Below, in pieces: positions 1-64,000 of a stretch of DNA of 64,000 bases. The DNA lies in NCBI GenBank assembly GCA_003024785.1, contig PUQB01000046.1:496001-560000 (forward strand). Reading direction: 5' to 3'. The first letter of the stretch is position 1, and each line of letters opens with the position of its first letter. Made by a program: the position numbers and the translations under genes. The notes under the pieces were generated by a model, which was not told the origin of the DNA, did not search any database, and saw only the letters and a program-made list of their open reading frames with translations. The DNA comes from Selaginella tamariscina (taxonomy: Eukaryota; Streptophyta; Lycopodiopsida; Selaginellales; Selaginellaceae).

Positions 1-7
1 ATGTTTC

Positions 8-1179
8 TCATCCTTGTGGAATGGCTCGAGCAAGTTGACATGAAACACATTGTGTATTGTTCCCAACTCTGGAGGAAGATCTAACCCATAAGCCACTTTC
101 CCTACTCGCTTCACCACCTTGTATGGGCCTATGTAGTGCGATAGAAACTTCTTCGAAAGAGTTGTTGGAACCTTCAGGTTTCTGGTACTCAACAATACCA
201 TGTCCCCAACCTGATACTCTACATCCCGGATGCTTATCGTACTGCTGACGATACCTTTCCTGTGCTGCAGCCATCGCTTGACGAGCAGCTTCCCATGTTC
301 GATACAATTGTCCCGTGAACTCTGCTACAGATGGAACTCGATTGCTATCGTCTTTCGGTAACACCATACTCTGAGGAATACCACCCTTATTCCCAGTTAA
401 CACTTCCATCGGGCTACATCCGATTGCAGTGTGTGTCGAGTTATTGTAACATATCTCAGCCATATCCAAGTGTTCAGCCCAATCAAGTTGATCACCTTGA
501 ACATAGCATCTGAGATAGTCCTCGACTTGTCGGTTCACCTCTCCGTTTGACCATCAGTTTGCGGATGGTAGGCTACTGAACTTGAGCATCGTACCAAACT
601 GCTTAAACAACGTTCCCCAAAACTTCCCGTAAACGAGGATCCCGATCTGAGATCATGTTTCCGGTAGCCGCGCACTCTTATGACTTCGTGGAAGAACAAC
701 TTCGCTGCTTGAATTGCATTCACTGTCTCTACAGTTGGAATGAAATGAGCAACCTTTGAAAACCGATCGACTACCACCATGAGCGCGTTAAAACCACAAG
801 ATTTTGGCAATCCCATGATAAAGTCCAAAGTAACACTTTGAAATGGCCGCTCTGGAATCGGTATACACTGCAACTTCCCAGCTCGTTTTTGCGATCGGCT
901 CTTTACTTGTTGACATGTGGGGCATGTCTTGACATACATGGCAACATCATCTATCATACCCGGCCAATAGAATCCCTGTTTCAACAAAGCCAATGTCTTA
1001 TGCCTTCCACCATGTCCTGCCAAAGGAACGTCGTGATGCTCTCTTAACAGCCTCTCCCTCCATGTCCCTTCTGGAACATAGAGTCTCTTTTCTTTATAAT
1101 AAAGAACTCCATCTCGTACCGCAAAATGCGCCTGTTTGAGTGCATCCATTCGACTTTCTATTTGCTGGAATATTACCAT
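8..1179 (-). pseudogene. Integrase of element A
   Basis: Two frames meet near 535-538. The first carries the HHCC zinc domain (HHDVPLAGHGGRHKTLALL, then CPTCQQVKS) and the start of the catalytic core (LDFIMGLPKSCGFNALMVVVDRFSK). It ends in [11 protein letters not shown], which includes the region of the last catalytic Glu. The second frame continues with the WAEHLDMAEICYNNSTHTA segment. The centre of the core is disturbed near 620-660, so the enzyme is probably inactive as written. A chromodomain, if present, lies outside the window. Confidence 0.88.
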
Positions 1180-1260
1180 CTCTTCGTAACTGATGAACTT
1201 GTTTCCTCTTTGCCACCAGGCTCAAAGCCTCCTTAGCAAACTTGTCCTGAGGATACGCCG

Positions 1261-1689
1261 TCACAAATTCATCCACCAAAGTTGACACGGGTGCTGACAT
1301 AACACGAAGATGACCCTTCCTACTGAGTGCATCGCTACCACATTGTCCTTTCCCGCCTTATGTCTGATTTCAGGCTGAAATCGTGCCAACTTCTGCTGCC
1401 ATCTAGCATACTTTGGCGATAGCTTCGGCTGCGTTTCAAAATACCTTAGAGTTACACTATCTGTCCAAACCACAGTACATGAACTTGGAAGATAATGACG
1501 CCAATACTCCAAGGAAGCAACAATAGCATACATCTCCTTTTCGTGAGTAGGCCATCGAGTTTGCGCGGCATCTAACTTCTTCGAGAAAAAGGACACTGGA
1601 TGTCCTTTCTGTTGCAATACACCACCAATTGCAAAGTCGGAAGCGTCACATTCTACTTCAAAGGGATCTTCAAAGATGGGCAACTGCAA
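1261..1689 (-). pseudogene. RNase H of element A
   Basis: The frame carries the Gypsy RNase H signature: ECDASDFAIGGVL for the first catalytic Asp region, EKEMYAIVASLEYWRHYL for the Glu helix, and VVWTDSVTLRYF for the next Asp. The adjoining tether region RHKAGKDNVVA follows. The expected DALSRK end of the tether is lost at a frame slip near 1330. Confidence 0.85.
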
Positions 1690-1791
1690 AACTGGCTCAG
1701 AAGAGATAGCCTCTTTGAGTTTGACGAACGCACGTTGGCACTCTGGAGTCCAATGCCATGGAATGTTTCGTAAGATCTGTCAATGGGGCCG

Positions 1792-2555
1792 CTATTTCGA
1801 GTAACCCTTTATGAATCTTCGGTAATACCCTGTCAGACCAAGAAATGATCTAACTTCATGCACGTCTTTTAAAGTCATCCACTCAGTAATAGCTTGAATT
1901 TTCTTTGGGTCCATGGCAACCTCCCCACCTGAGATCAAGTGTCCCAAGAAATCTATCTTGGTTTGACCAAATGCGCACTTGCTTTCTTTAGCATACAACT
2001 GGTTCTCTCTCAACCTCTGAAACACTTTTTCTAAGTGTTCCACATGTTCTCAATTGTCGAACTGAAAATCAGAATGTCATCAATATACACCACTACGAAC
2101 TCGTCTAGATAGTCTCTAAACACATCATCCATCATTGTGCAAAAAGTTGCTGGAGCATTGCACAACCCGAATGGCAAGACTAGAAACTCAAATGATCCAT
2201 AACGCGTTCGAAAAGCGGTCTTCTCAATGTCATTCTCTGCTACCCGAATCTGATGGTACCCGATCTCAAGTCTATTCTTGAAAATACTTTGCTTTGATAG
2301 CCTATCAAATAAGTCGTCCACTCGTGGAAGAGGATACTTATTTTTGATAGTTATCGCGTTCAGCGCTCGATAGTCCACACACATTCGCATCGTACCATCC
2401 TTTTTCATTACAAACAAGATAGGTGCACCATATGGTGATCGACTAGGTCGAATGTGTCCTCGACCAATCAATTCTGTCAGCTGTCTCTTCAATTCTACTA
2501 ACTCTTGAGGATTCAACCGATATGGGGCTCTTGCCGGTGGAGACGAACCTGGCAA
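1792..2555 (-). pseudogene. Reverse transcriptase of element A
   Basis: Two overlapping frames (2555-2031 and 2043-1792) encode palm and thumb. Visible RT motifs are [18 protein letters not shown], the [12 protein letters not shown] box and the catalytic YIDDILIF box near 2080. The thumb contains [18 protein letters not shown] one-base slip near 2040 separates the two frames. The domain copies element RNA into DNA. It aligns part by part with the decayed copy at 14.0-14.7 kb. Confidence 0.9.
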
Positions 2556-2879
2556 AATCTCTATCTGTGGTCCACAGCTCGACGTGGAGGTAACTCGGGC
2601 GGCAAGTCTTCTGGCAACACATCCTTAAACATGTTCAAGACTTCCAAAATAGGTTCAGGAACAGATTCTTGACCATCTCCTATTTTGACTTCACCAGTAT
2701 CCAAAACCATTGCAAGAAACACACGTTCCCGATGTCTAACTGCTTACGCAACTGAGTTAAGGTAAGGAACATAGGATTCCAATCCTTATCAGTTAGCGTT
2801 TCCATTTGAGCGTGTTTTCTAATGTCTTCTTTATCTGCTGCAAGCGTGATTCGATTATCTCCGGAACCCCTCATTTCGA

Positions 2880-3446
2880 TTACATGTTTATGGAACCATT
2901 CCATACCCAAACAAAGTCAAACCCCGTCATATTCAAGACAACTAAGTCTAGCTTAGCCTTCCAATCTTTGATTTGGACAGGAACTGCCCTTGCTATATTA
3001 TTAGTATTTTGAGAACCTTTGCCAAAATTGATCTTTATTTCACACATCTTTATTACATCCAAATTCAATCGACGAGCTAGACTAGTCGATATGAAGTTGT
3101 ATGTTGCTCCAGTATCGATCATCATTCGGACTCGGTCCCCTCGTATCCTTCCTGTCAAATATAGCAAAGGGTCAGTTTTGTCTTGAATAGCGAATAAGGC
3201 AGGTTGTGTCTGGCACAACATTACCTCTTCTGACTCATCTTCCGGATCTTCAAGCGTTTCTGGTTCAGCAACTTCCTCTTCTACCATCGCCTTGAAATGT
3301 CCTGATTGTTGTGAGGGTGCCGGACACTCTTTAGCAAAATGACCAGGCTTGTTACAATTATAACATTTCACAACCCCGCCTGCGGAACGCGGGGGAGCAG
3401 ACTTTGGAGCCGATCCTTTGGCCTGCTGAGGAGGTGGTAACGCCAA
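2880..3446 (-). pseudogene. Gag zinc knuckle and aspartic protease of element A
   Basis: The segment begins with a CCHC zinc knuckle (CYNCNKPGHFAKEC), which binds RNA in Gag. About 90 residues later comes the retropepsin active site MIDTGATYNFIS, within GRIRGDRVRMMIDTGA. It is joined to the upstream Gag and downstream RT only across frame changes. The order knuckle then DTGA protease is standard for Ty3/Gypsy. Confidence 0.85.
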
Positions 3447-3546
3447 TGGTTTCCGAAATCCGGTGGGTCTTGATGTGTCCGAAAACTTGGAACTGCCGAC
3501 AAAGGGACTTGCACTTCGAATTGATGGCGATTGATCTGGTCGCCTA

Positions 3547-4447
3547 TCAAACCTTCTGAACCCAGACTTTGGAGGAAACTCCTTGTTTAGGTTTTGCTTC
3601 CTCCCCTTTGTACAAGTCTTCTAACGACATGCCATAAGCAACCTTTTGAGCTGCCTCTTGACATTCCCGATAGCTTGTTGGCTTGTACCTTAAGATTTCT
3701 CTTCGCGTTTTCTCATTCAAGCTAGCCATGAAGCAACTTCGAGCTTCATCATCGCTCATATTTGGCACCAATCGCCGTACACTTTCGAATCGATAAACGT
3801 GGTCCATTGGACTTCCCCGAACTCCCTGTTGACAAAGTGCCAGGTCAGCACGCAATCGCAAACCGAGATCATCCGGCATATACTGCTTTTTGATCTCCTT
3901 TTTCATGTGCTTCCAGCTGTTTCGGTATCCACGTTCACCTTCAACAATTCGCCACCAAGTCTTAGCTTCTTCTTTAAGAAACTGCTTGGCACATGCAACC
4001 TTTTCTGTCTTTCTCACGGAAGCAGCCTCGAAATAGCTTTCCATATCATACAACCAGTCATCCAAAACCTTGTAATCCTTTGAACCCATGAAATTCGAAG
4101 GCTTTACCGGTTTGAATTTACTGGGACCTCCACCACTACTTCCGTCGAAGAATCTGATTCAGAGGAACCTGACTCTGAGTCATGCTTCTTCTTCTTTTTC
4201 CGTGTGTCTGGTTGCGGAACATCTGGCACTGCGTATTCGTGGAATCCGAACGGCAACATTATCGATTCGGTCGTTCAACCCCAAACATCCCCTCGAAGTT
4301 CGTTTAGGGCATCCATCATTATTTCTCGCCAACCAGGTCGTTGCCTAACCTAGGGGGTCGACCTGGATCAGCCTCATCCATCTCCTCATTTTGAGCCTCT
4401 GCGACAGCCCTCTCTGCCTCAGGCTCTGGTTGCTTTCTCTTGCTCAT
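3547..4447 (-). pseudogene. Gag of element A (frame broken)
   Basis: The capsid-forming polyprotein starts near 4447 (MSKRKQPEPE) in one frame and continues from 4089 to 3547 in another. The second part has the retrotransposon Gag signature: KEEAKTWWR, a MPDDLGLRLRADL segment and the CFMASLNEKTRREILRY stretch typical of plant Gypsy Gag. The frame change near 4090-4320 is either a real break or a consensus error. The zinc knuckle follows in the next segment. Confidence 0.8.
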
Positions 4448-4758
4448 CGTATTGAACCCTAGTTCAACACTCGGAGAATATGCTTGGAATATTCCCAATG
4501 AAGTTGGAAACACCCTGCACAGGTTGTACACCCACACACATCAGCTTAAACTAGCATAAGACTTTCGGACATACCTAGAATCTCACGCCGACTCACTGAG
4601 CAAGTGTTCTCCGAAGTTTGACAACTCACAGGATCAAACTCTCTGCGCAGAATACAGACATGTCAACCGAAAGCAATAGAGTATATCAAGAATTTAGAGT
4701 TATCTAAACATTGAAACACCCTACAACTTAAGGCAGTCCTACTGACCGCAGAGAACTT

Positions 4759-4770
4759 GCTCCGATACCA
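4759..4770 (-). other. Primer binding site of element A
   Basis: On the minus strand the sequence two bases downstream of the LTR reads TGGTATCGGAGC. It matches the usual plant initiator tRNA-Met binding site TGGTATCAGAGC except for one base. Element B keeps the exact form at 23006-23017. This fixes the orientation and the LTR boundary. Confidence 0.85.
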
Positions 4771-4772
4771 AT

Positions 4773-5734
4773 TGTCAGAGTTTTTACCTGGTGCCACAAA
4801 GGCGGCTTGCCAGGTGCCAACCCTGGAATCCCCTCTCTGGAAACCCCACGGAATCTGGTAAAGTAACCCGTATTAGGAACCCAAGCCTTAGGAATCAAAC
4901 CCTAACTGACTAAGTCCACGAACGAGACTCACCTTGTGAATCAGGATACACGGACTAGCCGAGCTTTAGGTGTCGTTCCTAGCTTGGCGTGGTTGAGGCG
5001 GCCGGAGCAAGGCCTCAACCACTAGTTTGCGGAACGTGAACTCGGGCAATGCCTTTGAGCTTGCGAGCAGGTTTTCGGACCAAGGAATCTGACTAACTCC
5101 TTGGAAGTGACGTGCCCCTATCTCAAAGGCAAGATCCTGCCAACGATAAGGATAGTCTAACCCTAGGGTGGGTTGTACCCCTGTCGTGTGGAAGTTTCAC
5201 AACGAGGGTTGCACCTTGACGACACAAGCTTAGCTTGCACCGGTAGGAGGTTAACGAGCTCTCTTTTGAACCCAGGAAGCCTCACTACATATACTCTACC
5301 TTATTTATGTGACGGACCCCCCCCCCCTGTTTACCTAATGAGTAAGTGGGCTGGCACGGAAATGCCAGCCCTTAGAGAAAATGGTTGTCCTAACCTAACC
5401 CTAAACCTAACCCCTAGGGGGGGGGTTTAGGCGTGGGGTTAGGGCAACCCTAGGGTTAGGTCAACCCTAGGGGTGTCCCTAACCCTTATTTGACAAGCTA
5501 TATTTGCAAAGAACCCTAACCTGGAACGTCAAAACGGGGGAGAGTTTCTAGAAGGTAAGTTCTAGCTTGCCTAGAGTTTCCTGCAAATACCTAATGACAC
5601 CCGGCCGGACCATCACTAGATACCCAAGTGCACTAAGGCCTGTTTCCTACTACATCTAGGGTTCGTCACACAACTGGTAGTAACAACAGTCAAACCCCAA
5701 AGTAAAGGGTCGAGTCATAGTAAAAACTATGACA
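4773..5734 (-). repeat. LTR of element A (upstream LTR)
   Basis: The 962-bp LTR begins TGTCAGAGTTTTTACC and ends GTAAAAACTATGACA, giving the usual TG...CA ends with short inverted ends. Its length equals that of the downstream LTR of element B (10573-11534), and the two align along their whole length. It contains a C10 run near 5320 and telomere-like CCTAACCCTAAACC blocks at about 5390-5480. The target duplication cannot be checked because the other LTR lies outside the window. Confidence 0.9.
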
Positions 5735-8700
5735 TCAAGAGTCTAATCAGATATTTAAATAGACATGAGACTTAAGGTCCTACCCTAAGTCATTATCCCT
5801 CGAACCCTAGAGGATAATTGCTAGAGTGACTATTTATTGAACCCCAGAAGATAAGCCAAATAGACTTTAAGATGACATAGCTAAGGCATCGTCACTTACC
5901 CTTTAAGGACCCTCATCAAGAAAAACAACCCCTTTAGGGCGACAAGGGGAGCCTGACCCACAACTAACCCCTAAGGGTTGGTGAGACCAAGTTATACCCT
6001 AGTCCTAGGGTTAATACTTAGTGCCAATAGGAGTATGCACTTGAGGTGCACACAAGTGTTGTGGTAAATAAACCCCTAAGGCTAGGTTTGGAGAATCCTA
6101 AGTACATGATCACGCAAGTGCTTTACTAAAAGGGATTTTACTAATGAACTTATGTTGTTCAACCCCTAAACATGTTTGCACCACCAAGAAGAACATCCCT
6201 AACCAAGTGTGCTAATTAATACACTTGGTTACAAGACTTAACTTATCTTAGGTGGATGCCCAAAGCTTAGCACCATGATGTAAGCACAAGCATGCTTGCT
6301 TGCTATAGTGTTAGTGTGTTAAACATATGACACAACCCTAAAGAACGTGCCTTAGGTGCTATATTATGTGTCATTTAACCTAGTGTCATATGTTTATGTG
6401 ACATTATTTCCCAAGACATTGCCATAACCCCTTAGATTCAAGAGCTACATTTGGTGCCATGAACGTGATTCACAAATGCCAACTTTACAACCCCTCTCTT
6501 TGAGCTAATTAAAATGCCACACCCACATTTGGACAAGAACATGAACATGCCTTGCTTAATTATGAATGTTGTTCTTAGCTTGATGTGGAGGAGGTTAAAG
6601 ACATGACTAATGGAATGTGTATTTTGACAAGGCTTCCTAGGCAACATTAAGGGTATGCTACCTTGAAGGTGAGATGTATTCATATTGTTTAGAAGTTGAG
6701 GTGGCATAATAAAGAGTTGTGCCTTAATAACATAAGCTTAGTTTGCACTGGTAAAAGAATAATGAACTCATTTATGAATTTAGGAACTCTCATTACAACA
6801 TCCATATCTTATTTACATGATGAGTCCCCACCCTCTTTTTCCTAATTATGAGAGTGGGCTAGCATGGAAAGCTAACCCCAATGTTAGTGAATTAAACTCT
6901 TAATCTAATCCTAAACCCACCCCAAGGGGAGAAAGGGCTTAGGGCATGAGGTTAGGGCAACCTTAGGGGTGTTTCTAACCCTATTTGTCATAGTTTTCTT
7001 GCCCAAAGTTTCTTGCAAATACCTAATGCCACCCGACTAGACCATCACTAGATACACTTCTATTCCAATTTTGACATCCTAATTAAATTTATTAGTTAAT
7101 ACAGATGAGTTCGACATATTAAATAGGGTTAGGAACACCTCTAGGGTTGACCTAACCCCCCACCTCCTCGGGTAGGGTTTAGGGGTAGGAGTTAGGTTAG
7201 TTGAAAACTCATCTCATTACTTAAGGGGTTGGCATTCCTTGCCAACCCACTTACACATAGGAAAAGAGGGGGGGGGCCTCCGTCACATAAATAAGGTAGT
7301 GTATATGTAGGAGAATTCTTGGGTTCATGACTAAGCTTGTTATTCTTCTATTAGGGCAAACTTTAACTTGTGTCATCATATGTTGTGCCATCTTAACTTC
7401 TAAAAAATAAGGGTATATCCCACCTTTGGGGTAGTCTACCCTTTAACATTGGCAATCTATATGTCTAGGAGGTTTTATTGAATTGCATATTTCAAGGGTC
7501 GGAGGTTGAGGCTTGTCTCTAGCCTCGTCCTCCACGTCAAGCTAAGAGTAGCACTCACAACTAAGTAAGGCACATTTATGTCCTTGTTTAACTATGGGCG
7601 TGAGATCTCAGTTGATAGGTTTTCCTTATCGAGTTCCTAAGGATCACATAAGGGTTTTAGAGTTGGCACTTGAGAGCCACATTTGTGGCACTTGGTGCAA
7701 CTCTTGAATTTAAGGGTTATGACATGATAGCCTGCATCTTGGAAAATAGTGTCATATAAATATGTGATAATAGGCTAGATGGTAGCATGAGGAATGTCCT
7801 TTGGGGTTGTCTTATGGGCTCAATGCTGAGGGGTTAGATACTCTAGCAAGCAGACAAGGATGTGCTCACATTAGGGTGCTAAACTTTGGGCATTCACTTA
7901 AGGAGGTTAGGTCTCCTAACTGGATGTGCTATGTCACACTCGACTAAGGGAGTCTTCTTCTTGTGATTCGAGGGCTGAACAACCTAGCTCGTTAGTAAGA
8001 GCCCATTCGTGACCCACTTGTAAGGTCGTGTCTCAGGGTTATTCTAACTTAGCTTAGGGAGTTTACCTAACAAAACACTTTGTGTTCGTCGTCAACGCAC
8101 CCTCATATCCTCACTAAGTACTAGCCCTAGGTGTAGGGTATGACTTGGCCACTTAAACCCTTAGGGTTAATCATGATTCATAGCACTCCTAATCACCCTA
8201 AAAGGGTTGTACTCCTCAATGAGGGTGATTCTTCAAGGGGTAAGTCACGATGCCTTGACTTTATCATGGGGGTATGTGCAAGGCATGTCTCCTTAAAAAG
8301 GGTTAGGGCATGAACCTATCTAGGTCTTTTGGGACAAGATCCTAAAGTTATTTAGATTATCCTCTAAAAGTTTTGAGGGATAGTCATTCTAGAGGACTTA
8401 GGGTAGGACTCTAAGTCTTGTGCTTACTTGGGTATTTAAGTCAATCTTTAGAAGTTGTTTTGGAAGACTTAACATTGCTCACATAGGGTGTTAACGTTGG
8501 ATGGCCACTTGGCAGTAACGTGTTGCCATGTGTTTAAAAAAGAGCTTGATTCCAATAAAAAGTCTTGTACAGTTTACGTAGCTATATACTAACGGGGGAT
8601 AGGTATAATAGCAAGCCCTTATGTTAAAGGGTAATGAGATACATTGAGGGATGCAGAAATGTGAGGTTATAATACGTAACATATGGAAATGTGGAACCAT

Positions 8701-10567
8701 GGAAAATCAAAGAAACATGAAGCTGTTGGATTAGGCATTTGAGATGAATTCAAATTGCTTGTTGTGCGCTTGAGGACATGGTGGAAGGAATAAAGTAAAA
8801 CTTTATTTCTTGTTAACCTAAGGGGCTGGCAATCAACAATAACTAAAAGCCTTTGATATAATTCTAATTAAGTAAAGAAATTAATCATTGTATTGTTTGT
8901 GTTGGTGATAAACTTTACAGATGTGCAAAGGTTTCTAGTGACTTCATTCGCAGGTGGTGCTTCTGGCAACTAAGTTTATGACTTAGTAAATGACGGTTCT
9001 AAAGTACTTGGCTTCACGTAATGCAAGGGGGGTAATGACTATTATGCAAATTTTTTTGTTGATTTTGCATAGAGTGATATGTTTAGTTTTGGTTGACATT
9101 GTCAAAAATGTAATTTTTTTTATGACCTATAGTTTTCCTTTGGAGTTGATTGTTGTTACTTACTGAACTATGTTGATAAGCCTTAGTGTAGAAGAAACAT
9201 GCCCGCTTAGTGCATTTGGGTATTCTAGTGATGGTTCAACCAGGTGTCGTTAGGTATTTGCAAGAAACTCTAATTAAGCTACACTTCCATATAAAATCTC
9301 TCTCTCGATTTTGACATCCCAGTTAGGTTTACGCTTAATGCATATGAGTTTGGCATGTTAAATAGGGTTAGGAACACCCTTAGGGTTGCCCAACCCCCAA
9401 CCCCCTCGGATAGGGTTAGGGTAGGAGTTAGGTTAGTTGAAAACTCATCTCATTAACTAAGGGGTTAGCATTCAGTCCCAACCCACTTACACATATAGGG
9501 GAGGGGAGGGGAGGGGAGGGGAGGGGGGGTCCGTCACATAAATAAGGTAGTGTATATGTAGGAGAGTTCTTAGGTTCATGACTGAGCTTGTTATTCTTCT
9601 ATTGGGGCTGTCGTTAAGGCATAACCCTATTGTGCTGCCTCAACTTTTAAATAATAAACGTACCATCTTCGAAGTAGTCTATTCTTAACATTGGCGAATC
9701 CATGTCTATGAGGTCTTATCAAACTGCACATTTCAAGGGTCAGAGGTTGAGGCTTGTCTTTAGCCTTGTCCTCCATGTCAAGCTAAGAGTAAGTACTCAC
9801 AGTTAAGCAGGGCATATTCGTGTCCTTGTCCAATTATGGGTGTGAGATCTTGGCTGACATGTTTTCCTTATCGAGTCCTGAGAGGGATCAGAAAGGGGTT
9901 CTAGAGTTGGCACTTGAGAGCCACATTTGTGGCACCTAGTGCAACTTTTGAATTTAAGGGGTTATGGCATGATATCCTGCATCTTGGGAATCAATGCCAT
10001 ATGAAAATGTGACACTAGGCTAGATGGCACATAGTACAACACCCAAGGCACGTTCTTTAGAGTTTGTCTCATGGGCTCAATGCTGAGGGGTTTGATACTC
10101 TAGCAAGTAGACAAGCATGTGCTCACATTAGGGTGTTAAACCTTGGGCATTTGCTCAAGGGAGGTTAGGTCTCCTAACTGGATGTGCTACCATCACACTT
10201 GGCTAAGGGGAGTCTTCTCCTTGTGATCCAAGGGTTGAACAACCTAAGCTTGTTAGCAAGAGCCCATTTGTGAGGCACTCACGAGGTCGTGTACTTAAAG
10301 TTATCCTAACATAGCTTTGGGGAGTTTACTTAGCAGAACACTCACGTTCATTTTAGCTCATCCTCATGTCCTCAATAAGTGTTAGCCTTAGGTATAGGGT
10401 ATGACATAGCCACTCAAACCCTTAGGGGTTAGTCATGGTTCATAACACCCCTTGTTGCTCTAAAGGGGTTGTACTCTCCAATGAGGGTGATTCCTTAAGG
10501 GGTAAATTATAATGCCTTGACTATGTCATGGGGTATGTGCAAGGCATGTCTCTTTAAAGGGGTTACA
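5735..10567. repeat. Relics of the A/B LTR family and its non-coding unit, partly inverted
   Basis: No gene is visible. The region is built from degenerate copies of the A/B-type LTR (minus copy about 6440-7060; plus copies about 7060-7700 and 9215-9945) joined to a non-coding unit of roughly 0.7-1 kb. The unit is in reverse orientation at 5735-6430 and forward at about 7700-8490 and 9945-10567. The forward copies share long stretches such as the one around GGGCTCAATGCTGAGGGGTT. The left and middle blocks form a large imperfect inverted repeat centred near 7060. Element B later split the third unit, which resumes at 23848. Confidence 0.75.
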
Positions 10568-10572
10568 ACATG

Positions 10573-11534
10573 TGTCAAAGTTTTTTACTTGGTGCCACAA
10601 AGGTAGCTTGCGAGATGCCAACCTTGAAATCCCCTTTTTGGAAACCTCATGAAATTTAGTAAAGTAACCCACATTAGGAACTCATCCCTTAGGAACTTAA
10701 ACCCCTAGCTGACTAAATCCACGAACGTGGCTTACCTTGTGAATCAGGATACATATACTAGCCGAGCTACAAGTATCATTCCTAACTTGGTGTGGTTGAG
10801 GCGGTCAGAGCAAGGCCTCAACTATTAGTTCTGCAAAATGTGAACTCGGGCAATGCCTTTGAGTTTGCGAGTAGGTTTTCGAACCAAGGAATTTGACTAA
10901 CTCCTTGGAAGTGACGTACTCAGTCACAAAGGTAAGATCCTGCCAACAATAAGAATAGTCTAACCCAAAGGTGGGACATACCCCTATCATGTGGAACTTG
11001 GGGTAGCACAATAGAGAGTTGTGCCTTGACGACACAAGCTTAGCTTGCATCAGTAGGAGGTTAATGAGCTTTCTTTTGAACTCAGGAAGCCTCATTATAT
11101 ACTCTACCTTAACTATGTGGCGAAGCCCCCCCTGCCCCCTCCCCTCCCCCCCTCCCCCCTGTTTCCCTAAATGAGTAAGTGGGCTAGCACGAAAATGCCA
11201 GCTAAGCTTAACCCTAAACTTAACCCCTAGGGGGGGTATTAGGGCGTAGGGTTAGGGCAACCCTAGGGGTGTCCCTAACCTTTTGACAAGCTATACTTTT
11301 GCAGAAAACCTACCTTGGAACATCAAATTGGAGAAGAGTTTTCTAAAAGGTAAGTACTACCTTCGCTTAGAATTTCTTGAGGTATCTAGTGACAGCCGAC
11401 CGGACTACCCCTAAACACCTAAGTGCACTAAGTGGGGATGTTTCTCATTACATCTAGGGTTCGTCACACAACTCGATAGGTAACAATAGTCAAATCCCAA
11501 AGTAAAGGATTAAGTCATAGTAAAAACTATGACA
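10573..11534 (-). repeat. Downstream LTR of element B
   Basis: The 962-bp LTR begins TGTCAAAGTTTTTTAC and ends GTAAAAACTATGACA. It is preceded by target duplication ACATG. It contains C-rich runs near 11128-11160 and telomere-like CCTAA blocks near 11205-11280, as in the other family members. Confidence 0.9.
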
Positions 11535-12013
11535 CACTCCCCACCTTTGAAAATATCAACGTCCTCATTGATGTCCGATTTCAAGACTAGACTAGGTTAG
11601 AAAAAATTAATTGAAAACTAACGCTAATCACTCTATGCAGAGTCAGCAAAAAGTTCACATAATTTGCATTACCCCCTTGCGTTATATGAAACCAAGTACT
11701 TCGAAACTATCATTCATTAAGTGGCTAGCTTAGCTGCCGAAGGCACCACATGTGACAAGAAGTCACTTGGAGACCTTTTACACATCTGCAAAGTCTGTCA
11801 CTTGACACAAACAACAAGTTAGTTAATTTCTTCAAGTTAATTAGAATTTATATTCGAGGCCTCTAGTTAATATTGTTTATCGGCCCCTAGGTTAATAAAA
11901 AATAAAGTTCACTTTATTTCTTATCATCATTACCAACAGTTTGAGACCTCGCCAACTCATTCACTAAGTCCATCGCATTCTATAGATTCTCCAATGGTTC
12001 CCATGTCAGCTCG

Positions 12014-12196
12014 CTAACCTTTCCACTTAACAAGATATTCCCATTTACGTTTTCGCGACCCTTTGCGTTTAATATCCTTTGCATCTAAAATCGACTCAAC
12101 TTTGAACTCTTTCATATCACTAACTAGATCAAGAAGCGGACATAAATTTTTATATCTCTGCAGATGTTTCTCATTCTTGTGGAATGGCTTGAGCAA
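12014..12196 (-). pseudogene. Chromodomain of element B
   Basis: The C-terminal end of the Pol protein keeps a recognisable chromodomain start: FKVESILDAKDIKRKG followed by KWEYLVKWKG. Chromodomains steer chromovirus integration to modified histones. This places the A/B family among plant chromoviruses. The rest of the domain is disrupted before 12014. Confidence 0.8.
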
Positions 12197-12229
12197 ATTA
12201 GTTTTTATACCTCGCTCCCAACTCCGTAG

Positions 12230-13480
12230 GAAGATCTAACCCATAAGCCACCTTCCTTACTTGGTTTACCACATTGTATGGACCTATGTAGTGCAATAGG
12301 AACTTTCTTGAAAGAGTTGTTAGAACCTTTAGGTTTCTGGTACTCAATAATATCATCTCCCCAACTTCATACTTTACATCCCGTCGATGCTTATTGTACT
12401 ACTGATGATACCTTTCATGTGCTGCAACAATCACTTGACAAGCAGCTTTCCATGTTCGATACAATTGTCTAGTGAACTCTACTACAAAGGAAACTCAATT
12501 GATATCGTCCTTCGATAACACCATACTCTGAGGAATACTACTCTTATTCCAGGTTAACACCTCCATTGGGCTACACCCACTCACGGTGTGTGTCAAGTTA
12601 TTGTAACATATCTCAACCATATCCAAGTGTTTAGCCCAATCAAGTTGATCATCTTGAACATAACATTTGAGATAGTCCTCAACTTGCCAGTTCACCCTCT
12701 CTGTTTGACCATCTATTTGCAGATGGTAAGCCGTATTGAACTTCAGCATCATACCAAACTGCTTAAACAACGTTCTTCAAAATTTACCTGTAAATCAAAG
12801 ATCCTGATCTAAGATCATCATTTTTTGGTAGACCGTGCATTCTTACGACTTTGTGGAAAAATAACTTTGCTACTTGTTTTACATTCACTGTCTTTACAGT
12901 TGGAACAAAATGGATAACCTTTGAAAACTAATCGACTACCACCATGAGGGCATTGCAATCTCATGACAAAGTCCAAAGTAACACTTTGAAATGGCAGCTC
13001 TGGAATCGGTATACACTATAATTTTCCAACTCATTTTTGCAATTGACTCTTCACTTGTTAACATGTGGGGCATGTCTTAACATACTCAATGACGTCGTTT
13101 ATCATTTCTAGCCAATAAAACCCCTGATTCAGCAAAGCCAATGTCTTATACCTTTCTCCATGTCCTGCCAAAGGAACATTGTGATATTCTCTTAATAGCT
13201 TTTGTCTTCATGTCTCTTCTGGGACATAAAGTCTTTTCCCTTTATAATAAAGAACTCCATCATGCACTACAAAATGCACCCGTTTTAGTGCATTCATCCG
13301 ACTTGGAATATTACCATCTCTTCGTAATTGATGAACATGTTTCTTCTTTGTTACTAGGTTCAAAGCTTCCTTAGCAAACTTGTCTCGAGGATACACTATC
13401 ACGAATTCATCCACCAGAGTTGACACTAGTGCCAACATAATATGAAAATGACCCTTCCTACTGAGTGCATCAGTTACCAA
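12230..13480 (-). pseudogene. Integrase of element B (decayed)
   Basis: Fragments at 13480-13208 and 12770-12495 match the integrase of element A, including KRLYVPEET, YHLQIDGQTER and WAKHLDMVEICYNNLTHT. The catalytic core between them is full of frame breaks and stops. It is non-functional. Confidence 0.82.
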
Positions 13481-13499
13481 ATTGTCTTTTCCAGCCTTA

Positions 13500-14860
13500 T
13501 GTTTGATTTCAAGCTAAAATCAAGCTAATTTTGCTGCCATCTAGCATTTTTATGATAGTTTCGGTTGTGTTTCAAAGTACCTTAGAGTTACACTATCCGT
13601 TCAAACCACAATGCCATGACTTGGAAAATAATGATGCCAATACTCTAAGGAAGCAATAATAATATACATCTCTTTTTCATAAGTAAGCCATCGAATTTGT
13701 GGGGCATCCAACTTCTTCGAGAAAAAGGACATTAGATGTCCTTTTTGTTATAATACACCACCAATTACAAAGTTGGAAGCATTACACTTTACCTTAAATG
13801 GATCTTCAAAAATGGGCAATTGCAAAACTGGCTCAAACGAGATAGCTTCTTTGAGTTTGACAAATGCCCATTGACACTCTGGAGTCCAATGCCATGAAAT
13901 GTTTTTCGTGAGATCTGTTAATGGTGCCGCTATCTTCGAGTAACTTTTATGAATCTTTGGTAATACCCTGTCAGACCAAGAAATTATTTAAATTCATGCA
14001 CGTCTTTCAAAGTCGTCCACTCGGTAATAGCTTGAATTTTCTTTGGATCCATGGCAACCTTCTCACATGAGATCGAATATCCCAAAAAATTTATCTTGGT
14101 TTGACCAAATGCACACTTGCTTTCCTTAGCATATAATTGGTTCTCCCTCAGTTTTTAAAACACTTTTTTCAAGTATTCCACATGTTCCTCAATTGTCGAA
14201 CTAAAAACCAGAATGTCATTAATATACACCACTACAAACTCATGTAGATAATCTCTAAACACATCATCCATCATTATAAAAAAAGTTGCTAGAGCATTGC
14301 ACAACCTGAATGGCAAAACTAAAAACTCAAATGATCCATAATGCGTTCGAAAAGCAGTCTTCTCAATGTCATTCTCTACTACCCGAATTTGATGGTACCT
14401 AAATCTTAAGTTTATTCTTGAGAAATACTTTGCTTTTGATAATCTATCAAATAAGTTATCCACTTGTAAAAAAGGATATGATAGTTATCACGTTCAACGC
14501 TCAATAGTCCACACACATTTGCATCGTGTCATCCTTTTTCATTACAAACAGGATTGGTGCACCATATTGTGATCGACTAAGTTGAATGTGTCCTCGACCA
14601 ATCAATTCTATAAGCTATCTCTTCAATTCTATTAACTCTTAAGGATTCAACTGATATGGGGCTCTTGTCGGTGGAGACAAACTTGATAGAATCTTTATCT
14701 TGTGGTCCACACCTCGACGTGAAAGTAACTTAGGTGGCAAATCTTTCAGTAACACGTCTTTAAACATATTCAAGACTTTTAAAAATGAACATGAATATCT
14801 TTGACCTAGATCCAAGAGCTGAAGTATCCGTTGCAGGAGTGGAAAAGGAAACACAACTTA
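13500..14860 (-). pseudogene. RT-RNase H of element B (decayed)
   Basis: The best piece (14463-14155) corresponds to the RT palm of element A, but the catalytic box reads YINDILVF, where YIDDILIF is expected, so one catalytic Asp is lost. RNase H sequence at about 13.5-13.85 kb is recognisable only by nucleotide similarity to 1.3-1.7 kb. Multiple stops interrupt both domains. Confidence 0.82.
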
Positions 14861-14879
14861 GTTAAAGTAAGGAATATAA

Positions 14880-15523
14880 GATTCCAATTCTTATCAGTTA
14901 GCGTTTCCATCTTAAGTATCGTTTTTCTAACGTCCTCTTTATTGCTACAAGTGTGATTCAATTATCTCTAGAACCCCTCATTTCGACTACATATTTATGA
15001 AATCATTCCATACCTAACACAAAGTCAAACCTTGTCATATTTAAGACAACTAAGTCTAACTTAACTTTTCAACTTTTGATTTGGACATGAACTGCCCTTG
15101 TTATATTAGTATTTGAAAACCTTTGCCAAAATTGATCTTTATTTCATTCATCTTATTGCATCTAAATTTAATCGATGAGCTAGACTAGTCAATAAAATTG
15201 TATATTACTCTAGTATCGATCATCATTCAAAGTCGGTCTCCTCGTATCCTTTTTATCAAATATAGTAAAGGGTCAGTTTTGTCTTAAATAACAAATAAGG
15301 CAAGTTGTGTCTGGCACAACATTACCTCTTCTAACTCGTCTTCTGGATCTTTAAGTGTTTATGGTTCAGCAACTTCCTCTTCCACCATTTAAATGACCCA
15401 ATTGTTGTGAGGGTGCCCGACATTCTCTAGTAACTGACCTGGCTTATTAATTTTGGAACTCTGCCTACAGACTACGAGGGAGCAAACTTTGAAGCCGAGC
15501 TTTTGGCCTGCTGAGGTGGTGGT
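14880..15523 (-). pseudogene. Protease/zinc knuckle region of element B (decayed)
   Basis: Nucleotide-level similarity to 2.7-3.45 kb of element A is clear, but no frame longer than a few dozen codons remains. The stretch ends where element C inserted, at 15523/15524, within the sequence matching 3421-3450 of A. The continuation is found at 21693. Confidence 0.75.
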
Positions 15524-16115
15524 TGTCATGACCCGATACAGGATACATGATACATGATACGGGTTGCAGGATATTCCTATAAAATATTCCTACAGGATTC
15601 CGGATACAGGATACGGTTGCAGGATATTCCTACAGGATATGCCACAGGATATGCCTAGAGGATAAGGGACATGTGGACTCATCTTAGCCTCTGCATGCAT
15701 GCAGTCACTTTGCATGCATGCAACCACTTTTAGCACTCATGCCTAGATTAGCTCTTGGAGTTGTGAGCATAAAAGCTCCGACCTAATTGTTGTACAATCA
15801 GTTACTATCAACACCAGTCTTACTACGATCAATCTTGTCTTGTCTTGTTCTTGTCTTGCTTCCTTGTTCTCTCCTGTCCTGCTCCTTCTTGCCCGGATTG
15901 TCCTGTTCCTGTCTTGTTCCTGGATCCTGTCCTGCCTTCCTGTCTTGCTCCCGGATCCTATCCTATCCTGTGCTCCTGATCCTGTCTTGCTCCTGGATCC
16001 TATCTGCCTGTCTTGCTCCAGTTCCTAGTTCCTGTCTGCTCTCGGTCCTGTTCCTGAGTCAAGCCTTCTGTTCTTGGAATCCTGCTTCTTCTGGTTCCTG
16101 GATCGTGGCTTGACA
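15524..16115 (+). repeat. Upstream LTR of element C
   Basis: The 592-bp LTR begins TGTCATGACCCGATACAGG and ends GTGGCTTGACA. Its first part carries repeated ACAGGATATTCC-type units. A TATA-like CATAAAAG lies at 15768-15775 and is followed by a pyrimidine-rich stretch of TCCTGTCTTGC-like repeats. Confidence 0.9.
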
Positions 16116-16211
16116 GTTTGATAGTAACTACTTTCATAGCTCTCCGTTTTCCAGCTACTTTTTTTTCCTTGATTCTTTTCCTTCGTTTTCCTCCTTTTTC
16201 TTTCATAGATC

Positions 16212-17110
16212 ATGGCTGATTTTGAGCACTTTCAACGCGAGCACCAAATGTTGCTTCATGAGCTGGCCACTTTGCGCCAAGTGGTCACCGATCTGCAAGG
16301 TTCCACCAATGCGGCACATGCAGCTGCTGATGCATCCTCCAAGGCTGCTGCGCAGGCTCTCTCTCAGGCATCGGTGGTTCCCTCTTCATCGAACTTTTCC
16401 GGAGCCGAAGATAGCATGCCAGAAAGTTCAGTGGCAATCGTGCCGATTTCCAAGGTTTCCTGAATCAGATCCGGCTCTTGATCCGCATGCAACACACCGC
16501 TACTCGACTGATGCACAAAAGGTTGGCCTTTTGGCATCCTTACTAAGTGGATCTCCACGGGCTTGGGTTGCCCCCTTGCTGGAGCGTGACGACCCATTGA
16601 TGGAAGACTTTGAAGGTTTCGTGGCTGCCTTTGAAGCCTGCTTTGGAGATCCTGATAAGTACCGTTCGCATGCACGAAGTTACGGAAGCTCACTCAAGGA
16701 TCCCGACCAGCTTTCTATGCATCCGAATTTCAGCAACTTTGCACGAACATTCCATGGGACGAGACTGCATTGATCGAACACTTTCCTTTTGGGATGACGT
16801 GAAGGACCTTCTCCTTACGTTACCGGATGCCCAAACATTAGCGGAGATCATGCAACAAGCTGTTCGTTGCGACAACCGTTTGTTCGAGCGTTCAGGAAAG
16901 ATCCCGTCAGCAGTTCCTGCAAACCAATCCTGCAGCTGTGGTACATGTTCCTGCACCACCTTCTGGAGTAGTTCCTATGGAGGTTGAGAAATCCAAGCGT
17001 GGCTCTCTTTCGCTGCTGAGAAGCAACGTCGCGCAGTGAGAACCTATGCTTGTATTGTGGTGAAGCAGGACACAAGGTGGCAGATGTCCTATTAAAGCCA
17101 GGAAGTTCAA
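16212..17110 (+). pseudogene. Gag of element C (frame broken)
   Basis: It starts [19 protein letters not shown] at 16212, the same start as in element D. The capsid part ([20 protein letters not shown], then [17 protein letters not shown]) is in a different frame from the start, and further slips follow. A zinc knuckle remnant (YCGEAGHKVAD) is at about 17050. The capsid resembles the Sushi/PEG10-like Gag type in layout. Confidence 0.82.
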
Positions 17111-17229
17111 GACGCGTGAAGTTGAAGCTGAAGTTCAGTCGGAAAACTTCAATGTCCACTTCGTCTAGGAGCCGCGAAGTTGGACGTAGGTGCAGGCTCC
17201 ATTGGTGCTGCTCATACCATTCCATCACT

Positions 17230-20200
17230 AAGTTTCCTGTACACATTCATCTTAATAATCGAGAGCTCAAGGAGTTTGCCTGTTAGACACTGGTGCAAAT
17301 GCATGCTTCATGGATGACACTTTTGCAACTCAACATGGCATTTCGGTGGTGAAGTTGAAGCGTGCAGTTCCTGTAGAGGTGGCCGATGGGCGTCTGATTG
17401 CTTCTGGCGCAGTTACCCATGCTACCGAACCTCTCCTGCAGTCATGGCACATTCAACTGTTCAATTTCCTTCAACTTGATCAAGACTCGGTCGACTCCCA
17501 TCATTTTGGGCATGCCATGGTTCGTTGTTGCAAATCCGCAGATCGACTGGAGGTCTAGGACGCTCACGTTTTCCTCTCCGCAGCTAGGATCAATCCTGTA
17601 CCTTCCTGTGTGCAGGATACATCCTTAGTATCTGAGGCAGTACAAGCTACAGGATTGACCGTGCCTGTTCCTGTACCAGTGTTGAAGACTCCTCCTCGAC
17701 AGGATTCACCTCATGTCAGTTCCTCAGCACATCCGCAGGCTCTCTCCACTCCTGTTTTGCTGTACAGGGTTCTTCCAATCCTGTATCAGTGTCGAAGGTT
17801 CCTCCTCAACAGGATCCACCTCCTGTTGTTCGTCAGCACATTCGCAGGCTTTCCCACTCCTGCGCAACCACGGACTCCTGTACAGGATTCTTCCAATCCT
17901 GTACACTCGTCAACATCCACACAGGTTTTTCCAATCCTGCCTCTTTCTGTTACTTGCTTCTGTTCCACCCCCCAAGATCCTTCCTCTTTTTCAGTCACAG
18001 CTCCCTCCTTCTCCTCTCCGAGTTCTTACCACTACCATGCATGAACTGCCACTGATCCTGCTCCTTTCCACCTTTTTGCCTTTCAAGTAACTCCTACGTC
18101 CTCTTCTACCTTTCCTGTATCGACTCTCCTGTTTTTCAATCTCCTTCTCCTACTCCCTCCTTCTCCTCCTTCTTCCCTACCATCCAAGTATCACGACTTT
18201 AAGGACGTTTTTGACAAGCACAAGGCTGCAGTTCTTCCTGTTCACAGGTCCTACGACTGTCCTATTGATCTTGCGGAAGGAAAGACTCCACCGTTCGGAC
18301 CGATTTATGCATTGTCACCCACAGAGTTGGAGGTTCTTCGTCAGTACATCGAGGACAACTTGGCATCCGGCTTCATTCGTCACTCAAAGTCCCCTGCAGG
18401 AGCACCTATCTTCTTTGTCAAGAAGAAGGATGGGAGTTTACGTTTGGTTGTGGACTACAGGGGTTTGAATCAAGTCACCATTCGGAATCGGTACCCGTTG
18501 CCATTGATCCCGGAACTTCTCGATCGGCTGCGAGGAGCAAAGGTGTTCACGAAGATCGACTTACGAGGGGCCTACAACCTTGTACGGATTCGTAGGCGAT
18601 GAGTGGAAGACTGCCTTTCGTACAAGGTATGGACACTTCGAGTACACGGTGATGCCTTTCGGCCTTACCAATGCCCCAGCCGTGTTCCAACACATGGTGA
18701 ACGACATCTTTCGTGACTTCTTGGACCAGTTTGTGGTGATCTACCTCGACGACATTTTGATTTTCTCCAAGGACCAGGCGGCACATGACAAGCATGTACG
18801 ATTAGTTCTAGCGGCTTCGCGAGCATGGCCTGTATGCGAAGTTGGAGAAGTGTTTTTTCGATAGGGATTCTGTGGAGTTCTTGGGCTACATCGTCTCTCC
18901 TGCTGGCGTTTCCATGGACATGCACAAGGTGAAGACCATCGTGGAGTGGGAGAGGCCCAAGTCTGTACGAGATGTACAATGTTTCCTTGGCTTTGCAAAC
19001 TTCTACAGGCGGTTCATACAGGACTTCTCCAAGCGTGTACTTCCACTCACGGAACTCACCAAGCGCACAGGGTTTTCTCTTGGTCCGACAAGGCGGAACA
19101 TGCATTCACAACACTCAAGGACGCCTTCACGACAGCTCCGATTTTAGCACATCCTGACCCTTCTCATCCTTTCTTCGTTGAAGCAGAGGATTTTGCAGTA
19201 GGATCCGTCCTATCACAAGTTGGAGAGACAAGTTGCTTCATCCTGTAGCTTTTCACTCTCGTAAGTTCCTTTCGGCGGAGATCAATTACGAGATTCATGA
19301 CAAGGAACTCAAGGCCATTGTGGATTCGTTGAGGAGTGGCGGCATTTCCTGGAAGGTGCTGCATCCTGTACAAGTTCTTACGGATCACAAGAACCTGGAG
19401 TATTTTCAAACGGCTCGAGTTCTCAGTCGGCGACAGGCTAGGTGGGCGGAGTTCCTATCACGTTTTGATTTCGTCATCGTCTACAGGCCCGGTTTTCGGA
19501 ATGGCAAGGCGGACGCATTGTCTAGGCGCTCTTACCTTGCACCAAGCCCGGGCGATCCTGCATTTGACTGTCAAAGGCAAGTGTTGTTGGGTCCTGATCG
19601 TTTCCGGCTTGCGGCACTACAGGTTCATCAGGCTCCAGCAAATTCAACACTCCTACAGGACATCCGTTCGCAGTTGGCTACAGACGACTTGGCAAAGAAT
19701 GTGTTCTCACACATTCATCCTGACGTTGCAAGTTCCTCTTCCTCCAGTTCCCGTCCAGACTACAAGTTTTCCATACAGGATGGACTCCTGTACCGGGAAG
19801 GTCTCCTGTACGTTCCTGTTGGTATTTCCAGGACTCGTGTGGTACAGGATTGTCATGATACCCCGGCTACAGGACATTTTGGTGTGGCCAAGACAGTGGA
19901 GTTGGTGACTCGCAACTATTGGTGGCCTGGGTTGCGAGGTTTTGTGGAAAGGTTTGTACGGAGTTGTGACACTTGTAACAGGTCGAAGATGCCTCATCAT
20001 GCACCCTCTGGTCTTCTTCGTCCTCTTCCTGTTCCTTCTGCTCCTTGGAGATCCATTTCTATGGATTTCCTCACAGATCTTCCTCCTTCTCGTGGATTCG
20101 ATGCAGTTCTTGTGGTGGTTGACCGTTTCAAAGCAGGCTCATTTCCTACCCTGCAACAAGACAGCTACAGGTCAGACAACTGGAGTTGGTGATCCGTGAG

Positions 20201-21120
20201 TGTTCCGACATCATGGTCTTCCTGAGAGCATTTTTCCGATCGAGGTCCACAATTCATGTCCAAGTTTTGGCGAGAGCTTCTTCGGAGTCTACAGGTTAAA
20301 GCGGATCTTTCTTCAGGATATCACCCGCAAACTGATGGGCAGTCCGAACGCACAATTCAGACCTTGGAACAGTATCTTCGTTGCTTCATCAGTTACCAGC
20401 AGGACAACTGGTTGGACCTTCTTCCAATGGCGGAGTTTGCCTACAACAACTCCGTTCACGCATCTACAGGACAGACACCTTTCTTTGCTCTTACAGGCCA
20501 CCATCCACGTTTTGACTTTGCTCCTCCCGCTTCTCCTTCTTCCGCTCCTGCAGTACAGGATCGTCTCCAGCATCTTCGCAGGTACAGGATGATCCCAGGT
20601 TCATCTTCAGCAGGCACAGGAACGATACAAGCATCATGCTGATGCTCACCGTCAGCCGGCACCTGCATACAAGATTGGTGATCTCGTGTGGCTTCTTCGT
20701 CGACACATTCGCACCAACAGGCCTTCTTCTAAGTTGGATTTTCAACGATTGGGCCCTTACAGGATGTGGCGGAGGTAAATCCTGTAGCTTTCCGACTCGA
20801 GTTACCATCCACGGTGAAACTTCATCCTGTGTTTCACACCTCTTGTTGGAGCCGTATCATCCTTCTTCTCTTCCGGTCGCTTCTTCTCCTCCCCTCCTGT
20901 GGTCATTGACACTGAACCTGAGTACGAAGTTGCAGCCATCCTTGATTCTCGTCTTCATCGCGCCAACTCCAATACTTGGTGGATTGGAAAGGTTATTTGC
21001 CTACTGATCGCACTTGGGAACCTGCATCCAACTTACTCCATGCTTCTTCCAAGTTGCTGCCTTCCATCGGCATTATCCTGCTAAACCAGGTCCCAAGACT
21101 CGTGGAACTCGTCTTTAGGG
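17230..21120 (+). pseudogene. Pol of element C (protease to chromodomain, frame broken)
   Basis: Protease: [18 protein letters not shown] at about 17290-17340. RT: 18312-18864, with [22 protein letters not shown] and the YLDDILIF box near 18740; the frame breaks near 18600. RNase H and tether: about 19140-19530, ending in [10 protein letters not shown]. Integrase: zinc domain ([18 protein letters not shown]) and core ([24 protein letters not shown]) at 19850-20160, then [17 protein letters not shown] near 20330. Chromodomain remnant: [15 protein letters not shown] at about 20910. At least six frame changes and several stops make it inactive as sequenced. Confidence 0.88.
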
Positions 21121-21129
21121 AGGAGGTGT

Positions 21130-21692
21130 TGTCACGACCCGATACAGATACATGATACGGGTTGCAGGATATTCCTACAGGATATTCCTACAGGATTCCG
21201 GATACAGGATATGGTCACAGGATATTCCTACAGGATATCCACAGGATATGCCTAGAGGATAAGGGACATGTGGACTCATCTTAGCCTCTGCATGCATGCA
21301 GCCACTTTACATGCATGCAACCACTTTTAGCACTCATGCCTAGATTAGCTCTTGGAGTTGTGAGCATAAAAGCTCCGACCTAATTGTTGTACAATCAGTT
21401 ACTATCAACACCAGTCTTACTACGATCAATCTTATCTTGTCTTGCTTCTTGTTCTCTCTGTCCTGCTCCTGTCCTACTCCTTCTTGTTCCCGGATCCTGT
21501 CATGTTCCTGTCTTTCCTGGATCTGTCCTTCCTTCCTGTTTTGCTCCCAGATCCTATCCTGTTCCTGTCTTGCTCTTAGATTCTGTCCCGCCTGGTCTTG
21601 CTTCTGAGTCCTAAGTTCCTGTCTTGCCCTCCCCAAGCCTTCTTGTTCTTGGAATCCTGCTTTCTTCCTAGTTCCTGGATTGTGGCTTGACA
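21130..21692 (+). repeat. Downstream LTR of element C
   Basis: The 563-bp LTR begins TGTCACGACCCGATACAG and ends GTGGCTTGACA. It matches 15524-16115 with indels in the short tandem repeats. It is preceded by the purine tract GGGAGGAGGTGT at 21118-21129. Confidence 0.9.
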
Positions 21693-22760
21693 ATGGTAAT
21701 GCTAATGGTTTTTGAAATCCGATGGGTTTTGATGTATTTAAAAACTAGAACTACTGACAAAGGACTTACACTTCGAATTAATGGTGATTGATTTGGTGTA
21801 TATCAAACTTTCTAAATCCAGACTTTGAAGGAAAACTCCTCGATTTAGGTTTTGCTTTCTCCCCTTATTGTACAAGTCTTTTAATGACATGCCATAAATA
21901 ACCTTTTGAGCTACCTTTTGACATTTTCAATAGTTTGTTGGCTTGTACCTTAGAATCTCCTTTCACGTCTTCTCATTCAAGTTGGTCATGAAGCAACTTC
22001 GAGCTTCACATCACTCATGTTTGGGACCAAACACTGTACACTTTCAAATTGAAACATGGTCCACCGGGTTTCCTCAAACTCCTTGTTTACAAGCTTCCAA
22101 ATCAGCACGCAATCGCAACCTAAGGTCATCCGGCATATACTACTTTTTGATTTCTCTTTTCATGTGTTTCCAGCTATTTCGATATTCATGTTCACCTTCA
22201 ATTATCTGCACCAAGTCTTAGCTTCTCCTTTTAGAAACTACTTGACACACGCAACCTTTTCTGTCTTTCTCATGAAAGCAGCCTCGAAATAGCTTTCCAT
22301 ATCATACAACAGTCATCAAAGCCTTGTAATCCTTTGAACCCATAAAATTTGAAGGCTTAACCAATTTGAACTTACTAGAACCTCCACCATTTACTACCAT
22401 CAAAGAATCTGATTTAGAGGAACCTGACTCTGAGTCATGCTTCTTCTTCTTTTTCTGTGTGTCTGGTTGTAGAACATCTGGTAATGTGATAATCGCTGAA
22501 ATCTGGCCAACAATATTACCAATTCGATCATTCAACCCTAAAATATCCCTTGAAGTTCATTTAGGGCATCCATCATTATTTTCCACCAACCAGGCCACTG
22601 CCTAACTCTAGGGGGTCGACCTAGATCAGCTTCATCCATTTTCTCATTTTAGCCTCTACGATAACCCTCTTGCTCAAGCTTCTCTTGCTCATCATATTGA
22701 ACCCTAGTTTCAACACTCGAAGAATATGCTTAGAATATTCCCAATATGAAGTTGGAAACA
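21693..22760 (-). pseudogene. Gag of element B (decayed)
   Basis: The region continues element B on the far side of element C. It matches the Gag of element A at 3450-4530, including fragments of the SMDYKALM-like start (22535-22302) and the region matching MPDDLGLRLRADL. Frames are short and broken. Confidence 0.78.
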
Positions 22761-23005
22761 CCCTACACATGTTGTACACCCACACCACATCATCTTGAAC
22801 TAGCATAAGACTTTCAGACATACTTAGAATCTCATGCAAACTCATTAAGTAAGTGTTCTTCGAAGAATAACTCACAGGATCAAAACTCTCTGCGCAAAAT
22901 ACAGACATGTCAATCGAAAGTAATAAAGTAGATTAAGAATTTAGAATTATCTAAACATTGAAATACCCTATGACTTAAGGTAATCCTATTGACCATAAAG
23001 AACTC

Positions 23006-23017
23006 GCTCTGATACCA
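23006..23017 (-). other. Primer binding site of element B
   Basis: The minus strand reads TGGTATCAGAGC two bases downstream of the upstream LTR. This is the standard plant initiator tRNA-Met primer site. Confidence 0.9.
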
Positions 23018-23019
23018 AT

Positions 23020-23842
23020 TGTTATAGTTTTTACCTGGTGCCACAAAGGTGGCTTGCCAGATGCCAACCCTAGAATCCCCTCTCTAGAAACCCTATGAAA
23101 TCTGGTAAAGTAACCCACATTAGGAATCCATCCCCTAAGAACTTAAACCCTAGCTGAAGTCCACGAATGTGGCTCACTTTGTGAATCAGGATACGCAGAC
23201 TAGCCGAGCTATAAGTATTGTTCCTAGCTTGGCGTGGTTGAGGGGCCGGAGCAAGGCCTCAACCACTAGTTTTGCAAAACGTGAACTCAGGAAATGCTTT
23301 TGAGTTTGCGAGTAGGTCTTCGGACCAAGGAATTTGACTAACTCTTTGAAAGTGACTTACCCAGTCACAAAGGCAAAATCCTGCCAACGATAAGGATAGT
23401 TAACCCAAAGGTTGGACGTACCCCTGTTGTGTGGAGTTGGGGTAGCACAACAGAGAGTGTGCCTTGATGACACAATCTTAGAAATGCCAGCCCTTAATGA
23501 AAATACGTTGCCTAACCTAACCCTAAACCAACCCCTTTGGGGAGGGGTATTAGGGTGTGGGTTAGGGCAACCTTAGGGGTGTCCCTAACCCTTTTGACAA
23601 GCTATACTTTTGCGAAAAACCTACCTTGGAACGTCAAACAAGGAAGAGTTTTCTAAAAGGTAAGTACTACCTTCGCCTAAAGTTTTTCAAGGTATATAGT
23701 GATAGCTGGCCAGACTATTCCTAAACACCCAAGTGCACTAACCGAGGTTGTTTCTCACTACATCTAGGGTTGTCACACAACTCGATAAGTAACAGTAGTC
23801 AAACCCCAAAATAAAGGGTCAAGTCATAGTAAAACTATGACA
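23020..23842 (-). repeat. Upstream LTR of element B
   Basis: The 823-bp LTR begins TGTTATAGTTTTTACC and ends AGTAAAACTATGACA. It is followed by target duplication ACATG. It is about 140 bp shorter than its partner: the block corresponding to about 5235-5355 of the A LTR, with the long C run, is missing near 23480. The difference between the two LTRs supports an old insertion. Confidence 0.9.
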
Positions 23843-23847
23843 ACATG

Positions 23848-24311
23848 AGCCTATCTAGGTTTTTGGGGTAGGATCCTAAGGTTTGCTCATATTATTCTCT
23901 AAAGTTTGTGGGATAATCATTCTAGAGGACTTAGGGTAAGACCCTAAGTATTATTCCTATTTGGGCATCTGAGTTAGGCTCTAGGAGTTGTCTTAAAAAT
24001 TTAGCATTGCTCACAAGGGTGTTGATGCTAGATAGTCACTTGGTATTCATGTGTTGCCACGTGTTAGCCCTCTGCTGAAGTCAAGAAATCTAACCATGAT
24101 ACGAAAACGATGTTAAAATTTTTAAAAGGTAAGTTATACCTTCACCTAAAATTTCTCAAGATGCTTAAAGACAACCGACTGGACTATCTTGAAATACTTA
24201 AGTGCACCAGGTGGGTTGTTTCTCATTACATCCAGGGCCTAACACATAGTATAGTAGGTAATAACAATCAACTCCAAATTAAAAATAAAGGTCATAGTAA
24301 AAACTATGATA
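23848..24311. repeat. Continuation of the LTR-associated unit split by element B
   Basis: From the target duplication onward the sequence matches 8310-8530 of the older unit (CCTATCTAGG..., then CATTCTAGAGGACTTAGGGTA). From about 24110 it matches the last 200 bp of the A-type LTR and ends GTAAAAACTATGATAG. It shows that element B inserted into an earlier LTR-type relic. Confidence 0.72.
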
Positions 24312-26255
24312 GTAGCACTTATTAATGAGGACCTTTAATCTATTGTCTCCCACGACTAGATGCGAATGCCGAGATGTATAGTATAAGGTTGTCCTTGATG
24401 TCAATTGTCTCAAAAATTGGCATAACCTCATGGAGCAATGATAATAATGGCAGTGAAGGCAATCCTAAAGTGCTACCAGCTCCTATAGATGGACCAACTC
24501 CCTTTGCATGAGTGGAATCTACTTCTTCACCTTGGTTTTCAATGTACCCTCCATCTCCTTTGGTTGCCACAGCATCAATGGTAAGTTGCTGACATGCAAC
24601 ATGTAGAGTACCTCCTAAATTGGGACTTCTTCCTCTAGAAAATCCAACTAGAATGGGATTTACTTCCACTCAAATGGGGTTAAGGAAGATGTCTTCTTGC
24701 TTCACATGTGAGGAGAGTTGGTGTGGTCCATCTAGAGTTTCATAGTTGTGCTTGAGCAAATCTCATGGGCCACCACAAACCTACTAGGGGACTTAGAATT
24801 GTTTGAAATAAATAAAACCAGCTTCCCTATAGATCGTTCTTTTTGGTCAACTCCTCAGGTGAAGCAGACACATTTTGAAAAGGATTGGAAACATGGACAA
24901 CTTATATTTGGCTCTTATCTCGTCAAGCCAATTAAGGAGTTTTTTTGTTGTCGAGGTTTTCACCATCTTATCGAAGATTGTTCATGAGCTACATAGCCTC
25001 ATCCCAAACTTCTCTCTAGTAAAGATGGTGAACTACTTCATCCACTACTTGTCTTGAACTCCGTGCAAACCTAGAGTTTGCTACTCATCCTTCCTGTCAA
25101 GGTAGAGCTTGTTTAAGTATCAGCATCACAACTCATTCATCGCACATGCCTTTTGATAGTGCGTACATCTTCTCAAGTTCCATCCACTAACACTTTATGA
25201 GGGATGCTAGTGACCTTTTGGAACCATTCTCTCTTTGTAAACCTTTGAGAACTCTCATCTACATTATCTGCAAACTATAAAACCAATGAATAAGAGTATG
25301 ATTATGTATGTTGATTGCTGGAGTTTATGTTGCACTCCCTAGTCAGCACACATGAAAGATAAAGCTATTATGAGAACATAATGCCAATTGGGGAGTATAT
25401 GCTTAACTCCCTAGTTGGTGCAAACACTATAGTTAGCAAATGGAGCTATTGACTTGGGGGGAGGTGGTTTATGCCAAAATCCTAGTTGACATCGACTAAT
25501 GTAGAAAAGGGACAAACTTTTCTATCGATTGGGAGGTTTTATGTTGAACTCCTAGTCGTGCCAACAAAGACAAAAAGGGGGAAATAGTCTTGATGACTGG
25601 GTGTGTATATGCTGATCCCCAGTCAACACAAACTAAGATAGAAAAAGGACAACCTTTTCTATTGACTGAGGGGATGCATGCCAGCGCTATCAATTGGCAC
25701 CTAACAAAGAGATTAGAAACTCTTGTTAGATGTCGACGGCATGGAGAAATGAAGGGGGGGACACTAGAGGAGAACTTGCCAATATACTAATTTGGCATTT
25801 TAATGAGGAAATGGAAAAGATAGGAAGGGGATTAAGTCATAAGTACCCACTTGAAATTCTATGTAGCTGGATATGACGTAAAGAATAGTGAAGAATCATA
25901 AGTGAGAAACCACAAATGTGGATGTAAATGTCAATGGAAGCTCCAAATTGTGCCTTAAACCTTAATGGCAGCGGCCAAGGTTTGTTTTATGATGCATGGA
26001 TTACATTTAGGGTTCTTTATGGATGGACATGATCTAAATCTAACAATGTCGACCATAATTAATTAGAATTAAGCAAACAGATTCTGAAGCATTTTGCTTA
26101 TGTACATTTAACACATGCTTGATGTTGTAATAATTGTTGGTAAGTGTTAATTGACTTTTGCACTATTAATGGTGGTAGTTTAATTGACCTCTCAAATTAA
26201 CAAGTTAATATTTATAGTTGTTTAAACTTTACTTTTATTTTTTTTAAAGTAAAAC
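24312..26255. other. Decayed sequence without a recognisable gene
   Basis: I see no supportable gene. A 109-codon minus frame (24340-24669) and short plus frames at 24.7-25.1 kb match nothing I recognise. The minus strand of 24.85-25.1 kb reads with stops like an old coding sequence (a stretch LLNWLDEIRAKYK is visible). Between about 25280 and 25740 there are about six imperfect units of roughly 70-75 bp. Confidence 0.5.
25280..25740. repeat. Six imperfect ~70-75 bp units with inverted arms
   Basis: Each unit has an arm like GATTGGGAGG or GACTGGGTG, a centre like TTTATGTTGAACTCC or TATATGCTGATCCCC, and a closing arm like CTAGTCGTGCCAAC or CAGTCAACACAAAC, followed by an A-rich spacer. The first and closing arms can pair, so each unit can fold as a hairpin. 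Units lie near 25310, 25385, 25450, 25520, 25595 and 25660. Confidence 0.6.
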
Positions 26256-26260
26256 AAAAT

Positions 26261-28650
26261 GGCAAGAGTAAATATGATGTTATTGACATGGAATTTTTAG
26301 TGAATGAAGATGGTAACACTTTCATACTTGCCTAAGAATTGCATGTTTCATTCTTTATTCCAATGTGGAAAAATTTTCAGTTGCAACATATACTACCTTT
26401 TTCGATATCCTTAGGACTAAAAGCAAAGATCTTAGCTAAAGGGAATGGAACTACCGAGTTTCTTTTTTAAATGTTGTAACTAACACAAGGTTCAATCTTT
26501 AAAAATAAAGAGCTCTAAAAGGAATAATTCAATATTTGTGGTTCTTCAAAAGATAACAAATGCAGGATAAAGAAGTATTTTATTGAGACATCTTTTATAA
26601 TTAAACATGTTTTTAAAAGTGGTTAAGAATTATAATGGATGATACAATTGGATGCATCTTATTACCACTCACTAACAAGTTCCAACCCTAATTAGTCAAA
26701 GTAATTACCAGGCATTTAAAGTACATGAACCCTTTTTATTTTTTTCTCGACCTTGCTAAGAAGCCAAATGAATATCCTTTCAAGGGTTTCATGCAAAAGG
26801 TGAAGAAAACATTCTTTAGAATAGTTGAAGGCATAACATACATGCACTATGTACATAAGTTGAAGGGATGCAAGGCCATTTGTTATTACATCATACCTGA
26901 TGATTTAACAAAGACTAGACTCTTCATTCATCATCGTTAACATCATCACCCCATAATCAAAACTAAAGCTAAACAATCTATAAGCAAAGTTGTTACAAAT
27001 AATTTAAGAAACAACTAGAAAGTGATAAAGTTCAAGTAACTCGTGAGATGGTTATAAAAGGGCTCTTCAAAACACTAGATGATGTAACTTATAATAAACT
27101 TTAAAAAATTTAAAATACTCATTAATAATAGAAGTAGGCAAGGACTATAATCACTTTGTGTTTTAACAAGACTCATGAATGGATTGAGTAAACAAGGAAC
27201 AACAAAATAAGGGTAACAATGGCCTTTTAGAAATAAAAGAAAGTTATTTATACCATTTATCCATGTTGTTCATGTTCATGTGATGGAACTGGGATGGTGC
27301 GAAAGAACAGCCTCTAATATTTAAGATGGCAGTCTATGGGCTTGGATCAGGAATAAATTACATTGTAAGTGTCAATTTGGTGGTGACCTCGAGTAACAAT
27401 GGGTGATTTTGGATCACACATATCATATTCCGAACTAGGTTACACTTAGCATTCATCTTTAAGATCCATTATAAGTAAAGAGCTCGTTAGTTTTGTGACT
27501 GATTGTTTTATTGTTCTTTACAAAGCCTACGTTCAATAGTTATGATAGCATATGGTGACATGTCAGGAGGATAATGTTGTAGTGACAAAGTTTCTAAACA
27601 TTATGCTCAATGTCTATTAGAAGCATGGACTTTACAACATCAATTTGTGGGTTTCATGCTCGATGAAGCAAGTGCTATTTGGATAGCCATTCGTCAATTA
27701 TTTAATACATTTCATTATGTAAGTTATTAAGAAGTGGATTCTGGAGAAATACAAGGCTTTGCACATGAACATAACACGTTCTTGGACTGAGTCTTGACTA
27801 ACAAAGAGAAGGTGAAGAGGCTTACAATGCTTGCATCTTTTTGAGATGATCAAGCCTCAAATTCCCGTTATAAAGATGTGGTTTGCTTGGTGGACTAAGC
27901 ACAAGGACCACATATCCATGGTGGAAATATATGATTTGATAAAGGAAGACATGTCTAATGTCCTAACCACAAGCAACTTGGAGATGGTTCACATAAGAGT
28001 GAGGAGGTCACAAGTAACGAAGCATGTCCCCTTATTGAAGGCCATGATGCTAAATCTTAAAAACATTGTCTTGTAGAGTACCAAGGTAAAAGATAACATT
28101 ATAAGGAAGGTATATAGGATCTGGACATTCTAAAGACATGCTCATTGATAGAGTTCGATAGAAGTTATCAATGAAAAGTCTGTGTCATGTACTATCATTA
28201 TCAATCTTGTTGACAAGGAAGAACAATCTTGAATTTGCTTCATTGACTAATGTTCATGTCTACACGGCAATTAGATCCAATGACACTAATGAACTCCACT
28301 CACACTGCCACAACATTCACTATGCAGAATAGGTAATTCCAAACTCTATAAGGAAGGAGCTCAAATTTCAAGATGTACACAAATGAGAGGTACATCCAAC
28401 GAATGTGCTATATAAGGATCAAAAAGTTGAACTAGGTGAAGTGTTTGGACAACATAGAAGAGGGAGGGACTCTTTGTGAGCACTCGATTGGATATCCACA
28501 ACGTGTTCTGTGCTCTAGGATTCTTCAACACAAGACATTATACAAATACCTTTGGAAATGTTGAACATGTGCATTAGATGATGTGGTTTTGCCCCCATCC
28601 TAATAACGTCCCTATGCAAGGATTGTTCAAACAAAGGTGTCCAAGAGCTT
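26261..28650 (+). pseudogene. Relic of a WRKY-GCM1/MULE transposase
   Basis: A broken plus-strand copy of the transposase encoded at 41961-45257. Matching pieces appear in the same order: a start MARV; the end of the zinc finger (CYYIIPDDLTKTRLFIHH, then HHHP after a stop) at 26880-26950; WVILDHTYH at about 27405; QFVGFMLDEASAIWIAIRQL at 27640-27700; MWFAWWTKHKDHIS at 27875; MVHIRVRRSQVTKH near 28000; VIPNSIRKELKFQD near 28330; and MMWFCPHPNNVPMQ near 28580. Stops and frame breaks separate the pieces. It shows that this transposase family is repeated in the genome. Confidence 0.8.
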
Positions 28651-29767
28651 GACATGTGGCATGTGCATAAAGGAACAAACTTGATAATCAAAAGGTTATA
28701 ATTTTATAAGAAGTAGGATTTAAACTAGAGAGAGTTAAGTACAACCAACTTTCACACTTGGGAGAAGACTACCAAGAGGACCATGTATAGCCAGCTACCA
28801 CACTTAAGGAGAAGACTTTGATGCCATCGAGATAAACAAGGGTTGCTAGGGTGCCAAGTTACAATGGACATTCTATCAAAATGCCTAACCAAATGTTAAA
28901 GAAGCAAGAGAAGCACTATAACCAAGCCAAAGAGTTTGAAGGACAAATTAGTGTTATAAAAATGAAACAATGTAGAAGGTAAAAATCATTTATTATTTCC
29001 TCAGTTAGTTAGACAGTGAAGGTAATCATTTATAGGTTTCCATTTTGCAATTGTGCATACTTTCAGAAGGTGAAGAATTAAATCCTTGTTTGCATATGTA
29101 TTTTGTTTGCAATCGCATTTTTTAAATAAACCCAAATATTACATACTTTCTATGTTCTTAATAACATTAAGGTTTATCACTTACTGGTTTCAAATATAGG
29201 CCTCATTTTATGAAATATTCTAAAATATTCTCTAAAATATCTACAATATTCTACAAGCCTCCTCCTTTTCACCCTTAAATTATGACACAAGTGTTATATT
29301 AACTAAAAAACCTTCAGTAGTTTTATAATAAAAGATTAAAGATCAAATTGATTATATTGATTTAAATATTATAATACATAACAATTCAATATTTATAACG
29401 TTTTAAGATTTATTTATAATGGTCATGTCTTTATTTTTATTTGGTTTTTTTTTGTAATTCAGCTAAAATTATTTTATACATTTATAAGAGCAAGAATTAA
29501 GTATATACAAACCAAAACTATTCAAATATAATCTTCTTTATATATCTGAAATTAATGAATTTATACATAAATTAAAGATTCATTTTTTATTTTCTTGAAA
29601 TTAATATCACACAAAAAGTATTTTTAAAGAATTAATTTTAAAAAAAAGAAAAAAACATTTATACATTTTGATTATTCCTTATTACAATAGGCAGGTGTCT
29701 CACTTAGAGAACATCTACCAAAAAATAACCAAAACAATAATTAACCATTATAAACTGGATTTAGGGT
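28651..29767. other. AT-rich intergenic sequence
   Basis: No gene seen. AT content rises sharply after 28980. At 29213-29262 there are four ATATTC-type motifs about 10-17 bp apart (AAATATTCTAAAATATTCTC...). They resemble mutated forms of the GAATATTC motifs in the terminal repeats of the 41665-56690 transposon, and may be a remnant of the right end of the relic at 26.26-28.65 kb. Confidence 0.45.
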
Positions 29768-30066
29768 TCATCCAAGCACAATAGGGAGTGAATGAAGGTC
29801 CGTGCCCACAGAGAGCGTGTGTACTCCCCCATGTAATATTTTCATCCCATCCTCGCCCGCGTGTGACAAATGCTCGCATGGATCTATTGCGATTTCTACA
29901 TGTTGCATTTCCTCGGCCGCTAAACTCACCTGCAATACCCAGGTTCGTCATACACACACACACACACACAACACGCACGCACACACAACAAGTGTGTGCA
30001 TATATACATACATATACATTAAATGCACAAAGAAACAGTCAATCTAGTCGAATACACAAAAAACAA

Positions 30067-30101
<35 letters not shown>

Positions 30102-31326
30102 GAGTGTGTGTCTGCATAATACACACAGACATATATGTTTGCATGCGTACATGGTTGTTATCTAGTTTCTCTACTCGTGAAGCTCAGCTACATACTTACA
30201 CACACAGACACACATACGAGTATGCCTGTTATGCATGTGTATGTATGAAAATACCATACCTTTGTGAATCCAGCCAGTTGTCTGAGAGGAGCTCCATTTT
30301 GCCCAGCATTCGGAGGCGAAAGAGAAGAGCATTACCGCGTGGCTAGCTGCATATCCTCCTTTGTTATGAACCCGGATCTTCACGCTCGAGGTAAGCGTGC
30401 CACACGTATCGCGATCGTGTGCACTTAAATGGAAACACGTTGTGTTTCCTGAGCACTGTAATTTGTGTGCTCGTTATTGCGGCTGATGCCGGAATCGTAA
30501 GAAGTGTTGGGGCTGTGATGATTTTGTGCGAGAGTTTTGTGTAGGAGAGCCCGTCTCCGAACTTGTATATTGCTGGTCCTGTGTAGAACCTGTATGTTCT
30601 TCCTGGGTACCCTCGGGATGGATCTGCTTCATGTTCATGTCCAGCATTGTTGTTTTTGTGAAACTTTGTGGGTACCATGTTGCAGGTAGCCTTCCTCCTG
30701 TTTATACGCACTTAGTTGGTATTATACTATACATGTATAAATTCTATGTGTGTCTGTATGTGTATTAACATCCGAATGTGTCTCTGTGTGTTCGATTATA
30801 TTACTATGATACTAACAATATATATACAGCATAAATGCTCATGTGTACGTATATACATATATGTATGGCTGATTCTTTACCTGGATTGTGGTCTCCAAAC
30901 AGGATTTGAGCAATAGCAGCACCACCAGCTTGACCAGGATAACCAGCCCAGAGAATCCCTTGAACTCTATTATCATCCTTGGCAAAGCTGATATCCACAG
31001 AGCCTCCAGAGAAGACAACGAGCACAACCGGACCTCGTGCAGCTTTTACAACTTGCTGAACAAGCTGCCGCTGTTTCCCAGGTAGCATCAAGTGTGTTCT
31101 GTCTAAGGCCTCTGCCTCCTGTGACAAATCCAGGCCAACAAAAAGTACCACTGCATCTGCTCTGGCTGCTGTGGAGACTGCGTACCCTATCATACTGCTT
31201 GAGGAGCATGCTACATTTGCACATCCCGCTGCATGGACTACAGTTGCGTATGAAGCCACCCGTCATGTGGTGATATGTATCCACAAGGTACTCCTGCATA
31301 ATCATAAGTTAAATAAGCATGTAGTG

Positions 31327-31371
<45 letters not shown>

Positions 31372-33619
31372 TTAAGTGTATATATGTCTGTACAGCACAT
31401 ACCTTGATAGTTTCCGATCATTGCACGTGTTGCCTTTGCATGAGGACCAATAACAGCAATAGTTTTGATCTTAGACTTCGAGAAAGGAAGCATATTCCCG
31501 CTGTTCTTCAGAAGAACATTCCTTCCTTTGCGGCATCCAGTGCAAGTTGTTGGTGTTCACCGGAGCACACGCTACTTGGTCCGAGGTTTCCGTATGGTTG
31601 TGAAGTTGGATTACCGTCGTACAGTCCGAGTCTCATTGTACGGTGTACAGGTAACGTAGAGCTTGGTTTACATTTGCTTCTGTAATTTTTCCATTGTCTA
31701 TTGCAGACTTTGTATGGACGGCTAGAAAGGGACCGCAGTCAAGGTTCAAGCCTGCATTATATCAGGTAAAAAGCCTGTCAATTTCCACCTTCTCACTTAT
31801 ATTGATGCTAATCCTGTGTTGCGTGCTTCTATTCATGTTTAATGTGTGTGTGTGTGGGTATATATACTTTTGAAATGAATGTGTGTGTGTTTACCAGCTA
31901 GCAATGCATCAGCGACAACATCTTCAGCAGTTTTTGCATAATTGGTCTTGTCAAAGAAGGTTTGAAGAGAGTCACAATCTGAGACAATGTAGCTGCAAAG
32001 GTGGTACATTAGCAACACACACACGCACGCACGCACTATGTACATGTGTGTGTGTGTTGTATGTTGTATGACAATACGTACCCATTTAGTTCCATCCGTT
32101 TCTAACTGTGCCTGTTAAAAGATTATAGTCGGCACATGTAGGTACTCCATTAACCCGATTATATGAGCACATTACACTACTAACTTGGCCATTTGTGACA
32201 CAGCTTTGGAACGGGGGATTGTATGTGTCTGCCAAGTCTTGCTTAGTTACCTGCACAAATCATATCCACAGTTAGAAGACTGTGTGTGTGTGTGTGTGTG
32301 TGTGTGATGTATAAATAATAATTTTATGATACGAAACTGAAGCTTTAACTGGCAGGTAGTTAAGTCTAAGGCTTTTAACTGAAATTTTAACTGGCAGTAA
32401 AATATCCTTGGCACATGCTAGCTGGCGTCTAAAGGACAAGATGTTTAACAAAACTAACGGTAGACAAGACATAGTGAGAACAGGTTCGTTAACTAGCTTG
32501 GCAGGTAACTTTCAGCTACTGACTTTTAAACTGGCACACAGTAAGAAAAAGTAAACTTTAACCGGTAAGTCAAGTACTTAAAAGGGCTTGGTAAAATCTA
32601 AACATGTACTTAATTAAGTATCACGCATATGTGTGCATGTGTGTGTACTAACTTATTGATATATGTCAACTGGTGTAAATGCAGGAGCAGAACAGTTCAT
32701 GTACAGGGTGTGGAGGTTAGGTGCAAGCAAGAAAGTATGCAAAAAAGTGCAAAGCATTACAATAGCGTTGAAGTCGAAACGGGTAGTTCCCATCCAGTTG
32801 TCCACGTCGTACGCTTCATATGTTACAGCAGGCGGAGACCTTAAGCCTCCCTCCTCCGAGGTTCGTATCCTGAAGTCCCCTTACATAATAAGTTGCATAT
32901 CTGCTGGACAGTAGAGGATCCTCTCCGGGCGTCTCTTGCCCTCGTCCCATCTCGGGTCCCTGTATATGTTTACATTCGGACTCCAGTATGTGAGCCCTGC
33001 CTGCTGGTAGTTATGCATCGCTCTTGCCCTCTGTCGATACAGCCTGTTCCAATTGTGTGCATGAGTTGACAGAAAGAGTACATTAACAGCTATATAAAAG
33101 AAACATATGCTTTTGTACAGGACTCTGGTGTTCTAGGTGAGCAGAATGTTTTTATACAAGTGGAAGGGAATATTCACGTGAACACGACCAATACATGACA
33201 AAACCATCAGGGAGTTATAATGACTTACCTGGCCAATTCTGAGGAAGAGATTGATATCGAACGAAGCAGCAGTGAGAATCGGCATGGGAAAGCTTGTTGC
33301 GCCCGGGAATTGCCCGCCGAATTTCACTCCGGGGCTGACTGCAACACCGTGGAGCGCCTCCTGCCACCACTCGTACCTCGGCAGACCGAGGCGGGGAATG
33401 CCGGCTGCATTGTTGACTAGCTGGATTATTCTTCAGCAGTGTGAGACGGGAGATGAGGTCCTCCACTCGGCTGCCTATGGAGGCCTTGGTGTTGCAGAAA
33501 CCGAATTGCATAAGTGTCGGATTGCTCTGATCGCATGCATACGGAGCATCTCCGGCAGAGACCGGATCGGCTAAGAGAAATGTATGCAGGACGATTATAG
33601 TAACCAGTATGTTCGACAT
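29768..33619 (-). CDS. GH3 beta-D-xylosidase/alpha-L-arabinofuranosidase gene, with frame slips
   Basis: A secreted glycoside hydrolase family 3 enzyme of the plant BXL type, which trims xylan or arabinan in the cell wall. Exon 1 (33619-33229) has a signal peptide ([20 protein letters not shown]), then [19 protein letters not shown]. Later blocks are [18 protein letters not shown] (about 33.0 kb), YEAYDVDNW (about 32.8), [18 protein letters not shown] (about 32.2), the nucleophile motif IVSDCDS (about 31.98), [10 protein letters not shown] (about 31.75), [20 protein letters not shown] (about 30.93), [20 protein letters not shown] (about 30.58) and a C-terminal exon to a TGA at 29768-29770. 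One-base slips occur near 33420, 33027, 32946, 30628 and 30320, mostly in homopolymers, so it is either a young pseudogene or intact with consensus errors. Introns are dense in (AC)n and (AG)n. Confidence 0.85.
29948..30225. repeat. (AC)n / (CT)n microsatellites in a GH3 intron
   Basis: Runs of CA at about 29948-29990 and 30084-30104, with (CT)n just before the second run (30068-30083), then ACACAC-rich sequence to 30225. They account for the long frames in this stretch, which are not genes. Similar tracts lie at 31327-31371, 31842-31895 and 32280-32306. Confidence 0.9.
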
Positions 33620-36600
33620 TGCTGCAGGGGAACTTATTGTGTTCCAACGAGGATGTAGAGCATGCTTTTATTTATTTGCAATGCCTATGAATCTTGGTGG
33701 TGTGCTTTTTGCAGGAGTTTCATTTTGAAAAGAGAGTGAGAAACAGAGCACACACACGCGCTCTACGGGGTTGACGGCCGAGTGAGTGACGGGTGGCTAG
33801 ACTGTCGTTGACGGATGGCTCCTATTGGCCTACTGGAAATGAGGCTGCCCTTTTAAAGACTCGGTCCGTAAAATGTACACGTGTCCTTGTATCAGGGTGA
33901 GGTTTTGGTGACGTGGAATGGATTTTGACCATGACGTGGATGATATTCCTAGTCTTTTAATTGTATGTTGAACCTCTACCTCAGCTACTAACTTGCATTT
34001 GCCTTTTATATTAAAATATCACAAACACATAGTATTAATAAACCTTGTTTATGGAATAGTATAGAGGATTAGAGAATTAGGTTAGCGATTTAGGTTTAGG
34101 GTTTATGTATATGATATTACTTGAATGGGACTACCACCAATTGTACATTTGGTGTGGGTGGAGCCACAGCTAGCGATGGTGAAAGGTGGCAAAGCATCAC
34201 ATGCATCCTACTATACATGTATAAGCTACGTACATATGCGCGAATCCTATACATATACGTATGTTATACTATGCAAGAAATTTCTTACATACACAAACAT
34301 ATATAGAATGGAATGTGTAATGTACATATCAAAGCCTTGTTGTTAGGTGCACCTAACAAATTCACTAGAATTTAAGACTTCGGTTTGATAGATTCACACG
34401 TAAATCTCGGCCGTGTATTTCAACGGTAATCATCTATGCGCACGGTGCAACTTCCGTGTTTGATAACTTTACATATATATATATATATATTATAGTCCTA
34501 CTTTACCACCCTATTCAACATAGGTTGCATTATAATAAGTTTTACTAATAAATAATAAATATGTTTACCAATAAATAAATATATAGTTTTGGATAAGACT
34601 ATACATTACAATATATAGTCCAAGACGTCATGTTAATGTAAAATTCTTCCTAAGGAAAACAAATTATTTAATACCGTATTTTTTACTACATATATATTAT
34701 CTTTTGTATGTAAAGATCAATTATATAATTTAATATATCTATTCCATATTTATGGATATATTTTATATATCTATTCCCATACCAGTCCTTCCAAGGAATA
34801 TATATTCTCCATATAAACTACATACATAATACAATTTGATATCGACCTTTCTTCTTCGGCACTTTACTTGCATTGCATTAATTTAAACATATATGTTTCA
34901 TACTATTCAATACAATATATAGACCATTCTTCTTCCGTGCTGCATTTGTCTAAAGAAACACACCGCCTTGCGTGAGCAGTACGCCCTCCGTGAAAACCAC
35001 GTAGGTGTTGTGTGTGTGTGTGTATACATATATATAATCAATCATATAGGAATGCTAGGGAGTTGACAAAAGGATATATAATAGTAATATTATTAACATA
35101 AATAAGAGAAATTATTACTAATAAATATAAATGATTAAAAGTTCGTTACGTTGGGACGTAAGCATCCAGTTGGTTGCAAACCAGCGATAGAATAGGGACG
35201 TATTTCATTTTCATATATGGAATATAAAAATTAATATGTAAAGAATCAAAACAAACTCCAACAAACGACACAAATCAATCAAAGTTGGGTATGGTTATGC
35301 ACTGTAAAGGCTTCTGTGCACGAAACAGCAACATGAAATACACCCACTTGCACATATATTGTATACATGCGTGTGCGTGTAAGGGCGTGTGTTTGGTGTA
35401 TGACACCATTGGAAGAGCACCAAACACCTCTCAACATAAGAAATAGCTCAGTACGCACGTAATATATATTTAAAACTATTTAATACATTTAATGTACACA
35501 CACATACACAATATACACAAATATTTAAATATACATATGACAGATTAGCGTATGTAGTTAAATAGTATTTATGAATAATATGTAGTCAATATGTAGAGCT
35601 TACCAAGATTAGTGGTTCTGGTCTTCAGGTGAGTGGTCGATTCACGGTTGCTTGCTTTTGGACTATATGTGTTTTGTGTGTGCTGCGGGAAACCTTGCTT
35701 AATTATATACACTTATAAATATATATGTATATATGGAATAGAAGATTCAAACTAAGATACGCTACATAAGCATCTTAAAAAACATACCAAAAACGGTCTT
35801 ACGACAGAAGACGTTAAACAACACACACACACGCACGCACACAGATTAATATTATATACTCGTATATGCATAGTTGTACAAACGGATAAGAGTGAGCCAT
35901 CCACCATCTATAAAATATATCTATTCTCAGCGTACAATTATTCTAAGAGGTTCTCTTGAAATATTTGCACAAGAGTGAGTGAGGAGTCAACCTCGGATCA
36001 CCCGCTTTTGGACTTTCTATTACCACACACACACACATGAGTGCGTATGTATGTATATACAAACACATTGGTCAATAAACAGAGACACAAATACATACAT
36101 ATAAAAACATCTATATATCTATCATACTTAATGCAGATTATAAGTATACAAGAGGGCACCTTGTAATATACTAGGATATAAAGTATTTTGAAATAATAAA
36201 AAGTGAGAGGTCATCTTAGAACTCACCTTATGTGTTCTAGTCTTTAAAGCTGTTTAGAGAAGTCAATTTCCCCTTTTGGACCTTTTTGTGGCCCATCTTC
36301 GATTCCATTCTCTTTTTTAACCCGTCGTTGTCCCAAGCAAAGTCCGAACGACGACAATAACATCTTCTTTGGAACACTCCACTTATACATACATATGCGT
36401 GAATTCTTCGTCTCTGTCGTAACTGTTCAATACACTCCTGCAATACAAACCATTGATGACGAGGATAACGGGATAACCTTTATCCATTAAACCTCAAATA
36501 TTATCCAGACACCTGAACTGGAATGACATTCATGTTTCGTTGGCATTGATATCTCTGGAATATAAATGCCATGGATAAGAAAGAAAAAACTTCGTGTATA

Positions 36601-37160
36601 TTAAGCATAGTTCCATTTCATAATAAAATAGTAAGGATAATAAAGATAAGGATACAAACACTACCTCCAATCATTTCGCACGAGAGGTTGAATCACACGT
36701 AATGTATCTAAAAAAACAAAATAGTTATAAAACGAAATCGAGAATGACAGAGTTACCTTGTTGAAGAGTTCTCGTCCTGATCGACCTTGATGTAATATCT
36801 ACAGAGGCCCACAGACACATGCGCACACACGCACGCACCCGCGCGCGCGCGCACACACAAGACAAGATGTAAGTGCATATTCTTTTGTTCCATGATGCAG
36901 ATTCACTGCATGAACATGCCAACAACTAACTTCAGAAGCATGCAAAATCTGAAAGTGAGAGACCATCTTGCTTTTTTTTTTTTTATATATGTGGGATTTC
37001 CAAGGAAGCTTGTTGTTACATCACCCACCATCTCTTTACTGAACTGCAAGACAAGTATCTACAGGATTCACATATATTATATTCACATATACTTTTAGTA
37101 GTTTATAAATAAGTCAAAACACACACACACACACGTGTGTGTGTGTGTGTATACGTACCT
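33620..37160. other. Intergenic region between the GH3 and mL46 genes
   Basis: No gene supported. The first 300 bp, upstream of the GH3 start, should hold its promoter, but I see no decisive element. The rest is AT-rich with (TA)n at 34475-34490 and AC/GT tracts near 35010, 35350, 35820, 36025 and 36820-36857, the last with a (CG)n core. The mL46 3' UTR must lie just left of 37161. A 68-codon minus frame at 36237-36443 has no recognised relative. Confidence 0.6.
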
Positions 37161-38914
37161 TTAGAAATTCGGAAGCATACGTTTAAGAAGATCGATCTGT
37201 GTCTCATCAAAATACTCAGGTAACTCTTCTCTGGACACCCATGCATGGTCCTTGTATGTAGAATTACCAACTCTCTCTTGTTAGCAACAAAATGGGACCT
37301 GTAATAGAATCTCTGAAACTCTAGTGTATTAATATCAACAGTAAAAAAATAATAAAACATAAAAGATACCTTAAAATCGGGTAAGTCAAGGTGGCCACTT
37401 GGTGCATGCCCGGCAAAGTATACGTCAGTGAGATCCCCAAGAAAGGTCTCTAGTGCAGATTGTGCACACTGCATGCACATGATTAGTAACACTATCAATT
37501 GCATGCTCTCTCTCTCTCTCTCTCTCTCTCTAAGCTTATACCCACCTTTCGTAAGTTGTCTTCATCACTGTAAAGTTTCTCGGGGAAGTGCCATACAGGC
37601 TTTTCTTTCTGCCCTTTGTATGGAATCCCGTGAACAATCAAGTACAACCTTTGGTCAAGTGCTCTTTGTAAAGATCTTCAACGGGAGTATAATTAGCATA
37701 CGAACTTTGCATATACAATATATCTAAACATAAAGTTTATTATACATTAAAAGTACGAAGGTATAGGTTTCCAACTCACTTTCGATCGGTTGCTTGAGTA
37801 GGTGTTTCGTCAGAACTGGTGGCTGGACGTGCTCTGTACATAAAAACAAAATCAGAAATCATAGAGGATAGAAGTCTGCATACATGTATATATGTTCTAC
37901 ACACATGTAGTGAGGGGGGGGGGGAGCTCACTTCATATCATCCAGTGACTGCTCTAGCACGTCAACCTCCCCAATTATCTGTTTCCATTTCAACCTGCAA
38001 AAAACCAATAGCCCATGCCTATCAGTATATATACGCCCAAATAACATCTCTATATATAAAACGAAAGTGCTACTTTAAACACATATAGGGATCACATAAA
38101 ACTTAGACTTGTGTACGGCTGAATCAGATTGAAATACATGTACTGTAAATGGAGGTGTATATACCAACATTATACTGTAATTAAAGAGTAGAAATGTCAA
38201 CATGGTTCTTTACAGTGTGATGTATATACATACATATATAATTGCCATTGACTCAAAAGTTCACACACAAACAGACATGCATGTATAAACATGTCTGTTA
38301 TTAGTCGCGTTCGCACACATGTGCGTAATTTGCACAGTACTGCCAATGTGTGTATACGACCATTACACACAGATTAAAGAGAAAGCATAATCAAACCTGA
38401 AATGCAGCTTACTACTCTAGCTTGTTGATTCAGAAGTTCAAAGATAAGTACATACTAATTTGTATTTTGCATATAAATGCTGGATTAAATGCAGCAATAT
38501 ATTGATTGAAGCTGCAAACGTGGGATGTATAATACGTGTGGAGCTTATATATATATATATGGATTGCATATACTAGCTAGCTAGACGTACACACACACAC
38601 ATATATATACACATATATCCCAAATTCTTTGATGGTACTTGGATTAAATTACATGTGAAAATGCATAAGATGAATTGATCCATTTTCTGCTCTTTAATTA
38701 CCCACATTTGAAGCATTGGTAGTTTTGACAGGACTTATATTTGCAAATTACAGAATGTATGTATATGTATATATACTTACGAGAGCTGTTTGAAGTTTGC
38801 CACAGTGGGATGAAGCGGGCGAGGATACACTGGAAGGCGCTCCAACACTGCCGCTGCCACGATCGGCTTGCTGCTCGCGTCCGCCGCCGTACACAGACGC
38901 CGGATCGCCTGCAT
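37161..38914 (-). CDS. MRPL46: Mitochondrial ribosomal protein mL46, six exons
   Basis: Large-subunit mitoribosomal protein with a NUDIX-like fold. Exon 1 (38914-38781) starts MQAIRRLCTAADASSKPIVA and includes KPIVAAAVLERLPVYPRPLH. Exon 2 (37994-37932) encodes LKWKQIIGEVDVLEQSLDDM; exon 3 (about 37836-37780) RPATSSDETPTQATDR; exon 4 (37675-37546) SLQRALDQRLYLIVHG and KPVWHFPEKLYSDEDNLRK; exon 5 (37468-37370) CAQSALETFLGDLTDVYFAG; the last exon FVANKRE, then AWVSREELPEYFDETQIDLL and a TAA at 37161. Splice sites are GT-AG and in phase. One frame slip lies in a CT/GA repeat at 37271-37278, and the rest is intact. The assignment rests on the KPIVAAAVLERLPV, WHFPEK and EELPEYFD blocks. Confidence 0.88.
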
Positions 38915-38924
38915 TCCTGCTATG

Positions 38925-38952
38925 AACCCTAATTATTCCCAAGAACCCTAAA
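38925..38952 (-). promoter_or_regulatory. Two telo-box motifs upstream of mL46
   Basis: AACCCTAA (38925-38932) and AACCCTAAA (38944-38952) lie 11-38 bp upstream of the mL46 start. Telo-boxes are common in promoters and 5' leaders of plant ribosomal protein genes, which fits the neighbour. The role is inferred. Confidence 0.55.
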
Positions 38953-39380
38953 CACTATTAGTATTTACTAATGATGTCTTATATTAATTTTAATTTTAAA
39001 TTTACTTAATAAATAATAATAGAAAATTTATTATTATCCTAAATGATTTGGAAACCATATTAAACTTTTAAATATTAATGTTTTATTGAAGAGGGTTTGA
39101 ATATTACCAATATAAATAATACCTTAATTTAATGAATTAAATTTTATTTGAAATATGGTACATCCGTTTATTTAAATAATGTATCCAGTTCAGAGTTTGA
39201 ATCTTTCAAATATTTCTATTGTATTATATAGAAATTTAAACTTTCTTATCTAAAATGGTAAACTTGCGTATCGTTCTTTAGAATTTTTAATTTACATATA
39301 AAATAACATTTAATGTGAATTAAATTAAAATAAAATATAATAAACTTTTTGAATATAAAAAAAGATTAATGTGTAACTTA

Positions 39381-39389
39381 AAACCCTAG
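39381..39389 (+). promoter_or_regulatory. Telo-box upstream of the DABB1-like gene
   Basis: AAACCCTAG about 110 bp upstream of the start codon, followed by GGGCAGTTTTAG. It is a plausible plant core-promoter or leader element, identified only by its sequence. Confidence 0.4.
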
Positions 39390-39497
39390 GGCAGTTTTAG
39401 AGGAGGTAAGTAATGAACTAGATAGATTTTTCTTCCATCGTCTCAGATGTTATTGTCAGGCCAATTCCGGAAGAATATCTCAAGAATCTCTTGTACA

Positions 39498-39801
39498 ATG
39501 GCAAGCATTGTGGAGCATATTGTGTTGTTCAAGGTGAGGCAGGACGCCCCAGCGGAGAAGAAGCTCGACCTGGTTCGTGAATTGAATGCCCTAAAATCTC
39601 TTGACGGCGTTCTTCATTTGAATGCTGGACCTGCCCTCAATTCCTCATGCACCGATGGATTCACCCATGTTCTACACAGCAGGTAACAAGTTTTCACATA
39701 TATATATACATCTCTATGTGTGTGTGTGTTCAGGAAAACTGTATTTATTAGTAGCACAATATAAGTTGCAGGTGTTATATATATACACCCGAAATACATA
39801 T

Positions 39802-39884
<83 letters not shown>

Positions 39885-40702
39885 GTATCCAAATCTCATA
39901 CATATGAAACACAAAGGATGGTTTTGTTCTGCTTAACTACTATCGTTTATAAAGTTTTATAATTTGAATGTGTGTGTGTAAAGTTAATATGCATAATCTG
40001 TTATTATCCGAAGTCATTTTCACTTATGACAGTGCGTGAGGCAGTAAAGTATTGATTGCATTCTCTCTTTTGCGCGCGCGTGTGTGTGTGGAATATAATG
40101 AAGTCTACAAATGTTTTACGTTTTCATACACACAAGATATATAATATCTATATTTGTGTAATTCACATATGTTATACACGTGATCTTATAGGTATGCGGA
40201 CAAGGCAGGCTTGTCTGCCTATAATGTCCATCCATCACACGTTCGAGTGGTGGAAAACTTTGTTAAACCAATTGCAGAGATATATTGGCAATGGACTGGG
40301 AGGCACATTTCAACACTACATCATTGAAACACAATAGTTCTGGTGCCAAACGTATAGTTGCATGCAAACTCAAGGACCCTTCTAAATCCGAACACGTCTC
40401 AGGAATACTTGATGGGTAGTTCATATCTAATTTATTAATATGTGTATGTATATGTGTGTGTGTACTAATACCATATGGATCATGGCAGATTAACAGGCTA
40501 CATTGAGACGAGCGCAGGTGTTAATTTTTCACCTGCACGAGCAAAGGGTTTTTTTGGATGGCTGGGAATGTTGGGGAATGTTGGGGAGTTTCAGGATCCC
40601 ACTAAGCTGACAAGTGCAGTGGAGGGATTGGTTGATAACGTTATAGTTATGGATTATGCAAATGACGATGCTGATGTTGGTGAAGAACAAGCTAAGATGT
40701 AA
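39498..40702 (+). CDS. Stress-response A/B barrel (Dabb) protein, DABB1/UP3-like
   Basis: A small protein with two dimeric alpha/beta barrel domains. Exon 1 (39498-39682) encodes MASIVEHIVLFKVRQDAPAE and SLDGVLHLNAGPAL, ending FTHVLHSR. Exon 2 (40192-40415) has YADKAGLSAYNVHPSHVRVV, ENFVKPIAE, MDWEAHF and KRIVACKLKDPS. Exon 3 (40489-40702) has GVNFSPARAKGFFGWLGMLG and VDNVIVMDYAND, then TAA. Splice phases agree. One base is missing near 40277-40280, between KPIAE and the ILAMDW segment, otherwise the frame is open. An in-frame ATG at 39447 would add 17 residues; I chose 39498 because Dabb proteins begin close to VEHIVLFK. The HSR/NFSPARAKGF blocks are those of plant UP3. Confidence 0.85.
39806..39880. 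repeat. (TA)n(GA)n microsatellite in intron 1 of the DABB1-like gene
   Basis: About 15 TA units followed by about 22 GA units, directly joined. Other tracts of this gene are GT at 39717-39730 and GTGTGT near 40080-40090. Confidence 0.95.
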
Positions 40703-40820
40703 AGACTTTCGGACTTGTAAGTTACTCTTTCATGTATTCTACAACAATATATATATGTATATAATGAGTCACACACACACACACACACCTGCAGCTGTGT
40801 ACACATACTCGTTGCAAATA

Positions 40821-41171
40821 TCAAAACCTTGCCCAACACCTTGTGCACTCGGCCTGACAATCCCCTTTACAATCCACATTGTAACCCAACACCTGTGGCT
40901 TCCTACCCAGAAGACTCTTCAGCGTCTTCCCACTAATCCCCCACGTCTCGTCCAAAACACGAACATTATTCTGTATCTCCTTATCGAGCTTGCATCCCAA
41001 TACCTCGGGGAATTTTCTCAAAATACCCGATAAATCCCCGTCGGAAATCCCCAAACTCGCTAGATAATCCAGAATGCATGTAATATTCTCTACATCTGGA
41101 GGAGTTTTCTCTCTGTTTCTTTCCCCAGTATGGGATTTCATGTCCAAAAGACTTACCCAATACAACATCAA
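40821..41171 (-). pseudogene. mTERF family protein, C-terminal fragment
   Basis: The frame encodes the last part of a plant organellar mTERF protein, whose repeats bind nucleic acid in plastids or mitochondria. It shows PPDVENITCILDYLASLGIS, LSGILRKFPEVLGCKL, LLGRKPQVLGYNVDC and the ending CTRCWARF, then a stop. Full-length proteins usually have about 300 or more residues; only about 90 homologous residues are here. No further mTERF repeats are visible between 41172 and the transposon end at 41665, nor beyond its far end at 56690. It is a gene fragment, or the terminal exon of a gene whose rest is not in reach. Confidence 0.72.
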
Positions 41172-41655
41172 AATTAAATGGAAATTTACAATTTTCTTAC
41201 CAGAGTGGCTGGATGTTTAAAATATGCGCCTCCATTCCAGTAATTTGGCTAATCCTAATGAATTTAGCCATTGAGAGTCGTTTCAAATACTAATTAGGTA
41301 CATTCTTGGTATCTAATATTATTCTTAGGATATCCTTTCAATGGATGGTAACGCATACATGTAGAATAAAAAAAAGGTTACCATTTAAAGTTTTATAATT
41401 ACCTAATAATAATTTGCTATTAACCTTATACAAACAAATTACTCATATCCTATTTTAATATCTAGCATTATTTATTTTATGCAATATATAAAATTCCAAT
41501 CTTCATTTGCATGTTTGTTAGTATATTTAATAACCATGTAGTAATAATTGTTTTTAAAATTATTTATTTTTTTACTTTTTACTTTGTTAAATTAACATAT
41601 TCATAATTAACTTCCACAGTTATTAAACAGTCTTCATTTGCACGCGTAGTAATCT
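41172..41655. other. AT-rich stretch between mTERF fragment and transposon
   Basis: Nothing recognisable. Composition is strongly AT-rich, with no frame extending the mTERF fragment. Two donor-like sequences lie at its left edge (minus strand GGTAAG and GGGTAAGT), close to where the mTERF homology fades. Confidence 0.5.
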
Positions 41656-41664
41656 TTAGTAAAT
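41656..41664. other. Left target-site duplication of the large transposon
   Basis: TTAGTAAAT, matched by TTAGTAATA at 56691-56699. Seven bases agree and the last two are swapped. A 9-bp duplication is the usual length for Mutator-like elements. Confidence 0.65.
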
Positions 41665-41860
41665 GGGGCACGGCGAAATTCGAGCGCAGGTCAACGAGCT
41701 TGACCAAGATTTGCGAATATTCTTGAATATTCGTTGTTCCGTACGATTTCCGTCTAGATATCCTCGAATATTCTGTACGGAAATTTTTCGTACTGCCAAG
41801 TGTACACACAATTGGACCTTCCAAAATTTTCAAGAATATTCTAGTGCGGCGGCCGCATAC
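41665..41860 (+). repeat. Left terminal inverted repeat with four GAATATTC motifs
   Basis: GAATATTC occurs at 41715-41722, 41725-41732, 41766-41773 and 41834-41841. The first two are two bases apart and form GAA-TA-TTC-TT-GAA-TA-TTC. The inner 21 bp (41832-41852) match the right end (56577-56597 reversed) at all but one base. A NotI-like GCGGCCGC follows at 41850-41857. Confidence 0.8.
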
Positions 41861-41960
41861 AAAATATGGTAGTATATTTTTGTTGTATTTAAAGAAATAT
41901 ATGTTAAATTACTTAAAAATATGCTAAGCATAAAATTACCATTAAAATTTATATTGAAAA

Positions 41961-44900
41961 TTATAAGTTTGAAATAACAAATATAAAACCGAAGCTGTTT
42001 GAAAACAAACCAAACACACTAAATAGATGGTGGAGGATGGAGGTTCCTTGGTAGCATATCAATAAAGAACTTAGTTCACGGGGTGCAAGTGTACGACGTT
42101 GCAAATGCTTGACAACTCGAGGATCAGCTCCCAGTACACGCTTGTAAACAAAATACATATGTTTGCAAGGCACCCACTGACGACCATTGCAGAACTCCGA
42201 GCATGAACAAGATGGTGCGCTGCAAATGACAACCCAAGCAGATGTATGGTCGTTGTCACATACTCTGAAGCGAATGCATGTTGGAGGATCAACCACGTCA
42301 ACTTCTGCGACATATGCTCCCAACGTCAAACATGCTTCAAAACTTACCTGTTGTTTCTTAGACATCCCTAAAGGTGTTCTTGTTGCACGACCACTTGCAG
42401 GAACAGGAGGTCCACGAAATTGTGCAGGGGTGTTGAAAATCCAGTGACTCCAACAGGAACTGAAGGAACATGAGGTGTTGAAAAACCTGGCACTCCTGCA
42501 TGAGCTGAAGGAAGCCCAGCTAGCATAAAACCTGATCTTGCCAGATCATTGATCTCCACTGCTATCAGCTTCGTGCCCACTTGAACTTTCCAAACCGAGG
42601 TAGAAGCTGGCGGAGAAACAATAGTTGGTCTTGGATGTCTGCTGCAAAGCATGTTTGTTGGACAAAAATACATCATTTGTGAGCGAAAGCATTCTTCACC
42701 AGTTTCTTTGTCATTGTATCTGATCCTTCCAAAAAAACAAGGAGCAGCCACTCGATTACCACTAGGACTGATCTTTTTGTCACAAGCACTCCACTGACCT
42801 CCTGAAGAGGGAAAGCCTGCCAGACATTTCACAGAACTTCTTTCACCACATCTTCTAATCGCCCATTGTCCAGGTGTAACATCTTGTTCTTCAACCAGAA
42901 CATATTCTTCATGTTCTTCTGCAAGTTGAAAATCCAATCGTCGCTTCCGTCTACACTGTGTTGGAATAACCTGTTCACTATAGAAGATGTCCGGTCGGTG
43001 GGATCGTTCAGCCTCTGACCCCATATTTCTTTGCACAGTGCGATGTTCAACATTCGTGGCAGCCACAAAAGCAGTATCCTGCATGCTTGATGGAGCAACA
43101 TCTTCAACTAAGTCGATGATAACCTTTGCTGTAGGTGTTGTTGAGTTAGCATTTGACATTCTTCTCTCGAACCTTGCTGAGAGCTCCTCTGAAGTCGGCC
43201 CGGAACCACTATACCTTCCATCTCTAAAAGCCTTCACAAGAGCACATTGTCGCACTGATTCAGTCAGGTCGTGGATTGTAGCTTGGTACAATGAAATGTA
43301 TTTTGAATCTCTAGCCCTCCTCCATCTTCCGTGAACAGACTCCGACTGGTTTGTCATGGGCACAACCCTTGCAGCATTCTCCGGCATGCTTTCAAGAACA
43401 ACATTTGAAATATGATTCTTCTGTCTTTCCCACCATGAAAACCACGTCTGCATAACTCCAACATCCTTCACATTTTCATTCCAAAAGCGGAAAAGATTAT
43501 TTTCAATTTCTTCACGATCAGTTGTTGATGTGGCTGTTGGCCATGATCTCAAAAGTTGAAGATGTTGTTGTTGATGTTCAAGAGGGACCCACTTCCTTGT
43601 CACACGTTGTATGGCTTGTTCATAGTGAAAGATACAGCTCCGTTCACGTCCAGGAATTTCTTGGCCATTAAAGAACACATTCCTGATTGCTTGCCAGATC
43701 GCTCCTGCTTCATCGGACATAAACCCAGCGAACTGCACATTGTAGATTCCCTTCTCGGAACAGACATCCAACATAGCACGAAAAAACTTCTCCACAGCTC
43801 CAGCCGTTTGTCTCTTCATGTCACCATAAGCAATGGTGGATAATCGGCGCACACTATAAAATAATCAAAGAGTTAAGCAAACAACAAAAAGATAACATCT
43901 TACTTTGGGTCGTAAACATGCAATGCCAGAGTGATCCACTTATCAACAACACGGTGTGTGTGATCAAGTAGAACCCAACTCTTCTGCAAAGGGCCAAGAG
44001 GAGGTTGGCACATCCTTACATAATCGATTCCAGAACCTGGCCCTGAAACCGTCATCTTAAAAACTAATGCCTGGTCGTCTGAACCACGGAAATTCATCCC
44101 AGGATAGTGAATCACGTGGATGAATGGGATAGACAACCTTCGTTTCAGCTCCAATAATCCATCAATATTCTCTGGCATTTCAGCAGCAGTTCTCTTTGCG
44201 GACGCTACCCATTGACGAACTCTGCATCAAAGGTATTATCAAAGAATGCTCAGCACAAAGTAAAACTCTAATTGTACCTTCGATTGTTTGATAATGGCTG
44301 CAAATGATCCATGAGCTTATCCCAACTTCCAGGCTCAGAATTATCTAATAGGAAACCAAAGATAGCATCTTTACATGCTGCCATTTCGATGACTCTTGGA
44401 CTAGCTCTGGGAGTTCTTTCTGTTGCATTCTGGACCGCCATATGCATTTCTTCTTTGTTCGATGCAGAAACACCATCACCCACTGGATGTGAATGTTTTC
44501 CCTGGTGGATAAACAATCTAGTCTTGGTTATGTCGTCTGGGAAAACGCAAAACGCCACAGCATGACAAACTTCAAGGCACAATGGATTTTCTTTACAGAA
44601 AAAACATGTCAATCCTTTTGCCAGTTTGTCGATTGAAGGTGGGGAAACAATACATCCTTTCCATTTAGTGCAGTTCGGAAATCCTGCCTTAGAAGCAGGG
44701 CAGTCCGGGTTGATACAGCAAAGGCTCCCAACACATTTGCTCCTGGACACCCTCGCTTGAAAATTCCAGTTGCTGGTCGTTCCTGCTGTCCAGGTATGTC
44801 CATCCTCTTTCCGATTCATTCCTTTGTATTTGTATTCGGAAGGAGGGAGCTCAAAAATGACATCCCCATCATACGCAACAGGCAATTCATTTGTATGAAT

Positions 44901-45257
44901 GATCGTGGAACCCTCGATAAGAATTCTTCCCTTTTTGCAGGTATTAGAAGTGAAAAGGTCCTTCAACGTTGAGTATTCAGAGTCAGAAGCAACGACAAGC
45001 TTAAACAATGGTCCTTCATCCGGTAACAAAACATATCCTGGATTATCCTTCCCTCCAGCATCTTGGTCCTCGTTTATTTCGATCTCTAAAGCAGATTGCC
45101 CATGAAGAAGTTTAAAAAGACGAACACTTTGCCAATCAAAAATGCCAAAGAACGTTCTAATCTGATTAGTAAGAATGATTCCAACACCATCTATCACAGG
45201 AACATCGTGATCCAAATTGCCGTAAACAATCCTGGCCATTTTGCAAGCAGTTACCAC
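41961..45257 (-). CDS. WRKY-GCM1 / MULE / SWIM transposase, three exons
   Basis: A transposase of about 1060 residues. Exon 1 (45257-44278) holds a WRKY-GCM1-type zinc finger: CVGSLCCINPDC, two more Cys pairs, then DDITKTRLFIHQGKHSHP with the two His. Exon 2 (44221-43904) and exon 3 (43853-41961) hold the MULE catalytic region: WVLLDHTHRV (first Asp), FAGFMSDEAGAIWQAIR (second Asp), CIFHYEQAIQRV (C-x-x-H) and NQSESVHGRWRR. The C-terminal SWIM finger is CSCSEFCNGRQWVPCKHMYF. Introns are short, GT-AG and in phase. One base is missing in a G/C run at 42427-42430 just before the SWIM part, otherwise the frame is open, so the gene looks recent. An internal start MARIVYGNLD at 45239 is also possible. 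It should bind the terminal repeats and cut DNA. Confidence 0.88.
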
Positions 45258-45877
45258 AAACGTGACAGAAAAACAACAGCATTACTTAATCATCTTTTGG
45301 TAAATATCGGATATTACCATTTCAAAAATTCACAATCATGACTCAACGTGGGCGAATATTTAATTCAAGGAAACGTATAGATCTTAGATGCTAATATAGT
45401 ATAGCACTTCACGTAGAGATAGAGCAATCTTTATTGTCTTTTAAATAAATGTGTGTCTAATCTACATTCATCTGACATATTTATTTATGACTTGTTTATA
45501 TTCTGTTAATTTATTTATTATAATTATATAGTTATTTGATCCAGTATTTTATCTAATGTAGACATTATAAATACATATTTTTACACGAATATTTATTTAA
45601 TTATATAATAATATGTTTTTTAACATACAAATTTTTACTTAAATATGTGTTTGTATTTGTATCCTTTTATATAGTACGTTATTTATCGCAAGTATTGTAT
45701 ATACTGTTGTATGGTTTGATTTATTTAGGTCAAAGGGTTAAGTGTTAGATTTTAGGGTAAAGGTTTAGGGCTGCCCATTCTTCTTCTCCATTCTCCATTG
45801 TTGAGAGGGCACTTTTGTTCTTTTTTTTGCGGCTTGTTATTTGCGCGACAAGAGGCTAGTGTGAGCGTCACGGCGAC
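45258..45877. promoter_or_regulatory. Divergent spacer between transposase and ParB-methyltransferase genes
   Basis: A 620-bp AT-rich spacer between two start codons pointing away from each other, so it probably holds both promoters. Near the plus-strand gene there are two telo-box-like blocks (TTTAGGGTAAAGGTTTAGGG, 45751-45770) followed by a GCCCA motif (45773-45777) and a pyrimidine-rich TTCTTCTTCTCC stretch. Telo-box plus GCCCA is a common pair in promoters of plant genes expressed in dividing cells. Activity is inferred. Confidence 0.5.
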
Positions 45878-48800
45878 ATGGCTACAGGTAAAATCTTATA
45901 TATGTGTATAGTAATTTCTGTGCATGTATGTGCAAATTCAGTAGGATTTCTCTCTATTCACAAACGCACGCGCGTGTGCACACACACACACACCTCCGAC
46001 GGCATGAGTTATTGCCGATTTGGCAAACACACTCACACACACACACACATTTCCTGCCAAATTGGGCAGAATTCTGCCGCCTGGATGGTGCGGGCCGCAC
46101 CATCTGGGCGGCAGATTCCTGCCCAATTCGGCAGAATCCTGCCCCCAATGGTGCGGCGCCGCACCATCCAGGCGGCAGATTTCCTGCCCAATTGGGCAGG
46201 AAAATCCGTGTGTGTGTGTGTGTTGTGCGCACACATAAATAACATTTTACACACGTACCACTATGATTATACAACATTAGACTTGTATACATGTGTGTGT
46301 ATATATAAATATATATATTTAAATACATACTTAAAAGACTTTTATATATATATATATATATATTATATATTTATGTATGTATAAGTATATGAATTAAGAC
46401 TTGTATATATGAGATGATGCTTTTCGTCTGTATATACATGTGAAGAGATATGAATATACCCATATTCTCTCACACAGACACATCACAAAACACAAACAAC
46501 ATTGCACACACACACACACAAAGCAACATTACACACATACACAAGGAACATTATATAGTGAGCACACACACAAACAACATTACACATGTATAAATATGTG
46601 TGTGTGTGTGTGTCTATATATATTGATAGGTATACATATATAGTAAATGTGTGTCCATAAATTAAAAACTCACACACACACACTCTTATCAGTTGTTGTA
46701 ATTGCAGAATGAGGCAAAGGCAAGTAAGAGACTGTGAGATAAATACAAGACTTTGACACTTCAGGAACATATCGTCCAAGAAGCTCTTGCAGATATGGCT
46801 CCAAAACCTCGTGGCAAGAAAGGAGGCCGAGGCGCCAAGCAACAATTGCAACACGAAGAGATGATGCCGACGAACAATGAACATGTATAGTTCGCAAGTC
46901 ATTAATGAACATGCTGTGGTGAGTGAATGGATGCCTAGAAATAGGGAGATCGCAGAAGCTCTGCAGAACACGGTAATGCAGAAGAAGTACCGGACATTGA
47001 TCTTGGTAGTAAAATGTTCAATAAGAAGAGGAAACTGGATGCTTCTGAGGATGTTGCCGAATCATATGCAATTCCGGAGCGGCTGACACTTGAGGCTCCA
47101 TCCAAGCTTCTTCGAGATCTTGTTATTCGGTATGACACGGATATTGACACATCGCTACAAGGACGAGACCACTACGTTCCAGTTGAGCTTGGTGAGCCCC
47201 GCGTATCCTGATCACAGGTTGCTCCCACACCAACGTTTGAGGAATGTCACTAAGGACGGCGTGAAAGACCTTGTTGGATGGATTAGAGCTGAAGGATATT
47301 TACCAGGAGACGCCAGTGTTCACTTTATCTTTCGGACCACAGCTGAGTGCAGACGAACGCCGAAGTTGGAATGAGTCAGAAGCACAGGTCAATAGAGATT
47401 TTGAAGCAGATTTGCATAAGCCAGCATTTTCTGCTGCGTGGTATCGATTTCTGAAAGATGCAAAGTTTCTGGTGTGGGATGGGAATCATCGTCGGGTTGC
47501 TTTGAACACTTTGCTTGCTGAAGAGCCAGGTTTGAAATGGACTTTGCGTGTACGTGCAACACTCATAGCATCCACAGTGCAAGAGGAGAAGAGACTAATC
47601 GCTGCTTGCAATCGGTTGAATGAGTAAGTGACTTGTTTGTTTCATTATTTAAATACTAAATAAATGTTGTTTTGTTTTGCAGAGCAACTGCTCGTGTGGT
47701 TCCTACAACAATCATTCACACCTTGCAGTTCTTACGGAATTGTTGTGTGAAGTCTACAGATCTTTCTACTAATCATGTTCTTCGCGGATGCCGGAGGAAG
47801 ATAGAAAAGCTGTGGAAGTGTGGAGATCGAACAGAAAAGAAGACGTTTGGTACGAGTATCTAAAGACGACATTGGTGAAGATTTTTTGGGAGGTAATCTT
47901 TTCTTCTTCTTTTGATTGTTTTTTGATTTTCGGTTTCTTTTGCAGAATCAACTGAAGCGACAAATCGCTACAAAACTTGCGAACAGAAAACCAAACCAGA
48001 TAGAATCTCAGATCCTCTCCAGCGTTTACAAGACATTCACAGTTCGGATGAACAAATTCCTCACCATTGCTGATCCGGCGGTCGGCGAAGATTGGTTCAA
48101 GGAGCACAGATATCACTATCAAACCATCAACGAAGCAAATAACTCTGGAGAAGCTTCAAATGCTCGCGAAGTCCCAGCTTCCTTCCAACGTCTGTCACGA
48201 CCCGATACAGGATACAGGATACGACATACAGGATTCAGCCTACAGGATATGCGATACAGGATTTCGGCCCGCAGGATATTCCCACAGGATATGCCACAGG
48301 ATATTCCCACAGGATATTCTCACAGGATATTCCCGCAGGATATTCCCGCAGGATATTCCTACAGGATATTCCTATAGGATAAGGATGACCAATTTTGGCT
48401 AGTGACTAGATTAGGCTCATGACCAGATTAGCTTGGAGTTGTGAGCATAAAAGCTCCGACCTAATTGTTGTACAATCAGTTACAATCAACACCAGTCATT
48501 CTACGATTATTCTTGTTCTTGTCTTGTCTTACTCTTTGCCTCCTGCTCCTGTCTTGCTCCCGGATCCTGTCTTGTTCTTGGATCCGTCCTGTTCCTGTTC
48601 CTAGTTCCTGTCCTGCTCTCGGTCCTGTTCCTGAGTCAAGCCTTCCTGTTCTCGGAATCCTACTTGCTTCCTGGTTCCTGGATCGTGGCTTGACAGTTTG
48701 ATTGTAACTGCTTTCATAGCTCTTCGTTTCCCAGCTACCTTTTTTTTTCCTTGATTCTTTTCCTTCGTTTTTCTCCTTTCTTTCTTTCATACGATCATGG

Positions 48801-51800
48801 CTGATTTTGAGCACTTTCAACGCGAGCACCAAATGTTGCTTCATGAGCTGGCCACTTTGCGCCAAGTGGTCACCGATCTACAAGGCTCCACCCATGCGGC
48901 ACATGCAGCTGCTGATGCATCCTCCAAGGCTGCTGCGCAGGCTCTCTCTCAGGCATCGGTGGTTCCTTCTTCATCGAACTTTTCTCCGGAGCCGAAGATC
49001 AGCATGCCAGAGAAGTTCAGTGGCAACCGTGCCGATTTCCAAGGTTTCCTGAATCAGATCCGGCTCTTGATCCGCATGCAACCACGCCGCTACTCGACGG
49101 ATGCACAAAAGGTTGGCCTTTTGGCATCCTTACTAAGTGGATCTCCACGAGCTTGGGTTGCTCCCTTGCTGGAGCGTGACGACCCATTGATGGAAGACTT
49201 TGAAGGTTTCGTGGCTGCCTTTGAAGCCTGCTTTGGAGATCCTGATAAGTACCGTTCTGCATGCACAAAGTTACGGAGGCTCACACAAGGATCCAGACCA
49301 GCTTCCGTTTATGCATCCGAATTCCAGCAATTGTGCACGAACATTCCATGGGACGAGACTGCATTGATCGAACATTTCCGTTTTGGGCTGAGGACGACGT
49401 GAAGGACCTTCTCCTTACGTTACCGGATGCCCAAACGTTAGCGGAGATCATGCAACAGGCCGTTCGCTGCGACAACCGTTTGTTCGAGCGCCGTCAGGAA
49501 AAATTCCGTCAGCAGTTCCTGCCAGCCAACCTGTAGCCGTAGCACATGTTCCTGCGACACCTTCTGGAGCAGTTCCTATGGAGGTTAACAATTCCAAGCG
49601 TGGCCCACTTTCAACTGCTGAGAAAACAACGTCGACGGGGTGAGAACCTATGCTTGTATTGTGGTGCAGCAGGACACAAGGTGGCGGAATGTCCTAATAA
49701 AGCCAGGAAGTTCAAGGCGCGTGAAGCCGAAGCTGAAGTTCAGCGGAAAACTTCAATGTCCACTTCGTCTAGGAGCCGCGAAGTTGGACGTAGGTGCAGG
49801 CTCCATTGGTGCTACTCATACCATTCCATCACTCAAGTTTCCTGTACACATTCGCCTCAATAATCGAGAGCTCAAGGAGTTTGCCCTGTTAGACACTGGT
49901 GCAAATGCATGTTTCATGGATGACACTTTTGCAGCTCAGCATGGCATTCCGGTGGTGAAGTTGAAGCATGCAATTCCTGTAGAGGTGGCCGATGGTCGTT
50001 TGATTGCTTCTGGCGCAGTTACCCACGCTACCACACCTCTCTCTTGCAATCATGGTGCATTCAACTGTTCGATTTCCTTCAACTGATCAAGACTCGGTCG
50101 ACTCCCATCATTTTTGGCATGCCATGGTTCGTTGTTGCAAATCCGCAGATCGACTGGAGGTCTAGGACGCTCACGTTTTCCTCTCCAACAGCCAGGATCA
50201 ACCTGTACCTTCCTGCGTGCAGGATACATCCTTGGTGTCTGAGGCAGTACAAGCTACAGGATTGACCGTGCCTGTTCCTGTACCAGTGTTGAAGACTCCT
50301 GCTCGACAGGATTCACCTCATGTCAGTTCCTCAGCACATCCGCAGGCTTCTCCACTCCTGTAAGTTTGCGGTGTCCTGTACAGGGTTCTTCCAATCCTGT
50401 ATCAGTGTCGAAGGTTCCTCCTCAACAGGATCCACCTCCTGTTGATCCATCAGCACATTCACAGGCTCTCCTCACTCCTGTGCATCCACGGACTTCTGTA
50501 CAGGATTCTTCCAATCCTGTACACTTGTCAACATCCACATCTGTTTCTTCCAATCCTGCTTCTTTCATTACTCTGTTTCTATTCCACCCCCCAAGATCCT
50601 TCCTCTTTTTCAATCACAGCTCCTCCTGCTCCTCTCCGAGTTCTTACCACTACCATGCATGAACTTACCACTGATCCTGCTCCTTTCCACCTTTTTGCCT
50701 TTCAAGTAACTCCTACGTCCTCTTCTACCTTTCCTGTGTCTGACTCTCCTGTTTTTCAATCTCCTTCACCTACTCCTTCTCCTTCTCCTCCTTCTTCTCT
50801 ACCATCCAAGTACCACGACTTTAAGGACGTTTTTGACAAGCACAAGGCTACAGTTCTTCCTGTTCACAGGTCCTACGACTGTCCTATTGATCTTGCAGAA
50901 GGAAAGACCCCACCGTTCGGACCGATTTACGCATTGTCACCCACAGAGTTGGAGGTTCTTCGCCAACATCGAGGACAACTTGGCATCCGGCTTCATTCGT
51001 CACTCAAAGTCCCCTGCAGGAGCGCCAATCTTCTTTGTCAAGAAGAAGGATGGGAGCTTACGTTTGGTTGTGGACTACAGGGGTTTGAATCAAGCTACCA
51101 TTCGGAATCGGTACCCGTTGCCATTGATCCCGGAACTTCTCGATCGGCTGCGAGGAGCAAAGGTGTTCACGAAGATCGACTTACGAGGGGCCTACAACCT
51201 TGTACGGATTCGTCCCGGCGATGAGTGGAAGACTGCCTTTCGTACAAGGTATGGACACTTCGAGTACACGGTGATGCCTTTCGGCCTTACCAATGCCCCA
51301 GCCGTGTTCCAACATATGGTGAACGACATCTTTCGTGACTTCTTGGACCAGTTTGTGGTGATCTACCTCGACGACATTTTGATTTTCTCCAAGGACCAGG
51401 CACACATGTACGGTTGGTTCTACAGCGGCTTCGTGAGCATGGCTTGTATGCGAAGTTGGAGAAGTGTTTTTTCGATAGGGATTCTGTGGAGTTCTTGGGC
51501 TACATCGTCTCTCCTGCTGGCGTTTCCATGGACATGCACAAGGTGAAGACCATCGTGGAGTGGGAGAGGCCCAAGTCTGTACGAGATGTACAATGTTTCC
51601 TTGGCTTTGCAAACTTCTACAGGCGATTCATACAGGACTTCTCCAAGCGTGTACTTCCACTCACGGAACTCACCAAGCGCACAGAGGTTTTCTCTTGGTC
51701 CGACAAGGCGGAACATGCATTCACAACACTCAAGGACACCTTCACGACAGCTCCGATTTTAGCACATCCTGATCCTTCTCGTCCTTTCTTCGTTGAAGCA

Positions 51801-54800
51801 GATGCCTCGGATTTTGCAGTAGGATCCGTCCTATCGCAAGTTGGAGAGGACAAGTTGCTTCATCCTGTAGCTTTTCACTCTCGTAAATTCCTGTCGGCGG
51901 AGATCAATTACGAGATTCATGACAAGGAACTCAAGGCCATTGTGGATTCGTTTGAGGAGTGGCGGCATTTCCTGGAAGGTGCTGCACATCCTGTACAAGT
52001 TCTTACGGATCACAAGAACCTGGAGTACTTTCAACGGCTCGAGTTCTCAGTCGGCGACAGGCTAGGTGGGCGGAGTTCCTATCACGTTTTGACTTCGTCA
52101 TCGTCTACAGGCCCGGTTTTCGGAATGGCAAGGCGGACGCATTGTCTAGGCGCTCCTACCTTGCACCAAGCCCGGGCGATCCTGCATTTGACTGTCAAAG
52201 GCAAGTGTTGTTGGGTCCTGATCGATTCCGGCTTGCGGCACTGCAGGTCATCAGGCTCCAGCAAATTCAACTCTCCTACAAGACGTCCGTTCGCAGTTGG
52301 CTACAGACGACTTGGCAAAGAATGTGTTCTCACACATTCATCCTGACGTTGCAAGTTCCTCTTCCTCCAGTTCCCGTCCAGACTACAACCTGTTCACCAT
52401 ACAGGATGGACTCCTGTACGGGAAGGTCTCCTGTACGTTCCTGTTGGTGTTTGCAGGACTCGTGTGGTACAGGATTGTCATGATACTCCGGCTACAGGAC
52501 ATTTTGGTGTGGCCAAGACAGTTGAGTTGGTGACTCGCAACTATTGGTGGCCTGGGTTGCGGGTTTTGTGGAAAGGTTTGTACGGAGTTGTGACACCTGC
52601 AACAGGTCGAAGATGCCTCGTCATGCACCTTCTGGTCTTCTTCGTCCTCTTCCTGTTCCTTCTACTCCTTGGAGATCCATTTCTATGGATTTCCTCACAG
52701 ATCTTCCTCCTTCTCGTGGATTCGATGCAGTTCTTGTGGTGGTTGACCGTTTCACCAAGCAGGCTCATTTCCTACCCTGCAACAAGACAGCTACAGGTCA
52801 GACAACTGCCGAATTGGTGATCCGTGAGGTGTTCCGACATCATGGTCTTCCTGAGAGCATTGTTTCCGATCGAGGTCCACAATTCATGTCCAAGTTTTGG
52901 CGAGAGCTTCTTCGGAGTCTACAGGTTAAAGCGGATCTTTCTTCAGGATATCACCCGCAAACTGATGGACAGTCAGAACGCACAATCCAGACCTTGGAGC
53001 AATATCTTCGTTGCTTCATCAGTTACCAACAGGATAATTGGTTGGACCTTCTTCCTATGGCGGAGTTTGCCTACAACAACTCCATTCACGCATCTACAGG
53101 CCAGACACCTTTCTTTGCTCTTACAGGCACCATCCACGTTTTGACTTTGCTCTTCCTGCTTCTCCTTCTTCCGCTCCTGCAGTACAGGATCGTCTTCAGC
53201 ATCTTCGGCAGGTACAGGATGATCTCCAGGTTCACCTTCAGCAGGCACAGGAACGGTACAAGCATCATGCTGATGCTCACCGTCAACCGCACCTGCATAC
53301 AAGATTGGTGATCTCGTGTGGCTTCTTCGTCGACACATTCGCACCAACAGGCCTTCTTCTAAGTTGGATTTTCAACGATTGGGCCCTTACAGATCGTGGC
53401 GGAGGTAAATCCTGTAGCTTTCCGACTCGAGTTACCACCTACGGTGAAACTTCATCCTGTGTTTCACACCTCCTTGTTGGAGCCGTATCATCCTTCTTCT
53501 CTTCCTGGTCGTGCTTCTTCTCCTCCCCCTCCTGTGGTCATTGCTGGTGAACCTGAGTACGAAGTTGCAGCCATCCTTGATTCTCGTCTTCATCGTCGTC
53601 AACTTCAATACTTGGTGGATTGGAAAGGTTATTTGCCTACCGATCGCACTTGGGAACCTGCATCCAACTTACTCCATGCTTCTTCCAAAGTTGCTGCTTT
53701 CCATCGGCGTTATCCTGCTAAACCAGGTCCCAAGACTCGTGGAACTCGTCCTTAGGGAGGAGGTGCTGTCACGACCCGATACAGGATACAGGATACGACA
53801 TACAGGATTCAGCCTACAGGATATGCGATACAGGATTTCGGCCCGCAGGATATTCCCAGGATATGCCACAGGATATTCCGCAGGATATTCTACAGGATAT
53901 TCCCGCAGGATATTCCTACAGGATATTCCTATAGGATAAGGATGACCAATTTTGGCTAGTGACTAGATTAGGCTCATGACCAGATTAGCTTGGAGTTGTG
54001 AGCATAAAAGCTCCGACCTAATTGTTGTACAATCAGTTACAATCAACACCAGTCATTCTACGATTATTCTTGTTCCTTGTTCTTGTCTTGTTCTTGTCTT
54101 ACTCTTTGCCTCCTGCTCCTGTCTTGCTCCCGGATCCTGTCTTGTTCTTGGATCCGTCCTGTTCCTGTTCCTAGTTCCTGTCCTGCTCTCGGTCCTGTTC
54201 CTGAGTCAAGCCTTCCTGTTCTCGGAATCCTACTTGCTTCCTGGTTCCTGGATCGTGGCTTGACAACGTCAAGGTTGATATCCTTGAGAAGCTTGTGCAC
54301 ATTCAAGAACGTGGCATTCTTGAGAAGCTGGTGAACATGACGGAGAAAGACAAGAAGGAAGGTGTCACCAGCTGGCCTGACAAGGACTTCATCAAGTTTT
54401 TGCACATCTTTACTTACTGGTTCCAGGTAATTTAATATTTTATATTTTTCATTTTTATTCGTTTTATCGTGCTAGGTCACGGAGGTAGCTAAAGAGCTTT
54501 TGGTCGAGCATGTAGAGGAGTTCATGGCATGGTATACGAAGATGCACAATGAAATTAAGTTGGATATGTACCAGAACATGCTTGAGAACAAGGAGTTCGG
54601 TGCGACAATTCCACCTTCTCGACTATTTGAGCTGGAAAAATCTGCAAAAAGAATGGCATTCAGGCAAGTTTTTTTTTTTGTTTTTTACAGATTTTTATTT
54701 TTTTTAAAGGTTTTTAAAAGGAAAAACGATGCACTCCCTGAAGATTTCAAAGAGTGGATGGATGTTACCAAGGATTCTAGCATGTGGAGCCGGTTGTTAC

Positions 54801-56182
54801 ATGATATCAGTGATTACGAAGTGGAACACTGTCTTTTCTGGCTGGATTTCCTTCCTGGTGACTATCTCGAATGGGAGATGGCCAGCTATAGATACACAAG
54901 GATGATCGGCGAGAGCTATTATGGAAGAACGACAGTGCTGCAAGGAAGCTCCATGTGAAGATGGATATCAGGTATGCTAGATCGGCGAGCAAGGTCAGCA
55001 AAGGATAGGCTTCTTCTTCAGCCCCATCCTTCATCTCGCTGGATTGGAAGAAGATGATATGTTGAGGATGGTGATGCTTGAGAAGGGAAATGGAAGTTGG
55101 GAAATCATTCATGCAGATTCAGAGAACCTTGCAGTCCAGTACTTCAAAGCCGGAAGGCCTTTTCCATCAGAATTGAAGGAGCTTGAGGATTGGATCGTGA
55201 GTCATAAGTCAAGTTGGACTATTCATGTGTTTGGTGCGAAGCCTCCACCAAAATGCATCCAGGAGTTGTTGATCTCGTTGTCATCGACCCGCCTACCGGA
55301 TGCGTTGCTGAGGCAGGTGGGATGGTGGATCAATACACGAAGTTCTCGGATGCTTTGCTGAAGAACTTGGTGAACCTTGCTTTCGGGATATTAGACAGAG
55401 CTGGCCATGTGGTAGTGTTTGTGCTACCGGATGATGTTTTAGCTTTGAAGAACACTGCAGAAACTTGCAAGCTAAAGTTTCTGCAGATGAGTTATGTGCA
55501 CACAACAAGTCGTGAGGATACCATTTCTCTAGAAAGGTAATTCTTCTTTTTGAGAATGTCATTTTTTAATGTTTGTTTTTCATGAAAGCATCATTGCCAT
55601 GTGTATTTTTGGTTCCCCACTCTAAGGTTGCCAAGAACAAGGAGATCTTGGACACTCGCTACACTCTTCTTTTTGATGAGCCAGAAGATTTCCAGCTCCC
55701 ATGGTATAATGTTGTTTGTTATTTCTCATTTCTAATATTGTAACTTTCAGGATTTCAATTGGCCCGAAATCTCCCAAGTTGTTTGCGATGCTAGTGGAGA
55801 AGCTCACAAAGCCTGGTGGAACTCTCATGGATCTAACAGTGAGAACCGGTGCTAGTATTCTTGCAGCTTTTCACACAGGGGACATGGTTATGGAATCGAC
55901 ATCAACAAGGATCTGGTTTTAGCAGCCAGAGATGTCTTCAGGAAGGTCATTCCAAGTGTTACAGCAGCTGAAGGTGGTGGGGATGATCAAGTTGTTTCCA
56001 TGATTACTCCTTTTGATGAGTGGAAGAGGGCCATGGAAACAGAAGCACAGGATTTGCCTTTGGTTAGCAACAACGATGGAGACCAGGATCCGCCTTCTCG
56101 GAACGACGAGGATGTTGTTACGGAGAAGTCCGTGGCACAACGACGAGTCAGCAGAAGAGAGATCATACGAGTCATTAAATAA
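45878..56182 (+). CDS. ParB-like domain + beta-class DNA N6/N4-methyltransferase, multi-exon, split by element D
   Basis: ATG at 45878 (short exon, donor at 45888); further exons near 46708-47623, 47683-47892, 47946-48192 joined to 54271-54426, 54476-54663, about 54710-54971, 54999-55536, 55627-55703 and 55751-56182. The N-terminal part is basic ([15 protein letters not shown]). The ParB-like domain spans about 47100-47620 ([30 protein letters not shown], then [20 protein letters not shown]). A long helical linker follows ([28 protein letters not shown]). The methyltransferase has motif [14 protein letters not shown] (about 55285) and, after it, motifs [29 protein letters not shown] and [10 protein letters not shown] (about 55770-55915): order IV-I, as in beta-class enzymes. 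Frame slips occur near 46728, 46975, 47200, 47330, 47780, 55260 and 55880. Element D interrupts an exon, so the gene is broken here. Target base and site are unknown. Confidence 0.78.
46025..46225. repeat. Nested palindrome with (AC)n/(GT)n arms in intron 1
   Basis: The core (46050-46204) starts TTTCCTGCC and ends GGGCAGGAAA. It is built from smaller palindromes: CTGCC...GGCAG, ATGGTGCGGGCCGCACCAT and ATGGTGCGGCGCCGCACCAT. The whole core is also an imperfect inverted repeat of itself. It is bordered by (AC)n on the left and (GT)n on the right, which extend the possible stem. No coding meaning; the frames across it are incidental. It may be a MITE-like insertion or a hairpin RNA source. Confidence 0.85.
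48193..48695 (+). repeat. Upstream LTR of element D
   Basis: 503 bp. The first 190 bp are dominated by tandem units of the form ACAGGATATTCC with variants (CCGCAGGATATT, ACAGGATATGCC). A conserved block GAGCATAAAAGCTCCGACC follows, then a stretch of TCCTG/TCTTG repeats. Confidence 0.93.
48446..48453 (+). promoter_or_regulatory. TATA-like box in the LTR of element D
   Basis: CATAAAAG within GTGAGCATAAAAGCTCCG, identical in all four LTRs of the C/D family (15768-15775 and 54003-54010 among them). Strong conservation in otherwise variable LTRs suggests the core promoter; the start site would lie roughly 30 bp downstream, near TTGTACAATCAG. Confidence 0.55.
48797..49745 (+). CDS. Gag of element D (one frame slip)
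   Basis: Starts [20 protein letters not shown] at 48797, 102 bp after the LTR. The capsid part reads [59 protein letters not shown] and [10 protein letters not shown]. The frame slips near 49390 and continues with [20 protein letters not shown]. The zinc knuckle is [15 protein letters not shown] at about 49653. The layout resembles the Sushi/PEG10-type Gag family and is unlike the Gag of elements A and B. Confidence 0.87.
49850..53755 (+). CDS. Pol of element D (protease to chromodomain, frame slips)
   Basis: Protease: [15 protein letters not shown] near 49880. A long proline- and serine-rich linker follows (50250-50800). RT: about 50980-51410, with [30 protein letters not shown] and YLDDILIF near 51363; connection with [17 protein letters not shown] near 51600. 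RNase [20 protein letters not shown] near 51795, [19 protein letters not shown]. Integrase: about 52470-53130 ([52 protein letters not shown]). Chromodomain: 53540-53700 ([33 protein letters not shown]), stop at 53753-53755. About five one-base slips break the frame. Confidence 0.88.
53767..54265 (+). repeat. Downstream LTR of element D
   Basis: 499 bp, almost the same as 48193-48695. Differences are mainly lost or gained short repeat units (fewer ACAGGATATTCC units, one extra TTCCTTGTTCTTG unit). Followed by target duplication ACGTC. Confidence 0.93.
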
Positions 56183-56263
56183 TGAGTGAGATTTGTTTTA
56201 TCATTTCTTTGGTTTAAACTTTAATATGTTTTCAGTATTGTTCTACCAAACTACGCTAATTAG

Positions 56264-56389
56264 ATGGCAAAGAAAATGATTGAAGAGTTCGAAGTTTACG
56301 ACAGACAGATTTTGGAGAAACGTTCACGACACCGTAACAATGCATTCATTAACGACGAGGCACTGGCTGGTGGAAACGAGTCTTCATGA
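56264..56389 (+). CDS. Possible last exon of the ParB-methyltransferase gene
   Basis: A 41-codon frame (MAKKMIEEFEVYDRQILEKR, then a hydrophilic tail ending GGNESS and TGA) follows an AATTAG acceptor-like site, 82 bp after the TAA at 56180-56182. The upstream exon has an alternative frame ending ERSYESLNN before a GTGAG donor-like site, so a final splice is possible. Phase could not be made to fit, and it may simply be a short incidental frame. Confidence 0.35.
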   Translation: MAKKMIEEFEVYDRQILEKRSRHRNNAFINDEALAGGNESS

Positions 56390-56559
56390 TTGAGTTATGT
56401 TTTTATTGTAATTTTTATTAGTTTGATGCGGTATTTATATAAAAATAAATATATATAAATATAAATATTAAAAAAATAAAACATAAATATAAATATAAAT
56501 ATATAAATATATATGTTAGATTAACCCCCAAATTTGTGAAACTTTGACACCATTACCGT

Positions 56560-56690
56560 GCCGCATGATTGCCCGCCCGCCGCACCAGAATATTCTTTAT
56601 ACGAAAATGAATATTCTGTACAGAATGGAATATTCCGGTATGACGAAATCCGTACGCTCAGCAAACTGCGCTCGAGGAAATGTCAAACCC
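56560..56690 (-). repeat. Right terminal inverted repeat with three GAATATTC motifs
   Basis: GAATATTC occurs at 56588-56595, 56609-56616 and 56628-56635. Read on the minus strand it begins GGGTTTGACATTTCC and shares TCGAGCGCAG and GAGC with the left end at the same distances from the border. It is about 70 bp shorter than the left repeat between the first motif and the inner GTGCGGCGG block. Confidence 0.8.
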
Positions 56691-56699
56691 TTAGTAATA
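56691..56699. other. Right target-site duplication of the large transposon
   Basis: TTAGTAATA directly follows the inverted repeat and matches the left TTAGTAAAT in seven of nine positions. Confidence 0.65.
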
Positions 56700-59600
56700 T
56701 AGTATAAAATTATTCTATTCATTTATTTAAATGAGATTTAATCTTATAATATTATATTTTTCTAAACACTATACACACACACACACACCACACACCATAT
56801 ATATATTTCATTTATTATATCATAAATTAACTTTGTGTAATTGACAATCTCATTATTATATTCAAACAAAATGAAATGTAAAGTTACCATTATAAATTAG
56901 TATTATACTATAATCAATAATACACAATTTGTAAACACTTAAGTTTCAAAAGATTTTAATAAAATCAAATGTGTATTAAATTGTTTAGTAATATCTATAT
57001 AATGCCTATATTTTAATTCTTTTACCTAATGCCAATACACTTATTGGCTATTTGTAATTCAAATAAAAAATATAAATAATAAAACTTATGCTTATTTTAA
57101 TTTAAATGTGACTCTTATATAATCTAGTTTACATTAAAGCTTCATAAATAAATACTTGTATATGTAATTAAAAAGTATATAATATGTAATTTTCTCTTTA
57201 TTCACTAAACTTTTTGCTAAAGACAATAAAGGTTTAGTGTAAAAAATATAATTCACAATATTCTAAATTAATTATAAAAGCCCCTTAACCCGAACTATTT
57301 ACAAATATATATTATTGTTAATAAAAACAACAATAATGTTGTATCAAAGTCATTTTGTATCATATTTATATTACAAAATCATATTTTCATTAAAATGGAA
57401 AAAATGTATTTAAATACTAATATATACATATACGCAACTTATAAATTATCAAAAGTGCCCATTGAACCCATAAACATCACCTCATTAATTATATAATTTA
57501 CATCATGTTTTAAATAAGCATATAAAATGTTTTTATTATATTAAGAATATAGATGTTACTTTTTATATTTAGAATTCATATACTTATGTGTAATATAACA
57601 ATCACAAAGATTAAATTTAAAAAAATAATATAAAAATTAAACTATATTAAAAAAATCTTTTAAAAGAATTTTCTTTAACAACCTTAAATAAACTTATTAA
57701 TATAATTATATCTATATATTCAAATTAATTTCCAATGACTCCTCATGTATAATAGTAAAATCATTTTAGCAACATTATGTATTAAAATCCATTATATTAA
57801 ATATTCGTGTATTTTAATAAAACATAAAACATTTTATTTTTAAAAGACTTAACCTCTTAAATCAATTATATAAATGACACTTTCATATTATTAAATTAAA
57901 TAAAGTATTAAATTAAAACTTTCAACTCTTCTTTTAAGTGGAATTCTTACCTTGTACTTGAATAATTTTTCCGGGACAAAGGAGTAACCATATTCATCGT
58001 AACTAACATTTAGTATGGATTTTTTAAATTTAATTATTAATCGTGGTGTTTACAGTGAAACCATCGTATAAAAGGCATTCATTTCTAACACGGTCAATAA
58101 GAAAGAACCAAAGTTTTTCTTATAATAGCTCCAATAAACATCAAGATATTAATTATTTGTTTATATTATTATTTTCTCATAACATAATGTACAATTATTA
58201 CATATAAAGTTTTTTTTATATATTTCTTTTATGTTTGAAAAAAAATACATTAAAAATTAATATAAAAATATTGAACTTGCAAAACATATTTAACAAAATT
58301 GTGAAAAACTTACTTTACCGGTTATCTACACTATCTACAACAATGTTTAAAAAATTATTTTATTCATGTATAAGCCTTATAAATAATATAATTTAATATT
58401 TTAAGGTTATTAATTTTAAAATTAAAGAAATTCTTAATCATTTGTTAGTTAAAGATATTATTCAAATGTGCACCTAAATGTTCACATTTTATTAATTCAC
58501 ACCAATAAATCATTAATTACAACGAGTATTGTCATAACCTAATTATGTCAGTATTTTATTAAAAAACATTGTATCATTGTTTTAACATAGATTTTGCAAG
58601 GTTTAACAATAATTATTTAATTGTAAATATGACTTTTATCATAATCAATATCATTCTTAATATCATTTAAGGTTTTAACTAAACATTTATTAAGGTCCTC
58701 CATTTTATTTTGTGTTGTTATGAATTTTTTTTTCTTTCTTTTTTTTCTCTCGTTTGTAAATGGAGAATGAAGTACGAAAATTAATAATAAATAACACTTT
58801 AAAAATTTCATTAATTTTTTAATTTAATAAATCATTTGACTCATATAAATCAAGGTCATTTAATTAAATAACATATAAGCCTTCTTATACACTAATTGAC
58901 TCTTAATCTTTATGATTAAGGAGAAATAGATAATGTTATGACAAAAAAGTTAATAAATTAATATTCAAGTATGTTTATGCTTAATTATTTATTTCTTAAG
59001 ATTAAATTTTATTATTGCTATTAATACTTGTTACATATTTAATTTTTTTATTTTATGAAGAACACTAAGAAAAAATAAACATTATATGTAACTTTTAAAA
59101 AGTTAAGTTTGTACACATTTATCATTTTGGTTTAATTATATATATATATATATCACACACACCACACACATTCAAAAAAGGTTTATGTATTTTTTTCCAA
59201 GTTCAAGCTATTCATACATAATTATAATGCAATTCAAAAATCTTTTTCTCTTTTTTTTTATTTCTCACGCATATATACTTAAAAAGAGAGATTTAAATTC
59301 TTTTTCTGGTTTGAAGTACAATGCTAATAAGCAACACTTTAAATAGATTTAACAAATTGATATTCATATGTGTACATTTATTTATTTATTCCTTAATATT
59401 AAATTTATTGTTGTTGATTAATAGTTGTTTAAAATTTATTTATTTTGTAAGAAACACGAGAAAGAATTAACATTACATGTAGCTTCTAAAGAGGTGATTA
59501 TGTATATTTGTAATTAACAATTATCTTTTTCTCTCACACACACACCACATTCAATAAAAAGTCCATGTATGTTTTATTCAAGTTGAAGCTACTCATGCAT

Positions 59601-60704
59601 AATTATAATTTAATGTAATAATCTTTCTTGCCCTTGCACACATACACACACACTCAAAAGAAGGTTCACATTCTCTTCTATTTGTAATTAAAGAATGAAG
59701 TGTGATATTTACTTTAAAACAAACTCAACAAATTGATATTAATGTATGTTTATATTTGTTTTTTCATTCTTTATAATTTAATTTTGTTATTGCTAATTAA
59801 TACTTGTTTGATATTTATTTATTTATTTATTTGCTAGGAACACAAAAGAAAACTAAGCATTACATTATGTTTCTGCAATAGTTGATGTTAAGAAATGAAT
59901 CTCAATTTTTTTTATTTAAAAAAAAAAAATTAACATGAAGCTCAGTTAATAAACCTGTTTGAAACCATATATAAAAATAACTAAAAACTATTATGAAACT
60001 TTGTTTTACAATAAAGCATGCCTAATATTGTACACTTGTTAAGTTGTTTAATACCTGTTTAATACTTCTGAATTATAAGTTATTGTTATTATGTAATTAT
60101 AAGTTCAGAGTTTTTATGCACATTTTTTAATTGTTTTATCTTATTAAACACACATCAAATAAAAATAAATTGTTTCCACTTGGCATTCACATCTTAAATA
60201 TTTAAACTAAGGAAACATGGTGTCAAAAGATATAGCTTTTATTAAAATAAATCATTAAAACCTATTAATATTTGCATAGTCTTTCTTCATGCCATCCTTA
60301 TTTAACTGTTTTATAATCTATTAAATACTCTTCACTTGAGTTTGCACTTTGTTGGCTTTGTATTGAACTATCACATGTTATTCTCTAACTAATATCTCCC
60401 CAAAAATTAATATTTTATTTGTCAATGGTTCTTTAGTTTTATTAAGTTTTATTTCTCCTAAATCATTTCCCTTTTAATGTAGTTCAATTGTGTGTGTGGT
60501 GTGTGTGTGAAAGAGAGAGAGAGAGAGAGAGGGAGGGAGAGAGAGGCATTTTTAAATACACCACAATCAGAAGGGAATCGTATGTGTGTATTATGTTTAA
60601 ACAGGTGTACAGTGATAACGACTATCCTTTCTTATCATACACACACGCGAGAGAGGTATATAACCATATATGCATATACATACATGGTGTATGAGAAAAA
60701 CAGT
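56700..60704. other. AT-rich intergenic region
   Basis: No gene, tRNA or recognised transposon. It is very AT-rich throughout, with AC tracts at 56771-56795, 59152-59170, 59535-59550 and 59636-59655 and (AG)n at 60511-60545. A set of diverged tandem copies with a period near 380 bp occupies about 58700-59880. The beta-amylase 3' UTR lies at its right edge. Confidence 0.6.
58700..59880. repeat. Three diverged tandem copies, period about 380 bp
   Basis: The block TTTATTATTGCTATTAATAC (near 59007), TTTATTGTTGTTGATTAATA (near 59404) and TTTGTTATTGCTAATTAATA (near 59784) recurs with the same flanks: a TTAATA-type lead, then ARGAACAC..., ...AACATTA(C/T)ATGTA..., and an AC-rich tract followed by TTCAA(A/T)AAA. 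Another shared block is GAAGTAC or GAAGTGTGATA with AACACTTTAAA. Copies differ at many positions. Confidence 0.6.
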
Positions 60705-63457
<2,753 letters not shown>

Positions 63458-63719
63458 ATTTCTGTAAGAAAATACAAAACTGAGGAAAAATATAAATAAT
63501 AAATTACAAAAATTGATATTGCTTATATTCTTGTTCTTACCAGTGTGAGTATTTTCCTATAATGTGGAGCACACTGACTGATTGTAAAGCAGGAAGAAAA
63601 CAAAAATGATGCCCCCGCGGCTGCTCACGAGAAGGCTACACATGTTCACGTTTAAACAGTAAAAATATGCTTTGTAGATTAATTTCTTAATGAAGATTAG
63701 CTTGAGTTTTGATTAGTGG
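63458..63719. other. Upstream flank of the beta-amylase gene
   Basis: Should include the 5' leader and promoter. I see an acceptor-like TTCTGTAAG (minus strand CTTACAG) at 63460 and a donor-like pair near 63540, so an upstream non-coding exon near 63541-63610 is possible. No decisive promoter motif. Confidence 0.35.
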
Positions 63720-64000
63720 CTAGTGCATATCGTATATCTGTGTGTATATGATATGCTCATAACACATACACAGATATGCATTATGAACTATGATAGAAAC
63801 ACAGATATAGGATACACACACATGTATATGCATACACATACACACAGATATGCATGTGCATATACATGTGTGTGTATCATATATCTGTGTTTCTATGATA
63901 TGCTCATAACGCATACACACAGATATGCATATGCATATACATGTGTGTTATCATATATTTGTGTTCTATGATATGCTCATAACGCATACACACAGATATG
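63720..64000. repeat. AC-rich minisatellite with ~73-bp period, continues past window
   Basis: TGATATGCTCATAAC recurs near 63749, 63896 and 63969 (spacing 147 and 73), each followed by RCATACACACAGATATGCAT. Between the first two, the block 63775-63830 is an inverted version of the same unit. The frames it encodes are incidental. Confidence 0.85.

Follow-up and report, generated by a model that had tools for sequence, protein, structure and literature searches.

A probable old Mutator-like transposon copy in Selaginella tamariscina with a broken gene for a putative ParB-like/amino-methyltransferase protein

The 64,000-nucleotide stretch of Selaginella tamariscina DNA analysed here (the window) contains what we read, with a probability of about two in three, as a single old copy of a two-gene Mutator-like DNA transposon, in which a ParB-like/amino-methyltransferase protein would, in the intact state, have marked the element itself. 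Its length was about 8.9 kb until the insertion of a 6.1 kb retrotransposon. On a simple reading, the transposase gene and the ParB-like/methyltransferase gene run outward in opposite directions from a common centre, and each halts about 300 bases inside its end. This anatomy was read from one copy, within the 64-kb window, and its parts are the following.

41654..41664, no strand: putative left target-site duplication, TTAGTAAAT at 41656-41664 or CTTTAGTAA at 41654-41662; weak
41665..41885, + strand: left terminal region, with outer block TCGAGCGCAG(N6)GAGC (41680-41699), four GAATATTC and inner block AGAATATTCTAGTGCGGCGG (41833-41852)
41961..45239, - strand: Mutator-type transposase gene, open pieces 45239-44280, 44223-43903, 43852-42428 and 42422-41964
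45240..46794, no strand: region between the divergent genes, with microsatellites and a GC-rich fold-back repeat (46029-46223)
46795..48192, + strand: 5' part of the ParB-like/methyltransferase gene, with a ParB/DndB-like piece, WDGNHRR, open frame 47265-47627
48193..54265, + strand: nested Ty3-type LTR retrotransposon with chromodomain, flanked by ACGTC (48188-48192 and 54266-54270); foreign to the original element
54271..56389, + strand: 3' part of the ParB-like/methyltransferase gene, with a middle region, the DPPT open piece (55256-55537), the motif X/I piece (55752-55871) and, in another frame, the GHGYGIDI piece (55880-56179)
56540..56690, - strand: right terminal region, with inverted counterparts of both blocks (56656-56675 and 56577-56596) and three GAATATTC
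56689..56699, no strand: putative right target-site duplication, TTAGTAATA at 56691-56699 or CCTTAGTAA at 56689-56697; weak

Ends of the element

An earlier note on this DNA had described imperfect inverted ends with shared blocks at identical offsets. With up to two mismatches allowed, the outer block TCGAGCGCAG(N6)GAGC has two copies in the 64 kb, inverted to each other (expected number 0.06), and its offset is 16 from both ends. The inner block AGAATATTCTNGTGCGGCGG also has two inverted copies in the window when up to three mismatches are allowed (expected number 0.02), but these lie at offsets of 169 and 95; therefore, the identical offsets hold for the outer block only, while the imperfect inverted ends themselves stand. 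The shared blocks provide the terminal inverted repeat of a MULE in imperfect form, and a global alignment of the whole ends was unexceptional, with 10 of 1000 random window pairs scoring equally high.

Both genes are enclosed by this one end pair, as had been claimed: the left blocks match only the right ones, which lie beyond the methyltransferase gene. An element boundary between the two genes was considered and rejected because the end blocks have no copy there; the region separating the genes is presumed to act as promoter. Target-site duplications of MULEs measure 8-11 bp. For the near 9-bp duplication reported before, 7 of 9 bases are identical at the boundary given above, and 8 of 9 when both boundaries are moved by 2 bases. 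The 7/9 identity was equalled by 52 of 20000 random pairs, and by 317 of 2000 when the boundaries could slide by 6 bases, so the duplication is weak against random pairs and only suggestive.

The palindrome GAATATTC occurs ten times in the window, and seven of the copies fall inside the 372 terminal bases, at 41715, 41725, 41766 and 41834 in the left end and at 56588, 56609 and 56628 in the right end; the remainder of the element has no exact copy. From 2000 random draws of region pairs, 647 were dropped for simple repeats, and none of the 1353 pairs kept has a common palindromic 8-mer more than three times. The end-restricted GAATATTC copies may have been bound by the transposase, the ParB-like protein or the two of them. 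Transposon ends are where transposases bind. It is only a little short of an even chance that the arrays were plain transposase-binding sites and that the methyltransferase, while functional, worked at other places or on DNA in general; the position of the arrays at the ends and the lack of exact GAATATTC in the rest of the element fit this. However, VANDAL elements show, in the accessible text of the report on them, that accessory proteins of MULEs, too, can recognise short, densely spaced motifs in the non-coding DNA of the element they belong to (PMC5735166).

The two genes and the decay of one of them

The transposase gene has two clear short introns and one frame change upstream of its SWIM part. 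Its product matched the NCBIfam IS256 profile with an E value of 9.8e-7; the score of 28.1 bits lies below the curated cut-off of 150. Inspection by eye, according to the usual motif definitions, showed DDE-like residues together with a C..H motif, a SWIM motif of the form CxC..CxH and a C/H finger. At the level of sequence, these results confirm the Mutator/IS256 class, that is, the IS256/MULE-type DDE transposase that distinguishes a MULE. Of the WRKY-GCM1/MULE/SWIM transposase first proposed, the class thus held, while the SWIM and finger patterns were seen by eye only, and the Pfam search of the transposase gave no MULE, SWIM or WRKY match.

The joined pieces of the ParB-like/methyltransferase gene encode 997 residues. 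The ParB-like part matched Pfam DndB with E values of 4.7e-4 (open piece) and 0.0053 (joined reading) and NCBIfam DndB with an E value of 0.021, all under the cut-offs; its WDGNHRR agrees with the DGxHR pattern of this type of domain. Nothing convincing was found for it among phages, plasmids and PDB, and the AlphaFold model of the piece, made without alignment, was uninformative (pLDDT 41.8). The gene may thus hold a ParB-like domain, for which the indications are weak.

The methyltransferase part weakly matched 24 phage records. For the best 20 of these 24, which represent 15 different phages, the matched part of the query is always the motif-I part, and the phage annotation at that place is methylase or methyltransferase in 19 cases. 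Against a profile of five matched phage proteins the part scored 23.7 bits, where none of 2000 shuffles exceeded 5.2, the query being joined across the frame change and the profile proteins being matches of the same query. The order of motifs is that of the beta class, with the DPPT piece before motif X/I and motif I on the C-terminal side. Pfam returned no methyltransferase family for this part, and the nearest results elsewhere, an NCBIfam arsenite methyltransferase (E 0.098) and a PHROG DNA methyltransferase (E 0.13), do not amount to a profile match. The PDB matches were mixed, the best being a cadherin (E 0.31) and a type I restriction M protein (E 0.33). So were those to plasmids, where one of the eight records is annotated as a methyltransferase, four come from Sulfitobacter (two annotated as TRAP transporter protein, one as exported protein and one unannotated), and the top match, over the motif-I part, is unannotated (E 0.08). 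Judged from its sequence, the second half of the gene is with moderate support a beta-class amino-methyltransferase (N6_N4_Mtase). For the divergent ParB-methyltransferase gene claimed earlier, it is therefore this half that gained moderate support, the ParB half being weak. Taken together, the profile searches that had been suggested for both proteins yielded IS256 and DndB, both below the cut-offs.

Protein searches with both joined readings, by a method that requires exact 5-residue words in common, scored no relative among 7999, 3912 and 3058 candidates. Among viral contigs, there was no match for the ParB piece or the longest transposase exon and no exact match of the end blocks. A viral-contig match of the methyltransferase piece was rejected as a chance match to another frame of a C5-methyltransferase-like gene, identified by eye.

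The retrotransposon has gag, RT, RNase H, integrase and chromo domains and is young, and its LTRs are identical at 486 of 487 aligned positions, with 6 gaps. It sits in an apparent coding exon, where the reading stays open across the empty site, and a 5-bp duplication flanks the insertion. The earlier note recorded neither this insertion nor the altered frames. The beta-class catalytic motif of amino-methyltransferases follows the rule (D/S/N)PP(Y/F/W), from which the DPPT of the broken copy departs, and the frame of motif I differs from that of the following GHGYGIDI piece. Because of the retrotransposon in the exon, the DPPT motif and the out-of-frame motif I, the methyltransferase gene as read is broken and predicted to be unable to make the enzyme; thus, the claim that the element uses the enzyme finds no support in this copy. 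It is very improbable that the gene is instead intact and oddly spliced, with more introns than we read and the retrotransposon spliced out. A model free of frame changes does exist when frame changes are made very costly, but the motif-I part with its matches to phage methyltransferases is missing from it, which would still leave the product without the cofactor motif, and the LTR element, flanked by its 5-bp duplication, lies where the reading is open across the empty site.

Possible origin and function of the gene

In the reading preferred here, the intact protein would have bound to the element encoding it and placed 6mA or 4mC there, and this methylation may have helped the transposase to recognise the element, or the element to escape from silencing. 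The more specific proposal, that a plant Mutator family coded for a sequence-directed 6mA/4mC system of its own, which marked GAATATTC at both ends and guided the transposase or shielded the element from silencing, is improbable in our estimate.

Pack-MULEs capture host genes, and the ParB-methyltransferase gene might likewise have been caught as passive cargo, never used, and left to decay. We consider this rather unlikely. Most of the transposase remains open whereas the methyltransferase gene is broken, as such an origin would predict, and several MULEs are known, from the portions of the literature at hand, to have acquired extra reading frames. Against it stand the tidy two-gene layout that reaches both ends and the report of the same gene pair in a Sola1 element and, by citation, in other algal transposons (PMC12477816, accessible text), a recurrence that indicates a repeated useful role. 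It is less likely still that the element is a composite, with its right end derived from another related element and the methyltransferase gene being a host gene or part of another mobile element caught between the ends. The imperfect ends, the unequal inner-block offsets and the weak target-site duplication would suit such an origin, but the window holds no other copies of the end blocks, and on the simple reading the genes stop at about equal distances from the two ends.

Intact relatives, if there are any, would mean that one more transposon superfamily at least, and apparently a plant, has acquired or retained this same accessory gene. Reports of 6mA in plants have been questioned, as far as the available part of the source goes (PMC12695648). 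With such relatives, transposon self-marking would become directly testable, the short palindrome at known places being the candidate site. Should the self-marking Mutator reading be true, the diversity of such systems in plants would be largely unrecognised.

Comparison with known systems

To our knowledge, the VANDAL accessory protein VANC is not a ParB-methyltransferase. According to the accessible text, VANC reads dense short motifs in the non-coding DNA of its own MULE and counters silencing; its motif, YAGTATTAY, differs from GAATATTC, and the motif-rich regions of VANDAL elements include introns and regions upstream of genes (PMC5735166). DNA methyltransferases are likewise carried by retrotransposons of dinoflagellates and charophytes, but these captured DNMTs are, in the part of the paper available, C5-cytosine enzymes (PMC5890265). 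The N4CMT of bdelloid rotifers is a bacterial-type N4/N6 enzyme in a eukaryote and has been linked to transposon marking; it was captured from bacteria, is fused to a chromodomain and, in the available sections of its description, is not presented as transposon-borne (PMC8885841).

The closest likeness is to Sola1-1_Ec32 of Ectocarpus, a DNA transposon of 21.5 kb with a ParB-like and N4/N6 methyltransferase gene opposite its transposase; the encoded protein, of 1104 aa as against the 997 joined residues here, has been suggested to attach to the transposon that carries it and to mark it (PMC12477816, 2025, accessible text). Both elements have such a gene opposite the transposase and inside the ends, a likeness of layout, as the ParB part is weak and the gene broken in our copy. 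The two differ in that Sola1-1_Ec32 has a Sola1 transposase and a brown algal host, whereas the element described here has a Mutator/IS256-type transposase, a plant host, a broken gene and GAATATTC arrays at its ends. The available text of the same paper also refers to red algal EnSpm elements of giant size that carry accessory genes, and through its citations (Iyer 2011, Petroll 2025) our gene may be likened to similar proteins in green and red algal transposons (PMC12477816). The gene pair, of which no described plant element had been known to the earlier note, is thus already in print as an idea for the Ectocarpus Sola1 element, in the text accessible to us. What is new, as far as the literature was searched, is its occurrence in a Mutator-type element, in a plant host and with palindrome arrays restricted to the ends.

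The transposase gene and its surroundings

The element (41665-56690) is judged to be a genuine two-gene transposon of the Mutator type, old and by now defective. Its transposase gene, on the minus strand (41961-45239), gives a protein of 1055 residues assembled from four open pieces. Two short introns were clear in the gene models; in the cheaper models the frame also changes once before the SWIM part is reached, and where frame changes are made very costly a short intron stands there instead. The NCBIfam profile IS256 matched residues 448-611 (E 9.8e-7; the 28.1 bits lie far below the family cut-off of 150), and D407, D474, C500..H503 and E598, as well as CxC..CxH at 975-991, were recognized by eye, their roles being those that we assume from MULEs. 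Of the WRKY-GCM1/MULE/SWIM transposase described in the earlier note, the IS256 match supports the Mutator-type class and the CxC..CxH residues are a candidate SWIM motif; the Pfam search of the protein returned no MULE, SWIM or WRKY match.

In the flanks of the element lie the C-terminal domain of a GH3 glycosidase and pieces of mTERF and Dabb, which together with the short introns have what we take to be a plant-like look. The mTERF-like piece beside the left end places host gene sequence close to the element. The other features of the region are as follows.

Features in and around the element
8-4158, minus strand: Ty3-type retrotransposon, of a different lineage by eye
about 16114-21000: second Ty3-type copy, similar to the nested retrotransposon, with gag, RT and integrase peptides in common by eye
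40821-41216, minus strand: mTERF-like piece, some 450 bases beyond the left end
46029-46223: GC-rich fold-back repeat between the divergent genes, with arms of 65 nt that are 77% complementary
48193-54265: Ty3-type retrotransposon in the methyltransferase gene, with gag, RT, RNase H, integrase and chromodomain

The copy at about 16114-21000 is apparently more degraded than the nested one. Inside the fold-back repeat is a further hairpin of 40 nt (88%); the repeat may represent a small nested element or serve a regulatory function.

The broken ParB-like/methyltransferase gene

The divergent ParB-like/methyltransferase gene is broken in this copy. The nested retrotransposon is flanked on both sides by the 5-bp duplication ACGTC, and one open frame continues over the insertion site when the flanks are joined. 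Aligned with 6 gaps, the LTRs of the retrotransposon agree at 486 of 487 positions, and because they are nearly identical the insertion is probably young. Within the LTRs, units of 12-13 bases based on CAGGATATTCC are repeated in tandem. Besides this insert, the ParB-like, middle and motif-I parts contain frame changes; the earlier note mentioned neither. Four gene models, from the cheapest to the dearest frame-change penalty, required 12, 2, 1 and 0 frame changes; the division between lesions and unrecognised introns varies with the penalty. The motif-I stretch is skipped as an intron in the models with 2, 1 and 0 changes, and in the 12-change model the frame shifts immediately past it; therefore, none of the four models has a complete cofactor motif in a single frame.

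In the methyltransferase part, DPPT is followed downstream by a 24-residue stretch and then by GYGIDINKD, the motif order of beta-class amino-methyltransferases. When this part was compared by tblastn with 50,697 phage records, 24 matched, each weakly (E 3-7 among the matches listed). The best 20 of the 24 records represent 15 distinct phages, and in each of them the match falls at residues 143-199 of the query, in its motif-I part; 19 are annotated as methylase or methyltransferase, and the twentieth is a second record of a phage whose other record carries the methylase annotation. A profile built from five of these phage proteins scored 23.7 bits against the plant segment (top of 2000 shuffles, 5.2), a value that is somewhat flattering, since the segment spans a junction between two frames and the profile was made from proteins that it had itself hit. 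Hits in plasmids and PDB were mixed. The phage profile and the motif order favour the beta-class methyltransferase proposed before, although no solid match to this part came from Pfam, NCBIfam or PHROGs.

The ParB-like domain proposed with it is retained with reserve. The open frame 47265-47627 matched Pfam DndB, a family that we take to be a ParB relative, with E 4.7e-4 and 19.8 bits, centred around WDGNHRR, but under the cut-off of 29.1, and the match was weaker in the joined readings (Pfam E 0.0053, NCBIfam E 0.021). Nothing in phages, plasmids or PDB supported this part, and a fold model of the piece was unusable.

Terminal regions and target site

The outer block TCGAGCGCAG(N6)GAGC occurs twice in the 64 kb with up to two mismatches permitted (0.06 expected), at 41680 (+) and 56675 (-), both without mismatch and 16 bases inside either end. 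The inner block AGAATATTCTNGTGCGGCGG likewise has two copies in the window with up to three mismatches permitted (0.02 expected), at 41833 (+) and 56596 (-). Ten copies of the palindrome GAATATTC were found in the window, compared with 1.57 in shuffles: four in the left end, three in the right end and none in the rest of the element. With one mismatch permitted, the ends hold 18-20 copies per kb, the remaining element 0-2 and the nested retrotransposon 2.6. Local alignment of the two ends scored 57 (best of 500 shuffles, 50). Their global alignment exceeded all 1000 letter shuffles, yet was equalled by 10 of 1000 random window pairs. The likeness is therefore one of shared blocks and arrays and does not run along the whole ends, and the inverted ends reported earlier hold in that narrower sense.

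The near 9-bp duplication also reported there, TTAGTAAAT versus TTAGTAATA, matches at 7 of 9 positions at the boundary first proposed (equalled by 52 of 20000 random site pairs) and at 8 of 9 after both boundaries are moved by 2. Given 6 bases of boundary freedom, however, 317 of 2000 random pairs attain 7 of 9, and the putative target-site duplication is only suggestive.

One element with two genes and its relation to known systems

In the simple reading, the genes stop at 41961 and 56389, each about 300 bases inside the nearest end, and the sole partner of the left end in the window lies beyond the methyltransferase gene. Judged from this layout, it is probable that both genes belong to one two-gene element. 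For the combined statement, an old two-gene Mutator-like element whose intact ParB-like/methyltransferase protein marked its own DNA, we put the probability at roughly 0.65.

As PMC5735166 describes, the VANC protein of VANDAL MULEs binds dense short motifs of its own element and lifts silencing. By analogy, an accessory enzyme could plausibly bind DNA of the element that encodes it and mark it. The candidate marking sites would be the end-confined GAATATTC palindromes; they may equally be transposase-binding sites, a reading that explains their position at least as well, and we regard self-marking at these palindromes as unlikely.

The main texts of a Mutator element survey (PMC6446971) and of a 2026 review of plant gene capture (PMC13317346) contain neither 'methyltransferase' nor 'ParB', and no Mutator element or plant element with the pair of transposase and ParB-methyltransferase was found in the literature covered, subscription papers lying mostly outside it. 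The idea itself is not new: the concept is already in print and the kind is known from algae, as in Sola1-1 of Ectocarpus (PMC12477816), whose ParB-methyltransferase gene lies on the strand opposite the transposase; that paper also cites cases from green and red algae. New here, as far as the literature covered shows, are a superfamily of the Mutator type, palindrome arrays confined to the ends and a host that is apparently a plant.
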